The translations under genes were made by a program, and so were the position numbers. 64,000 nucleotides of DNA from Nitrospirota bacterium (GTDB lineage Bacteria; Nitrospinota_A; UBA7883), in the NCBI GenBank assembly GCA_024275315.1, contig JAJRZK010000062.1, positions 1-64,000 of the forward strand. Reading direction: 5' to 3'. Within the stretch, counting starts at the first letter, position 1, and each line of letters begins with the position of its first letter. Below, piece after piece: positions 1-64,000 of this stretch. Under the pieces are notes generated by a model. It had not been told where the DNA came from, did no database searches, and worked only from the letters and a program-made list of their open reading frames with translations.

Positions 1-10
1 CGAATCTGGA

Positions 11-325
11 ATGGACATGACCGGCTGGTTGGAATACTTCGTCGAGGGGCTGACCACTCAGCTTGCCGAGGTCAGGGAGCGCGGTGAACAAGCGATCCGC
101 AAGGATGTGCTGGTCAAAGAGCACCGGCTTTCGGACCGCCAGGCCAAGGCCCTCGGCCATATCCTGGAGCACTGCAGCCTGACCATCAAAGATTTCGAGG
201 GGCTGTGCCCCAAGGTCAACCGCCGATCTCTACAGCGTGACCTGAAAGCAATGGTGGACCGGGGTGTGATCGTCGCAGAAGGCGGAACCCACCATTTGCT
301 CTACCGGCTCGCAGGAAGGGATTAA
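11..325 (+). CDS. Fic-family protein, C-terminal winged-helix part (5' end outside window or upstream)
   Basis: Translation [21 protein letters not shown]...[31 protein letters not shown] resembles the wHTH tail of Fic/DOC family proteins. Confidence 0.55.
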
Positions 326-327
326 TC

Positions 328-398
328 TTTGCGACAATGTTTGCGACAATGTTTGCGACAATGTTTGCGACATCTTTACGACGTGCTTTGCGACACGC
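328..398. repeat. Tandem 12-bp iteron-like repeat TTTGCGACAATG (3 perfect plus 3 degenerate units)
   Basis: Units at 328-339, 340-351, 352-363 are identical; TTTGCGACATC, TTTACGACGTGC and TTTGCGACACGC follow. Confidence 0.85.
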
Positions 399-592
399 AC
401 GCCAAACTGGATGTCCGGGAAATATGATTCAACGCCGCTTCCGCCCTGCCGGGAAGGGCCTGCTCTTTGATAACCCGTTGAATTACGAAGGCTTACGGCT
501 TGACAGCCGAATGGAGAAGGGTTATGATAAGGGTTGCAAGTTAGGACGCTCTTGGATTGTGAATGTTTTTGGCGATCATTAGCAGTTGAGGA

Positions 593-883
593 TCAACCGG
601 CCCTAAGCCCTTTAGGCGCTTTATATGGCATGCCAGCCCTGGCGCAGATTTTTTCCGCCGCTTCATTGAGGTTTTGGGTGGCGCGGTCGAAATCTTCCAA
701 AAGAGGAACGACTTCTTCAGCTGGATAGCGGACGAGGAGACCGTTGCGAAGGGATCGAATGCCGCGATCAGCTTGCCTGGCGATGTGGATGACTCGACGG
801 GTGTCGGGAACGCGGACGACGATTTGCCAGAGGTTTCTGTCGAACTGGGCGGTTTCTCTCTTGGTCTGTCTGGTCTCGCTCAC
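593..883 (-). CDS. Hypothetical protein of the conjugative-element operon
   Basis: Co-directional with the downstream (-) strand operon. Confidence 0.45.
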   Translation of the reverse strand: MSETRQTKRETAQFDRNLWQIVVRVPDTRRVIHIARQADRGIRSLRNGLLVRYPAEEVVPLLEDFDRATQNLNEAAEKICARAGMPYKAPKGLRAG

Positions 884-898
884 TTTGTTTTCCTTTCG

Positions 899-1606
899 TT
901 ATCGTTCTGCGAACATGTTTCGGTTCTTGTAAGCGTTGATTGCCACGCTTGTGACCGGGATCAGTACGAAGACTATCGTCGTCAATACGACGAACCACGA
1001 CGCGGTGAGCAGCACCGGCCGAAAGTCCATCGCGAGGTAGTAAGCGCCGGTCAGGGCCTCGTCGCTGATCCAGCCGGAGAGGAATCGAATGGCGTCAGAG
1101 GCTTGACTTGGCGTGGACTGGACATACAACCAATGGAACAGGATCACGGCGAGGATCATCTTGGTGATAGCGCCGGTGATCGAGCCACCGAGAAGGTTTC
1201 TGATCATCCGTTTTGTAAACGGGCCTGCGTAATACTTGCCCACCGAGCCAATGAAAATGGCGTATCCAACCGGAAACCCCATGGCCAGGATGAACACAAA
1301 AAGCTTGTCGTAGAGGGTCGGTTCTGTGTCTCCAAACGCCGGGAGAACCTTTTCCACAACGCCTATGGCCAATGGCGAGCACAGCGCGCTTACCAGCCCG
1401 GAGATAAAGGCCGCCTTGAACCCGACTTCGAAGAAGGTCAGCGTGTTCTCCAAGGTGAAATAATCCTCGTCGACCCTGCCGCCGCGTTTCTCGACGGCGT
1501 AGAACTGCTGTATCTCCGATATCGCCGCCACAAGGCCCTTGGGCATTATGGGCGGGGCGGTGGCTATGATGACGTTGCCGCCTCCGCCGGATCGCTCCTC
1601 AGCCAT
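899..1606 (-). CDS. Multi-pass membrane protein, conjugation-associated
   Basis: Several hydrophobic segments; co-directional and overlapping with neighbours. Confidence 0.6.
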   Translation of the reverse strand: MAEERSGGGGNVIIATAPPIMPKGLVAAISEIQQFYAVEKRGGRVDEDYFTLENTLTFFEVGFKAAFISGLVSALCSPLAIGVVEKVLPAFGDTEPTLYDKLFVFILAMGFPVGYAIFIGSVGKYYAGPFTKRMIRNLLGGSITGAITKMILAVILFHWLYVQSTPSQASDAIRFLSGWISDEALTGAYYLAMDFRPVLLTASWFVVLTTIVFVLIPVTSVAINAYKNRNMFAER

Positions 1607-1853
1607 CGATCAGCCCCATGAGTTTCAGCGCCCAAGCGCCGTAGGTGATTGTCAGGGCGAGGACAAAGAACCACAATCCGATGAAGAACTGTTGCCGCCG
1701 CACCCCGTACCAGAAAGACAGCGTTAAAAATACCGCGGCGAACACCCGCGCCCAGAATCCGTTAAGGATCGTGTGGAACAGCGCGCTCCAGAAGGAGACG
1801 TACTCGTCCGGTGTGAAGTGGTTCAGCGGGTCGAGGTACTCCAAAGCCTCCAT
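1599..1853 (-). CDS. Small membrane protein
   Basis: 84 aa with hydrophobic segments; overlaps the next gene. Confidence 0.55.
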   Translation of the reverse strand: MEALEYLDPLNHFTPDEYVSFWSALFHTILNGFWARVFAAVFLTLSFWYGVRRQQFFIGLWFFVLALTITYGAWALKLMGLIDG

Positions 1854-1856
1854 TGT

Positions 1857-3185
1857 CTACTCGTACTTCGGGCTGACGTCTACGATGTCGCGGATTCTGC
1901 CTTCCTTGATAGATTCGAGCTCCGAGACGGTTTCGGTGAAGGCCTCGGCCCTGAACGGCGTGTAGAAACCCTTTAGAACTTTGCCGTCCCGCATCCTTAC
2001 GACGAACTCACCGCCGAAGTAGCCTTCCTTGATCAGGTCATCGGCGATGGCGCCGTATCCGCGTAAACGCTGGACAATAGTGAGGAGGATGTCGCGCCTC
2101 AGGTTCTCATCAGCGGCGGCCATGGCGATCAGGCCGTCGTTGATCTCTTTGCCCAGCGCCTTGACCGCTTCCCACATGGTTTTCGCCTGGATATAGACGT
2201 AACCATCGCTCATTGAGAAGGCCACCCACCGGCCGCCTTCCATACGGTTTACGCGCGGCTTGAGTTTTTCAAGGAACCGCTCCGGAGAAAACCAGGGAAG
2301 TTCTACCTCGCCGGGCTTCTTTGGTTCGTCTTTTACGGGCTTGTCCGCCTGCGCTGGCGTTGAATATGTTTTCTCAAGGGCGGAAACACTGCTCGCGGTT
2401 GCTGCCACGCCATTTTCCTCTTTATACGCTTTGGCGTGCTCCGCCAGTTCACGTCTGCGGGCTCTCTGGTCAGCCTCGCGCAAAGCCTGCGAGAACGAAT
2501 CGCGCGGTCGGCCGTGATGATCCCGCACGGCCTGCAGGATTTCTTTCGCGTAGCTCAGTTTCTTGAACTGCGGGATTGTCTCCAGCGCCGTTACGCTGAA
2601 CAGCGGATGATCGCCCAGCGAGTAGCCGGATTTCCTGTATCGCGGAAGCTTGCCGATGTCATGAGCCAGGGCGGCTATCGTTGACTTAGCCACGCTGGGA
2701 CCTGTCGCGTTCTCCTTGATCATCTCTTCTGCAACGTGGATCGTGTGCTCATACAGCGGGACCTTCGCCAGGACGCCGAACGTTGTCTTCTCGAGGCTCG
2801 CCTCCGGGTCTCCTTCCGTTCCCACCACCGATGGGCAATCGCCTTCCTTGTCCAGGAGTCTTAGAAGCTTGCGCGCGACTTCGCCGGCGGCGCCGTTGAA
2901 GTACGTCCTGCCGTCGATATGCGTCTCGCAGAAACGCTTTACTTCCATGTTCTCGAAATGAGAGCGCTCGATTTCCTTTTCCACGGTTTGCATATCCGCT
3001 CTCCACAGCCTCGCGATTTCCTCGATGCGAAGCGCTGTCTCCTTACGCTTGCTCCACAACCCGGAGATGCGCTTCAGCGCGATCCTTTTCCTGTCCCTTC
3101 TCCACGGCGGAATAACTAGCGACAGCGGCGCTGCCATTATGCAAATTAGACCCATAAACAAAACCATCCATAGACGGTCACTCAT
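1857..3185 (-). CDS. HD-domain, TraI-like hydrolase/relaxase-region protein
   Basis: HTIHVAEEMI...ALAHDIGKLPRYR...DHPLFS...VRDHH HD-domain signature; N-terminal TM; likely start MSDRLWM overlaps the end of the coupling-protein gene. Confidence 0.6.
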   Translation of the reverse strand: MSDRLWMVLFMGLICIMAAPLSLVIPPWRRDRKRIALKRISGLWSKRKETALRIEEIARLWRADMQTVEKEIERSHFENMEVKRFCETHIDGRTYFNGAAGEVARKLLRLLDKEGDCPSVVGTEGDPEASLEKTTFGVLAKVPLYEHTIHVAEEMIKENATGPSVAKSTIAALAHDIGKLPRYRKSGYSLGDHPLFSVTALETIPQFKKLSYAKEILQAVRDHHGRPRDSFSQALREADQRARRRELAEHAKAYKEENGVAATASSVSALEKTYSTPAQADKPVKDEPKKPGEVELPWFSPERFLEKLKPRVNRMEGGRWVAFSMSDGYVYIQAKTMWEAVKALGKEINDGLIAMAAADENLRRDILLTIVQRLRGYGAIADDLIKEGYFGGEFVVRMRDGKVLKGFYTPFRAEAFTETVSELESIKEGRIRDIVDVSPKYE

Positions 3186-4527
3186 CGATCGGCGCTTCCG
3201 GGAAACGGATATCGAGGTAAAGCTCGGAGACGTCACTCGTCCTGCCCTTGTACATGCCGGAGTAGGTCAGCATGTAGAGCTCCCGCGCCTTGAGGTTCAG
3301 AAGATCGGAAGGCTGCAGCGTCTCCTCCTCGATCTCACGCATGGATATCCCGCCCCCGACATTCAGAATCGGAGAGAACGTTTTGATCTCGCCGAAGTGA
3401 GAGGCCGCATATGCCGCCGTCGCGCTGTCCGGCACGCGCATGAAGATTTTCGTGTTCGTGTTGTCCAGGATCACGTTGCCGTAGTCTTTGCCCAGCGCGG
3501 CGTATAGCTGGGAGACAGACTGGCAGAAACCGTGGAGCCACACGCCGGCTCCTCCCGCCTTGGCGAACAGGTCGTCGATGCCGTAGTAGAGCAGGTTCTG
3601 CGCCTCGTCCATATGGAGGCAGAGAGGAGGGCTAACTTTACCGCCAGAAGAAAATATGCGCCCGACAAAACTCTGGATCATGGAGACAACGACCTTGCCC
3701 ACAGTGAACGCTGCTTTACGAGTGAGCAACGAGCCGAGTTGGGCGACCATGATGACCCGCTCGCCGCGTTGAAGCCTTTTGATGAACCTGTTCTCGTCCG
3801 CCTTGCCGATGATTTTCCCGATGTTACCGGAGGTAAGCTCCATAAGGGCGACACGTAAGGACGATGATACTTTGCCGTAGTAGTCCTGGGGCGACTCGAC
3901 GATCTTCCTCATGTCCTGGGAGAGTTGCCTGGCATCATCTGAATCTATGGCGTCGATCTCCGTCGTCAGCTTCTCAAGCGACGCCTTGCTCATCAGGTTC
4001 TTGACGTCGTTGAGGTTGAAGGTTGGACGTCGCCCCTCGCACTCGGCCAGCATGATGAGCGCCTGCACGATCACCAGGCTGATCTCGTATGCCACGTTAT
4101 AGAAGAAACGCTCCTTGCCGACCTCCATGCCGGAGACGATGTGCCCCACAAGCTCCTCCGGCATGTAGTAGTGCGACAGTGGATCGAGGATGGCCGATAC
4201 CTGCGGGAATATCGGCGTCACGAGGATAAGCTCCTCGTGGCGGTTTTCCTCGAACGCGGTCTGGACGATCTTGGAGAAAAGCTCGGTGTCGCCTTTCGGA
4301 TCGATAACCGCCACGGAATAACCTTTGCGAATATCCTGCTCAATGAGGTTCTCCATGATTTTGGTTTTGCCGACACGAGTCGTGCCGAAACACCAGAGAT
4401 GGCCCTTGCGGTCGTCGTCCGCGATGGTAATCGGCTTAGATTCGCCAAGCGTGGAGAGATCGAACCCTTCGCCCAATACCGTCTCGGCGGACCTGTTCCG
4501 GTTTCGCCTCAAAAGCCCGAAGACCAT
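3178..4527 (-). CDS. TraD/VirD4-like conjugative coupling ATPase
   Basis: Walker A region LWCFGTTRVGKTKIMENLIEQDIRKGYSVAVIDPKGD; LCLHMDEAQNLLYYG Walker B region. Confidence 0.75.
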   Translation of the reverse strand: MVFGLLRRNRNRSAETVLGEGFDLSTLGESKPITIADDDRKGHLWCFGTTRVGKTKIMENLIEQDIRKGYSVAVIDPKGDTELFSKIVQTAFEENRHEELILVTPIFPQVSAILDPLSHYYMPEELVGHIVSGMEVGKERFFYNVAYEISLVIVQALIMLAECEGRRPTFNLNDVKNLMSKASLEKLTTEIDAIDSDDARQLSQDMRKIVESPQDYYGKVSSSLRVALMELTSGNIGKIIGKADENRFIKRLQRGERVIMVAQLGSLLTRKAAFTVGKVVVSMIQSFVGRIFSSGGKVSPPLCLHMDEAQNLLYYGIDDLFAKAGGAGVWLHGFCQSVSQLYAALGKDYGNVILDNTNTKIFMRVPDSATAAYAASHFGEIKTFSPILNVGGGISMREIEEETLQPSDLLNLKARELYMLTYSGMYKGRTSDVSELYLDIRFPEAPIDE

Positions 4528-5237
4528 CGAACCTTGATCCTCTCCCCGAGCTCATCCGAAACGCGCTTGATCGTATCCCGAGGCAGGTATCTGTTCGAAT
4601 GAACAACATTTGCGCTTCCGACGATTCTCTTGACGCACTTGATCCTCGCGTCCGGGTTCCCTGCTTCTCTTTCCAAAAGCAGCTCAACGAATCGCCGGGA
4701 TGTTCGGCTGAGTGGAATCTCAAGGCGCGAAATTCCGTCCTCCTCAGAAGCGGCGCGGACTTTCAGAACATAAAAAGGGAGCCTGTCGCCTCGAACATAT
4801 GTTCCCCTTTCACGCGGCGGTTGATGACGGAGAGAACACGTTCCGATCACGTCTTCGCCAGCCACTGTTTTGATCCGGACATAGAGAACACCTGCCGAGT
4901 TGATATTGAAAACGGTTCCGTGGACTAGCGTATTGGCCAGATAAGAGAATCTTCCATTATCCGTAACGGCGGCTCGCTCATGCAGGTTGCGTTCTATGGT
5001 TTTCTTCGCCGCTACGAACGCGCTACGCGGAACGCCGCGCAACCACTCGGCCTTCACGCCTGTCAACGAGTCACGAAAGACCCGGACGATAAACGAGCTG
5101 TTTTCGTTGAAAAAACCTTCCACATCGCGCCCGAGCTTCGAGGTGAGGCTCATCGTGATCGCCCTTTCGATCTCGTCGCGCACAACCTCTTCAGGCAGAC
5201 CGTATTTCTCCACAAGCTCGCTGACGTCGACGGCCAT
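4509..5237 (-). CDS. Hypothetical protein of the conjugative-element operon
   Basis: 242-aa ORF, overlaps the coupling-protein gene, same strand. Confidence 0.5.
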   Translation of the reverse strand: MAVDVSELVEKYGLPEEVVRDEIERAITMSLTSKLGRDVEGFFNENSSFIVRVFRDSLTGVKAEWLRGVPRSAFVAAKKTIERNLHERAAVTDNGRFSYLANTLVHGTVFNINSAGVLYVRIKTVAGEDVIGTCSLRHQPPRERGTYVRGDRLPFYVLKVRAASEEDGISRLEIPLSRTSRRFVELLLEREAGNPDARIKCVKRIVGSANVVHSNRYLPRDTIKRVSDELGERIKVRWSSGF

Positions 5238-5310
5238 CGGTTTCTCGGGGAATTCATGGAGATCGAGGATGAGATAAAGGCGGGAGGCAGAACGTAGACT
5301 ATATTACCGG

Positions 5311-5748
5311 TCACCGCCACTCCTCGGCGTCGGCCTGCTCCTCGATATCCTCGTCCGCCGCGGGTTCCGGCGAGGTCTCAACGCCATCCGGCTCGGCCGA
5401 GGCATTGGTCTCCGTTTCCGTATCCCGCCGACTCGGCAGAAACTTTACTCGGCTGGCGATGATTTCTATTTTCTTTCCTCTCTGGCCATCGCGTTCCCAT
5501 ACGCGCTCACGCAAGCGGCCCTCAACCAACACCGGAGAACCCTTCGAGAGATATTGCCTGCACGTCTCCGCCTGCGGCCCGAAGACCACGGAATTGATGA
5601 ACAGCGTCTCGATGACCGTCTCCCCGTCCGGCCGTTTCAAGCCGACGTTGCACGCCACCGGCAGACGCGTCACAGGCGTTCCCGAGACGCTCTCCCAGAA
5701 CTCAGGATCACGCGTCAGGTTCCCAGCGATAATCACCCGATTGAACAT
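5311..5748 (-). CDS. ssb: Single-stranded DNA-binding protein
   Basis: MFNRVIIAGNLTRDPEFW...VTRLPVACN...ETLFINSVVFGPQAETCRQYLSKGSPVLVEGRLRERVWERDGQRGKKIEIIA: OB-fold SSB pattern; acidic C-tail. Confidence 0.9.
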   Translation of the reverse strand: MFNRVIIAGNLTRDPEFWESVSGTPVTRLPVACNVGLKRPDGETVIETLFINSVVFGPQAETCRQYLSKGSPVLVEGRLRERVWERDGQRGKKIEIIASRVKFLPSRRDTETETNASAEPDGVETSPEPAADEDIEEQADAEEWR

Positions 5749-5963
5749 GGCGTCCTCCCAAACGATTTATCTCTCGTAGAGCCGCGCCTGATCTATTTGC
5801 GTGGCTTTACTTATATGTTCGTGAAGTGGCAAGACGCTGAAGGGAGGTTATATGGAGACCGATCAAAACCCTGTCCTGAATTTCTCAGGCAAGAGGGAAA
5901 TCCCGGTCAACGTGGGAAACTTCTCCCACAAAAAAAATTTAAAAACTTTTTTGATTGCGCGGG

Positions 5964-5987
5964 GTGTGGGGAATAGTGTGGGGAATA
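5964..5987. repeat. Perfect 12-bp tandem duplication GTGTGGGGAATA x2 next to the tRNA 3' end
   Basis: GTGTGGGGAATAGTGTGGGGAATA read directly. Confidence 0.8.
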
Positions 5988-6029
5988 ACCTTAGCGGATT
6001 ACTCGGAAATTCTGTAAGTTATCGAAAAA

Positions 6030-6105
<76 letters not shown>

Positions 6106-6177
6106 CCGAAAATACAAGTTTAACCCAACGATCTTCAAAATAAAAGAGGCCGGGTTTTTCCGAAATTCACCATACAC

Positions 6178-7278
6178 CTACGCCACAGGCGCGCCAGCGG
6201 TGATAGCGGCTTCGGGCAGATCCTTGGCTTCACGTGGAGGTTTGCGGTGGAACGAGTTCATGGCGTGTGCTATGCACCCGCCGGTGCACTGCCCCCTGCG
6301 CAAATAGTCGCATGTCATACATTCGCCCATGCATCCGAGAGAGCGGAACGGGGCCACCTGTTGCGTATAGAACCGGACGATATCTTTTCTTGTCCTGAAT
6401 TTGTCGAGCCGGGTAAGCAACACCTCGGAAAGAGGGAAACAGTGCCAAACGTCCAGATCCTGCCCGATGTCCACTATGGGCGTGCAGACACTGCTGAACC
6501 CTTCGCTGTTCTTGGCTAGGAACCCGATCTCCTCCTCGGTGAACATGCATAACACCATGCCGCAGTCGAACCCGATCAGTATGTCTTCTTTTACGCAGGT
6601 TCCGGCCATTTGCGTGATGGCCGCGCCTGCTTTTTTGTAGTCGGAAGGTTTGAGGAACTCGTTGTTCCGGCCGACGATCGGCTGTGCGATACCGATCCGG
6701 ATTCGTCTGCGCAATTTATATTTGTTGATCAGGTCTATAAGGAACCGGTACTCGAACTCGGCCGATGTCAGCGAGATTCCAAGCACAACCTTCTCGCCGA
6801 GCCGCTCGAGCGTATAGTTCATCATCTCTCTTGACCGCTCCGGATCGTTGGCCTGCGGGGATACGTTGCAGAGCATGTTCAACTGTTCCGGGGTGAGCCT
6901 GCCAAGGTGGTCGGCGGTGGATCTGGACATTATTCCGTTGGAAAAAAGCTGGACCCTGAACCCGCGGCCGATGGCCTCGTCAACCATCTCCAGAAACTCC
7001 GGATGCAACGAAGGTTCCCCGCCCAGCATCCTGACCGAAAGGTCGCCCGAGGTTTCGAGAAAATCGAGCGCCTTCCTGAAATTTTCACGGGAGATGGCGG
7101 ATTGGGGCGCCTCGCCGTCACCTCGGCTCAGCCGCTCCTGGGCGAAACAGAAAGGACACTTTCTGTTGCATACATCCGTGATCAAAAGATTAGCCATGGT
7201 TTCCTGCCATGCGTATGTTACCGTTTCAAATCCCGCTTCCGTAGATTGCGTATACCGGAGATTTGCGGGAGATTGCAA
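6178..7278 (-). CDS. Radical SAM protein with C-terminal SPASM-like Cys cluster
   Basis: CNRKCPFCF (CxxxCxxC), GGEPSLHPEF, C-terminal CMGECMTCDYLRRGQCTGGC. Confidence 0.85.
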   Translation of the reverse strand: MQSPANLRYTQSTEAGFETVTYAWQETMANLLITDVCNRKCPFCFAQERLSRGDGEAPQSAISRENFRKALDFLETSGDLSVRMLGGEPSLHPEFLEMVDEAIGRGFRVQLFSNGIMSRSTADHLGRLTPEQLNMLCNVSPQANDPERSREMMNYTLERLGEKVVLGISLTSAEFEYRFLIDLINKYKLRRRIRIGIAQPIVGRNNEFLKPSDYKKAGAAITQMAGTCVKEDILIGFDCGMVLCMFTEEEIGFLAKNSEGFSSVCTPIVDIGQDLDVWHCFPLSEVLLTRLDKFRTRKDIVRFYTQQVAPFRSLGCMGECMTCDYLRRGQCTGGCIAHAMNSFHRKPPREAKDLPEAAITAGAPVA

Positions 7279-7361
7279 ATAGTATCATGAACCGGACCGG
7301 ATTTCATCCCGCATCCACCGGGCCAATTTTTTTTCACAACGGCCGGGCGGATAAACTATCC

Positions 7362-7367
7362 TATAAT
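7362..7367 (+). promoter_or_regulatory. Candidate -10 box TATAAT upstream of the HPr-kinase-like gene
   Basis: TATAAT about 43 bp before the GTG start; no clear -35. Confidence 0.3.
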
Positions 7368-7409
7368 GCGTTTTGAAAAAAAATCTCCATTTACAACCAG
7401 ACGGATCGC

Positions 7410-8414
7410 GTGAACAACGAAGACCAGTATTATACCTTCGCAGGGTTGACCATACGGCATGTGGATACACCGCCGTTTATCGCCAAGGCGATACAAAGCG
7501 CTTTTCCACTATGCAAAACCGGACCGAAAGAAGACTATGTGACAGTGAAAGGAACCGCTCTTGAAGACGACGCCTTTTACGACGGCATGCCGCCTTTTCT
7601 CCGGAAAGTATACGACCTTGCCCCATACGCCGACGACCCGATCATAGTTTCAGGTTCGAAAGATGAAACCGGGATTATCTCCAAGGGAGAAGTGGTCTCC
7701 ACTTTCGCCCTCGGCAAGGAGCCCTTTTCAGAGATTTCTCTCTGTTGCCAGCGATTCAGCGACAGGAAATCGCCGATCCTGCTGAACATGGTTCTGCTGG
7801 CCATGATCCGGGAGCTGTTCCTGCAAAGGGGGAAAGTACTGCTCCACGCCAGTTGCGTGGTCGACGGCAATGGTGATGGAGTCATCTTTCCGGCGGACAG
7901 CGGGGGCGGAAAAACGACCACCGCCCTGTCCATGATAAGGGAAGGTTTCAACCTTCTCGCCGATGATCTTATCGTACTGTCGCTTGACGGAAATGATGTC
8001 ATAGCCGAGGGGATTACAGAGCCCATAAACCTTACCGGAAAGACCGCGTCTTTTTTTCCTGAACTTTCCCGATATGAAAAAAGTTTCGAGCAACCGCAGG
8101 TTATCAAGATACCTGTGCATCCGGACGAACTGCTGGGGCCGGGACGCCTTGTCCGGCGGGCGACAGTAGAGGCGATAGTCTCTGTGAGAATAGGAGGCGC
8201 CAACCCGGAGCTGACACCGGTTCCCGCGGCGGCCCTGCTGAGCCAGATTTTAAAAGGCAACACGTTTGCCACCGGGGCTCATATTTCACCCAGTAGCCTC
8301 GATGTGATCTGGCCACTGCTGGAGCGATCCGAACGCCTGGAGCTGAAGACAGGCCCCGACCCCGTCGCGATGGGGAAATTCCTGGCGGAAAAGTTCAGGC
8401 AGACAGCCGGCTAG
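7410..8414 (+). CDS. HPr kinase/phosphorylase-like protein of the RiPP-associated type
   Basis: LLHASCVVDGNGDGVIFPADSGGGKTTTALSMIREGFNLLADDLIVLS: P-loop and DD motif of HprK-related kinases. Confidence 0.75.
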   Translation: MNNEDQYYTFAGLTIRHVDTPPFIAKAIQSAFPLCKTGPKEDYVTVKGTALEDDAFYDGMPPFLRKVYDLAPYADDPIIVSGSKDETGIISKGEVVSTFALGKEPFSEISLCCQRFSDRKSPILLNMVLLAMIRELFLQRGKVLLHASCVVDGNGDGVIFPADSGGGKTTTALSMIREGFNLLADDLIVLSLDGNDVIAEGITEPINLTGKTASFFPELSRYEKSFEQPQVIKIPVHPDELLGPGRLVRRATVEAIVSVRIGGANPELTPVPAAALLSQILKGNTFATGAHISPSSLDVIWPLLERSERLELKTGPDPVAMGKFLAEKFRQTAG

Positions 8415-9310
8415 AACATAACTCTGTAGAGGAGCTGAAAACCCCTATCGCTATCATACCCCATGCTCAAAGCCTGCAATCCGAAATTCATGCTGTAGTT
8501 GAATCCGAGTTTTTGCATGTCCCTGAGCGACACCTCAAAACTGTTATAAAAATTCATCGACAGGTTCAGGCTGTTGCTGGCGGACAGCCAGATATTCATG
8601 TCCAGAATCCTGTTTTCCGGATTTACATACGCCGGCCTGGCGCCGAACATGGCGTGCTCGGTGTAACCGGAGTTATCCTTGTACACGGAAAAGGGTCTGG
8701 TTATCGGCTCTACGATATCATGAATCCTGCGAACCGGTTTTAACAGCATCAACGATCGCTTCAGGACGTTAAAAGCCTCCTGCCGGGCGATCTCCTCAAC
8801 CCGCTGTTGCGTCCTGAGGTCGGAGTTGGCTCCCACGCTGTCGCTTGAGCTGTTGAGGAACGAAAGATTGTAATCGGTGAATACGTTGTTGCGCCCCTGC
8901 GGGCTGTAGAATGAGAATGAACTGTCACAACCACCGCTGTGCGTCGAAAAACCACGGCCCTTGACCATGCGCATCCTCTTTTTCCCCGATTTCGGCTCGA
9001 TACCGCTATCGCAATCGCTGTTCGTCCGCTCAACTCTCTGTTTTCGCCAATCAAACTTTACAGACTTTTCGGCTTTGGGCTCGATTTCCGCATCCCCGCT
9101 GATGGCGGAAGGACCGGCCATCCAGCTTTCGGGAAGGGACAAGGCGCTTATGGATTTGCCAACAGCCGGCTTAAGCTCCAGCTTCAGATCAATATTCGTT
9201 TTTGGAAGGGCGGACGCGTGCGGCGCCAGCGAAAAACAGGTGGAGCCAATGACCGCCGCCATCACCCATAATATTGATCCGATATTGTCCAGTTTCATAG
9301 TTCGATCCAC
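8411..9310 (-). CDS. Secreted/outer-membrane-like hypothetical protein
   Basis: N-terminal signal-like segment (SILWVMAAVIGSTCFSLAPHASA); alternating aromatic C-terminal stretches ending in ...LLYRVMF. Confidence 0.55.
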   Translation of the reverse strand: MDRTMKLDNIGSILWVMAAVIGSTCFSLAPHASALPKTNIDLKLELKPAVGKSISALSLPESWMAGPSAISGDAEIEPKAEKSVKFDWRKQRVERTNSDCDSGIEPKSGKKRMRMVKGRGFSTHSGGCDSSFSFYSPQGRNNVFTDYNLSFLNSSSDSVGANSDLRTQQRVEEIARQEAFNVLKRSLMLLKPVRRIHDIVEPITRPFSVYKDNSGYTEHAMFGARPAYVNPENRILDMNIWLSASNSLNLSMNFYNSFEVSLRDMQKLGFNYSMNFGLQALSMGYDSDRGFQLLYRVMF

Positions 9311-9627
9311 GATTTAATTGACCTGAACCTCGAAAGAGCAATAGTGGCGCCAATACGGGGCAATAAAGGACTATTGGATATATATTCAATATATACAATA
9401 TAATACAGAATAGCTCGATGTGACCGCTCATATGCGGAAGGGGGAAATTATGACCGGGCGGGCGTTGGATGGAAGGCAACTTTTTCTTATCGGCACAAGC
9501 TTTGGAAAAGTTAATAATTTTTTTTCGCCGTCAACAGGGACCTGATCTCCGCATGATATCAATCCGCTTGACCGATCCGGTGGGATTAGACTAACCTTAT
9601 GATATCCTGACGAATTTCACACGGGCT

Positions 9628-10197
9628 GTGAGCAGGCGCAAAGACCGCGCGGGGAAACAGCGGTCGTACAGGTTTTTTCCAATGAATTTTATCTCCGGCG
9701 AAACCGATGAGTTATCTCTAAGAACGCGACTCTGGATACTTTTCCAGATCCCGCCTTTGCTATTGCGCGCCTGGTATATAAAGGACAGGTTGCAATCTTT
9801 GCAAATAGCGTTGCCCGATCCCGGGTTCCCCGTGAAAATTTCTGAAAAAGGCGCTGACAAAGTGGCTCGATGGGTAACAGGAATTCTTGAGTCGTTGCCC
9901 TTCAGAACGGGGCATTTTTGCTTTTACAGATCAATTGTTTTGGTATATATTATTAGACGTTTGGGGGTTCCCGCTGTCCTTAATATCGGGCTGACCAACT
10001 TTGGCGCCAGGTCGAAAACCCGGGGGCACTGTTGGCTGACGATAGATCGGAGGTTGTTGTTCGAAAAAGTCGACACTGGTAACCTGTATCCGTTTGAGAT
10101 GGGATACAATAAAACAGGCATTTGTTACTGGGCCGGTTCCGCTGGTAATGGCGGCGAAGGCCGGGCCGAGGCCGGAAGGGTCAAGCGGCGAGATTAG
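9628..10197 (+). CDS. Lasso-peptide B2-like transglutaminase/cysteine protease
   Basis: RTGHFCFYRSIVLVYIIRRLGVPAVLNIGLTNFGARSKTRGHCWLTIDRRLLFE: Cys...His...Asp arrangement of the B2/transglutaminase-like family; adjacent to PqqD-like gene. Confidence 0.75.
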   Translation: MSRRKDRAGKQRSYRFFPMNFISGETDELSLRTRLWILFQIPPLLLRAWYIKDRLQSLQIALPDPGFPVKISEKGADKVARWVTGILESLPFRTGHFCFYRSIVLVYIIRRLGVPAVLNIGLTNFGARSKTRGHCWLTIDRRLLFEKVDTGNLYPFEMGYNKTGICYWAGSAGNGGEGRAEAGRVKRRD

Positions 10198-10218
10198 CCG
10201 AAAAGGGAAACGGGATTG

Positions 10219-10503
10219 ATGAGCGATGGACTTGACGGTAGCGAAGTTTACACGATATGCGAGGATTTCACATGGCGGGATGTGAACGATGAAGTCGTCG
10301 TCCTGAACGTGAAATCCGGTGAGTATTTTACGTTCAACGATGTAGGTCGGTTTGTTTGGAAGGCTATTTCTTCGGGGAAAAACGTCGATGAATCTGTCCG
10401 GATGGTGGTGGATGAATATGATGTCGAACCCGAGAAGGCAGCTTCTGAAATAAGGGATTTTATCCGAAACATTGTAGCGCAAAAAATGTTGAAAAAAACC
10501 TGA
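10219..10503 (+). CDS. PqqD-family RiPP recognition element (B1-like)
   Basis: DEVVVLNVKSGEYFTFNDVGRFVWKAISSGKNVDESVRMVVDEYDVEPEKAASEIRDFI: PqqD fold signature. Confidence 0.85.
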   Translation: MSDGLDGSEVYTICEDFTWRDVNDEVVVLNVKSGEYFTFNDVGRFVWKAISSGKNVDESVRMVVDEYDVEPEKAASEIRDFIRNIVAQKMLKKT

Positions 10504-10524
10504 TTTGCAAAAGGGGGCATAATC

Positions 10525-10671
10525 ATGCAGGAAGACGTAGCAAAAAACACCGTAACAGGCAGTGAAAACCAGGAGATAAAAAAGACCTACGAGACTCCCC
10601 TGTTCAAGGGCCATCCGCCGCTGATGTCGGTCAGTCAGTGGTACTACTACTATTATTATTACTGGTATTAA
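10525..10671 (+). CDS. Putative RiPP precursor peptide (48 aa) with WYYYYYYYWY C-terminus; absent from the supplied ORF track
   Basis: Direct translation: MQEDVAKNTVTGSENQEIKKTYETPLFKGHPPLMSVSQWYYYYYYYWY*; 21 bp after the PqqD-like gene; leader spacing matches the lasso leader motif. Confidence 0.85.
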   Translation: MQEDVAKNTVTGSENQEIKKTYETPLFKGHPPLMSVSQWYYYYYYYWY

Positions 10672-10682
10672 TATGCCGCGGG

Positions 10683-10790
10683 CGGGCTCTTCCGCAAAAT
10701 ACCCGACGCCTGCGGCGTCGCTGACACATGTGATGTCGCGGACACATATGGTGTCGCGGACACCCTCCGTGTCACTGGCGTTTGCGTGGC
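10683..10790 (+). repeat. Degenerate 18-bp tandem repeats and overlapping inverted repeats between precursor and radical SAM gene
   Basis: GTCGCTGACACATGTGAT / GTCGCGGACACATATGGT / GTCGCGGACACCCTCCGT; inverted repeats GACGCC-TGC-GGCGTC, GGTGTC-GCG-GACACC, GACAC-CCTCC-GTGTC. Confidence 0.75.
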
Positions 10791-10923
10791 GAACGTTTGG
10801 CGGGGGCGGCTCCTCTGTTTACGTATGTAATGCGCTAATCAGCTAGCGGGGAGCGTCTTGGTTCGAAGACGTTTCCCGCTTGCTTTTCCTACCACCTTTA
10901 AACCCAGCAAAAACCACTGTCGA

Positions 10924-12369
10924 ATGAAACCGGACACAATTGCGCCATCTATGATGATGGACGCGCTGGCGGCTTCAATGAAAATACGAAAAGCCGTAGA
11001 GCTGAATCCGGCTCCGACCGGAGAGCTGGTCGATTTTCTGTCAGGCGCGGATGAAGCCCTGGCCAACGAAGCTTTCAGGGCCCTGCTAAGACTCAACCCG
11101 CTGGCGGCCTTGCAGGAACGGTGGACCAACGATTCGCCTGTGACCGGTTTGCGCGGCGAGGGTGTCCCGGACTGGATAATGGAATCGTGCGGCGGCTGGG
11201 GGGAGGATGGCGATTTGACAGACCTGCTCGTAGCAAAACTTGGCCGAATGGATCAAAGCCGTGTAAACGGGTTTCTCGAACGGCTAGCCGGGTTTGATGG
11301 GGCCAAAAGAGAGCTGTACAAAAGGCTCAGGCGCAAGGGACGCCCGGGGCTCGCCGGCAAGTTCGCCCGCGCCGTATCGGCTCGATCGGGCCGCCAATAT
11401 CCCGGCCAGATCAGCATATCGCCCACGATGTTCTGCCAGCTCCATTGCGAGTATTGCGTCTCCGCCGGGATCGACGAGGAGCTCTCTTCTGAAATTCCGC
11501 TTGACACGATGTTCGACCTGCTGGGCTGGGCCAGGGAGCGGGGCGTGCGCCGGATCGGGTTCACCGGGGGAGAGCCCACCACCTACAGCGGGTTCACCAG
11601 CGTTCTCGAAAAGATCGGCGAGCTGGGGCTGGAATTTTTCATGGCCACCAACGGCCTGATTCCAGCCGAAAAAATGGAGGCGATCATCAACGCCAGGCCG
11701 CTGTGCGTCACGATGCACCTGACGCCGGAGGTGATGGAATCGGGGTCCATCCGCGCGTTTACCCATAACGCCCGCAGGTTCCGGGAGGCGGGAGTATACG
11801 TAATTCTCCGTTGCAACTTCACCAGCGCCGACGACGATCCTGCTCCGTTTGTGCGATTCGCGCACGAGGCGGGCATCCACGAAATCAGGGTGGCCGTCCC
11901 CGTGCCCAACGAAAACAGGGTAAACACGTTTATCCCTCAAGGCTCCCTGTCCGATTTCGGGTTGTTGCTCTCCGGCCTTGTGGATATGGCCGCCGCGAAA
12001 AGGGTTGCGGTGATGCTTTCAAAACCGTTTCCCATCTGTAAACTGCCGGAGGACAAGGCCAGGTATTTTATCGCCAACGGATCGATGTCGAACAGTTGCC
12101 CGGTTCATCTGGCCGGTTTTTCCAACAACCTCATAGTCTACAGCGACCTCACCTTTTCGCCCTGTCTGGGGCTGAACGTAAGGAGCGAAAAAGATATACG
12201 ACAATTCAGGGGAACCAGGCAGGCCGCGCGCGTTTTCAAGGGGCGGGTGAAATCTTTCATACGCAAACCACTGCTTGCCGAGTGCGGCGGTTGTCCCCTG
12301 TACCCGGGCGGCAGATGTATCGGAGCGTGCCTGAGCTACAGGGACGCCCCGGGCGCCAAGGTTTCATAA
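10924..12369 (+). CDS. Radical SAM peptide-modifying enzyme with N-terminal extension and SPASM-like tail
   Basis: ISPTMFCQLHCEYCVSAG (CxxxCxxC), GFTGGEPTTYSGF, C-terminal CGGCPLYPGGRCIGAC. Confidence 0.85.
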   Translation: MKPDTIAPSMMMDALAASMKIRKAVELNPAPTGELVDFLSGADEALANEAFRALLRLNPLAALQERWTNDSPVTGLRGEGVPDWIMESCGGWGEDGDLTDLLVAKLGRMDQSRVNGFLERLAGFDGAKRELYKRLRRKGRPGLAGKFARAVSARSGRQYPGQISISPTMFCQLHCEYCVSAGIDEELSSEIPLDTMFDLLGWARERGVRRIGFTGGEPTTYSGFTSVLEKIGELGLEFFMATNGLIPAEKMEAIINARPLCVTMHLTPEVMESGSIRAFTHNARRFREAGVYVILRCNFTSADDDPAPFVRFAHEAGIHEIRVAVPVPNENRVNTFIPQGSLSDFGLLLSGLVDMAAAKRVAVMLSKPFPICKLPEDKARYFIANGSMSNSCPVHLAGFSNNLIVYSDLTFSPCLGLNVRSEKDIRQFRGTRQAARVFKGRVKSFIRKPLLAECGGCPLYPGGRCIGACLSYRDAPGAKVS

Positions 12370-12379
12370 AACCCGGGCC

Positions 12380-14182
12380 ATGGAATATTCGATCAGCGCC
12401 GCGCGCAAAGGAGCCGCCACAGGAGAGGGAGGCGCCATCAACAGCGTGAGAGTCTCCGGCAAAAACTTCGTGCTGTTTCTCTGGAGCTTTGCGGCGCCAT
12501 ACAAATCCAGCCTTCTTCTGGCCCTTGGCGTCTCCCTGCCGATGGTGGGGATCACCGGCGCCATCCCATGGATCCTGAACAGGGCCACGGACCTTCTCTC
12601 CACCGGATCGAGCCTTTCGACCGTGCTCTACTGGATGGCGCTGGGGCTTGCGGCGCTGATATTGAAAAGCGCGCTGGAGATAACCACCGGCTATATTCTC
12701 ACCATCCTGCATATACGGATCACCAACGACATCAGGAACGACCTCTACGAAAAGATTCATAAAAGCCCGTTGGAGTTTCACTCCCAAAACAGGTCGGGCG
12801 AAATCGCCAGCCTCATAAGCAACGACGTACAGGCCGCCGCCGGTGGTGTGCTGGAGATATATTCCATGGTCTGGCAGAGCCCGGCCAGTGTGATCCTTCT
12901 TTTCTGCGTGATGTTCTACTTCAACCCGCTTATGTCGGTCGTAGGTCTGCTGTCCATACCGGTGATGACGGTTTGCGTCATGTGGTCCAGCAAGAGGGCC
13001 AGAAAGGCGGAGCGCAACTACCTCGATCGGCAGGGGCGGATGCTGGGCGAAATGATCGAGGCGCTTACCAACGTGCGCCAGGTCAAGTCTTTCGGGATGG
13101 AAGGGATGCAAAAGGAGAAAGTGGCCGCCAGGGGCGAGGAGATGGTCGGCTATCGGCGTAAAGCGCTTTTGCTGAAATCCATCGTTTCACCTCTGGCAGA
13201 AATAACCAGCGCGATCACGGTGGCGATCATGGTGACCATCGCCTATTACCAGATATCCAACGACATGACCACGACAGGGGCGGTGGTCGGATGTATCGCC
13301 GCCGCGCTGAGCATGAAACGTCCGCTAAAAAGAATATCGGGCTCTGTTGTGGAGGTGCAAAGGTCCATGGCGGCGGTGCAGAGGATAACGTGGCTCCGTC
13401 GGCAGGCGCACAAAGAGCAGGGGCGAGAACCTGTCGGAGGGCGGTTTGAACACCTCCGGCTGGAAAATGTCAGCTTCTCCTATGACGGGAGGAACTATAT
13501 TCTGAAAGATGTCGACCTGGAGATCAGGCGCGGCGACCGCCTGGCCATTGTCGGTCCCAGCGGGGCCGGTAAAAGCACGTTGATAGATATACTGATCGGT
13601 TTTTATCCCTGTACGTCCGGCGCCACGCTGGTGAACGGGAAGGACCTGGCGACGATCGACCCTGCGTCGTGGCGTGAGAAAATAGGGATCGTATCGCAGG
13701 AGACCCTCCTGTTCGACGCCACTATAGAAGAGAATATCAGGCACGGATATCCCCGGGCCACCAGGGACAGGATCACAGAGGCGGCGAAAATGGCCGGATG
13801 CTCCGAAATGCTGAGCAGGCTCGCCGAAGGGCTGGATACCGTCGTAGGTGAAAGGGGGGCCAGGTTGTCCGGGGGAGAGCGTAAACGGGTGGCGCTGGCC
13901 AGGGCGCTGGTAAGACCGATAGAAATCCTTGTGCTCGACGAGGCCACCAGCGAGCTCGACTGGGAGGTGGAACGGGACATACTCGATTGCGTGAACAGAC
14001 TGCAAGACATAACCGTGATAAGCGCCTCGCACAGGCCAAGCGTGATGAAGTATTGCGACAGGGCGATCGCTTTGGGGGGTGGCCATGTGCGCGAAATATC
14101 GCCCGAGGCCACATGGGAAAACATGACAGGCGGAATTAACCGAGCCGGTGAATCCCCGAGCCGGGACATCTCCGCAAATTAA
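12380..14182 (+). CDS. ABC exporter, fused TMD-NBD
   Basis: GPSGAGKSTLIDILIGF Walker A, LSGGERKRVALARALVRPIEILVLDEATSELD signature/Walker B; N-terminal TM region. Confidence 0.92.
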   Translation: MEYSISAARKGAATGEGGAINSVRVSGKNFVLFLWSFAAPYKSSLLLALGVSLPMVGITGAIPWILNRATDLLSTGSSLSTVLYWMALGLAALILKSALEITTGYILTILHIRITNDIRNDLYEKIHKSPLEFHSQNRSGEIASLISNDVQAAAGGVLEIYSMVWQSPASVILLFCVMFYFNPLMSVVGLLSIPVMTVCVMWSSKRARKAERNYLDRQGRMLGEMIEALTNVRQVKSFGMEGMQKEKVAARGEEMVGYRRKALLLKSIVSPLAEITSAITVAIMVTIAYYQISNDMTTTGAVVGCIAAALSMKRPLKRISGSVVEVQRSMAAVQRITWLRRQAHKEQGREPVGGRFEHLRLENVSFSYDGRNYILKDVDLEIRRGDRLAIVGPSGAGKSTLIDILIGFYPCTSGATLVNGKDLATIDPASWREKIGIVSQETLLFDATIEENIRHGYPRATRDRITEAAKMAGCSEMLSRLAEGLDTVVGERGARLSGGERKRVALARALVRPIEILVLDEATSELDWEVERDILDCVNRLQDITVISASHRPSVMKYCDRAIALGGGHVREISPEATWENMTGGINRAGESPSRDISAN

Positions 14183-14189
14183 AATAACA

Positions 14190-15200
14190 ATGAGTGGTAT
14201 CAGCAGAAAACTGGTTCTGGATATGCTCGGGAACGTTCTCGACGGCAGGGAGTCCGGCCCCGAAGCCCTGAACCGGCTCCAGAGAGTCAGCGCGAAAAAA
14301 TTACAGGACTGGGCGGTTACCCACGCGGTGGAGGCCATTTTATTTCAATGGATAGCCAACCTGGGGGATCGGCTCACCGACAGCTCCATAAAAAAAATGG
14401 CCAGGCTCTCCCAGCAAACCATCGTGCGTGACATGATCAACCGCACCACCACCATCAGCGCCGTCAGGGCCATTTCCGAGGTGGAGCCGCAGGTCATGGT
14501 CATCCGCGGGATCAGCCTCGGGGCCACCGTCTACCCCGCGTCTCATCTGAAGCAGAGCGCGGATGTGGATGTCTATATACGGCGGGAAAAGCTGGAAGCC
14601 TGCATAGAACGGATGAAAAAGCTGGGGTATGACATCAATGAAAGCAAGATGGATGAATGGGAGCCCAGGGGAGAGGCGCCCATGTCCCACAAGACCGAAC
14701 CTCGCATGGTGGAGCTTCACTGGAAACTGATAACCTCCCCATCCATGAATCAGCGGCACGCCGTCGACTATGGCGGCTTGTGGAAAAGAAGGGAGGAGCT
14801 CGAAATAGACGGGACGACCATTAATTGCTTCGACATAACCACCAATATCATTTTCTGCTGTATCCACGCGGCCGCCCATCATCAGCTCGACAAGCTGGCC
14901 AGGCTGGTCGACATCAGGCAGATGATCGCGGTTAAGGGCGATGATATCGACTGGGACCGGGTGATAAAAAAAACCAGGGACGCCAACGCCCGGCTCGCCG
15001 TCTTCCACGCGTTGAACTGCGCAAAGCGCCTGCTGGGCGCCCAGCCGCCGGATGAGGCGCTGGCCGCGATCCGGCCCGGTGGTCTCTGGAGCGTGATCGG
15101 GAAAACGGGGCTCACCCACGGCGAGGCGCTTCGGGGCAGGACCGGCAGGATAAGCATATGGCGAAGAAAGCTTTTTCGGGAAGCTGTCAAACGGGTATAA
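14190..15200 (+). CDS. Nucleotidyltransferase family 5-like protein (RiPP-associated type)
   Basis: VMVIRGISLGATVYPASHLKQSADVDVYIRREKLEACIERMKKLGY...ELHWKL...: NTP_transf_5 pattern; starts 7 bp after the ABC gene. Confidence 0.7.
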   Translation: MSGISRKLVLDMLGNVLDGRESGPEALNRLQRVSAKKLQDWAVTHAVEAILFQWIANLGDRLTDSSIKKMARLSQQTIVRDMINRTTTISAVRAISEVEPQVMVIRGISLGATVYPASHLKQSADVDVYIRREKLEACIERMKKLGYDINESKMDEWEPRGEAPMSHKTEPRMVELHWKLITSPSMNQRHAVDYGGLWKRREELEIDGTTINCFDITTNIIFCCIHAAAHHQLDKLARLVDIRQMIAVKGDDIDWDRVIKKTRDANARLAVFHALNCAKRLLGAQPPDEALAAIRPGGLWSVIGKTGLTHGEALRGRTGRISIWRRKLFREAVKRV

Positions 15201-15207
15201 TCGCCAT

Positions 15208-17397
15208 ATGGAACCTGTGACAAGCGATCTCAAACCGGAGCTGGAGCTGGCCGGAGTCTACGACCGGTGGCCGGTCGTAGAGGGCAAGACCAGGCTTTTA
15301 CTGGTGGCGATCAACGTGCCGAACTACTATTCGCTACCGGTCAGAATCCTTTCACTCGTCGCCAGATCTTCCGCGGAACTACGGGAGAAATTCGACACCC
15401 GCTACATAGAGGTGGATGTCAACCAGGAGTTCCCCGGGACGCTGGGGGAGGCGATCGAACGATGGCGGCCCGATATCGCCGCGCTGTCTCTTAACATATG
15501 GAACCGCAACCTGCAGTTGAAACTGGCCCGGAGCATAAAGGAAAAAAATCCGGCCACGGCGATTATCGTCGGCGGGCAGGAGGCGACCAACTCCATCTAC
15601 AACTACCTGGACGCTGTCGAGGATTTCGATTACGTGATTGACGGCGAGGCGGAGATACCTTTCAGGCAGTTTCTCACCGCATGGAACCAGGAGAAAAAAT
15701 CGCCGGACAACATAGATTCCGTGTCCGGCCTTCACTACAGGCGGGGAGGCGTGGCCAGATTCACCGGGCCGGGGCGTGTGGTCACATCCCTCGACGATGT
15801 CCCGTCACCCATCCTCGCTGGTCTGGTCCCGGCGAAATCGAAACAGGCGCTGGGTATATTGCTGGAGGGGTCGCGAGGCTGTCCGATGCAGTGCAGTTTC
15901 TGTTTCGAGGGGAAAAAAGCGGTGAAGGTACGGTCCGCCTCTGTTGAAAAGCTCGAAAAAGAGGCGTTGCACATGGCGTCGCTGGGGGCGATATATTTTC
16001 ATATGCTCGATCCGAACCTGAACATCGGCGGCCGGGACCGGACCGAAAAACTGGCCAGGTTGTTTAAGAAACTTATCGCCACGAACCACGCCACATATAT
16101 CCTGACGGAAGTGTACGCCCACCAGATCAGTGAGAGGACGCTCGAATGCCTCAAAGCGTGCTCCATAATAGACATCGGGTTGCAGACCATCAATCCGGCC
16201 ACGGCCAAAGCCATAAACCGGCCTTTCAACGAGAAGAAATTTCTGCGGGGAATCAATTATCTGCACCAGATAAAATCGTCATTCAACCTGTATCTGATAT
16301 GCGGACTCCCCGAAGAGACGATGGTCACATTTCTCGAGGGGATGCGTTTCATAATCGCGCAACAGCCCAACAGGATATTTTTTAACGAGCTTTGCCTGCT
16401 CAACGGCACAGAGCTTCGATACCGCGCGCAAGAGTATGGCTATGAATTCGACACCAATCCGCCCTACCAGGTCTCCGCCAGCAGGTGGATGTCGAAAAAC
16501 CAGATGGCGGTCACCATAGCCCTGGCCAAGGTTATCGAGCGCCAGTTCAACCTGGCCATGAGAGCCGTGTTCCCCGGAGCCCCGTGGGTGATGGAGAGGA
16601 GCGGCCGGACAGGTGGGGCGGTTGGACAGATCCGTCTGCAAACAGGTTGCTCCCGGGCGTGCCATGGCTGTGTCAACGTTTCGCCGGGGCCCCTGCCGTC
16701 TGACGGGCGGTTGGACGAGCTTTTGCAAACCGGGAACGATATGGATGTCGAGCTTGTCTGCGGGGACATGATGAATATCGAACAGCTGTTTCGGCTCATG
16801 TCCCAATTGCAGTTGGCTGGTGTGGCCAGGATCAAGCTGACCGGGCCCCTGGGAAACTTTGCCAATAGTGGTGAGGTAAAAAACATCCTGTCGCGCGGTA
16901 TATGGCATTTCAAGACTTTCATCGGCGATGACGACAACCTCGAGCAGGCGGGGAAATGCCTTGAAAACATAAAAATCACCTATTCCCTCATAGGCCAGGC
17001 TCTTGTGCGACCCATGCTGGAGGTTGCTCTGGTGGGTGAGGCGATGACAGGCGCTAGGGTAAAACAGCTCATGGATGTCGCGATTCCATACGCCAACTTT
17101 ATCACCGTGCCGCCGGAAATGGTGGACGACGTGGAGGAATGGGCGAGGGCGGTTGCGCCGGCTTTCGAGGAGATGATATTAAAACGTAAAGCCTGGCTGA
17201 AGCTACCGGAAAAGCTGATGAGTGTGATGCTGGAAAAAACCTGCCAGTGGGGAGAGGTGAAAGAACACTTTCGCGCCCTGGGGCTCGTAAGCTATGAGAA
17301 AAACATGAACCCCTGCCTTGTGACATCCTTCGAGGACGATGTCCGCGTCACCCCGGGCGCTTGCGCGGAGGCTCCGGCCTCCAACCAGGTGGCCTGA
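15208..17397 (+). CDS. B12-binding-type radical SAM protein with a second CxxxCxxC motif
   Basis: N-terminal IAALSLNIWNRNLQLKLARSIKEKNPATAIIVGGQEATN; GCPMQCSFCFEGKK at about 15880; second GCSRACHGC at about 16648. Confidence 0.8.
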   Translation: MEPVTSDLKPELELAGVYDRWPVVEGKTRLLLVAINVPNYYSLPVRILSLVARSSAELREKFDTRYIEVDVNQEFPGTLGEAIERWRPDIAALSLNIWNRNLQLKLARSIKEKNPATAIIVGGQEATNSIYNYLDAVEDFDYVIDGEAEIPFRQFLTAWNQEKKSPDNIDSVSGLHYRRGGVARFTGPGRVVTSLDDVPSPILAGLVPAKSKQALGILLEGSRGCPMQCSFCFEGKKAVKVRSASVEKLEKEALHMASLGAIYFHMLDPNLNIGGRDRTEKLARLFKKLIATNHATYILTEVYAHQISERTLECLKACSIIDIGLQTINPATAKAINRPFNEKKFLRGINYLHQIKSSFNLYLICGLPEETMVTFLEGMRFIIAQQPNRIFFNELCLLNGTELRYRAQEYGYEFDTNPPYQVSASRWMSKNQMAVTIALAKVIERQFNLAMRAVFPGAPWVMERSGRTGGAVGQIRLQTGCSRACHGCVNVSPGPLPSDGRLDELLQTGNDMDVELVCGDMMNIEQLFRLMSQLQLAGVARIKLTGPLGNFANSGEVKNILSRGIWHFKTFIGDDDNLEQAGKCLENIKITYSLIGQALVRPMLEVALVGEAMTGARVKQLMDVAIPYANFITVPPEMVDDVEEWARAVAPAFEEMILKRKAWLKLPEKLMSVMLEKTCQWGEVKEHFRALGLVSYEKNMNPCLVTSFEDDVRVTPGACAEAPASNQVA

Positions 17398-17406
17398 AAG
17401 GAGAGG

Positions 17407-17637
17407 CTAGCCCGGTTGCCTCTTGGCCAGCGAGCCGATCATCTTTCTGACTTCCTCTGTTGTGGCAGTGTTATCGATGATTTTGCCAAGAGTTTCGTTC
17501 TGGGTTCCGCCTCTGAGATGTTCCAGGGTGATGTCGGCCATGCCGAAAAACTCCTCCGCCGTCATCCCCTTTTTAAGGGCGGATAAAAATATCTGGATCA
17601 GTTCGTTTTCAAGCTGGGTAGCGGGGTCGTCAGCCAC
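17407..17637 (-). CDS. Small hypothetical protein
   Basis: 76-aa ORF in the gap between the B12-rSAM and glycosyltransferase genes. Confidence 0.4.
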   Translation of the reverse strand: MADDPATQLENELIQIFLSALKKGMTAEEFFGMADITLEHLRGGTQNETLGKIIDNTATTEEVRKMIGSLAKRQPG

Positions 17638-17802
17638 AGTTAACTCCGGTATCGAAAAATATTTTGATATGACTTTGTTTTTGCAATCAGGGTAAAACCA
17701 TGTGTAGCTCCTGTCAAGCGGGCAATCGCGGTGGCTTATAATCCACCTTTATATTGTGATATTCTTTTCCAAACGCTTGCCGGGTGACAGGAGAGGGAAT
17801 AA

Positions 17803-18915
17803 ATGAAAGTATTTCATGTAATCAACCATCTCAGGATGGGCGTGGGCCGTTATCTCGCCGACCTCGCCATGGAGCAAACCAGGGGCCTGGGCTACGAGGT
17901 TAAAGTTTTCACCAGTAACGACGTCGACGACACTTTCAGATCCGATCCCGGGATTGCAGATGAGCTGGAAAACGCAGGTGTGGAAACAAAGGTTGTCGGG
18001 GATGTGTTCCACCGCAAACTCGAGAGTCTCTCCGGCGGCGCCTCCGGCCTGGCGGAACATTTGCCCCAGGACAGGGAAGATGTGGTCGTCCACGCCCATG
18101 GCTCCATGGCCGCCGCCGCGGCCCGTTTTGCCGGAGCGAAAACCCTGGTCTGCACATGTCACGGATGGAGCATGGACAGGCCGGAAGAGTTCGACCTCCA
18201 GGACGCCATGGCCTACCAGATGTGTGACGTCGTGACCACACCGTCGCAATTCTGGGCCGACAGGCTGGCCAACCTGTTCCATCGGGCCGATACCCGTGTC
18301 ATCCCTGTCGGAGTGAACCTGGACAACTTTCCCACCCATCACGAACACAGGAAAAGACCGGGCGATCCCCTGAAAATCGTCACCGTATGCGAGCTGACCA
18401 AAAGAAAGGGTGTCGATATACTTATCAACGCCATGCCCTACGTCTGGGGCAGTGTGGAACGGTGCGAACTGCATATAATCGGCGGGGGAGAGATGGAAAG
18501 AGCCTTGAAGGCAAGGGCCATGGACATGACCGGCGCCGGGCCGCGCATAGTTTTTCATGGCGAGGTTCAGTTTCCATACGAACGGCTCGGCGAGTTCGAC
18601 CTGTTCTGTCTGGCGAGCAGGTCGGACACCATGCCGGTGGCGATGATCGAGGCGATGCTGGCGGGGATGCCAGTCGTCGGTACCGACGTGGGAGGAATCA
18701 GGGAAATGGTGGAGTCCGCCGGGTGCGGGGCGGTGGCGCAACCGGAATCTCCGGAAAATCTTGCGCTGGCCATCGTGAGTGTAATCTCTTCGGACGATAT
18801 GCTGAAGATGGGGACGCTGGCCAACTCATACGCCCGAAACGCCTTTGGCATAAAAAACATCGCCGCCAGGCTGGACGACGTCTACCACAACGCGATCAAC
18901 AAACCGTCCCAATAG
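17803..18915 (+). CDS. Glycosyltransferase family 4-like
   Basis: MKVFHVINHLRMGVGRYLADLA...FDLFCLASRSDTMPVAMIEAMLAGMPVVGTDVGGIREMV. Confidence 0.85.
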   Translation: MKVFHVINHLRMGVGRYLADLAMEQTRGLGYEVKVFTSNDVDDTFRSDPGIADELENAGVETKVVGDVFHRKLESLSGGASGLAEHLPQDREDVVVHAHGSMAAAAARFAGAKTLVCTCHGWSMDRPEEFDLQDAMAYQMCDVVTTPSQFWADRLANLFHRADTRVIPVGVNLDNFPTHHEHRKRPGDPLKIVTVCELTKRKGVDILINAMPYVWGSVERCELHIIGGGEMERALKARAMDMTGAGPRIVFHGEVQFPYERLGEFDLFCLASRSDTMPVAMIEAMLAGMPVVGTDVGGIREMVESAGCGAVAQPESPENLALAIVSVISSDDMLKMGTLANSYARNAFGIKNIAARLDDVYHNAINKPSQ

Positions 18916-18984
18916 GGGTCTCCACCCAATAGTAATTATTTGGCGCCTGTACAATTGCGCTCCGGCGATTCAGGGGAAAAATAA

Positions 18985-19024
18985 GTTGGCGAATCCAAAA
19001 TGTCAAAATACAAAACCAGACCCC
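18985..19024 (+). repeat. Dispersed repeat copy 1 (inverted relative to 35234-35274)
   Basis: GTTGGCGAATCCAAAATGTCAAAATACAAAACCAGACCCC versus complement GGTGGCGAATCCAAAATGTCGAAATGCAAGACCTGACCCC. Confidence 0.75.
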
Positions 19025-19110
19025 TTTTTACTTGGAAGTGACTTGGCTTTACTTATAGATGAGCCGTGGGCTCCCGGTTAAAATGATTTTGGCAAATTGG
19101 AAAAAAAGCC

Positions 19111-20191
19111 ATGCCCTCGGGGTGCACGGCGGCTGAAGAACATTATATCATCGCCCGCAAGCTCAGCATTCTTGAGTTGGGCCGGACCTTAGGCAACATC
19201 AGCGACGCCTGCCGAAAGATGGGCGTTTCCCGTCAGCATTATTACGACATCAAGCAGGCCATTGAGGAGGAAGGCCTTGAGGGTTTGCCGGAGAAGTCGC
19301 GGTGTGCGCCACGTGTGACCAATCACGTGCCTGAAGATGTGGAACAGGCGCTTGCTCGATTACTCTCTACAACATCCGGCTCATGGACAGGTCCATACCT
19401 CCAACGAGCTCAAGAAGGCCGGTTACCCGATCAGTTCCGGCGACGTCCGCTCGGTCTGGATGCGTCATAATCTCCAGACCAAGGCCTTGCGGCTCAAGCG
19501 TCTGGAGGCCTATTCCGCCGAGGAGGGAGTGATTCTTGACCGAGTCTCAGATCCAGGCGCTGGAAACGGCCAAACATGAACGGGAGGCCCACGGCGAGGT
19601 TGAGAGCCCCCATCCCGGCTTTCTTGTGGGCCAGGACACCTGTTATATCGGTACGATCAAGGGGGTCGGCCGCATCTACCAGCAGACCGCCCTCGACACC
19701 CACGCCAATGTCGGCTTCGCCAGGGTCTATACGGAGAAAACGGCCATCACGGCGTCCGACCTGATGAACGACCGGATTTTGCCCTTTTACGACGAGCACG
19801 GTATCCGGGTTCTTCGGGCGCTTACGGACAACGGGCAGGAACTCTGCGGCCGGGTGGAGACCCACCCATACGAGCTGCTCCTGCACCTGAACGATATCGA
19901 ACATACCCGCACGAGGGTCGGCCGGCCTCAGACCAACGGTTCAGTGGAGCGTCTCAACCAGATCATCCAGGACGAGTTCTATGCGGTGGCGTTCAGGAGA
20001 AGGCTCTATCTCGTTCCATCGAGGAAATCCAACTCGATCTGGACGCCTTCATGGAAGAGTACAACGGCTTACGCACCAACGAGGGGCGCTACTGCCAAGG
20101 GCGAACGCCGCTTCAAACCTTTATCGACGGGCTGGAGCTGTATCAGAGGCACGTTTATGAAAATGAGTTGGAGGAACCAGAAGCGGCCTAG
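19111..20191 (+). pseudogene. IS481-like transposase, multiply frameshifted
   Basis: HTH part in frame 19111, continuation in frame 19337 (SNELKKAGYPISSGDVRSVWMRHNLQTKALRLKRLEA), DDE core in frame 19536 (DTHANVGFARVYTEKTAIT...ALTDNGQE...RTRVGRPQTNGSVERLNQI), then SIEEIQLDLDAFMEEYNGLRTNEGRYCQGRTPLQTF in a further frame. Confidence 0.85.
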
Positions 20192-20240
20192 TATCCTGTA
20201 ACCGTCTTACCGGAAGACCAACTGTAAACGCGAGTATCGA

Positions 20241-20742
20241 CTACCGCACCTGACGCTTAAGCCAACGGGCCATCTGACGAGAACCATACCAGGGTGTCTC
20301 AAGGAACTGCTCGTCGATCATCCGCATCAACGAGAGGTTCAGGTGACTCTCACCTTTGCCGGTGAAGTAATAGGAAGAACGGCTGACACTCATCAACTGG
20401 CACTGCCGAACGAGACTTAACGAGCCATTCGGTTCGATCATCTTTACCCTTCGACCATGGCTCACTTGCCGAAGGCTTTCGACAAAAAATCACGTTCTAC
20501 CGTCAACTGGCCGATCTTGGCATGCAGATCCTTGATCTCCGATTCGTTCGCCTGACCAGACTTGTCACCCTTGCCAGAGAAAATATCGGCCATCCCTTCA
20601 ACAGCTTTTCGCTTCCACCCGTTAATCATGTGCGGATGGATACCGTACTTTGTCGGCAGCTCCGCCATCGTCTTTTCGCCACGCAAGGCCTCAAGGCTAC
20701 TTTCGCCTTGAAAGACCCCGAATATCGTTTCCGCTTGTTCAT
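20241..20742 (-). pseudogene. IS3-family transposase remnant (frameshifted orfA, truncated orfB)
   Basis: MNKRKRYSGSFKAKVAL / RGEKTMAELPTKYGIHPHMINGWKRKAVEGM and SLSLVRQCQLMSVSRSSYYF...MRMIDEQFLETPWYGSRQMARWL. Confidence 0.85.
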
Positions 20743-20774
20743 CTTGGACTCCTCAAATTGTCAGGATATCCACC

Positions 20775-21221
20775 TTAACAGACTGTCCGAAATTCGGGGG
20801 CCACCTCTGAGGTATCGACAAACCTATGTCCTTTTTTGTCCATGCATTTATAGCTTGCAAAGGACACACATGAGACAGTGCATCTAAGGGGACTGTGTGG
20901 AGCGGGTGTTGCGTCGAGAACAATAGATTGTTCAGTTCGTTGCGTGGTTGCGAGTGGTAATTTCTTAGGCAGAAGTATCTCCAACATTCGCCTTGGTTCA
21001 ACAATGTCATCAAGGCGTGGGCCATCTATAGTAGCTCGATCAATAGAGCCATTACTCAAACCCATTTTGGTAGTGAGTTTATAATGTCCAGATGAATGAA
21101 AACTTATCTTTTGTTGTCCAATAGATTCTTGCGATACTATTTCAGGCGTCCTTACTTCACCCAGATTTTCATCATACACTACCTCAACCTGTCCTCTTCC
21201 ATCGAATGGAAAACCCATCAT
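20775..21221 (-). CDS. Hypothetical protein next to IS remnant, possibly truncated
   Basis: 148-aa ORF; C-terminal part overlaps the IS-adjacent sequence. Confidence 0.3.
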   Translation of the reverse strand: MMGFPFDGRGQVEVVYDENLGEVRTPEIVSQESIGQQKISFHSSGHYKLTTKMGLSNGSIDRATIDGPRLDDIVEPRRMLEILLPKKLPLATTQRTEQSIVLDATPAPHSPLRCTVSCVSFASYKCMDKKGHRFVDTSEVAPEFRTVC

Positions 21222-21379
21222 AATTGATCCATCTCCACCGTCATCAAACCCACATAAAGCGGTAAAGATTTTCTCCGCGCTTAATTAATAGTTTCCATGA
21301 TTTTTGGCGAGCCATTTTGAATCTCTATAACCATAGTTTTAGACACTTATTCCCAACGTCTAATTTAGTGTAAATCTTT

Positions 21380-22555
21380 TTATTTATTTTCCTGCGGTTG
21401 TTCGGCTCTATATTTTTGCCGAAGCTCTTCGGCTTCCTCGAATTCCGGGTCGAGCTTTAGCGCTTTGTCCAGCGCTTTTATCGCCTTGAGCCGATCGCCG
21501 GACTCGTGGAGAGCCCGGGCCAGGTTGTAGTACAGCCCTTCGTCTTTCGGAGCGATGCCGATGGCCTTGATATACAGATTGATCGCGTCGGCGTATTTGC
21601 CCTGTTTGCGCAGGGCTATGGCCATCCTGTTGTACAGATGGATGTTCTCCGGATTGATGTCCAGCGCTTCGCCGAACGCCTCTTCGGCTTTGGAATATTT
21701 TTCATGTTCCAGATACGCGTTGCCGACTTTCGTCCTGACATCTACATTGTCCGGGTCCATCTTGAGCGCGCTGCCGAACGCCTGGTCCGCCTCCTTGTCC
21801 TGCTTCGCCCCCAGGTGGCTTTTCCCGAGGGCCACATGGGTGTCCGCCGTGGCGTTCTGCCGTTTGCTGGCCCTTTTAAGCGATCTGACAGATTCCGCAT
21901 ACTCCTTTTTGCGCTGGAGGGCTATTCCCAGCCAATAATCGGTTTCCGGGTGTTTATGATCCGTCTTGACGGCGTTTTGCAAAGCCGCGATCGCCTGATC
22001 GACCAGGCCAAGCTCCAGGTAGCACCGTCCCTGCATGCAAAAGTAATCCGCGTCGGCGTGGGTTTCGGCCGCTTCATGATACATACTGCAGGCCTGCTCG
22101 AAGTCGCCTTTGTCGAACGCCTCTTTCGCCTCCTGCGCGGTCATCCGGGCGCCTTCTTTCAGATCATCCATAGCAAAGCCGAGAAGAGAGTATATTTTAT
22201 CTTTCATCTCCTCGGAGGTAAAAGGGCGCTGGAGAATATGTGTGACGCCCAGCTTTTCCATTTCGGCGGTCTCGCGCCGGTTGAGCTTTGGCGTAACCAT
22301 TACAAACTTTATGCTGGCCAGGGCCTTGTCCGCCTGCATCGAGTTGTACACCTGTATTCCGGAGTATTTCGGCAAATTGCTGTTGACGAAGATTATATCC
22401 GGCCGGTTTTTCTTGATCTCCGTCAATACCTGCAACCCGTTGGACATTTCCGAGACGGAGTTGAATCCATGCTCCCGGAGATTTGCCCGCATGTTCCGGA
22501 TCTCCGACTGGTTGTCCACAAGCAGGATTTTGACATTCTTTATCTCGCTCGCCAT
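21380..22555 (-). CDS. Receiver-like domain plus TPR repeats
   Basis: KILLVDNQSEIRN...PDIIFVNSNLPKYSG...RPF followed by multiple TPR units. Confidence 0.8.
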   Translation of the reverse strand: MASEIKNVKILLVDNQSEIRNMRANLREHGFNSVSEMSNGLQVLTEIKKNRPDIIFVNSNLPKYSGIQVYNSMQADKALASIKFVMVTPKLNRRETAEMEKLGVTHILQRPFTSEEMKDKIYSLLGFAMDDLKEGARMTAQEAKEAFDKGDFEQACSMYHEAAETHADADYFCMQGRCYLELGLVDQAIAALQNAVKTDHKHPETDYWLGIALQRKKEYAESVRSLKRASKRQNATADTHVALGKSHLGAKQDKEADQAFGSALKMDPDNVDVRTKVGNAYLEHEKYSKAEEAFGEALDINPENIHLYNRMAIALRKQGKYADAINLYIKAIGIAPKDEGLYYNLARALHESGDRLKAIKALDKALKLDPEFEEAEELRQKYRAEQPQENK

Positions 22556-23335
22556 GATGTCTCCCTGAAAGCTCCCGCCTTGGACCGGAAGAAAAAGGAA
22601 CAGGTTCTACACATGCCAAGGGTATCGCCTGCCTGAATCTATATCATAATTTTGCGAAACTGTCTATTTCCGAAACAGCCTTATGAATTTCGTATGAAAA
22701 GGCGACAACTTGACGATTTTATCGGAACCTCTCACCAGACGCCACCACCGGGTTCAAACATACACCTGCGTATCAGCGGATTTCCCGGCGCCGATTTTTG
22801 ACGGGGCCTGCACGCAATATATTAGTTGTAACGTATCATATTGTTAATACAGGGCAATATTGATTCAGTTTTTGCAGTATATTTATCGCCGCGCCCTCCC
22901 TCCCGGTGATGACGCTCGATTCGGGATGTTTCGTCAATTTGTTATTCCAATCGTGACTGTTCAATATACCTAGCCCAGCGGCTGTGGGCCAGCCGGATGC
23001 TTCAATATGTGAACTATTATGGAGCGCCCCTGGATACGGTCGCAATGGCCATTGTCCTGAACAGGTGGCACGGACGCGATTTGCTGCAATAATTGCAGCA
23101 ACTATGGTGCAAGAAATTCGACACAGGCACTGGTCACACTTCCGGAAAACAGAACCATTTCAATCGGCCGAGCCGCTCATATTTGGATCCCGACAGCGCG
23201 GCTGAAGTGACAAACCGAAGATAATTCTATTATTGCATTAAAATGGCGCCAGCTATTTTCATGAATAAACATGCGTTAGACGGCCATGAGGGGATATGGC
23301 ACTATTTATAGAATACCTGCCTGGTTATTATCGTG

Positions 23336-23650
23336 CTATTCGTTTCTCATTTCATCCCGGATTTTCTTAAACTTTTCGAAGTGCTCGTCTATGGTTGAAA
23401 AGGCCGGGATCACAGATTCATTACCCGTATCCGGCTCTACAATCGACCGCAAGGATGAAGTCTGGCCATAATTGGAGATGGTATGCTCGAAACCCTTTTG
23501 GAATATGGGGCAATCGTCATTGGCGCACATCCAGAGAAAGCCGGTACCCCATCCAAGGCCATCAGAAAAACTGGCCGGAGGAAGATCGTACCTGCACATA
23601 ATTTCGCCGCAATGAGCGCATTCTGGTGGTTCGGTAACTTTAAGTTTCAT
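23336..23650 (-). CDS. Small Cys-containing zinc-ribbon-like hypothetical protein
   Basis: CAHCGEIMC...CANDDCPIF. Confidence 0.5.
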   Translation of the reverse strand: MKLKVTEPPECAHCGEIMCRYDLPPASFSDGLGWGTGFLWMCANDDCPIFQKGFEHTISNYGQTSSLRSIVEPDTGNESVIPAFSTIDEHFEKFKKIRDEMRNE

Positions 23651-23686
23651 AATGATTCAATATTTGCAATATTGTGTGTTGTGGGG

Positions 23687-24349
23687 TTACGCACCCCTGA
23701 TTTTGTCGATAGTGCTTTTATAGTCGTCACTCTGGAAGATCGCGGATCCGGCCACCAGCACGTTGACTCCCGCATCCCGCACCGTGGCGGCGTTATCGGG
23801 CTTGATGCCTCCATCCATCTGTATGTCGACATCCAGCCCTTTTTCATCGATGATTTTTTTCAATATCCCGGTTTTCTCCAGGGCGCCCGGTATAAAAGTC
23901 TGTCCCCCGAACCCGGGGTTGACAGACATCAGCAACACCATATCTATATCAGGAAGAATATTGCGGATGGTGTCGAGTCCCGTGGCGGGATTCAGCGACA
24001 CGCCGGCCTTTTTACCCATTTTCCGGATCAGGGATATGGTCCTGTGCAGATGGGGACACGCCTCCACATGCACGGTGATAATATCCGATCCCGCCTCGGC
24101 GAAAGGCCCAATATAGCGGTCCGCATTTTCGATCATCAGGTGTGTGTCTATCACCAGGCCGGTGTGAGCCCTGACGGCTTCTATCACCATAGGGCCGATG
24201 GTGATGTTTGGCACGAAATGACCATCCATGACATCTGCGTGGATCCAATCCGCCCCGGCGCTCTCCACGGCCCTGATTTCCTCACCAAGCCGTGAAAAAT
24301 CGGCGGATAGAATTGATGGCGCGACCAGGGTTTTTCTCATAGTCATCAA
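23687..24349 (-). CDS. rpe: Ribulose-phosphate 3-epimerase
   Basis: LVAPSILSADFSRLGEEI...DWIHADVMDGHFVPNITIGP...VLLMSVNPGFGGQTFI...DGGIKPDNA. Confidence 0.95.
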   Translation of the reverse strand: MMTMRKTLVAPSILSADFSRLGEEIRAVESAGADWIHADVMDGHFVPNITIGPMVIEAVRAHTGLVIDTHLMIENADRYIGPFAEAGSDIITVHVEACPHLHRTISLIRKMGKKAGVSLNPATGLDTIRNILPDIDMVLLMSVNPGFGGQTFIPGALEKTGILKKIIDEKGLDVDIQMDGGIKPDNAATVRDAGVNVLVAGSAIFQSDDYKSTIDKIRGA

Positions 24350-25296
24350 TATCTTTTTACCTCCACCAGCTCGTCGTTAAGAAAAATTTTCGCCGCCGTG
24401 CGCCCTTTTACCTCCAGCAGAAGGGAGACCGTGTCCCCCGACCTGTGCACACGGTTGTATATCTCCTTTTCGCCGTCTAGGTTATCCTGCACGATGGAGA
24501 TCTTCACGGCCGAAGGAGCATCCGGGACCGTGTAATAAAGGAAGGTGAATGTGGCGGGAGCGTCTTCATAATCCGAAGAGCCTTCGGATACCGTCAGCGA
24601 AATAAGGGAACCTTTGGCCACACGAACTCCATATACGGGCTCCTGGGAAATCACCACGCCCCTTCCTTTGTCCATGCTGGGCTTGTATAGTACGCGCCTT
24701 ATTTTCAACCCGATAGATTTCAGCTGTGTCATCGCGTCTGTGACGCTGGAATCCACCAGGTTGGGCGTCATCAGGTTTTCCGGGTATCGGCCCGCGCTTA
24801 CCAGGAGGGTCATGGCGGCTCCCTTTCTCAATATGGAGTGCGCCGCAGGTCTTTGGGCCATCACCACACCTTTGGCGACGGTGTTGGAGTGTACCGTCAT
24901 CACTTTTTGGATTTTCAACCCGCTCCGGTTCAGTGTGGCCACGGCGCGGAGCTGTGTGGCGCCGACAAGATCCGGAGCCAGCGCCTCCCTCGCGCCCCGG
25001 CTGATGACGACTTTCACGTCACGACCGCTCTTGAGGCTCTCCCCCGGCGCGGGTTCCTGGGAGATGATCCTGTCTTTCGGGACATCGCTATCGTATTGAA
25101 GTCTGGTGGCTTTCAGGTGCAGACCCCTTCTGTCCAGCGACTCCAGCACATGGACAAGGTGTTTGCCGCGAAGATCGGGCACTATCACCAGCTCGCCCGC
25201 GGAATACATGGACACTTTCATCACGACAACCGCGCTGACAATCGTCACCAAAGACAGCAGGAGAAAACTTTTAATATAATCAACAAGTTGCTTCAT
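24346..25296 (-). CDS. PASTA-domain protein
   Basis: Three PASTA-like repeats (VPDLRGKHLVHVLESLDRRGL..., APDLVGATQLRAVATLNRSGL..., TPNLVDSSVTDAMTQLKSIGL...) after one TM. Confidence 0.8.
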   Translation of the reverse strand: MKQLVDYIKSFLLLSLVTIVSAVVVMKVSMYSAGELVIVPDLRGKHLVHVLESLDRRGLHLKATRLQYDSDVPKDRIISQEPAPGESLKSGRDVKVVISRGAREALAPDLVGATQLRAVATLNRSGLKIQKVMTVHSNTVAKGVVMAQRPAAHSILRKGAAMTLLVSAGRYPENLMTPNLVDSSVTDAMTQLKSIGLKIRRVLYKPSMDKGRGVVISQEPVYGVRVAKGSLISLTVSEGSSDYEDAPATFTFLYYTVPDAPSAVKISIVQDNLDGEKEIYNRVHRSGDTVSLLLEVKGRTAAKIFLNDELVEVKRY

Positions 25297-25362
25297 AAAC
25301 CAACGGTCGCCCTGTTACCAGTCCAGGTTATCAAGTATACAGACCATTCCGGCCGAATGACA

Positions 25363-26772
25363 TCAGGAAAGTTCCAGTTTGGCGGCGAAAAATCCATCCA
25401 TCCCATCATCACCGGGCAATATGGACAGTTCACCCCTGTCATTGCAATATTTATCCAGCTCCGGCCGCTCCAGTCTCAAATCGACCCTGCGCAGTTTCCT
25501 GCTTGCCGCCAGCGTCTTTTCAATCATTTCAGCTCCCTCCTCCGGCTCAATGGAACAGACGGCGTATACCAGCGCGCCACCCGGCTTCAGACGATCAATG
25601 GCGTTGGGAAGCATGATGGCTTGAATCGCGGCCATTTTACGCACCAGCTCCTCTGTTTTCGTCCATTTACCTTCCGGATGGCGGCGAAACAGGCCGGAAC
25701 CGGAACATGGAGCGTCCAGAAAAATCTTGTCAAACCGCCCGCTGGCAGGCCATGGAATGGCCATGTCGGCGCAAACGGGGCTGTAACGCCCACAGCCGAG
25801 TCTTTGCAAATTGGCCTTCAGCGCCACCAGCTTCTGTTCGCCGATATCGAAAGAGACTACCATACCGCCATCTCCGGCCGCCTGGGCGAACAGGCCGGTC
25901 TTGATCCCCCTGCCGCAACATACATCCGCGATCAATTCGCCGGGCTTCGGGTCGAGCAGGCTTGCGGCCATGAATGAAGCTCCGTCCTGGGGCTGGATAA
26001 GGCCATCGGCGAACAGGGGGATGTCGGGCGTCAGCGTACCGTCTGTCAGTATATACAAATCGTCCGACCAGGCGACTTTTTCGGCCCTGATCCCGGCGCC
26101 GCTAAAGAGACTGTCCAGATCCGTATAGTTCACTTTGAGCCTGTTGAGCCTGAAAAAAACAGGCGCGGGTTCGTTGCTGGCGCGAAGGGTTGCGCGCGCT
26201 TTGGTGACGCCATGATTGTCTATCCATCTTTTGACTATCCAGTCCGGGAACGAGTTTATCTCTCCCAGCGCTGAAACCCCGACCGCGTCCTGCGCGGTGA
26301 AATCCGCGACGATATCCGCAATGGGCTGATCCGTGTTCCCGTCCGGGGTTATTTCCCTTAGCGCCCGCCTTAGAACGGCATTGACAAACCCCGCGCTCGC
26401 CCGGCTCCGTTTGAGCTTTTTCGCCATGTTCACGGTCTCGTTGACAGCGGCAAAGACGGGGGTCCTGCTCATTCCAAACACCTGGAACAACCCTAACCTT
26501 AGTAATATCAATATATCATGGTCGATCCGGTCGGCTGATCTTGTTGAAAAACGGGTTATGACACAGTCAAGCGAGCGTCTCCACCGCACGGTCCCGTATA
26601 CTATCGCCCTGGCGAACGCCTTGTCCCTGCTGTCGAGATCTTTGCCTTCGAAGGACCGGTCAATGGCTGTATCGAGCCTGACGTTATCCCGTTGCGTCAT
26701 CACAAGAGCGTCAAAGGCGGCTTTACGGGCAAAATCGACGGGCCGTGATTTCAGGTGTTTCATATTCCCCAT
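25363..26772 (-). CDS. rsmB: 16S rRNA (cytosine-C5) methyltransferase RsmB/Sun
   Basis: NusB-like N-terminus; ELIADVCCGRGIKTGLFAQ...DKIFLDAPCSGSGLFRRHPEGKW...YAVCSIEPEE. Confidence 0.9.
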   Translation of the reverse strand: MGNMKHLKSRPVDFARKAAFDALVMTQRDNVRLDTAIDRSFEGKDLDSRDKAFARAIVYGTVRWRRSLDCVITRFSTRSADRIDHDILILLRLGLFQVFGMSRTPVFAAVNETVNMAKKLKRSRASAGFVNAVLRRALREITPDGNTDQPIADIVADFTAQDAVGVSALGEINSFPDWIVKRWIDNHGVTKARATLRASNEPAPVFFRLNRLKVNYTDLDSLFSGAGIRAEKVAWSDDLYILTDGTLTPDIPLFADGLIQPQDGASFMAASLLDPKPGELIADVCCGRGIKTGLFAQAAGDGGMVVSFDIGEQKLVALKANLQRLGCGRYSPVCADMAIPWPASGRFDKIFLDAPCSGSGLFRRHPEGKWTKTEELVRKMAAIQAIMLPNAIDRLKPGGALVYAVCSIEPEEGAEMIEKTLAASRKLRRVDLRLERPELDKYCNDRGELSILPGDDGMDGFFAAKLELS

Positions 26773-26912
26773 GGTAGCCGATATTAACAAAGTAAGCTCC
26801 AGGTTTGGTGTTGACACCGCCAAACAGGTCGCGTAACAATAGCCGAACCTGGTCACCCACTTGGGGGTTTAACTTTGGGCAGGCTTCTCTACTTGCAACC
26901 GGCGCTTCAATC

Positions 26913-28154
26913 ATGATGAAAAATATCGGCCTGACTGTCTGGATATTAGGCGCGATAGTTGTCGCCGTGATAACCGCGCTTTTATTCCCGCATTTTGCCA
27001 TGCGATTGCATGTCGGGGGCGAAATATTCCTCCGGCTCCTCAAGATGATGGTCGTGCCGCTTGTGGTGACCAGCGTCATGCACGGGATACTCGGCCTTGG
27101 GGACATTCGCAAGCTGGGCAAACCTGGCGCCATGGCGGTGTTTTATTACCTTACCACGACGTTGATGGCGGTGTTTGTCGGCCTTATCGTGGTAAACATC
27201 ATACAGCCCGGTGTGGGAGCGGTCGACCCGGAGACGATAAGCGCCATCGCCCAGAGCGAAACCGCCGCCAGGCCGGGGATCGAAAACGCCACTATCGGGA
27301 CGATCCTGAACAACATGCTGTTGATGCTGTTCACGGACAACCTGATCTCCTCGGCGGCGGAGGCGAACCTTTTGCCGCTGATCGTCTTCAGTATCATATT
27401 CGCGGCGATGCTCACCACCATGGGGGAGAGGGTGAACACGTTGACGGATCTGATCGGCCAGGTCAACGACGCGTTTATCAACTTTATCCTGTTGCTGATG
27501 AAAACGGCCCCGGTCGGAATATTCTGCCTGGTCGCGGCCCGTTTCGGACAGGCCCAGGCGGAGGGGAAGTTTTATGAAACCATCGGCCAGCTTGGGTTGT
27601 ATATGCTCACCGTGCTCTCCGGCCTGTCGATACACGCCTTTTTCACACTGCCGTTGATCCTCTGGGTGGTCACCAAACGCAATCCGGCCAAACTTATGCT
27701 CCAGATGTCCCAGGCGCTGTTGACCGCTTTTTCCACCGCCAGCTCGTCGGCGACGCTCCCGGTGACCATAGAGTGCGCCATTACAAACGCAAAAATATCG
27801 AGACGCTCCACCGAGTTCGTCCTCCCGCTGGGCGCGACTATCAACATGGACGGCACAGCCCTCTACGAAGCCGCGGCGGCCATATTCATAGCGCAGGCCA
27901 TCGGGATGGATCTTACCCTGGCGCAACAGATGACCGTCGCCATCACCGCCACCCTTGCCGCCATCGGCGCCGCCGGCATCCCCGAGGCGGGGCTGGTTAC
28001 TATGGTCATAGTGCTAAACGCGGTCGGGATACCTGTCGAATACGTCGGCCTGATCCTTGCCGTGGACTGGTTGCTCGACAGGTTCCGCACCACCGTCAAC
28101 GTACTCGGCGACTCTGTGGGCGCCGCCGTGGTGGAAAAATCCATGAGTGACTGA
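26913..28154 (+). CDS. Dicarboxylate/amino acid:cation symporter
   Basis: FLRLLKMMVVPLVVTSVMHGILGLGDIRKLGKPG...STASSSATLPVTIECA...LPLGATINMDGTALYEA. Confidence 0.92.
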   Translation: MMKNIGLTVWILGAIVVAVITALLFPHFAMRLHVGGEIFLRLLKMMVVPLVVTSVMHGILGLGDIRKLGKPGAMAVFYYLTTTLMAVFVGLIVVNIIQPGVGAVDPETISAIAQSETAARPGIENATIGTILNNMLLMLFTDNLISSAAEANLLPLIVFSIIFAAMLTTMGERVNTLTDLIGQVNDAFINFILLLMKTAPVGIFCLVAARFGQAQAEGKFYETIGQLGLYMLTVLSGLSIHAFFTLPLILWVVTKRNPAKLMLQMSQALLTAFSTASSSATLPVTIECAITNAKISRRSTEFVLPLGATINMDGTALYEAAAAIFIAQAIGMDLTLAQQMTVAITATLAAIGAAGIPEAGLVTMVIVLNAVGIPVEYVGLILAVDWLLDRFRTTVNVLGDSVGAAVVEKSMSD

Positions 28155-28260
28155 AGACCGGGAGCCTGCGTTGAACAGGTTATGATCGAGTTTGCCGACA
28201 AGATGACGGAAATTATGTAAAAGGGCGATTGTACAGAACTATTAGCAGGGTCTTAATTAC

Positions 28261-28839
28261 ATGCTTATATCAATCCTTATACCCGTTGCTTCTGCATTAC
28301 TTGGTGTTTTGTTTGGTGCATGGCTATCTGAAAGGCGAGAAATAAGACAGAGAAAATTTGCGTTTATTGAAAGTCAACTACGTGATTTTTATTCGCCTCT
28401 TCTCGGAATCCGTAGCGAAATACGAGCGCGAAGCGAACTATGCGAGAAAATTCAAAATACCGCTGACACCACTTGGAAAAATTTGATTCACGATAAGACA
28501 GAAGAGGAAGCCCGGAAACTAAGTGATGAACGTTTGTCGAAGTTCGAAAAAATCATCGAATATGACAATCGGCAATTGCGCGAGGAACTTGTTCCCGCCT
28601 ACAGAAAGATGGTTGACCTATTCAAGGATAGCATGTGGCTCGCTGAGCCTGAAACAAAAAAGCATTTCAAACCCCTGCTAGAATTTGTCGAGTTGTGGGA
28701 ACGTCATTTGGATAAATCGATACCATTTGAAATAATACAAGCCCTTGGACACGGCGAGGAATCCTTGCATACATTTTATGATCATTTGCAGAAAAAGCAT
28801 GATGAGTTGCGTGAAAAGCTAGAAAAAGGTTATATCTGA
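28261..28839 (+). CDS. Hypothetical protein with one N-terminal TM
   Basis: 192-aa ORF, hydrophobic N-terminus, charged helical remainder. Confidence 0.6.
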   Translation: MLISILIPVASALLGVLFGAWLSERREIRQRKFAFIESQLRDFYSPLLGIRSEIRARSELCEKIQNTADTTWKNLIHDKTEEEARKLSDERLSKFEKIIEYDNRQLREELVPAYRKMVDLFKDSMWLAEPETKKHFKPLLEFVELWERHLDKSIPFEIIQALGHGEESLHTFYDHLQKKHDELREKLEKGYI

Positions 28840-28879
28840 CCAAACCCGTCCAAATTATTGAGGAATGTGCAAAAAAAAT

Positions 28880-28908
28880 GGGCTCCCATGTACGTACATG
28901 TCAGGAGC
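28880..28908 (-). terminator. Rho-independent terminator-like hairpin reading toward lower coordinates
   Basis: Complement AGCTCCTGACATGTACGTACATGGGAGCCCATTTTTTTT; core palindrome CATGTACGTACATG. Confidence 0.5.
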
Positions 28909-29051
28909 TTCTCCGGTAGGAAAAACTGTGCCGCTCCGGCGTCAACTGTTTGCCATCCGTGGAGATCGGAAATATATCGCAGGCGGGGCAGGTCACACTG
29001 AAGTCGCCGGATTAGTCCAATCGATGGGGTGCGGTTCAAAGAGACACTGAA

Positions 29052-29990
29052 ATGAAAACAAAACTCATCTTTATCGCGTCGTTTATTCTTTTCGGTCTGT
29101 TTCTTTTGCTCGTGTTTCCGGAGTTGATTTTCTCTCCGGGCAAACTTCACGCAAAGCACGCGGAGGTGAAGAAATGCTCTGCATGTCATGAGCCGTTCAC
29201 CAAGCCTGGGGGGGAGTCCTGCGCTGTCGAAGGTTGTCACGATTCCGCTTACTGGGGAAAGTTCAAGGGGATTACCACAGGGCATCTCGTCAGCGCAGGT
29301 TGCATTAAATGCCACACGGATCACAAGGGCGCAAACGGGAAAATAACGCTCTTCGACCCGCACCGGAATGTAACCGTCAAAAGCAATTGCCTCGATTGCC
29401 ACAGACTGGGCGCAACCCATAGCCCGGTAAAAACAGAAAACTGTAGAAACTGTCACATCATGCGTGGATGGCGTCCCGCAAGATTCGACCACGCCGCCGC
29501 AAGGCAGGACCAATCATGCGCACATTGCCACAAGCTGGGCGTCAAGCATTTTACAACCGGGAAAAACTGCGGCGACTGCCATACAACCTCCAAATGGAAA
29601 CCGGCGACATTCGACCACAGGCTGGTGAAGGCGGGTGACAACTGTACACACTGCCACAAGCTCGACGCCAGACATTTTGCAACCGAAAAAAACTGCGATG
29701 ACTGCCACACAACCTCGAAGTGGAAACCGGCGACTTTGGACCATCGTTTTCCGACGAACCACGCAAGTCGGAGGATGAACGACTGCAGGACCTGTCATCC
29801 GGAATCTCTCGATAAGCACGACTGTTATTCCGGTTGTCACGAGCATACGGTATTCAAGGTCCGGGCCGGGCATTTGGAGGAGGGGATTTTCCGAACATCG
29901 GACTGCGTAAAGTGCCACCCCACAGGAAGGGAGCATGAAGGCGAGCGTAGAGGCCATCGCGAAAGGTATGAAGATGACGATGATGATTGA
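29052..29990 (+). CDS. Multiheme c-type cytochrome
   Basis: Ten CxxCH motifs plus CAVEGCH (Cx4CH) and CYSGCH (Cx3CH); signal/anchor N-terminus. Confidence 0.9.
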   Translation: MKTKLIFIASFILFGLFLLLVFPELIFSPGKLHAKHAEVKKCSACHEPFTKPGGESCAVEGCHDSAYWGKFKGITTGHLVSAGCIKCHTDHKGANGKITLFDPHRNVTVKSNCLDCHRLGATHSPVKTENCRNCHIMRGWRPARFDHAAARQDQSCAHCHKLGVKHFTTGKNCGDCHTTSKWKPATFDHRLVKAGDNCTHCHKLDARHFATEKNCDDCHTTSKWKPATLDHRFPTNHASRRMNDCRTCHPESLDKHDCYSGCHEHTVFKVRAGHLEEGIFRTSDCVKCHPTGREHEGERRGHRERYEDDDDD

Positions 29991-30000
29991 AGAGGCTTGA

Positions 30001-30603
30001 ATGGGGCTTGTTACTACCGCCAAAGCTTTTGGCAGACTGACAATACTTGCGTCTCTTACTTTAATCATCATCGTAACGGCGATATTCACCGAAATTTTCA
30101 TAGACCGCCTCACAAGCCAGACACGCGACCTCCAGCACCTTTTCAAACATTCTCTGGGCAACATCGGCTCGCTGATGGTTTTCCTGTCGCTGGCGGGATA
30201 CATGATTAAAAGGAGGTGGAAAAGCTTTCCCGGTATGTTGAAAGACTACCTCCAGATACACCAGTTGTTCGCCACCATGGGCGCACTGATGGTCGCCGTG
30301 CATTCAGGAGCCCATTTCAAAGCCGTTCTTCCCGTAGCGACATCCATTTTCATGCTTGTATGCCTGGTAAGCGGTTTCGTGGGCCGTTTCGTCTTTATGA
30401 AAGCAAAAAAAGAGATCGCCGCGCGCAAGGAGGAGCTGAGAAAGTCCGGCATAGGTCAAGAAGAGATAGAGGAAAAACTCGTTTTCGCCACTTCCACCGC
30501 GAACACGCTGGCAAACTGGAGGAAATTCCACCAGCCTTTCGCGGAGCTGCTCCTGCTCCTGCTTCTCCTGCATATCGTCTCCGCCCTGTTCTTCGGCGGC
30601 TGA
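30001..30603 (+). CDS. Cytochrome b-like membrane protein
   Basis: Four or more TM segments with conserved His; 10 bp after the multiheme cytochrome. Confidence 0.6.
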   Translation: MGLVTTAKAFGRLTILASLTLIIIVTAIFTEIFIDRLTSQTRDLQHLFKHSLGNIGSLMVFLSLAGYMIKRRWKSFPGMLKDYLQIHQLFATMGALMVAVHSGAHFKAVLPVATSIFMLVCLVSGFVGRFVFMKAKKEIAARKEELRKSGIGQEEIEEKLVFATSTANTLANWRKFHQPFAELLLLLLLLHIVSALFFGG

Positions 30604-30827
30604 CATTCGCCCCGGACTTCTGACGTGAACGCCAGATATTAAAATACAGGGCTGATTTTTTTACCGTTTTATGACGAGACCTCAACGATATCAACAGCGG
30701 ATTTCATGACAGTCACGAAGATGGTCGAATTGTACTGCATGGATATAAACGAAAAGCATGTATGAAGATCGGTTATTAGCTTATGTTGATGTATTGGGGT
30801 TTCGACCCCCGCCATACGCTCGCCCGG

Positions 30828-32204
30828 TTACGGCCTGGTGGCCGGCTCCACGATTTCGAAATTGTAAATCTCCACCGTGGCTGTCGACGGGTTCTGGCCG
30901 TCTTCCCACGGGCCGTAGGCGATCGGGATCAACGTCCGATCCAGGTCCCCGGCTATCTTTTCCATGAGAATCTGCCACTTTGTTTTCCCCGCCAGCAGAG
31001 CAGTTCCCTCCGGCTGGCCGATAAGGGCGTTGATTTCGGTGTCGGAGAGGTCGAGGACGGCTGTATGGATATCCTCGGCGTAGAAGGAGAACCCGCCCGC
31101 GTTGTCGATCAGGTAGGCGCCGTAGGTGCGAAGCGCCGCGAGAACCATCCGCGTGACGGGGGAATAGCTCGACGACTCGTCGATCACCGCTCCTTCCTCA
31201 TTGACGATAGTCTGTTTCATCCGGATGCGCTGGCCGGCGATCATCGCGTCGGGCTTTAGGCTGTAAAAATCGGTTTCGGTGGTCGACGCGGGATAGAAAT
31301 ATTCCGAAGCGTCCGGTTCGGATGGATCGACGCTGATGTTGCGCGGCCCAGGTATGGCAAAAGCGAGCGCGTGGGAAATCGCCCCGCTCTCGATATCCTC
31401 GGGCAGGATCAGCCCGGCGAGCAACGGTGTCCCCACGGCGTGTGCGCTGGACATGCCATCGGGATTGGATCCGTCGCCGGTCATGTCAAAAAATTCGATC
31501 GCGCCCGCTTCGATAATCGCGTCTCCCGTCAATCCGGCTCCCCGGCTCTGGCACTGGCCATCGCGCACCGTCGTCGCCTGCCAGAAATCGTACGCCGTGT
31601 TCGTGGCGAGATCGTAGACCACGGTCCATCCATCGGCTTCACGATTCGCCGGGCCGGAAGCCATCACCTGGCCCACGGTGTTGGGAACCGAAACGGGACC
31701 GCCCGGCTGATCGAAGTTACCGGGAAATTTCGGGCTGGGCCAGCTTTTCTGACCGCCGTAATCGCAGATCAGCGTTTCTTGTCGCCCCTCGCCGGCGCGA
31801 AAAACGGTGACGGTCCACTCGTTGTAGTCAAGTACAACAAAGGGCCAGTTAAACGGCTCGGCCGTATCCGGCGTCACCTGGTCCGATACGTCGCCTCGCA
31901 ACGCGCGGTAGGTGGTAAGCACCCGTCGCTCGCTGTCCGGCAGAACGGCGGCTCCGGCGGCGGACTGATTCCATGCGCTGCCTGTCGAGAAGAGGGGAAG
32001 GGCGAATTTAAAATCGCGGGGAAGCGGGACATTGCTGTCGATTCTGGTGGAGGCCGTTCTGCTGTTGGCCTTTCCCGTGTCGGTGGCCGTATCGCCGGCC
32101 GGCGCCAAGCCGCCTCCGCCGCTGCAACTGGCTGTGGAAACAAGCCCCGAAACAACCATGGATACAACCGCGCAACCAAAAAGGAGATAATTCGAGACTT
32201 TCAT
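30828..32204 (-). CDS. Secreted lipoprotein-like hypothetical protein
   Basis: N-terminal signal with lipobox-like VSTASCSGGG. Confidence 0.6.
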   Translation of the reverse strand: MKVSNYLLFGCAVVSMVVSGLVSTASCSGGGGLAPAGDTATDTGKANSRTASTRIDSNVPLPRDFKFALPLFSTGSAWNQSAAGAAVLPDSERRVLTTYRALRGDVSDQVTPDTAEPFNWPFVVLDYNEWTVTVFRAGEGRQETLICDYGGQKSWPSPKFPGNFDQPGGPVSVPNTVGQVMASGPANREADGWTVVYDLATNTAYDFWQATTVRDGQCQSRGAGLTGDAIIEAGAIEFFDMTGDGSNPDGMSSAHAVGTPLLAGLILPEDIESGAISHALAFAIPGPRNISVDPSEPDASEYFYPASTTETDFYSLKPDAMIAGQRIRMKQTIVNEEGAVIDESSSYSPVTRMVLAALRTYGAYLIDNAGGFSFYAEDIHTAVLDLSDTEINALIGQPEGTALLAGKTKWQILMEKIAGDLDRTLIPIAYGPWEDGQNPSTATVEIYNFEIVEPATRP

Positions 32205-32515
32205 GTTCCCACACCCGGAAGAGTTGAAAACACCAGATCAATAAGATAAATCATATTGTATTATTACACGGCGTCGAAATCAACAGGCGCACGGGTTCTC
32301 GCCCAACCACCTGTGCCGTGTTCCGGTTGAAACGTTCCCCGGGGCCCCCACCAAGATGAATAAAAAATATAATCTTCAGTGCAGCTAATTTATTACGCAT
32401 AGGTTATACTTCAATTACCAAAAAAGGGATCACCCACAAGCGAAGACAGGGAGATATTCGAGCGCATTTACTCCAGCTTCTTCGGAGGCTGACAGATCCG
32501 ATATTATATTTTCTT

Positions 32516-33274
32516 ATGAGCGACTACGTGCTTTTCAGGTTTCGGAATATTGATAAAAACCTGATCGACTCTCTGGTCAAAAGCACTCTTTATTTTGCTC
32601 ACCCGAAGCAATTGAATGACCCGTTTGATTGCCGGGTAGATATCAGGGCAGCGGCCGAAAGCGCCCTTTTGAAACTTTCCGGCAGTAAAAAAGAAAATCT
32701 GTCAAAAATAGCGGGGCTTGATGGGTATTTCGATAAGATTCAGAAAGATGTTGCCAATGCTGGTGTTTGTTCGTTTTCTGTTGTTTTGGATAACTCACAG
32801 GAGAGCGTGTTAGAAAGCTCACTACTTTGGTCTCATTATGCAAATAATCACCGGGGCCTGTGTTTGACATACGATTTCCCCGAGCCATTTATCAATGATA
32901 GATCTAATGAAATAACCGGCATACCGGATGTCGAGTATGGAGATAGCCTTTTAACATATTGGTTCGTTGATAATGTGCCAGGGTACAACAATTTGAATCA
33001 TGAGGCCTTTACGACAGAGATTATAAAAAAGGCTCTCACTATTAAAAGCTCCTGCTGGGAATACGAAAGAGAAGTCAGAATTATTCGGCGAAAGCGGGGC
33101 ACACTAGAAATATCAAAAAAGTATTTAACACAAATATGCTTCGGGTTGGATACGTCAGAATCAGATATTGACCTGATCCGAAAGTTGGTCGACGATTCGG
33201 GATATAGGGTTGGCTACTGCAAAATGGTAAAAGGTAAAGGTGATTTTGGTTTTAAGGCAACGGAGATAGAGTGA
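32516..33274 (+). CDS. DUF2971-like protein
   Basis: LYFAHPKQLNDPFDCR...LLWSHYANNHRGLCLTYDF...WEYEREVRII. Confidence 0.8.
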   Translation: MSDYVLFRFRNIDKNLIDSLVKSTLYFAHPKQLNDPFDCRVDIRAAAESALLKLSGSKKENLSKIAGLDGYFDKIQKDVANAGVCSFSVVLDNSQESVLESSLLWSHYANNHRGLCLTYDFPEPFINDRSNEITGIPDVEYGDSLLTYWFVDNVPGYNNLNHEAFTTEIIKKALTIKSSCWEYEREVRIIRRKRGTLEISKKYLTQICFGLDTSESDIDLIRKLVDDSGYRVGYCKMVKGKGDFGFKATEIE

Positions 33275-33442
33275 ACGCGCCAACCGGCGCATAACCGCCA
33301 CCTGTGAAAACCGGGCCTTCTGTTATCCCGCATAGCTGTCACCAGAGCTCGTATCCTGCGGCGGGACAATAAAAGTCGGGGTCACCAGTTCGCCATTTCA
33401 TATCATATGCGCTGTGAATCCGGCCGTCCCGTAGCGTACAGG

Positions 33443-34138
33443 TCATGAATTATTCGGGTCGGGGCAGGTTTTCTGCCGGAAAAAATCATCGATTGTCCGC
33501 CCCGGTTCCGGAGCGAACCGTTCGCCTGTTTCCCGGAGGTTTTCGATTCGGTCCAGGCGAAAGCTCCGCAACGAGCTACGCAACTGGCACCATGAACCCA
33601 GCGTCCAGACTTTTCCCCACATAAAAAGGCCCAACGGCCAGACAGTCCGGTTCGATGTCGCGCCATCTTCGCGGGTATAGGCGAACTCCACCTTTTTCTT
33701 CCCGTTGATCGCCATGCGAAGTGTTTCCTGCGTCTGCGCCACTTTCAGATCCATTTGCGCCATCGGCGCGTAAAGGCAGGTGTCGGTTATCTTGTTTTTG
33801 ACCGCCGGGGGCAAGACCGCCTCTATCTTGCGCAGAGCTTCGTCCGCCGACCTGGCGATGCCCGGATCCGCGCAACTTCTCACGATGCGCGCGCCGAGAA
33901 CCAGGCCTTCGATCTCCTGCTCGGTAAACATAAGCGGCGGCAGGTCGAAGCCTTTTCGCAATGTATAACCGACTCCGGCTTCCCCTTCTATGGGGACGCC
34001 GGAGAGGGTCAGGTCACGTATGTCGCGGTAGATCGTCCGCTCGCAGACATCGAGCTCCTCGGCGAGGTCGCGCGCCGTGGCGATGGCTCTTAAACGCAGG
34101 AACTGGACAATCTGAAAGAGGCGGTCGGCTCTGCGCAT
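33443..34138 (-). CDS. YafY/WYL-domain transcriptional regulator
   Basis: RRADRLFQIVQFLRLRAIATARDLAEELDVCERTIYRDIRDL HTH11 plus WYL-like C-terminus. Confidence 0.85.
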   Translation of the reverse strand: MRRADRLFQIVQFLRLRAIATARDLAEELDVCERTIYRDIRDLTLSGVPIEGEAGVGYTLRKGFDLPPLMFTEQEIEGLVLGARIVRSCADPGIARSADEALRKIEAVLPPAVKNKITDTCLYAPMAQMDLKVAQTQETLRMAINGKKKVEFAYTREDGATSNRTVWPLGLFMWGKVWTLGSWCQLRSSLRSFRLDRIENLRETGERFAPEPGRTIDDFFRQKTCPDPNNS

Positions 34139-34156
34139 GGTTCATTGCATACCGAA

Positions 34157-34546
34157 TCAGGAAAACCTGGCGCGAATGTTTTCCATCTCACGGTCCAGCG
34201 ATTGACACTGCCGGGAAAACATATCATCGTTCATGCCGGGCTCCTGAACGAATGTGACAATATAGGCGCTACCGCCGTTCGGCAGGCCGATAACACGGGA
34301 AGGCATGGAGCGGAACTGTTTCCCGTCAGGGGAGGTTGCAAAGTCGATCACGCCGGTTTTGGTGTCGCCGTGTATTTCGAAGAAAATCTCGCCCATGGGG
34401 GTGGTTACTTTGCTATGGCCATCAACTGTTTTAAGCTCCTTGCAAAATTCGGTGGCCCATTCCGGCAGAGCGCTGATATCTGACAGATAGTTGAAAAGCT
34501 CCGTTTTGCTGGCAGGGGTTTCGATGGAAAATGTTTTCATGTTCAT
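34157..34546 (-). CDS. SRPBCC/polyketide-cyclase-like protein
   Basis: TFSIETPASKTELFNYLSDISALPEWATEFCKEL. Confidence 0.65.
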   Translation of the reverse strand: MNMKTFSIETPASKTELFNYLSDISALPEWATEFCKELKTVDGHSKVTTPMGEIFFEIHGDTKTGVIDFATSPDGKQFRSMPSRVIGLPNGGSAYIVTFVQEPGMNDDMFSRQCQSLDREMENIRARFS

Positions 34547-35233
34547 TGCTGTCTCCTGTTAGGGTTTGTGATAGTTGTCGCAACCATAACAGGAGGCTGC
34601 TGACACCATTGTGTCAGCAGCCTTTGAGATTCTTCACTCCGCTTGAGGATGACAGTTTGCAGAAATCACATCCTGGACATAAATAAAATGTCAAAATACA
34701 AGACTTGCAATGCGCGCGCAACGTAGAAAGAGGATCAAAGAGTCCCTATAGGAGGGAATTTCTTGACACGTGCGCTTATGGGCGCCCCCTTATTTCACTA
34801 CACTGTTTTTGCGCTGTACAATTATGATATCTTGAATCTAGACTGATCGATTATGAACCAATCCTAACGCAATCTGCGAGACCATCATTTTCATCACTGC
34901 CGATTTCCAAATCAAGAGCATCCTTTATTGCGGAAAGAATAACTTCAGCGGCATCCACTGCCTGCTGAAGTTCAAAAAACGTAATCTGCTTTATGTTTGT
35001 GATGTTCTATGCACTGATCAATAACCTTCCTTTTCATTTCTGTATGTAGGATTTGATTTGCATCTTTTGCGTAATCAGCCTGTTTTTTCGCGGAATTTGC
35101 TTGCTCCTTTGCATAGTTTGCCTGCCTTCCGGCGTAAATAGCGGCGCCCAATGTTATTATTACTCCAATAACCTGAAGTATAGTGGGATCCACTTAAACG
35201 CTCCTAGCCTTCAAACCTATTTTCAAAGGGAAT

Positions 35234-35274
35234 AGGGGTCAGGTCTTGCATTTCGACATTTTGGATTCGCCACC
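35234..35274 (-). repeat. Dispersed repeat copy 2; partial third copy at 34687-34707
   Basis: AGGGGTCAGGTCTTGCATTTCGACATTTTGGATTCGCCACC; 34687 AATGTCAAAATACAAGACTT. Confidence 0.75.
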
Positions 35275-35385
35275 CTGTTTTACCTGGGCCGCGGAGCGAC
35301 GGCGGTGAAAAAAGGGGGGGGTGGCGATGTCTCACCAAGACCTTGCGGCAAACACGCCGCCGAATTACCAGTAAGCGGCCCACCT

Positions 35386-36738
35386 TCATGCCTGCGGTCC
35401 GGAATGGTATTTCTCGGTTTTGCGATACAGCTTGGGCCGACTGATACCGAGCACCCGCGCCGCCTTGGAGATATTACCGTTAACAGCGTCGAGCACGTAG
35501 AGGATATGCTCTTTTTCGATTTCGGCCAGGCTCTGTAGATGGCGAAGCCTTCCGAGCCGCACCTTTTTTTCGAAAGAGATGGGCAAATCCTTCATCTGAA
35601 CCACATTTTTTGGCGCCAGGCTCAGCGCCCTTTCGACAACGTTGGTCAATTCGCGCACATTCGAGGGCCAGTTATACTTCATCAGGCTGTCGAACGCCTT
35701 CTTTGAAAGGCGTTTGTTGCGATACGGCGTTTGGCGGCTGTTTGCGATAATATATTCGACTATCTCCGGGATATCCTCTTTGCGCTCTCTCAACGGGGGG
35801 ACAGTTACAGACAGAGCAGAAATTTTATAGTAAAAATCATCGCGGAAATCGCCGTTTTGGGTAACCCGGAACAGATCCTGGCTTGTAGAGAAAAAGAGCC
35901 TGGTATCGGCGAAAATCTCCCTGTAGCCTCCGATGCGGGTAAACTCGCCAGTATCGAGAAATTGCAGAATTTTTACCTGCACGGCGGGAGACATCTGCTC
36001 CACCTCCGCCAGGAAAACCGACCCCCCGTCGACGTTTTCAAGGACTCCTCTCCTCTGCGGCCCGGAGCCGAGGAACGCGTTCGCCTCATGGCCAAACAGC
36101 TCCAACTCCAGCATGCCCCCTGTCAGGACGCCGCAATTGACGCTTACAAAGGGAGATTCCTTTCGGTCGGATTCATAATGAATAGCCTTGGCAGTCAGCT
36201 CCTTGCCCACACCGGTTTCGCCCTGGATCAGGACAGGCTCGCTGGTGCGGGCCAGTTTACTGATCATGTGGCGCAAAGTCTTGACTTTGCTGTTCGAGCC
36301 AACAATCCTGGACTGGACCACTCCGCGCCGAAGCTGGTCGCGTAGGCGGGAATTTTGCTCCCTCAACATTTTCTTTTCATAAGCCTTGCGGATTATTATC
36401 TCCAGCTCGAAAAGCTTGCAGGGCTTGGGCAGGTAATCGTACGCTCCCAATTTCATGGTTTTTATGGCGCTGTCGATCGTCGCCTGGCCAGTAAGCATAA
36501 TCGCCTCGAAATCGGGCTGTAAAATCTTCAGCTCCCGAAGGAGGTCCACTCCGGAAATTCCGGGCATGCGTATATCCAACACGCCCACGTCCAGGGTTTT
36601 GGATTTTGCAACCCGGATCGCCTCCTCTGCGGTGGCGCAACCTGTCACATCGAATTCCGGCTTGCTAAATCTCCGTACGAGCAATTCCCTGAACGCGTCC
36701 TCGTCATCGATAATTATCAGCTTGATCTTCGGACTTTC
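35386..36738 (-). CDS. NtrC-family response regulator (degenerate AAA+ motifs)
   Basis: Receiver KLIIIDDEDAFRELL...DVGVLDIRMPGISG; AAA+ GETGVGKELTAKAIH; Fis-type HTH ISKAARVLGISRPKLYRK. Confidence 0.88.
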   Translation of the reverse strand, partial: ESPKIKLIIIDDEDAFRELLVRRFSKPEFDVTGCATAEEAIRVAKSKTLDVGVLDIRMPGISGVDLLRELKILQPDFEAIMLTGQATIDSAIKTMKLGAYDYLPKPCKLFELEIIIRKAYEKKMLREQNSRLRDQLRRGVVQSRIVGSNSKVKTLRHMISKLARTSEPVLIQGETGVGKELTAKAIHYESDRKESPFVSVNCGVLTGGMLELELFGHEANAFLGSGPQRRGVLENVDGGSVFLAEVEQMSPAVQVKILQFLDTGEFTRIGGYREIFADTRLFFSTSQDLFRVTQNGDFRDDFYYKISALSVTVPPLRERKEDIPEIVEYIIANSRQTPYRNKRLSKKAFDSLMKYNWPSNVRELTNVVERALSLAPKNVVQMKDLPISFEKKVRLGRLRHLQSLAEIEKEHILYVLDAVNGNISKAARVLGISRPKLYRKTEKYHSGPQA

Positions 36739-36754
36739 CATTGTAACCAATCCC

Positions 36755-38584
36755 CTACCTGTCAATATCGGGCACAAACACCTTGAAAGTGGCCCCTTTT
36801 CCTGTCATGTTTTCCACACTGATCGTTCCCTGCAACCTTTCCATGAGCTTGAGGCAGATGGACAAACCCAGGCCTGTCCCCTTGCCAACCTTCTTAGTTG
36901 TAAAAAACGGATTGAATATGTTGTCAGCGATATCCTGGGGAATTCCCCCTCCGGTGTCACTCACGTAGATAGAGACCCCATGAGTCTCCTTTTCGACTCT
37001 TGTAAAGACCACCCCCGCCTCGCCAATGGCGTCCACGGCGTTGTTATAGATATTTAACAGCACCTGCTCCACCATCTGCGGATCGGTGCTGACCAGGGGA
37101 GGATTATTTTCAAAATCAAAATCGAACTTTATCAAATCGGTTTTAACTCTTTGCTTGGCGCTGGTCACCGCCTGTCGAATGACGTAGGTAATGTCTATCG
37201 GTACCGAGCTTATCTCCTGCTTCCTGGTGAAATCGAGAAGGGAACCGGTGATTTTCTGGCATCTGTCCGCCTGCTCGGTGATGATGGCCAGGCTCTTAGT
37301 TATCGATTCTATGTCCAGCTTGTCGGGGCTGGCCTTGCTGAGGTTGTCAATAAGATCCTCCGCGTAGCCGCTTATTATTGCCAGCGGGTTGTTGATCTCA
37401 TGTGCGACGCCGGAGGCCAGCTCTCCTATGGCGGCCATTTTGGAGGCTATGAGAAGCTCTCCCTGCGCCATTTTAAGCTCGCTGGTGCGCTTTTCCACCA
37501 GCTCCTCGAGCCGCTCCGAATATTCCTTGAGCCGGGTTTCGAGTTGACGGCGATGGGTTATGTCGCGAATTATGAGGTGCGCCAGAGTTTCGTCGATAGT
37601 CCTGATGGTGTTTACGGTGATATCCACATAAAGCAAGGCGCCAGACCGCTGGATGATGGGGACCCCGTTGACACTGCCCGAACCGGTTGAAAGCACCTTG
37701 CGAAGCTGGGATTGCAGTTCCTCGCCCGCGACCTTGTCAAACCTTTTGCCGACGAGCTCCTCTTTTATATAACCGGTATACTCACATGCCCTGGAGTTGA
37801 TATCTGTAATTTCCAGGCTATCTTTCTGGCATATCACGATACCGTCTCCGGCGTTTTCCACGAAAGAACGGTACTTTGTCTCGGAGTATTGCAAATCCCG
37901 CGTCCTCTCCTGGACCACGGACTCGAGATGCTCACTGAATTTCTGTATTTTCTCAAAGAGAAAATAGTTGGTGAAAGCCTGCGCCGCCTGGGTGGTTATC
38001 AGCGCGATGGACCGCTCGTTCTCCCTGGTGAAAACGCCGATTTGAGGATGGGACATGTTTATGACACCGATAACGCCCTTCTCTCCGATAATAGGCATGC
38101 ACAGAAGTGATTTGATGGAATTCTTCCTCTTCGACTCCTTCTTCAGGAAAAGGGGGCTATGGTCGGCGTCTTTGATCACAAGGGACGTGCCATGAAGCGC
38201 CACCCGGCCAGCGACCCCCTCGCCCAGGGGAAGGCGGGTGCTGCTCGGCGACGAGGATGGGAAAAAATGAACCTCGTCATCCTCCTGTCCCTTGGCGGCT
38301 TTCAACTCCACATAACTGCGGCTGTCATCCACCAGCCAGAGCGAGCAATTTTCTGTAGACGTCTCGTCGATTATTACGTCCACGATTTCAGTGCAGATGT
38401 TTTTCTCGTCGAAGTTGCCGATCATCAAGTCCCCGATTCTCTTTACTATGGAAAATTCTTTTACTTTCTGGCTGAACGCGGCGTTGGAGGTGGAAAGAGC
38501 CTGGGCATAGGCGTCCCTCTCCCTCGTCAACTCCTCGATTTTCGCCAGATAACCCTCTGGTGTGCCTGCGTCACTCAAGACCAA
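36755..38584 (-). CDS. Sensor histidine kinase (GAF, PAS, HisKA, HATPase)
   Basis: GVAHEINNPLAIISGYAEDL; VEQVLLNIYNNAVDAIGE; DTGGGIPQDIADNIFNPFFTTKKVGKGTGLGLSI. Confidence 0.92.
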   Translation of the reverse strand: MVLSDAGTPEGYLAKIEELTRERDAYAQALSTSNAAFSQKVKEFSIVKRIGDLMIGNFDEKNICTEIVDVIIDETSTENCSLWLVDDSRSYVELKAAKGQEDDEVHFFPSSSPSSTRLPLGEGVAGRVALHGTSLVIKDADHSPLFLKKESKRKNSIKSLLCMPIIGEKGVIGVINMSHPQIGVFTRENERSIALITTQAAQAFTNYFLFEKIQKFSEHLESVVQERTRDLQYSETKYRSFVENAGDGIVICQKDSLEITDINSRACEYTGYIKEELVGKRFDKVAGEELQSQLRKVLSTGSGSVNGVPIIQRSGALLYVDITVNTIRTIDETLAHLIIRDITHRRQLETRLKEYSERLEELVEKRTSELKMAQGELLIASKMAAIGELASGVAHEINNPLAIISGYAEDLIDNLSKASPDKLDIESITKSLAIITEQADRCQKITGSLLDFTRKQEISSVPIDITYVIRQAVTSAKQRVKTDLIKFDFDFENNPPLVSTDPQMVEQVLLNIYNNAVDAIGEAGVVFTRVEKETHGVSIYVSDTGGGIPQDIADNIFNPFFTTKKVGKGTGLGLSICLKLMERLQGTISVENMTGKGATFKVFVPDIDR

Positions 38585-39446
38585 ACGCCTCTATGCTCTC
38601 CCGCTCGCTCGACACCGATTCGATCACTTTGTCGAGCATGTCCACAGGAAGTTTTGATATGTTCAGAGCGCTCCGCTCCAGCAGGGAATCAGCGGCGTTA
38701 CCGCTGGACCCCAGTTTGATTTCATGACAGCAATAGTTGGCCAGATGAACGATCGACGCGATGATCATGAACGCGCCTTCAGCCTTTGCGGGACTATGAT
38801 GATGCTCTATGGAACAGATAACAGGCTCCGGGAATTGCCACTTTTTGGCTAGGTACTTCCCGGCCAGCATATGGTCCATCCCCATCATTTTCGCTTCCAT
38901 GGTTCGTATCAACTTCCCCTCCGCCACTGCCGCCCGGGCCACCTGGCTGTATTCCTCATTGAAATAATTGTCAAACACAACCTTGCCCAAATCATGGAGC
39001 AGACCGGATACGAATACAGTCTCCATGTCCAGGTCGTCAGGCAGGGAAACCAGGTTCGCGATTCTCTTGGAAAAAGTGCCGACGCCAAGCGCATGTGTCC
39101 AGAATCCACGCCGGTCAAAAGAGGGTTTAGATGTGGCGGGGGCGGCGCGGAATATCGAGGCGCCAAGCGCCAGGCTCTTGACCGTCTGAAACCCGAGAAT
39201 AACCGTTGCGTGGGAAATAGAGGAAATCTTGCGAAAATGTCCGTAAAAAGCGGAATTGACAATCCGTAACACCGTCGAACTGATCGATTGATCTTGTGAC
39301 ACCACTTGGGCCAGGTCCCGGGCGGAGGCGCTTTAGCTTTCGGCGGCCTCGAGTATTTTGGTCAGAGTGGAAGGTAGAGTGGGGAGATCCTCGACTCTTT
39401 GTATAAGTATTCTTCGCTTAGTTGAATCTGTGTTGGGTGATTCCAT
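38571..39446 (-). pseudogene. HDOD-domain protein with an internal in-frame TAA (39333-39335)
   Basis: Reading through: MESPNTDSTKRRILIQRVEDLPTLPSTLTKILEAAES*SASARDLAQVVSQDQSISSTVLRIVNSAFYG..., all in one frame. Confidence 0.75.
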
Positions 39447-39661
39447 AACAAAGAGCACTCTAAACTAAATCCAATAAACAAATCCATCTGATATAATGCA
39501 ATGATACATGTTGTCCCAAATATATACAACAACTAATTTTGTTTAAGAATCCCAAGCTGATGAGTTTTCGAAAAAACCGGAATTGTAACCATCAGCGGTT
39601 ATATTAGCCCGATTATCGGGAGACAATCCCCAACAGTGTTGGTGTGTATCGTAATGTTGCG

Positions 39662-40162
39662 CTACTGATCCAGGACAAGATCGATGGCCTCACGAACGGC
39701 GCCATTTCCTCCCCTGTTTGTCGTGACCCAATCAGCGGCTTCAATGACAGCCGGGTGCGCGTCGGCGACGGCGATAGAAATGGCCGCAACTTTCATTGCA
39801 GGCAGGTCGATGGTGTCGTCCCCGATAAACATGACGTTTTCAAGATTGATATTCACCTCGCCGCACAGCCCGGTCAGGGCTTTATGTTTGTCGCGGCAGT
39901 TTTGAATAACATGGTCGATCCCCAGTTCTGCGGCCCGCAAATCGGTCACCTTGGAATAACGCCCGGAAATCCAGGCGATCCTGATTCCCCTGAACATGGC
40001 CATGGCCATCCCATACCCATCCTTGACGTCGAAATTCTTGGTTTCAGACCCATCGGCGGAGATGATGATTTTTCCGTCGGTCAAAACACCATCGACATCC
40101 ATGACGATAAGTTGGACATTCCGGGCCAACTCACCTGCCTGGGCGTTGGTCAGCTTCGGCAT
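39662..40162 (-). CDS. kdsC: KdsC-like HAD phosphatase
   Basis: VQLIVMDVDGVLTDGKIIISADGSETKNFDVKDGYG...WISGRYSKVTDLRAAELGI...MFIGDDTIDLPAM. Confidence 0.9.
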   Translation of the reverse strand: MPKLTNAQAGELARNVQLIVMDVDGVLTDGKIIISADGSETKNFDVKDGYGMAMAMFRGIRIAWISGRYSKVTDLRAAELGIDHVIQNCRDKHKALTGLCGEVNINLENVMFIGDDTIDLPAMKVAAISIAVADAHPAVIEAADWVTTNRGGNGAVREAIDLVLDQ

Positions 40163-40300
40163 CGCTCGTAACGCTCCAAAAATCCAAAAAAGTGATGGAA
40201 AAACAACTCCGGTGTTGCGCTTTTAAAAGTTTCATGACTAAGGTCATTTCATAACCGGGGTTCGGAGTATATTCTGCCTCAAAAAAAACACAGGTAACAA

Positions 40301-41128
40301 ATGCTTAATATCATAACCAGACCAGTATACCCGAAAGAGCATGGCGCCTGGATGGTCATTCTCGCGCCGCTCCTCACCGGCTCCCTGGCCATGGGGCCGG
40401 AAGATGGGCCGGACTATGGCGGGCTGATGTTGCTTGCCATCGCCACCGTTTTCGGGTTTCTGGCGTTTACACCCTTACGACATCTCACGAAAAGCGGAGC
40501 CTCTGTTAACAGACGACGCTACGCTTTTTGGATGATAGCCTACTCCCTCGTGGCGGGTGTCGCATTTTTAAGCTTGCTGCTCTGGCGCGACAGGCCGGGC
40601 CTGCTCTGGTTCATCATCCCGGCGGGCCTGCTGTCACTATCCTACCTGTGGTCAAACGCGGCCAGGATCCACCGCTCCCTGCTTGTAGAACTGACCGGCA
40701 TCGCCGGACTGGCCATTTCAGCCCCGGCGGGAGCGTACGTCCAAAGCGGGAAGGTATCCATGGGAGCGCTGGCGCTGTACCTCATGCTTGTCATCTGGTT
40801 TACAGACCGCATGATGATGGCCAGGAGAACTCTGGAGACCATCAGGGGCGGCAAGGCGGCGCCCGCCGTCGCCGATCGCGTTTTTTATTTCAGGAACGAG
40901 CTTGCCCTAAACGGGCTCGCGATCGGCGTGGTGACGGTCCTCATTTTTGTATCCGGCGGAGTGGCGCCATGGACCGCGCTGGCGCCCTTCGGGCTTGGTG
41001 TGTTAAAAAACTGGGCTGTCGTGATAACGGGGTCGACCGTGGATGATCCGATGAAGGTAGGCTTTTCGGAAATGAGAATGGGCCTGGCTTTTACGGCGTT
41101 GATGATAACAGCCTGGCGCATCGCCTGA
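40301..41128 (+). CDS. YwiC-like membrane protein
   Basis: YPKEHGAWMVILAPLLTG; polytopic. Confidence 0.75.
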   Translation: MLNIITRPVYPKEHGAWMVILAPLLTGSLAMGPEDGPDYGGLMLLAIATVFGFLAFTPLRHLTKSGASVNRRRYAFWMIAYSLVAGVAFLSLLLWRDRPGLLWFIIPAGLLSLSYLWSNAARIHRSLLVELTGIAGLAISAPAGAYVQSGKVSMGALALYLMLVIWFTDRMMMARRTLETIRGGKAAPAVADRVFYFRNELALNGLAIGVVTVLIFVSGGVAPWTALAPFGLGVLKNWAVVITGSTVDDPMKVGFSEMRMGLAFTALMITAWRIA

Positions 41129-41172
41129 CAGGCGATGCGCCAGCGGCGAAGGGGGCGGCGCTGAACTGCGGG

Positions 41173-41382
41173 CTACTTTCGCTGAAGAGCGGCGGCTATT
41201 TCCCCATGGCTGTCGTCGAACATTTTCTGTATCACTTCACTAAGTATTTCGGAAGGTTGTTTCGCCCGCATGATCGCCTCATGCTCGATTATGGCGGATA
41301 TGTCATCTGGTAACTCTATGGACAGGTTAATCCTTTTTGATCCGGTATCGTCAGTCATGGCCATCTCCCTGGCTGTAGTCAC
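41173..41382 (-). CDS. Small ribbon-helix-helix-like protein
   Basis: RINLSIELPDDISAIIEHEAIMRAKQPSEILSEVI. Confidence 0.5.
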   Translation of the reverse strand: MTTAREMAMTDDTGSKRINLSIELPDDISAIIEHEAIMRAKQPSEILSEVIQKMFDDSHGEIAAALQRK

Positions 41383-41678
41383 ACTTATTATCTCCCATTA
41401 TAGCCTACAAACACACACCGCTCCGAACAACCCCGGCTTTGTTCTCACAAAAGATCAGCCCACCATGGTTATATGGGAGTATGATTGGCGTGGACAGGGA
41501 GATAACTATGTCATATACTTCACACCTATCGATTTTACGCAACTGAGCAAATGATACCTCCTGTGCCATCCATATCGATAAAGACCATTCATAATAAAAC
41601 AGCCTTCCGGCCCAATACCTGTCCAACCTTACGGCTTTGCGAAAACGCCGCATGTGCAAACAGGCGCTCTGCGACGAT

Positions 41679-44600
41679 ATGACACGTAAGCTCGCCGTAA
41701 CGCTGGTAATGGTTCTTGCGGTGGTTGCCCTGCCGCGCCCGAATGCGGCCTTTGCGCTTAGCGGTGATGGACGGCTGTCACAGGCCAGGGCGCTGTTCGA
41801 CAAAGGCGACATCGGCGCCGCTTCGGATATGCTGGAAAAAATCACGCCGTCGTTGGAGCGCAAAGAGGAGATATTCAACGCCCGGGTACTGATGGGAATG
41901 ATCCAACTGGCCAGGGGGGCGAAACGCCTGGCTCTGGACGAGTTCGCAAAAGCGGCGATGGCGGCGCCCGGAAAAGTTCCGGCCGCCAGGGATTATCCCC
42001 CGCGCGTGATTCATATGTTCCGCCAGGCCAGAGCCGGAGCTGTCGGGTCCGCTCTTATCAGGACGAACCCGCCTGAAGCGCAGGTCTATGTCGACAGGGA
42101 GTATAAAGGGCTGACACCGGTGCGATTGGATAATCTGGCCGTGGGGCGCCACAGCGTGAAGATCACCAGGGCGGGATACCGTTTCGAGGAACGTAAAATC
42201 GATATCGCGCCCGCCGAGGTGGCGGCGTACCATTTGTCCCTGACTGAAGATGACGGCCAGCCGCCTGTCATAATCCATAAGCCGGTCGCCTCGGCAAGGG
42301 TGGGGGGGGCGCTGAGGGTGAGGGCTAAAGTTGACGACAACACTGGTGTAAGCGAGGTGATCCTCTACCACAGAAAAACCGGCGGTCCCGACTATACGAC
42401 ATCGCCCATGTTCCAGGTATCCAGAGGAGTTTTCGAGGGATCGGCGCCGCGCCTTTACGCTGAAGGGGCGCAGTATTACATCAAGGCGATCGACATATCG
42501 GGAAACATATCCACCGACGCAAGCCGGGCGGCTCCACACAACGTCTCCGTAACCGAGGTGGACACGCAACCGCCCCTGCTTTCGCACACCCCCGTCGCAC
42601 GTTGCTCCGACGAAACCAGGCTGACCCTGATCGCCAAGGCGATAGACAACGAGAAAATCATGGGTGTGACCCTGTTCGTAAAACGTGGCGGTGAAAAAAA
42701 GTACCAGGCGCTGGAGATGAAAAATACAAGGGCAGGGGTGTATGAGGCTGTCGTTCCGGAGATTTTCATGAGCCCCGGAGAGCTTGATTACTATATAAAC
42801 GCCGCCGATATCACGGGCAACGTGCAAAGCTCCGGATGGGCCGGCGCGCCGCATGTTTTGACGATATTCAACGTAACCCCGTTTTACGAAGGTGTGGTGG
42901 CCACTCGCGAGGATAAAAAAGGCAGGGAACTGATCGTAACATCGTCCAGCGCCGGAGGGCCGTTTGAAAAAGACCAGACGCTTGCCGTGGTAAGGGCCAC
43001 GGAAAAAATCATGGATCCCGAAACAGGCGTGGTCATAGCCGTAACGCAGAGGCTGGTCGGAAAAATAAAAATAACCGTTCCGGGTGATGTCTTCTCACGG
43101 GGCAAAATAGTAAAGGAATACGGCAAGCTCTCTATCCGGCGGGGGGACCTGGTTCGCTCCGCGCCGGGCGCTCCCTCGGGGTTGAGGGTGGTTTCCTCGG
43201 GCGCGTCTGGCGATCTCACCGTCATGTGGAACCAGAGTCCGGAGCCGGAGGTGTCGGGCTATCTGCTGTTCCGGGCCGTCTCTGCGGACGGACCTTTTGA
43301 GGAGCTTGGCAGAAGGATCAGCGGAAGGGAGAGTGTGAAGTATGTGGACAAAAGTTCCAGGAAAAACAGGCTTGCTCCCGGCCAGACATATTTCTATAAA
43401 CTAAAGGCGTATAACGACGATAAACACCTGTCCGTCTTTTCCGCGCCGGCGCGGGTTACTCTGCGCATAGGTCCCGCTCCTGTCGAAAATCTTGAGGCGG
43501 TGTCCGGTCTTATCCGCAAGGTAAAGTTGGTCTGGCGACGGAGTGCGGACGACAAAAGCGTTGTCGGCTACAAGGTTTACAGAAGCGATTCCATGCTGGG
43601 TGTCTATACACAGATAGCCGATCTTCAAGATCCCGGAGCGACATCGTATACCGACCGGAACAACCCGCCCGCGCACGAGGTGTCCGACGGCGTAAGATAC
43701 TGGTACAAGCTCGCGTCCTACGATATGGACAACCGGCTTGGGGTGTTTACCGATCCCGTCTCCGCTGTCACCCGCGGTAAACCGTCGCCGCCGGAAAAGC
43801 TGACGCTGATCGCATCCTCTGTCAGGTCGATAGCTTTTGGGTGGAGCCTCCATCCGGATCCGGACGTCGTGAAATACAGGATCTACAGGAGCGGTTCTAA
43901 AAACGGGGATTTCAAGCTGGTTGAAGAAATATCCGGCCGGGCCGTGGTTGAATACACCGACACGGGCGAAAGCAACCTGTCGGATGGCAAGACCTACTTT
44001 TATTATGTTACCGCTGTAAACAGGGGCGGAGCGGAATCGGACAGGTCCTCCATCATTTCCGGTTATACGCTTGGTCCGCCGACAGCGCCCGGCTCCCTGC
44101 GGCTGACGTCCGGGATGGCCAGGAGCGTGCGGATAGAGTGGGAGCCCGTGGCGGATCAGGATGTAACCAGCTATTCGGTCTACCGTGGTGAGTCCCCGGA
44201 CGCCTTGAGGAGGATCGCGAGACTGAACGGAAGGGACGTGGCAAAATACGTGGATAACGGGGAGTGGGAACGCAGGCTGGAGGGAAGGAAGGAATATTAT
44301 TACACCGTCAGGTCTGTCAACACCGTAGGTGTGGAGAGCCGGGCCGGTGAAATATTGTCAGCCATGCCGAAAAACGGTCCTGCTCCACCCGTTGGCTTTT
44401 CCGCCACGCAGGGACTAAAAGGCAGGACCACGCTCACCTGGAGCCCGAACAAGGAGCCGGATATCGAAGGTTATCGTGTGTTGCGGGCGACTCCGGACAG
44501 CAGGGAGTTCCGGGTGATCGCGCTGGTCAAGGACGAAATTTATGAGGACCTGTTCTTAGACCATGGCGCGACCTACTATTACAGGATCCAGGCGGTGGAC

Positions 44601-44927
44601 CATGACGGCCTGATCGGTGACAGGAGCGAGACCATCGCTGTAAGCACCCGGCGGATTCCCACCGCCCCAACCGGGCTGGGGGCGTCGGCCGGCATGAGTT
44701 CTGTCACGCTTTCCTGGAGGGAAAGAAGGGGTATTGACATCGACCATTACGTCATCTACATGGTGGATGAGGCTGGAAGGAAAAAGGTAGGGCAAAGCGT
44801 AAAACCCTATTACATTGTCGAATATCTCGAGCCGGGAGTTTCGTATACTTTTACAGTAACCGCGGTGGACAGCCTGGGCCTGGAAAGCGCCCCGTCTCCG
44901 GCTTCTCGGGTTACGACATTGAAATGA
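41679..44927 (+). CDS. Secreted PEGA plus multi-FN3 domain protein
   Basis: Signal peptide; PPEAQVYVDREYKGLTPVRLDNLAVGRHSVKITRAGYR (PEGA); about six FN3-like repeats from about 43170 onward. Confidence 0.85.
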   Translation: MTRKLAVTLVMVLAVVALPRPNAAFALSGDGRLSQARALFDKGDIGAASDMLEKITPSLERKEEIFNARVLMGMIQLARGAKRLALDEFAKAAMAAPGKVPAARDYPPRVIHMFRQARAGAVGSALIRTNPPEAQVYVDREYKGLTPVRLDNLAVGRHSVKITRAGYRFEERKIDIAPAEVAAYHLSLTEDDGQPPVIIHKPVASARVGGALRVRAKVDDNTGVSEVILYHRKTGGPDYTTSPMFQVSRGVFEGSAPRLYAEGAQYYIKAIDISGNISTDASRAAPHNVSVTEVDTQPPLLSHTPVARCSDETRLTLIAKAIDNEKIMGVTLFVKRGGEKKYQALEMKNTRAGVYEAVVPEIFMSPGELDYYINAADITGNVQSSGWAGAPHVLTIFNVTPFYEGVVATREDKKGRELIVTSSSAGGPFEKDQTLAVVRATEKIMDPETGVVIAVTQRLVGKIKITVPGDVFSRGKIVKEYGKLSIRRGDLVRSAPGAPSGLRVVSSGASGDLTVMWNQSPEPEVSGYLLFRAVSADGPFEELGRRISGRESVKYVDKSSRKNRLAPGQTYFYKLKAYNDDKHLSVFSAPARVTLRIGPAPVENLEAVSGLIRKVKLVWRRSADDKSVVGYKVYRSDSMLGVYTQIADLQDPGATSYTDRNNPPAHEVSDGVRYWYKLASYDMDNRLGVFTDPVSAVTRGKPSPPEKLTLIASSVRSIAFGWSLHPDPDVVKYRIYRSGSKNGDFKLVEEISGRAVVEYTDTGESNLSDGKTYFYYVTAVNRGGAESDRSSIISGYTLGPPTAPGSLRLTSGMARSVRIEWEPVADQDVTSYSVYRGESPDALRRIARLNGRDVAKYVDNGEWERRLEGRKEYYYTVRSVNTVGVESRAGEILSAMPKNGPAPPVGFSATQGLKGRTTLTWSPNKEPDIEGYRVLRATPDSREFRVIALVKDEIYEDLFLDHGATYYYRIQAVDHDGLIGDRSETIAVSTRRIPTAPTGLGASAGMSSVTLSWRERRGIDIDHYVIYMVDEAGRKKVGQSVKPYYIVEYLEPGVSYTFTVTAVDSLGLESAPSPASRVTTLK

Positions 44928-45577
44928 TTTCGCGCAGGCGCGGGTCCGGGTGGGTTGTCAAGCTTGGCGGAAGTCTGGATAACGAAAAAACCCTGGCCGC
45001 TCTTCTTCCCGTAATCGACAAGCTGTCGGAAAAACACAGGCTGGTGATTGTTCCAGGCGGTGGTGGATTCGCCGATTATATTCGCGGCAGGAGCGCAGCG
45101 CGTGGTGTCCCGGATCATGTCGCTCACGCCCAGGCTGTTCTGGCGATGTCGCAATTCGGTTACGACCTGGCGGCGCGTCTTGGCAGGGGTGCGGTGGCGC
45201 ATGACAGGACAAACGCCGTAAAAGCGCTTCGCACCGGGTGTGTTCCCGTTTTTATTCCATATCCCCGGGCACTGGCCGACACCGGGGTTCCTGCAACATG
45301 GGAGGCGACTTCCGACACCATAGCCGCCCGTGTCTGCGCGTACATGGGGTATAAAAAAATTATACTTCTGAAAAGCGTGGACGGTGTCGTTTTGAACCGG
45401 AAATTGTTGGACAGGATCGGGAAAAGCCGTCTTGCCAGATGCGATGTCGTCGACCCGATGTTGGGAAAGTTTCTGGGCAAGGGCTGGGATTGTTTCATCG
45501 TAAACGGCCGCCGGCCGGAAAGGCTGGCCCAGCTTGTCAGCGCCGGAAATGCGACAATGACGAGGATCGACACATAG
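44924..45577 (+). CDS. Amino-acid-kinase-fold protein
   Basis: WVVKLGGSLDNEKTLAALL...LVIVPGGGGFADYIR...KIILLKSVDGV; ATGA overlap with upstream gene. Confidence 0.75.
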   Translation: MISRRRGSGWVVKLGGSLDNEKTLAALLPVIDKLSEKHRLVIVPGGGGFADYIRGRSAARGVPDHVAHAQAVLAMSQFGYDLAARLGRGAVAHDRTNAVKALRTGCVPVFIPYPRALADTGVPATWEATSDTIAARVCAYMGYKKIILLKSVDGVVLNRKLLDRIGKSRLARCDVVDPMLGKFLGKGWDCFIVNGRRPERLAQLVSAGNATMTRIDT

Positions 45578-46035
45578 CCCGCGTTCCAGATCGCCTCTTT
45601 TCATGCGGTTAGGATATTATTATTTTTGGCATTGACATATTATCCTTTTGCCAATACATTATCCTCATCATGTGGTCGACATTTTGCCCTCTTGCCTGCT
45701 ATTGCCTGGCGGATCGCCTTGCGAATTCAGCCCGGGCGAACCGGCGGCGATTCCGCCCATGGGCATTTGTATCCGGCCGCATGCGTGGCTGTGATGGCCA
45801 AACCGCGCAGAGCTGTACACACTATCTGAGTGGCGCGCTTGTCGGGTGACAATTGGACCAATCGGGTGTTCGAGGGGGGGGTGATCATGGGTAAATCAGC
45901 AATTGTCTCGTCGCTGAAAGCTGAATGGAACCAGGCCGGAACCAGGTCTTTGTATTATCAGGGAGACTGGCTCTGACTCGTTGAAAGCGAAGGTTCATTT
46001 ATAAACAGGAAGACATATTTTCAGGAGATTGAAAA

Positions 46036-46353
46036 ATGGCATTACCAGAAATAGAAAATGAGCCCACAGGAAAAAACATGGACGCCAACAGAGCCAGAGA
46101 AATAGCGGAAATGTTTCTGAACCTGGCGGAGCTGACGGCAATTTACAGGCGTGAAAACACCCACTCGCTTTCAGAGGAAGGGGAAAGGGAACTGCGACAA
46201 GCGGAAGACGCGTTGCGAAGCTACTTCTTCAAATATACCTTTGCCGCGATAAATATCCAGAGCGGCGATTTGACTGAAGCGATCGGCAATATCAAGGAAG
46301 CGACTATCAGTGTTGAAGATATCATATCAAACGCCGGCGATATAAACGTATAG
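46036..46353 (+). CDS. Hypothetical protein
   Basis: 105-aa ORF; upstream AGGAG-like RBS. Confidence 0.5.
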   Translation: MALPEIENEPTGKNMDANRAREIAEMFLNLAELTAIYRRENTHSLSEEGERELRQAEDALRSYFFKYTFAAINIQSGDLTEAIGNIKEATISVEDIISNAGDINV

Positions 46354-46536
46354 GAAGACATTCGGATAACCGGCCTGCGGGCGTGTCCGGCCGGCGATAT
46401 CAGGGGGGGTGCGATAAGAAAAAAGGGGGCGGTCGATACAGCCGTATAACACTCTTTATGGCGGGAGATCAGCTTGACCAAGCGATTCTCCTGCCAGGGT
46501 GGTTTGCCGGGTCACGCGCCTGGCCTGCACGGGTTG

Positions 46537-47994
46537 TCAACGCCTGGCGGATCGTGACACCAGGCCGCCGACTGAAAATATGACCAGTGTGCCGATCACG
46601 GTGGTCATCAGCGGATGAAAGGGATTGGCCAGCGGCGCCTCCATCTGTCTGGAGAATGACGCCCACAAAATAACCAGCAACCCGGCGGCGACACCCGACG
46701 CCGCATGGGGCGATGTCGCTCTGCGCGCGAACACGCCCAGCAGGAAAAGCCCCAGCATACCCCCGCTGAACATTCCCGCAAGACGCCACCACATATCCAG
46801 CGCGCCCCGGATCGATATCATCAACAACGCCGTCCCCGTCCCCGTCGCCCCCAGTATGATTGTTGCAATTCGAAGAAACAGGGTATTGGCCCGGTCGCCC
46901 GCTCCCTTGCGAATAAACCGGGCGTAGACATCGGTCATCAGGATGGTCGCCGACGAGTTGAGCGAGCTGTCGACAGAGCTCATGGCCGCCGCGAACAGAG
47001 CCGCTATCAAAAGCCCCGTAAAACCGGATGGCAATTGGCTGACTATGAAATGGGGGAACACCCTGTCGCCCCCCCCTGTCGCGACCGCGTCGGGCAACAG
47101 CTCCGGCTGGACAGTGTAGTATGAGAAAAGAGCCGATCCGATAAACAAAAAAAGCGCGCTGACAGGCATGTAGAGAAGCGTCCCTATCCAGATCGACCGT
47201 TTCGTCTCGGCCAGGGACCTTGCCGTATGGTAACGCTGGATATAGGTCTGGTCGATCCCGAAGTTTTGCAGGTTGATGAACAAGCCATATATCAACACCA
47301 GCCAGAAAGTGGAGTCGGTGAACGAAACAGCGAACGAGCCCAGAGAGAACTTGCCATGCTCCGCCGCGACAGTGAAAAGCTGTCCGGGCCCCTCGGGCAT
47401 ACCGAACAGGAGCGTTACAGCGCATACAACCGCCCCCGCGGTGAGCACCGCGCTTTGAATCGCGTCTGTCCAGATCACAGCCTCGATCCCCCCTATAACG
47501 GTATAAGCGGTCACCAGACAGCCGGTGGCGACGATTATCATGGAAATGTCCCATCCCGTCAGCCGCTCCAGCGCCAGGGCCACCAGAAACAGGATCGTTC
47601 CCACCCGCGCAAACTGGGTCAGCAGATAAAAGGTCATCGCATACAACCTGGCCCATACCCCGAACCTCTTCTCCAGATACGCGTAGGCGGAGATATCCCC
47701 CGTGGCGCGATAAAGCGGAGCGAACCACCTGACAGCCGCCAGAGCGGCCAGGGGAAGCGACAACGAAAACGCGAACGCGTTCCAGTCGCCAGAATATGAT
47801 TTGCCCGGCAACGCCAGAAACGAGATGGAGGAAAGATAGGTGCCGAATATGGACAGCCCGACCACCCAGCCAGGCAACCTGCCGTCAGCGGAAGTAAACC
47901 CGGATGTGGACGACGCCCGACGATAGAATATGCAACCCACCCCCGCCACCCCGGCTATGTACAGGGCAAACACGGCGATGTCGAGTCTGGTCAA
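46537..47994 (-). CDS. Sodium:solute symporter family protein
   Basis: Polytopic; GLSIFGTYLSSISFLALPGKSY...; SSF pattern. Confidence 0.88.
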   Translation of the reverse strand: MTRLDIAVFALYIAGVAGVGCIFYRRASSTSGFTSADGRLPGWVVGLSIFGTYLSSISFLALPGKSYSGDWNAFAFSLSLPLAALAAVRWFAPLYRATGDISAYAYLEKRFGVWARLYAMTFYLLTQFARVGTILFLVALALERLTGWDISMIIVATGCLVTAYTVIGGIEAVIWTDAIQSAVLTAGAVVCAVTLLFGMPEGPGQLFTVAAEHGKFSLGSFAVSFTDSTFWLVLIYGLFINLQNFGIDQTYIQRYHTARSLAETKRSIWIGTLLYMPVSALFLFIGSALFSYYTVQPELLPDAVATGGGDRVFPHFIVSQLPSGFTGLLIAALFAAAMSSVDSSLNSSATILMTDVYARFIRKGAGDRANTLFLRIATIILGATGTGTALLMISIRGALDMWWRLAGMFSGGMLGLFLLGVFARRATSPHAASGVAAGLLVILWASFSRQMEAPLANPFHPLMTTVIGTLVIFSVGGLVSRSARR

Positions 47995-48097
47995 TGTAAG
48001 TCTATCCGCAAGATATTATGAAATCCGGAAGATACTTCGCCATCCGCAGATAAACGCGAACATCCCCGGCGCGTTCAGTCGAAAAAGAAACGGGCGG

Positions 48098-50371
48098 CTA
48101 CATATCGAGCTTGATCTTGTTCAGAGCGGAGCCGGCCTTCAACCACTCTATCTGCTCTTCGCTCATGGTGTGCGCCGCCTCGAAACTCTCTGTCGCTCCA
48201 TCTTCATGATGAACGGTTACATGCACGGTTTTACCTGGAGCCAGCCCACCGAGCCCGGTTATGGAGACTCTGTCCGTTTCACGAATTTTTTCGTAATCGG
48301 CAGGGTCAGTGAACGTGAGAGGCAAAACACCCTGCTTTTTCAGGTTTGTTTCGTGGATGCGGGCGAACGAGCGCACCAGAGCCGCGGCCATTCCCAAAAA
48401 CCTGGGAGACATGGCCGCGTGCTCACGCGATGAACCCTCGCCGTAGTTTTCGTCACCTATCACCACCCAGGCGGATCCTTTTTCCTTGTAGTCCCTGGCG
48501 ATCTGGGTAAATGGCTTGCCTCTTTCGTTGGTGAACAGGTCCAGCCCGACACCCGTCTCGCCGGTAAAAGCGTTAATGGCTCCTGTGAACATGTTGTCGG
48601 AAATGTTGTCCAGATGTCCGCGGAACTTCAACCAGGGCCCGGCGGGCGATATATGGTCAGTTGTACATTTACCTTTGGCCTTGAGCAACACCGGCAGTTT
48701 CTCAAAGTCCTTCCCGTCCCACGCGGCGAAAGGCTCGAGCAGTTGCAATCTTTTGCTATCAGGATCGACCGATATTTCCACGCTGGCGCCATCCTCGGCG
48801 GGTGGTACGTATCCTTCCGTGTTGAACACGAATCCCCCGGGCGGCATTTCCGGCGCGGGTTTTGGGGGAGTGAGCTTGAACGATCCGGTTTCGGTTTTGA
48901 TTTCATCCACCATCGGGTCGAACTCCAGCGTTCCGGCGAGACCATAGGCGAGGGTGATCTCCGGGCTGGCCACGAATGCGTAAGTGTGCGCGCTACCGTC
49001 GTTTCGCTTGGGGAAGTTGCGGTTGTAGGAGGTTATGATGGAGTTGGGAGTTCCCAGGGCCACATCGTCCCGTTTCCACTGGCCGATGCAAGGTCCGCAG
49101 GCGTTCGCCAAAACAAAACCGCCGATCGATTCAAAAGTTTTCATCATCCCGTCCCTCTCGACAGTCGAGAAGATCTGTTGCGAACCGGGAGTCACCAGAA
49201 ACGGCGCCTTGGTTTTCGCCCCGTTTTCCATCGCTTGCCGGGCCACGTCGGCCGCGCGGCTGATATCCTCGTATGACGAGTTGGTGCACGACCCGATCAG
49301 GGCCGCGGACAGCTTCGACGGATATTCCCCCTTGCGGGCGTCGGAGGCCATTTGGGAAACCGGCCTGGCCAGGTCCGGCGTGTGAGGTCCCACGATGTGC
49401 GGCTCCAGGCTTGTCAGGTCGATCTCCACCACCTGGTCGTAAAACAATCCCGGGTCCGCCTCCACCTCGGGATCGGCCCTGAGAATTCCGAGAATCTCGT
49501 CGGCCGCGTCGGAACAGAAACCGCGCCTGGTTCCGTCGAGATAGGTTTTCATTCTCCTGTCGTATGGAAAAATGGAAGTGGTGGCTCCGAGCTCGGCGCC
49601 CATGTTCGTAATGGTTCCCTTGCCCGTGCAGGATATGGTTTCACAGCCGGGACCGAAATATTCCACTATCCGGTTGGTGCCGCCCTTGGCGGTAAGCAAA
49701 CCGGCGAGCTTCAGGATAATGTCCTTGGGCGACGCCCACCCGTGCAACTTGCCGGTGAGCCGCACGCCGATCACTTTCGGATAGAGCACTTCCCATGGCA
49801 TGCCAACCATAACATCCACGGCGTCGGCCCCACCGACACCGATGGCGATACAACCCAGGCCGCCGGCGTTTGGCGTGTGGGAATCGGCGCCGATAATAAG
49901 CTGGCCTGGAAAAGCGTAGTTTTCCAGCGCCACCTGGTGGATGATGCCCGATCCGGGTCTCCAGAATCCTATGCCGTATTTTGACGACACGGTACGCAAA
50001 AATTCGTAGACCTCCGCGTTTTCCCTGTTGGCGATCTCCAGGTCGGGTCCGTTGCCTTTCTGGGCTCTTATCAGGTGGTCGCAATGAACGGTGGCGGGGA
50101 CCGACACGGAGGACTTGCCTGCGCTTATGAACTGCAACAGCGCCATCTGCGCCGTCGCGTCCTGCATGATAACGCGGTCGGGACGGAGGCTGAGATAGCT
50201 GGATCCCGGGACCAACTCCTGGCGCTCGGGGTCGTCCAGATGGCCCAGAACGATTTTCTCCGCAAGTGTCATGGGTCTTTGCAATCTGTTGCGCACCAAT
50301 GACAGGGTCTGCTCCAGCCCGGAATAAACCTGCGCAACCGACTCCGCCGACAATTGTATATTATTTTTCAT
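48098..50371 (-). CDS. Aconitate hydratase (mitochondrial-type)
   Basis: VHCDHLIRAQKG...IIGADSHTPNAGGLGCIAIGVGGADAVDVM...IGSCTNSSYED...GEGSSREHAAM. Confidence 0.93.
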   Translation of the reverse strand: MKNNIQLSAESVAQVYSGLEQTLSLVRNRLQRPMTLAEKIVLGHLDDPERQELVPGSSYLSLRPDRVIMQDATAQMALLQFISAGKSSVSVPATVHCDHLIRAQKGNGPDLEIANRENAEVYEFLRTVSSKYGIGFWRPGSGIIHQVALENYAFPGQLIIGADSHTPNAGGLGCIAIGVGGADAVDVMVGMPWEVLYPKVIGVRLTGKLHGWASPKDIILKLAGLLTAKGGTNRIVEYFGPGCETISCTGKGTITNMGAELGATTSIFPYDRRMKTYLDGTRRGFCSDAADEILGILRADPEVEADPGLFYDQVVEIDLTSLEPHIVGPHTPDLARPVSQMASDARKGEYPSKLSAALIGSCTNSSYEDISRAADVARQAMENGAKTKAPFLVTPGSQQIFSTVERDGMMKTFESIGGFVLANACGPCIGQWKRDDVALGTPNSIITSYNRNFPKRNDGSAHTYAFVASPEITLAYGLAGTLEFDPMVDEIKTETGSFKLTPPKPAPEMPPGGFVFNTEGYVPPAEDGASVEISVDPDSKRLQLLEPFAAWDGKDFEKLPVLLKAKGKCTTDHISPAGPWLKFRGHLDNISDNMFTGAINAFTGETGVGLDLFTNERGKPFTQIARDYKEKGSAWVVIGDENYGEGSSREHAAMSPRFLGMAAALVRSFARIHETNLKKQGVLPLTFTDPADYEKIRETDRVSITGLGGLAPGKTVHVTVHHEDGATESFEAAHTMSEEQIEWLKAGSALNKIKLDM

Positions 50372-50498
50372 GGTGGTCCTCTCCACTCAGATATAGTTTT
50401 TCCAGTTAAAAACCAGTTTAACCGCCGCCCGTTATATGGTCAAGGAAAGCCGGGAGATCTGCGCTGAATGTCGCGCCAAAGGGAAAAACGACGCCCTG

Positions 50499-52088
50499 TC
50501 AAGGCATGGCGCTTCGGTCGAAGCAGGTAAGAATGGTGATGCGCTTGCCGGATGATTTTTCTTTTCCGTTCCACATCTTAAGCGAGAAAAGGGAGGAATC
50601 GCCATAATTGGGCAACTCCGGATTAGTTTTTATGAAGTTGACGACAGCCCTGTTTACGGCTTTATTGAGCTCCTCCTTAGAGCCGGGCCAGGATGGGAAA
50701 TTGACGACCGTTGTCCTGGGAGACACAGATACCCGATGATCGATCCCCTCCCTTGTCTTGATGATGTTCTCCATTTTCTCACGGGCCAGCCCGTCGTCGC
50801 CCTCCACGAAGACGAAAAAGCGCGCATACAGATCCTCCATCCACGGCTCGGGCTCTTCGGGTATTGTTTCTTTCCATTTGGCCGATTGGTCGGCGTCGGT
50901 CTCGGCTATCATTACGGGCTCGCTCTCATCCAGATCGGGCAGTGGCGGAGGCTCGGTGTCTGGAAGCGGCGGTGTCGGCGCGGGGTTCCCGGCCAGTTTC
51001 CGGCCGAGCAGGAGAACGGCCGCCGCCGCGGCCAGCAACCCGCCCCCGACTAATGGACGGGCCATTATCCAGGCGATGGATATGGTCACAAATGTAAGCG
51101 AGACCGCGAGCAGGAAACCGGCGATGGACGCTCCTCTCGCAACAAGGGGTCCGGCCACAGGTATTGCGCGGAACCACATGGCGGCAGAACTGAATATCGC
51201 CGTCAGTCCGAGCGTCATCATGAAAAATCCGACAAACCTCCAGACCCAGGTCATTATCATATTTTGTGTCCTGGCCGCCGCAAACATCGACTCAGCGTTG
51301 TGGGCGCCTGTGCGCAACATGTTTATTATGGTTCCCCCGGATTTTGTTTTGTATGGTCCCAGGGTAGACTGGATCTGTTGCGCTATTACAGTGGCGGGAC
51401 CGGTTTTGGCCACCTGGAACATGATCTTCTCGTCACCCATCCGGGAGGCCTGATGGGAGCCCCTGTGCGGGCTGTAATAAATCTCGCCATTTTGAAGTTT
51501 GACGCCAGGCAGTCTCGCCCCTTGGGAGTTTTTTATATCCGCTTCGGGAAGGGCGAGCCGGGAAAAATTCCCGTATTTGCGGATCAGGCTTTTTGACAGG
51601 CGAAACGCGCCCAGGGTTACATTGTCAGCGATTGTAACGCCGCTTTCGTATTTTCGCGACGGGTCGTTTTCATGACCCTGCTTGATATGGAAACCGCTGG
51701 AGTCTATAAGGCTGTCGGACCAGACTTTATTATAAGTGTAATTAATTTTCTCACCAACTTTCTCCCGCTTTTCCCTCCATTGGAATATTTGCGCTTTGCG
51801 CATGAGCATGACGGCGTTTTTGACGGTTACTCCAAAAACATCATCCGTCAGGGATTCCGACGTTGCGACTTTGCCGATCACGTGGACCAGTTTCATATTA
51901 TTGGCTGGGTTGACTTTGTCAGGGGAGACCGTGACGACAACGCCGGCCCCCTCGGCGAGTCCCCTGGCGGTTTTGACTGTCCGGAATTCGTTCCAGAAAA
52001 GAACCCCGAAAGACCCAAGGGACAAAAAGACGCCTATTGTTATGTAAACGAGCGGATTTTTATTGCCCTTGCCGGCGCCGAAATTCAT
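50499..52088 (-). CDS. TMEM43-family membrane protein
   Basis: SFGVLFWNEFRTVKTARGLAEGAGVV...EKINYTYNKVWSDSLIDSSGFHIKQGHENDP: TMEM43 pattern; C-terminal extension. Confidence 0.75.
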   Translation of the reverse strand: MNFGAGKGNKNPLVYITIGVFLSLGSFGVLFWNEFRTVKTARGLAEGAGVVVTVSPDKVNPANNMKLVHVIGKVATSESLTDDVFGVTVKNAVMLMRKAQIFQWREKREKVGEKINYTYNKVWSDSLIDSSGFHIKQGHENDPSRKYESGVTIADNVTLGAFRLSKSLIRKYGNFSRLALPEADIKNSQGARLPGVKLQNGEIYYSPHRGSHQASRMGDEKIMFQVAKTGPATVIAQQIQSTLGPYKTKSGGTIINMLRTGAHNAESMFAAARTQNMIMTWVWRFVGFFMMTLGLTAIFSSAAMWFRAIPVAGPLVARGASIAGFLLAVSLTFVTISIAWIMARPLVGGGLLAAAAAVLLLGRKLAGNPAPTPPLPDTEPPPLPDLDESEPVMIAETDADQSAKWKETIPEEPEPWMEDLYARFFVFVEGDDGLAREKMENIIKTREGIDHRVSVSPRTTVVNFPSWPGSKEELNKAVNRAVVNFIKTNPELPNYGDSSLFSLKMWNGKEKSSGKRITILTCFDRSAMP

Positions 52089-52311
52089 TTGATAGTCCCA
52101 TTTGCCCCGTATGCAAAACAGCCCTGTTTCGCAGGTGAGTGCGCTACATGACGACAATGGCATTATGAATGAGATTAATTGAAATTACAAACATGGAGGA
52201 ACCGGAATATGGCGCCGCAAACGGGTTGTGAATTTGACGATTACGGTACATAATGCCATCAGCCTGAATCTGGCCGGGGATGTCAAACTGGATGGGGGTT
52301 TTTATCGGATG

Positions 52312-52734
52312 GAAAAAGCTGGTATCGGGATGATCCTGGTCGCCGGATCGATGATGTTCGCTATTGGCGCACTGAACCCGGTTGGCGCGTTTGAAAACCC
52401 GTCCAAAGGCAATTACGGAGCCGGCGTCGGCCGGGTCAGCAAGACTGATTACGCTTATGACGAGATCAAGGGGCGCCTGGCTTCCGAAGGGAACTTCGCC
52501 GGTTATAACAGGATCATCGGGATGTTAAGCGATCTGTTGCGGGAGCAGAGACGCCTGTTCATAGAAAAACATGGCGCCATGAGAAATGACATAGCGCTGG
52601 AAACGGAAAAGGAAATGAACGAAGCTAGCCTCTACGCCAGCCAGAGCCAGTACAGGAAATGCTACAAGGCGCTCGACGCCACGCATGAAAAAATCATGTC
52701 GTCAATAATAAGCCTGAACTCCGGGGGAAAATAA
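52312..52734 (+). CDS. Exported hypothetical protein
   Basis: MEKAGIGMILVAGSMMFAIGALNPVGAFE signal-like start in ORF 52228-52734. Confidence 0.5.
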   Translation, partial: EKAGIGMILVAGSMMFAIGALNPVGAFENPSKGNYGAGVGRVSKTDYAYDEIKGRLASEGNFAGYNRIIGMLSDLLREQRRLFIEKHGAMRNDIALETEKEMNEASLYASQSQYRKCYKALDATHEKIMSSIISLNSGGK

Positions 52735-52770
52735 GCTCCCCCCGACGAGCTGACAGTCGGGACGCGGAAC

Positions 52771-53365
52771 TCAGCGTCCCCTTCTCCATTTTGGCCGGCT
52801 TCGCGTAACAAACCCCCTGTTGCCGCCCGGCTGGGCGCTGGTCTGCAGGTTAATCGCAAGAGGCTGGTGATTCGTCGCCTCCTCCACCATGCCCTCGAGC
52901 TTTCGCAGGTGAGCTACGATGATCCTGGCGGTGTCGTTAACCATGGAGTTTATGTTAGCCAACCTGCTATCGATCGCGTCGAATTTCTCGGACGAATCGG
53001 CTGACCCCCGGCCGGTCCCGGACTGGTCGGCGGCGCTGTCGCCCGCAGGGTTGGCGCTGTTGGCCAGATAAGTGTCTATAACCTCTTTGGCGTCCTTGGC
53101 GCCAAGGCCGGTCTCTTCTCTTAAAACCTGTATGGCGCGGGATTCATCGCTGTTGTCGAGCCGCTCCCGGACGTTTTCAGAAGGGACGCTCAGCACACCG
53201 CTGTTTTTCATCATGTAGAGTATCTGCAAATGCAGAAGATCTATCTTCCGCCTTATCCACTTTATCTCGCTTGGTGAATTATCGGCGGGCCGTGACGGCC
53301 TCATCATCAGCAACGCAAGGAGAATGACAGCAAACGCCGCAAGCAAAATATCGTTAGAAATATTC
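52771..53365 (-). CDS. Hypothetical membrane protein with L7/L12-C-terminal-like helix motif
   Basis: Start near MNISNDILLAAFAVILLALLMM; IQVLREETGLGAKDAKEVIDTYL. Confidence 0.55.
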
Positions 53366-53712
53366 ATGATCCCCACCTTTGTGTTTATATAACGCACCAA
53401 CCCCTTTAGACAATCATACATCGCTTTGCGCCAGAAGGAAAACGCTTCCATTGACACAGGCCGATTGCGGTAAAATGCAGGGCAAGCTGGCAAACCGGGC
53501 GAATGACGCACATATATCCACGCGGCGCATCCCTACCCCTCCATCTGGTTCGTGACGATCCAGGTAGAGGTTTAACGAAAGGCTTTCACTCAGGACCCCC
53601 TTGAAGTAAAATAGCTGATCCTGAACACAGGAAAAGCCGCCTTGGCCCTATTACCTGCCCGTAACACAGGTAAGGCTAACCTGGTTTTGTCAAGCTATTG
53701 ATATGTTTATGC

Positions 53713-53789
53713 GCGCCCGTAGCTCAGCTGGATAGAGCATCGGACTTCTAATCCGGGGGTCGCAGGTTCGAATCCTGCCGGGCGCACCA
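53713..53789 (+). tRNA. tRNA-Arg (TCT)
   Basis: GCGCCCGTAGCTCAGCTGGATAGAGCATCGGACTTCTAATCCGGGGGTCGCAGGTTCGAATCCTGCCGGGCGCACCA; anticodon loop CTTCTAA. Confidence 0.95.
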
Positions 53790-54292
53790 ATTAATCAATA
53801 GGTTATGAATATTAGCTGAATAACAGAAGTAATTAGGCACCCTATAGGCACCCTGTTGTGCCGAAGCATCTACTCTCAGGAGCCAACAGTTTTTGAGTGA
53901 CCGGCGGAAAAACTCGGCGTTCCAGTGTCGTGGTTAACGCCAGGATCAGGTCAGGGATTGTATTTCCAAAATTGTTTCTCAAAAAAAGGAGTCTCTTTGC
54001 GACACCGGCCAAACTCTTGGGACTCCATGAAAATCAGGGTACCCGTATAAACAGGGCGTAAAAGCGCATGCTGGAAATTATTTTGGAAAATATTTCCAAA
54101 CGGGATTAATATGTTAGCACTCAGTATGACGATATACCAACTGTGCATGCCGCCGGACTGGAACCCAGTCGTCGGGAAGATAATCGGGGCGTACAAGAAA
54201 TTTTAGCTGTTGACATCAGCGGCAAGGTCATCTGGCATGGTCGGGAAATCGAACGGTGAGAAGTGGAGGAGGTCGGATAACTGTAAAATCAT

Positions 54293-55008
54293 ATGGTCAA
54301 GAACTCCAACCCTAACTGGACTCGCGATGAGCTGATATTGGCTCTTGACCTATATTTCCGTGAGCCGAAAGCGCGGAGTAGCGTGTCGCACCATGAGTGT
54401 GTAAAGTTAAGCAAGATAATCAATTCCCTTCCTGTATATGCTGGAAAACCTCACAACGTGACATTTCGTAATGCAAACGGCATCGGAATGAAACTTAGAA
54501 ATTTCCTGAAATATGACCCTAACTACAAAGGAAAAAGGCTGAGCGCTGGTTCGCGCCTTGAAAAAGAAATATGGGAAGCCTTCGCTGGTGACATTTCACT
54601 GTTAAAAAAAACCGCTGAAGCGATAATCGCCAACCTCGAAGACTTGAAAAACAGCGGTCCATATGTGGACATAACCGGCTACGACAATGAAGCCGAAGAA
54701 GGAAATGTGCTTTTCACCACCCATAAGCTCCGTGAACGATCAACAGGGTTGCCTAAACGCAAAAAGGCCAGCGTCCTTAAATTGATCGGAGCTTTGGCAT
54801 GTGAGGTCTGCTCATTCGATTTCCAGACCACGTATGGTGACATTGGAGCGGAATTCGCCGAGTGCCACCACATTCAGTACTCGCAACACTGAAGCCAGGC
54901 GTCAAAACAAAAATATCCGATTTTGCAATCGCATGCGCCAACTACCATAGGATGCTCCATAGAAAGCGTTGCCCCTCAATAGCGGAGCTACGGTCTGTTT
55001 ATACGTGA
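54293..55008 (+). pseudogene. HNH endonuclease (McrA-like), frameshifted near its C-terminus
   Basis: ...LACEVCSFDFQTTYGDIGAEFAECHHIQYSQ then, in a shifted frame, LKPGVKTKISDFAIACANYHRMLHRKRCPS. Confidence 0.8.
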
Positions 55009-55131
55009 GAGCCTTACAAGTGACGATCCTGGGTTGTGTCTGCGGCGTGGTCTGGAGGAAGGCTATAGCTCATCAACTATCGGGGGAGAATATTGGCGTC
55101 CATGGCAATTTGAATTAGGAAAGGTACACAG

Positions 55132-56285
55132 ATGGATACCGTTATTAAATATTGGGGCAAAGCTTCACCACCTGATACATATCATCGTTTGGCGTATCAC
55201 AGCTTGGATGCAATGGCCGTTGCGGAGGCGTGGTTGACGCTGGATAAGGCGCTTTTACAATCCATAACCAGGTCATGCGGCGTAGATGAAGCCAAAGTGA
55301 AGGCGTGGGTTCTTTTTTTTATCGGGCTTCATAATCTGGGGAAATGGGACGTCAGATTTCAGCTAAAGGTAGAAACGCTTGCATTGAGTTTGAATTGCGT
55401 GTTCGAGGAAGTGGCGGCGCAGGATGTCGCCCCATACAACCATGGAGCCGCCGGTTTCGCGTGGTTTCAAAGGGAGAGTGATGGATTCGGGTTCGATGCT
55501 TATGATGACGCGGCTATGGGCTGGATGCGTGCTGTCGCCGGACATCACGGCAGTCTGCAAATGGATCATGAGATACAAAATCCATCCGCTAGCGCTAAAG
55601 TAATTTCATGTGATCAATCGGCACGGAGGGGATGGGGCGCTGTTTTGCGCAAACTCATCCTGGAGCCTTCCGGCATCGCCAATGGAGAGTCACCGCCCGA
55701 TCCGCCGTTTTTTATCGCTGGTTTTTGCAGTGTGTGCGACTGGCTGGCGTCTAACGAAGAATTTTTTTTCCCATGTATCATCGCCAGAATATTCACCGGC
55801 GGATTATTTGAAGCTCCGTGCCGAAAACGCCCGCCGTGCTTTGGTGAAAAGTGGTGTGTGGGTCGCTCCTTCCAAATCATCCGGCATGAAACACGTTTTC
55901 ACAGATAAAAAAGAACGAGGTGTTCAGACCATCGTCGAAAAACTCCCACGTTCGAACGGCCTGACGATAATCGAAGCTCCCACCGGTTCCGGCAAGACCG
56001 AGGCCGCCATAGCATACGCCTCGCGACTCCTGGCTGGCGGCATAGCCAGTGGGATCATATTCGCTTTGCCGATCCAAGCCACCGCCAACGCAATGCTGGA
56101 GCGGCTGGAAATCATCGCCGACCGGCTTTTTCCCGGTGACGCCAACGGCGGCCCAAATCTTATTTTGGCTCATGGTAAACGTTTATCCAACGATAATTTT
56201 AAGCGGTTGATGGCTGTAGAAAACCAACACCATGTCTATGGCGAAGAAGCCTCTGTCCAATGCGCCAGGTGGATCGCCGAAAGCC
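55132..56285 (+). pseudogene. cas3: cas3 (HD plus N-terminal helicase), frameshifted and truncated
   Basis: TYHRLAYHSLDAMAVAEAWL...GLHNLGKWDVRFQ...VAGHHG in frame 55132; FFSHVSSPEYSPADYLKLRAENAR...TIIEAPTGSGKTEAAIAYASRLL...LILAHGKRL...GEEASVQCARWIAESR in frame 55610. Confidence 0.8.
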
Positions 56286-57611
56286 GGAGACTTCCGCGCT
56301 GTCAAAACCCCGCGCCGCATCGGACGCGCCGGACACCTCTTTCGTGGCTTCAAGACCGATATTGAACAACCTGTCGATACCGGCGGGTATCTGGTTGGGC
56401 GTTATTTTCTTCTGCTCGTCCTTGGCCGGATCAAACTCCAGCACCAACCCCGTTTCGGCTCCGCTTTCCTGAAGTTCCTCTATGGTTTTGTTTATCAGGC
56501 TGCCCGAGGGAACCAACCACCCGCTGTTTGCGCTTGTGTTGATGATATGCACCGATTGTGACAGCATTTTGTTGATAAGCTCCTGTGGCGATATCATCTG
56601 GTCCACGGGGCAGGTGGTTCTCCCTCTCTGGAAATGGGGGAAATAGGGGATAACGGAAAAATGCCTGTATGGACTCCATGAATCCATAAGCAGGGTATCC
56701 TGGGTCGATACCGTCCATCTTATCCTGTCTATGTCTTTTTCCATTATCTCGGCCCCTGCGACGGCGATAATATTGGCTATGTACTCATCGTCGGCGCTGG
56801 CGGGAACGCGCCGGATATCCCCGGTGGGGAAAAGGAAATGCTTTACGTTCCGGTCTCTTTTCCTGTGTTGCCGTTCCACTATCCTGTAAAATCGGTCACC
56901 TCTTTCATTCTCGAAAAAGGCGTCATAAAGATAGTTTGTGCCGGCCAACTGGCTGTCGCCGCCAAACGTATCGTTGGGGATTCCATCTTCCTGACTGCTG
57001 ACGTGATCCGTTCCGGCGTATCTGTTCCGGATTTCCTCCGCCCTGTCTGCGCCATACATCGCCTCGATCGCGGACAGACTATGGTAACGGGTGATTATCA
57101 CGTCGTTCCACTGGTCTGGCGCCGGCGTTTCGGCGTCAGGGTCGGGGATTACATGTTTCGGGTTTATGGTGAAAATCCGCGGCTCGCCACGCACATGGTC
57201 GTCCGTCTCCCACCGGAGCTCGATGTATCCTCTTCCCATCACTATCCCGTCGAAAAACGCCTGGGCCTCGTGGTTGTGGTATCCGGTGATGTCGACCAGG
57301 CGCCCCACGAGCTTGGTCATAACGGTGGCTTGCTCCATGGTTCCATGCCCTTTCGGCATGTAGACGATGTCCGCCTGGGTTTGCAACTGTTGCCCGCACA
57401 TGAGCTCCACTATGCTGAAAATCACGTTGACGGTCAGGGCGGGACGTGTCCCCAGCGCAAGCCGCGCCTCCCGGGACCATTGATCGCCCAGGTAAAACTT
57501 TTCGTTTCTGTCCGCGGCCTTTACCCAGTCGATATGTCCCCTGTCACGGGAATAGGTGTATCGCGACCAGTTATGTCTCGCGATATTGTATTCGCTATGC
57601 AAATCCTTCAT
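56280..57611 (-). pseudogene. Phage P22-type portal protein, C-terminally truncated
   Basis: VKAADRNEKFYLGDQWSREARLALGTRPALTVNVIFSIVELMCGQQLQTQADIVYMP...GRGYIELRWETDD...ATKEVSGASDAARGFDSAEVSG; downstream sequence is cas3 antisense. Confidence 0.75.
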
Positions 57612-57849
57612 TTATTCGATTCCTGGACAGACATATGTATGATATATCATACATCATGGCGATAAAAAAGCAAAACAGTCAGAACTTCTGCGCCATAGCC
57701 GAACACCGCGGGGGACGAGACGGAAGCAGGCTAAAACCACCATTGTGCTTAAAAAAGAAAAGAACCCATCCTTTCTTAAGACCTTCCACTAAGAAAGGAT
57801 AACCAACTTACAGCTTGCAATTCATAAGAGTTATTTTTAATATACCAGA

Positions 57850-59028
57850 ATGATTAAAAGGGAAATATACCAGAAAGTCGAGCAGGCTCTTGCGCGGCAA
57901 GCGGCTGTGGCGTTGATCGGGCCGCGCCAGGTGGGGAAGACTACCCTGGCTCTTGCTATTGCGAAAAAAAGAAAAACCGTTTATCTCGACCTTGAAGCGC
58001 GTAAAGATCGGGAGAAATTGCGAGACCCAGAGCTGTTTCTAACAAAGAACGAAGACCAGCTTGTCATTCTTGACGAAATACACCGTGTTCCGGAACTGTT
58101 CCAAACCTTGCGAGGTTTGATCGATCAGGGGCGACGCAAAGGATTACGAACAGGCAGGTTTTTGATTCTTGGCTCAGCCTCCATTGACCTACTGCGGCAG
58201 TCAGGCGAATCCCTTGCGGGTCGGATTGCGTATATCGATATGGAGCCTCTGAACGTTCTGGAAACAAATTCAACCAAGAAACCCGACCCTGCGAAGCTTT
58301 GGGTACGAGGCGGTTTGCCCGACAGCTTTCTGGCAGTAGACGATGAGGAGAGTCTTGCCTGGCGGCATGACTTCATTCGCACATATCTGGAAAGGGACGT
58401 TCCACAGTTTGGCCCACGCATACCGGCGGAAACACTCGAACGCCTATGGATCATGTTGGCTCACAGTCAGGGGCAACTTTTAAACGCTTCAAAGCTGGCG
58501 GGAAGCTTATCTGTTTCCGCGCCAACGGTGACCAGCTACATCGATCTTCTTGTCGATCTATTACTTGTGCGCCGCCTGCAACCGCTCTACGTCAACACAA
58601 AGAAACGCCTGGTGAAATCACCCCGCGTTTATGTACGCGATAGCGGAATCACCCATGCCTTGCTCGGTATTTCTGATTATAATCAACTTTCGGGCCATCC
58701 GGTTTTTGGTTCAAGCTGGGAAGGTTTTGTCATCGAAAATCTGCTTTCCGCCGCTCCCGATAGAACGCTTGCAAGTTTTTATCGGACTTCCGCCGGAGCG
58801 GAAATCGACCTCGTTCTGGAATTTCCTGGACTGACAGAAAAATGGGCAATCGAAATTAAAAGCGGACTAATACCAAAGCCGGGTAAAGGTTTCTACAACG
58901 CCCTTGAGGATATAAAACCGGATCGAAGCTTTGTTGTCTATGCCGGATCAGAACGTTATCCAGTCTCAAAAGATACCGATGCCATAGGTTTAGTTGAATT
59001 GGCGCAGGAATTGAGAGATAAAGAGTAG
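57850..59028 (+). CDS. AAA_14/DUF4143 ATPase
   Basis: VALIGPRQVGKTTLALAIAKKRKTVYLDLE...RFLILGSASIDLLRQSGESLAGR...SWEGFVIENLLSAAPD...FYRTSAGAEIDLVLE. Confidence 0.9.
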   Translation: MIKREIYQKVEQALARQAAVALIGPRQVGKTTLALAIAKKRKTVYLDLEARKDREKLRDPELFLTKNEDQLVILDEIHRVPELFQTLRGLIDQGRRKGLRTGRFLILGSASIDLLRQSGESLAGRIAYIDMEPLNVLETNSTKKPDPAKLWVRGGLPDSFLAVDDEESLAWRHDFIRTYLERDVPQFGPRIPAETLERLWIMLAHSQGQLLNASKLAGSLSVSAPTVTSYIDLLVDLLLVRRLQPLYVNTKKRLVKSPRVYVRDSGITHALLGISDYNQLSGHPVFGSSWEGFVIENLLSAAPDRTLASFYRTSAGAEIDLVLEFPGLTEKWAIEIKSGLIPKPGKGFYNALEDIKPDRSFVVYAGSERYPVSKDTDAIGLVELAQELRDKE

Positions 59029-59046
59029 GCTAAGGGAAGGCGAAAA

Positions 59047-61182
59047 ATGAAGCTGACGGATAACGAAATAAGGGATATTACGAAACATCTGGAAGCGGGT
59101 AAGCCGTTGCCGGACAAGTACCGCTTTTTGTTGTTCGAGGATAAACGCGAGGTCGAGCTGGTGTGGAATGGGAAGACCGGAGAAGTATGCAATGTGGTCT
59201 TGCCGTTTCAAGTGATTGAGCAGGTGGATGAGCCGCGCGCGGAAAAACCATCGGACACCGCCCTGCAAGGTGACCTGTTTTCTACCGACAGTCGTGGTCG
59301 TCAACTCCGGGGTTGGACGAACAAGCTGATCTGGGGCGACAACAAGCTAATCCTTTCCAGCCTGAAGAACGGCCCACTCCGTGAGGAGATCGAGGCCCAA
59401 GGCGGCCTTAAGCTGATCTACATCGATCCGCCTTTCGACGTGGGGGCCGACTTCTCCATGGACATCGAGATCGGTGGCGACACCTTCACCAAGAAGCCAA
59501 ACATCCTTGAAGAAATCGCTTATCGCGACACCTGGGGACAAGGAGCAGATAGCTTCATCGCTATGATTCACGAGCGATTGGTACTCATGCGAGATTTGTT
59601 AGCCGACGATGGGTCTATTTATGTGCATTGTGATTGGCGGGTGAATAGCTATATTCGTTTGGTGCTAAATGAGGTTTTCGGCAGATTAATGTTTCGTAAC
59701 GAAATAATTTGGAAGTGCGGAAGAATTGGAGCCGCTCATCGAAATTTGCCCAAGGCTCATGATTGGATAGGTAGATACTCAAAATCAGACAATTACCTTT
59801 GGAATCATCCTAGAGTTCCATATGCTGAATCTCTAATAAAGAGCTTAAAAAAGGACGCAGAAGGTTACTACTACACAAGAGGAAAAATGGGTCGAGATAT
59901 GGCCGAATGGGAGATTGAAGCCGGTTCTGGATTAAAGACATATGTAGATTTAGATAGAGGAAAGCAAGCAGACGACATTTGGGAAGATGTAGGAAGTTAT
60001 TCGCTTGGCAAAGAAAAACAAGGCTACCCTACACAAAAGCCCGAAGCTCTCCTCGAACGCATAGTCAAAGCTTCCTCCAACGAAGGCGACTTAGTAGCAG
60101 ACTTCTTCTGCGGCTCCGGCACCATGGCGGCAGTAGCTGAAAAACTTGGTCGGAAATGGATAGTCAGCGATCTTGGCAAGTTTGCCGTCCACACCACGCG
60201 CAAGCGGATGATTGGTGTACAGCGTCAACTTAAGGCCGAAGGCAAAGACTATCGCGCTTTTGAAATTCTCAACCTTGGTAAGTACGAACGCCAACACTTT
60301 ATCGGCATTAATCCTGACCTGCGTGAAGAACAGAAGCAACAACAAATCGCGGCAAAAGAAACGGCGTTTCTTGACTTGATCCTGCGCGCCTATCGGGCGG
60401 AAAAAACCGACGGTTTTGCAAGCTTCCACGGCAAAAAGGCAGGGCGACTGGTGGCGGTCGGCCCTGTCAACCTCCCTGTTACCCGCCTGTTTGTGGAAGA
60501 GATTATTCTGGAATGCCGCCAGAAACATATCACCAAGGTCGACATTCTCGGTTTCGAATTCGAGATGGGGCTGTTTCCCAACGTGCTGGACGAGGCGCGG
60601 GCCAAGGGGATCGACATTGCGCCCAAATACATCCCCGCTGAGGTGTTCGACAAACGAGCGGTTGAGAAGAATCAGGTGGTGTTCCACGACGTGGCCTTTA
60701 TCGAAGTTAAACCGCATGTGAAGGGCAATAGCGTGTCTATGGAACTGACCGATTTCTCTGTCTTCTATTCGCAAGACTCCATCGCCAACGCCGAAGCGGC
60801 GCTCAAAAATAAAGGTAGCAAGATCGTGGTCGAGCGCGGCCAGATCGTGAAAGTCTCCAAGGACAAGGAGGGTATCGTCAACCGGGAAATTCTCACAGAA
60901 AGCTGGACGGACTGGATCGACTATTGGTCGGTCGATTTCGATTATGAAAGCAAACGCGAGATCATCCGTGTGCAGAACGCCGAGACCGGTGAGACTGAGG
61001 AGCAGTGGACAGGTGACTACGTTTTCGAAAACGAGTGGCAAAGTTTTCGCACCAAGAAGGACCGGTCGTTGGAGCTTACCAGCGTTGCCCATGAATGCTC
61101 ATCAGGACGGCGCAAAGTGGCCGTTAAGGTGGTGGATATCTTCGGCAATGATACAATGACGATAATAGAGGTGACTATATGA
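59047..61182 (+). CDS. mod: Type III restriction-modification DNA methyltransferase (Mod)
   Basis: LKLIYIDPPFDVGADF (DPPF) before DLVADFFCGSGTMAAVAEKLGRKWI: beta-class N6-adenine MTase order. Confidence 0.88.
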   Translation: MKLTDNEIRDITKHLEAGKPLPDKYRFLLFEDKREVELVWNGKTGEVCNVVLPFQVIEQVDEPRAEKPSDTALQGDLFSTDSRGRQLRGWTNKLIWGDNKLILSSLKNGPLREEIEAQGGLKLIYIDPPFDVGADFSMDIEIGGDTFTKKPNILEEIAYRDTWGQGADSFIAMIHERLVLMRDLLADDGSIYVHCDWRVNSYIRLVLNEVFGRLMFRNEIIWKCGRIGAAHRNLPKAHDWIGRYSKSDNYLWNHPRVPYAESLIKSLKKDAEGYYYTRGKMGRDMAEWEIEAGSGLKTYVDLDRGKQADDIWEDVGSYSLGKEKQGYPTQKPEALLERIVKASSNEGDLVADFFCGSGTMAAVAEKLGRKWIVSDLGKFAVHTTRKRMIGVQRQLKAEGKDYRAFEILNLGKYERQHFIGINPDLREEQKQQQIAAKETAFLDLILRAYRAEKTDGFASFHGKKAGRLVAVGPVNLPVTRLFVEEIILECRQKHITKVDILGFEFEMGLFPNVLDEARAKGIDIAPKYIPAEVFDKRAVEKNQVVFHDVAFIEVKPHVKGNSVSMELTDFSVFYSQDSIANAEAALKNKGSKIVVERGQIVKVSKDKEGIVNREILTESWTDWIDYWSVDFDYESKREIIRVQNAETGETEEQWTGDYVFENEWQSFRTKKDRSLELTSVAHECSSGRRKVAVKVVDIFGNDTMTIIEVTI

Positions 61183-62075
61183 CATTACCTAAAAAGCCGA
61201 AATTTTATCGTCAACGATTTTTACTACTGTTGCTGGAAATGGCTGGTGGTTGTTTGTCGAAAACTGACTTCCAGAAATTGCTGTTTTTATCTCAAAAAGA
61301 AGCAGAGTTTTCGTACTACGATTTTGTCCCGTACCACTATGGCTGTTATTCCTTTCAGGCTCAGTCTGACATTGAGTTGCTGGAATCCTTTGGTTGGCTG
61401 GAAGAGAAAACCAAGAGTGTAATTTTGCTGGCGAAACCACGGGACTGTTTGAGAAATAATGAGCTGGCTGCAATTGATCGGTTCACAAAACAATTTAAAG
61501 AATATCGTGGAAAAAAACTGCTGACTTATGTCTATGAACGCTATCCCTATTACGCCACACGTAGCAAAATTGCCGCCGAAGTGCTGGATGAGGAAGCATA
61601 TAAGAAAGTCATCACAGAAAAAAATAAGTTAACAAGCAAAACTGAAGTCATTTATACGATTGGTTATGAAGGTTCCTCGTTTGAGTCTTATGTCAATCAA
61701 TTGCTTAAACATGATGTGAGTTTGTTATGCGATGTTCGCAAAAATCCGTTAAGCCGAAAGTTCGGCTTTTCCAAAGGTGTGCTCAGCCGTGTGTTACCAA
61801 AGCTTGGCATCGAATATTTACACATGCCTGAGCTGGGGATACGGTCGGAGATGCGTCAGGAATTAAATTCTGCAGATGATTACGCAAAACTTTTCAATAC
61901 TTACCGGAAGACGCTACCTAAAAAAGCAGAAAGCTTGCAGCTGCTGGAACAGCTGCTCAAAAAGCATCAACGGATTGCCCTGACCTGTTATGAAAAGGCG
62001 TCTCATTCCTGTCACCGTCATTGTATTAGTGACTACCTGGAGAACAATAGCAATATCAGGATATGTCATATATGA
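61179..62075 (+). CDS. DUF488 protein with N-terminal SocA/DUF4065-like region
   Basis: N-term LSKTDFQKLLFLSQKEAEFSYYDFVPYHYGCYSF; C-term IYTIGYEGSSFESYVNQLLKHDVSLLCDVRKNPLSRKFGFSK...LTCYEKASHSCHRH. Confidence 0.7.
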   Translation: MTLPKKPKFYRQRFLLLLLEMAGGCLSKTDFQKLLFLSQKEAEFSYYDFVPYHYGCYSFQAQSDIELLESFGWLEEKTKSVILLAKPRDCLRNNELAAIDRFTKQFKEYRGKKLLTYVYERYPYYATRSKIAAEVLDEEAYKKVITEKNKLTSKTEVIYTIGYEGSSFESYVNQLLKHDVSLLCDVRKNPLSRKFGFSKGVLSRVLPKLGIEYLHMPELGIRSEMRQELNSADDYAKLFNTYRKTLPKKAESLQLLEQLLKKHQRIALTCYEKASHSCHRHCISDYLENNSNIRICHI

Positions 62076-62899
62076 GTCGGGTGCGGAAAGTATTCATAAC
62101 GGTAAAAACATACCCAACTCTTTCAAAAAAATACGACGAACTGGTTTGTACCGCAGGCATTCTCGATGATGGGAGTTGGGTCCGCGTTTACCCGTTACCA
62201 TTCAGAAAACTGGACTACGAAAACAAATACAAAAAATACCAATGGATGGAAGTTCCGCTCATAAAAAATGAAAGTGACCCTCGCCCTGAAAGCTACAAGG
62301 TCGTAGATATTGATAAGGTAAAGCTGTTAGACCCTGTTGGAGCAGAGCGGGCTTGGGCAAAACGAAAGGAGATCGTCTTTGCCCAAAATGATGTTTACTC
62401 AGATTTGACTAATCTTATCGAAAAGGCGAATAACAATGAGCTTTCAATTGCTATATTCAAGCCAACTGAAATACTGGATTTGATGGTAGAGGAAACTGAG
62501 CGTGAATGGAGCAGCGAAAGCTTGAAACTTCTTAAAATCAAGGCTAGCCAATTATCCTTGTTTCAGACGGAGGAAGAGTTAGAAAAAGAGTTTTTAATCG
62601 TTGATAAATTGCCGTACAAGTTTTCCTATAGATTTCGGGATTGTAACGACAAAGAGAGCACGTTGATGATAGAAGACTGGGAAATCGGCATGTTGTATTG
62701 GAATTGTTTGAAGCAAACTAAAGGTAATGAAAGTGAGGCATTGGAATTGGTGAGAAAGAAGTATATCGACGAATTTTCTAAAAAAGACCTTTTTTTGTTT
62801 TTGGGCACTACCAGACAATTCCATGGTTGGGCTAGAAATCCATTTGTCATTATTGGGGTTTTCTATCCTCCTATTGATAACCAGGTACCCCTTTTATAG
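62063..62899 (+). CDS. Hypothetical protein embedded in the R-M operon
   Basis: 278-aa ORF overlapping the DUF488 gene, 10 bp before res. Confidence 0.65.
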   Translation: MSYMSRVRKVFITVKTYPTLSKKYDELVCTAGILDDGSWVRVYPLPFRKLDYENKYKKYQWMEVPLIKNESDPRPESYKVVDIDKVKLLDPVGAERAWAKRKEIVFAQNDVYSDLTNLIEKANNNELSIAIFKPTEILDLMVEETEREWSSESLKLLKIKASQLSLFQTEEELEKEFLIVDKLPYKFSYRFRDCNDKESTLMIEDWEIGMLYWNCLKQTKGNESEALELVRKKYIDEFSKKDLFLFLGTTRQFHGWARNPFVIIGVFYPPIDNQVPLL

Positions 62900-62909
62900 A
62901 TAGGTTACT

Positions 62910-64000
62910 ATGGCACTCCACCCGGATTTCCCTAACTCACCGCATGCGATCCTTGACCCTGCTATCCGATGGTTTCCGGCGGACGAAGCGTTGCGTGAGA
63001 CCAGCATGGACAAGCTCATGCCGCCGTTGGTTGCCCAACTACGCAAGAAGGTGAAGGAGTTTCGTGACGGTGGTTATGTTGGCGCGAGCGATACCAGCAA
63101 AAGCCTGTTGAACTGGTGGTTCAAGGAACCGCACCTCATGCCGCAGTCCGATGGTACGACGGCAGAATTTCAATATTTCTTTGCCCAGCGGGAGGCGTTG
63201 GAGACGATCATCTACCTCTATGACGTGGTGGGGGCTAAAGACAAATTTGACCTGATGCGCTTCGATAGCTCCGGGGCGGTATCTGCGAGCTTGTTCGACG
63301 AAAGCAGGCGACGATTCGTCATCAAGATGGCAACCGGTAGCGGCAAAACCAAAGTGATGAGCCTTGCACTGGCATGGAGTTTTTTTCACAAGCTCTATGA
63401 GCCGGACTCTGATCTTTCGCGCAATTTTCTTGTGATTACGCCCAACATAATCGTGCTTGATCGCATTTATCATGATTTCCAAGGGCTGCGAATTTTCTTT
63501 GAAGACCCGGTACTCCCTGATAACGGATTCGATGGCCAGAACTGGAGGGATGATTTCCAACTCACCCTGCACAAGCAGGACGAGGTGCGCGTCACCCAGC
63601 ACACCGGCAATATCTTTTTGACTAATATCCACCGCGTTTATTCAGGTGACGACATTCCACCCTCGCCTGATGATGACAATACTATGGATTATTTCTTTGG
63701 CAAGCGTCCAACGGGCGCAACGACAGATTCGAGCGTGGACCTGGGCATGATCGTGCGTGATATCGATGAGCTGATGGTACTCAATGACGAGGCGCATCAC
63801 ATCCACGACGCAAAGCTTGCATGGTTCAAATCCATCGAGGATATCCACAATAGGCTTTTACAGAAGGGCGGATCGTTGGCGTTGCAGGTGGACGTAACCG
63901 CCACGCCTAAGCACAATAACGGTGCTATTTTTGTGCAGACAGTGTCCGACTATCCCTTGGTAGAGGCTATTTCCCAGAACGTGGTGAAACATCCCGTCCT
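62910..64000 (+). CDS. res: Type III restriction enzyme Res helicase subunit, 3' end outside window
   Basis: ATG at 62910: MALHPDFPNSPHAILDPAIRWFPAD...RRRFVIKMATGSGKTKVMSLALAW...LMVLNDEAHHIHD...LQVDVTATP; open to window end so absent from track. Confidence 0.85.
   Translation, partial: MALHPDFPNSPHAILDPAIRWFPADEALRETSMDKLMPPLVAQLRKKVKEFRDGGYVGASDTSKSLLNWWFKEPHLMPQSDGTTAEFQYFFAQREALETIIYLYDVVGAKDKFDLMRFDSSGAVSASLFDESRRRFVIKMATGSGKTKVMSLALAWSFFHKLYEPDSDLSRNFLVITPNIIVLDRIYHDFQGLRIFFEDPVLPDNGFDGQNWRDDFQLTLHKQDEVRVTQHTGNIFLTNIHRVYSGDDIPPSPDDDNTMDYFFGKRPTGATTDSSVDLGMIVRDIDELMVLNDEAHHIHDAKLAWFKSIEDIHNRLLQKGGSLALQVDVTATPKHNNGAIFVQTVSDYPLVEAISQNVVKHPV

Follow-up and report, generated by a model that had tools for sequence, protein, structure and literature searches.

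The open reading frame at positions 10525-10671 of the 64,000-nucleotide stretch analysed here (the window) probably encodes the precursor of a RiPP that is modified by radical SAM enzymes and built on a lasso/LPP-type chassis without the macrolactam cyclase; we put the probability of this reading at roughly 0.7. The peptide ends in WYYYYYYYWY. Because related clusters encode peptides with the same leader and different cores, and because the family of one radical SAM enzyme of the cluster (rSAM1) occurs beside Tyr-rich peptides, the product looks like a radical-SAM-modified aromatic peptide of a new kind.

A short precursor gene with an all-aromatic C-terminus

Translation of the forward strand gives MQEDVAKNTVTGSENQEIKKTYETPLFKGHPPLMSVSQWYYYYYYYWY*, the same peptide with the same aromatic end as in a preliminary description of this DNA (Table 1). 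Its start lies 21 bp 3′ of the PqqD stop at 10503, the spacing given there, and a Shine-Dalgarno sequence precedes this precursor as well as those of the homologous clusters described below (4/4). The Tyr codons are mixed (TAC TAC TAC TAT TAT TAT TAC) and the leader falls into the lasso-type register, both as had been claimed; Tyr, Pro and Leu occupy positions -17, -14 and -13 from Trp1 if the peptide is cut after Gln38. The only Ser residues close to the aromatic tail are at positions 35 and 37. Unmodified WYYYYYYYWY has a mass of 1694.68 Da.

Elsewhere in the window, the longest aromatic run in all six frames is five residues. Among 24 Nitrospinota genomes, the window's own included, the precursor ORF is the sole place with at least six consecutive Tyr codons, the two matches obtained being overlapping registers of this one ORF. 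The preliminary description had placed the ORF just before a radical SAM gene. The rSAM2 gene is indeed the next one downstream, but "just before" is loose: its frame opens at 10858, its likely ATG is at 10924, and a terminator-like hairpin lies between. This hairpin, a pattern match only, would permit the precursor transcript to exceed the enzyme transcript; RNA structure in the stretch 3′ of the precursor gene was no better than in shuffled sequences.

Table 1. Features of the precursor and its gene cluster in the window, and precursors of the homologous clusters (last three rows; the hyphen marks the leader/core split)
Feature	Position	Strand	Evidence or remark
rSAM1, ~339-aa radical SAM/SPASM protein	6178-7197	-	Pfam Radical_SAM, 50 bits
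HprK-like kinase; LLHAS, GGGKTTT and ADD motifs	7410-8414	+	Pfam Hpr_kinase_C, below gathering score
299-aa protein	8411-9310	-	no Pfam or NCBIfam match
B2-type leader peptidase (Transglut_core3); Cys/His motifs CFYRS...GHCW	9682-10197	+	PF13471, 37 bits, above cut-off
PqqD/RRE leader-binding protein, lasso type, predicted	10219-10503	+	PF05402, 57.5 bits
Shine-Dalgarno-like AGGGGG	10512-10517	+	sequence; seven bases 5′ of precursor ATG
Precursor peptide gene, 48 aa	10525-10671	+	translation of window
YETPL, predicted YxxP RRE-binding motif of leader	10588-10602	+	sequence and homolog leaders
Putative core WYYYYYYYWY	10639-10668	+	translation; cleavage site placed by Y-17 spacing only
Terminator-like hairpin, precursor/rSAM2 gap	10845-10880	+	pattern scan; 15 pairs, then TGCTTTTCCT
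rSAM2, ~481-aa radical SAM/SPASM protein with own ~150-aa N-terminal region	10924-12369	+	Pfam Radical_SAM
MsbA-like ABC exporter	12380-14182	+	domain model matches
NTP_transf_5 nucleotidyltransferase-like protein	14190-15200	+	PF14907, 129 bits; frame opens 14148
B12-binding radical SAM protein, 729 aa	15208-17397	+	domain model matches
GT4-type glycosyltransferase	17803-18915	+	Pfam; after a gap, cluster membership uncertain
G005 (L007) precursor	15799-15951	-	...AYSKPVIKKTKPVAVVAS-GSGSSGCSNYVARTVGSTYYH
G002 (L008) precursor	6967-7122	-	...PYSKPEIKKHKPVAVVAS-ASCSSDNCNQYCSRTSGGGYYH
L025 precursor	4891-5070	+	...AYVKPTVVKHAAATQVVG-SAGGCNSYSATGCLVANQYYY

A lasso-like set of genes with three radical SAM enzymes

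The PqqD-like protein has the lasso RRE TbiB1 as its best PDB match (E 2.5e-10) and scores 52.6 bits with lasso_PqqD_Bac, below the cut-off of 80. The neighbouring B2 protein reaches 29.7 bits with NCBIfam lasso_biosyn_B2 against a cut-off of 33, which the B2 of the homologous cluster L007 passes. Alignment of the HprK-like kinase with its homologs shows that the His, Lys and Asp-Asp motifs are retained; its NCBIfam HprK_rel_A score of 34.9 bits is under the cut-off. rSAM1 has the features of a radical SAM/SPASM protein, namely a CX3CX2C motif (CNRKCPFC), SPASM-type auxiliary Cys (conserved Cys 212, 217, 238, 253, 293, 296, 304 and 308 in the alignment) and a predicted SPASM fold. Its AlphaFold model (pLDDT 87) is closest to SuiB in the PDB, with anSME, SkfB and PqqE also among the best matches. 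The rSAM2 model is of low confidence (pLDDT 60), and rSAM1 and rSAM2 both stay below the cut-off of every NCBIfam family model. For the B12-binding radical SAM protein, the nearest NCBIfam models are C-methyltransferases, at scores far below cut-off. The 299-aa protein is perhaps exported.

The cluster proteins scanned (6178-18915) included no Asn_synthase macrolactam cyclase, no P450 and no SpI-type signal peptidase, B2 being present instead of the last. Of the hallmarks of a lasso peptide, B1/RRE and B2 are thus present, and the cyclase, Gly1 and an Asp/Glu at positions 7-9 are missing, in agreement with the earlier claim that a lasso ring is impossible for this core.

Window positions 1-6105 contain genes for a TraD/TraG-like coupling protein, an HD-domain protein (possible relaxase) and an SSB-like protein, and a tRNA-Lys(CTT) at 6030-6105 adjoins the cluster; the arrangement resembles one end of an integrative conjugative element located at a tRNA. 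Directly 3′ of the cluster, a transposase-like remnant in two frames was read from the translation of 19111-20201.

Homologous clusters share the leader architecture

Homologous clusters were found in two other Nitrospinota genomes, G005 (L007) and G002 (split on two contigs, L008 and L019), and in one Acidobacteriaceae MAG (L025). rSAM1, rSAM2, HprK, PqqD and B2 are common to all three, the G002 B2 having been detected by profile on contig C354; identity to the window proteins is 36-39% for rSAM1, 24-27% for rSAM2 and 25-28% for HprK. As far as the contigs reach, these clusters also contain a GT9-type protein, a further radical SAM protein, NTP_transf_5 and TolC/HlyD/MacB-like export genes. 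The window cluster is a divergent member, because the GT9, further radical SAM and TolC/HlyD/MacB set is absent from it and replaced by the B12-binding radical SAM and GT4 proteins.

Each homologous cluster encodes a short ORF with a YxxP motif, a Ser/Gly/Cys core and a YYH or YYY end, in which we set the leader/core split 17 residues from the Tyr, lasso-style. In a second phylum, the L025 precursor lies directly 3′ of PqqD, matching the window, and in the Nitrospinota pair the precursor comes before rSAM1. Because the homologous clusters encode such YxxP-leader peptides, the 10525-10671 peptide is almost certainly a RiPP precursor: a small ORF with an RRE-binding motif lies beside an RRE, a peptidase and an exporter, and this is conserved in the homologous clusters. 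The preliminary description is borne out in proposing a RiPP precursor beside PqqD, B2 and radical SAM genes, the same leader architecture being present in three homologous clusters, and the test that it set is answered: the homologous clusters use a counterpart of this ORF as precursor, without conservation of the all-aromatic core. Since the homolog cores are Ser/Gly/Cys-rich with only a terminal YYH/YYY, the window genome is not the founder of an all-aromatic-core class, as had been suggested; on the sequences compared, that core is peculiar to the window genome. For the same reason, and with three or four Tyr in each homolog core, conservation does not establish that the clusters share a chemistry at Tyr.

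The homolog cores share a C-x-x-Y element (CSNY, CNQY, CNSY) ahead of the terminal YYH/YYY, which is absent from the window core; a Cys-Tyr link in these peptides is conceivable.

A single-sequence rSAM2 search for related loci returned no relative, and an rSAM1 alignment search succeeded. Scanning the class of G084 (by ispG, the genome in the collection closest to L025), 295 genomes in all, with an rSAM2 profile gave nothing at 1e-40; the PqqD-type cluster is either rare in that class or escaped the scan. An rSAM2 search of plasmids found none.

rSAM1 relatives lie beside Tyr-repeat peptides in several phyla

The alignment-based search of the genome collection with rSAM1 retrieved twenty loci at 30-40% identity. 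Three are of the PqqD-type set (L022 on the G002 contig, L023 on the G005 contig, and L025). The other 17, together with the Nitrospinota locus G017 (L048), formed a comparison set of 18, in whose fetched DNA no PqqD/B2 set was found. A Tyr-rich ORF (at least 9 Tyr per 30 aa, within 6 kb) lies near rSAM1 in 12 of these 18 loci (L024, L026, L027, L029-L032, L034, L036, L037, L041 and L048) versus none of eight control stretches, a small control set; independent cases are fewer than 12 because several Tat-type loci are near-copies. Four of the remaining loci have no Tyr-rich ORF and two more are weakly Tyr-rich. The Tyr-rich loci span Bacteroidota, Ignavibacteria, Gemmatimonadetes, Aminicenantes and Nitrospinota. 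Their peptides typically have a twin-arginine-like start (RRxALKR) followed by repeats such as NYYSYYYYSYYSDYY, SDYSDYSDY and YSDTYYYYYTYTNY, with up to 24 Tyr per 30 residues. In the rSAM1 tree, PqqD-type sequences stand apart from Tat-type ones with a support of 98/98, and one long-branch Chloroflexota row joins the PqqD-type.

In several Tat-type loci, rSAM1 is followed by a DarE/DynA-like radical SAM enzyme, which could act on Tyr instead, and by a ~280-aa protein. TatC genes occur near rSAM1 in L026 (13820-14641), L036 (7909-8811) and L040 (6285-7040), which suggests a linked Tat route for modified Tyr-repeat peptides. The Tat-type loci are apparently an unnamed peptide-modification system found across several phyla. 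Among plasmids, rSAM1 had two distant matches. In L049 (NZ_CP128402.1, Candidatus Chlorohelix plasmid, 6712-12388), the source of the Chloroflexota row in the tree, a relative of rSAM1 is accompanied by two more radical SAM genes, and the Tat-type protein beside it is Cys-rich, ends in YHYWHPN and has no Tyr repeats. A small L049 protein reads as PqqD-like and has no Pfam match.

By its family's recurrence beside Tyr-rich peptides, rSAM1 is on sequence evidence the most telling radical SAM gene of the cluster, and the preliminary description had not singled it out. We tentatively suggest, at somewhat less than even odds, that rSAM1 belongs to an unnamed family of Tyr-rich-peptide maturases spread over many phyla and serving two leader/export systems, Tat-repeat and PqqD/B2, of which WYYYYYYYWY would be an extreme case.

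A proposed maturation pathway

In the pathway that we propose, the PqqD-like RRE would bind the YETPL leader motif; rSAM1, probably with rSAM2, would act on the Tyr/Trp side chains of the aromatic tail, most likely oxidising or cross-linking them; and the B12-binding radical SAM protein may C-methylate. HprK, NTP_transf_5 and the glycosyltransferase may contribute phosphate and sugar groups, possibly on Ser35/Ser37 if these are kept in the product. B2 would then remove the leader, after Ser-Gln as judged from lasso spacing alone, to free WYYYYYYYWY, and the MsbA-like pump would export the product. Leader binding by PqqD and cleavage by B2 are proposed because of the protein families. The chemistry of each step, the point at which the leader is cut and the sequence of the steps are inferred; for the tail chemistry we rely on the peptides that accompany rSAM1 and the composition of the core. 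Tyr/Trp cross-links are chemically plausible; the cluster equally encodes the means for methylation (by the B12-binding radical SAM protein), phosphorylation and glycosylation.

The kinase would fit poorly if B2 cuts after Ser-Gln, because LppK phosphorylates Ser but leaves Thr and Tyr unmodified (PMC13381572) and the core has no Ser. With Ser only at positions 35 and 37, either the leader is cut nearer the N-terminus than the spacing would indicate, or the kinase acts on something else.

For enzymes that couple or oxidise aromatic residues iteratively, an all-aromatic ten-residue core in a radical SAM cluster would make a striking substrate, and its product might be a redox-active, pigment-like or metal-binding peptide. 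If the proposed role of the rSAM1 family is true, radical SAM and not P450 chemistry would link or oxidise the residues of a fully aromatic decapeptide throughout the chain. The rSAM1 homologs with obvious Tyr-repeat partner peptides offer a testable handle, some being perhaps easier to express.

Alternative readings

An unlikely alternative is a linear phosphorylated or glycosylated peptide resembling LPPs, in which the poly-Tyr run is incidental or structural and the radical SAM enzymes act on non-aromatic positions or at the C-terminus, as MftC does in decarboxylating a C-terminal Tyr. Phosphorylation alone would not call for three radical SAM genes, Tyr-rich peptides are repeatedly found near rSAM1 relatives and the SpI peptidase was not found among the cluster proteins scanned; these points weigh more with us than the presence of the LPP core set (RRE, HprK, NTP_transf_5, MsbA-like exporter and YxxP leader; PMC13381572), the intact kinase motifs and the location of Ser35 and Ser37 directly ahead of the aromatic run.

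We regard as very improbable a redox-cofactor pathway of the PQQ or mycofactocin type that would use up the peptide and turn one or two of its Tyr into a small cofactor. PqqD and a SPASM radical SAM protein do occur here with a short Tyr-containing peptide, and the lasso-like RRE-binding motif is also found in PQQ precursors (PMC13381572), but the PQQ_PqqD model gives 16.6 bits against a cut-off of 46, the PqqE and mycofactocin models are far below cut-off, and the cluster includes an exporter, a kinase, an NTP transferase and a glycosyltransferase. Moreover, the homolog cores are wholly different, whereas cofactor precursors retain the residues that are consumed. The chance is slimmer still that another peptide is the true substrate and the short 10525-10671 ORF, whose all-aromatic core has no relative in the searched sets, is a chance reading frame, given its Shine-Dalgarno sequence, its place directly after PqqD as in L025, the YxxP at lasso distance, the unique Tyr run and a scan of 5800-21000 in which no other short YxxP[ILVFM] ORF reads as a plausible precursor.

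Comparison with known systems

To our knowledge, known aromatic cross-linked RiPPs are made via P450s, copper cyclases, or radical SAM enzymes acting on one or a few residues. In the literature searched we came across no account of this cluster type, nor of rSAM1 in company with Tyr-repeat Tat peptides; a search on Tyr-rich radical SAM precursors and SynChlorMet gave no match, which does not prove absence. Atropopeptides such as tryptorubin (PMC11450843) resemble the window peptide in having a short aromatic core in which biaryl links could form, and differ in their P450, KSLK leader motif and Trp2; no P450 was found among the cluster proteins scanned, and the window peptide lacks KSLK and has Trp1 and Tyr2. 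Streptide, darobactin, dynobactin and the triceptides, RiPPs with side-chain cross-links, share with it the action of a SPASM radical SAM fold on short peptides, SuiB being closest to the rSAM1 model, and the window peptide has none of the known core motifs of those classes.

By model names, the SynChlorMet cassette likewise brings together PqqD-like, HprK-like and two radical SAM/SPASM proteins. Membership of that cassette was rejected, at scores far below the cut-offs (ScmC 15.5/125, ScmD 35/100, ScmE 25.7/400 and ScmF 29/400 bits).

The portion of the RRE-Finder report available to us (PMC7470986) counts about 300 lasso-like RREs beside radical SAM genes as false-positive hits to the lasso model. 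These resemble the window in placing a lasso-type PqqD beside radical SAM genes; that portion of the report gives no precursor, core, chemistry or product for them.

In its chassis the window cluster resembles lasso peptides of the paeninodin/pseudomycoidin type (PMC9266682) and LPPs. The former have PqqD/B1, B2, HprK, an NTP transferase, an ABC exporter and a [Y/W]xxP leader in common with the window, which differs in that no Asn_synthase-type cyclase was found in the cluster, in lacking Gly1 and Asp/Glu in the core and in having radical SAM genes. LPPs, described from Bacillota in 2026, have an RRE, HprK, an NTP transferase and an MsbA-like exporter and no cyclase (PMC13381572), as does the window, where the RRE is discrete and predicted to read YxxP. 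The window differs from them in its B2 in place of an SpI-type peptidase, its three radical SAM genes, its Nitrospinota/Acidobacteriota host group and, if cut at the -17 spacing, a core without the phosphorylatable Ser that is an LPP trait, Ser35/37 being retained only with earlier cleavage. On our reading, the window cluster makes a radical SAM RiPP on a lasso/LPP chassis, distinguished by its exceptional core.
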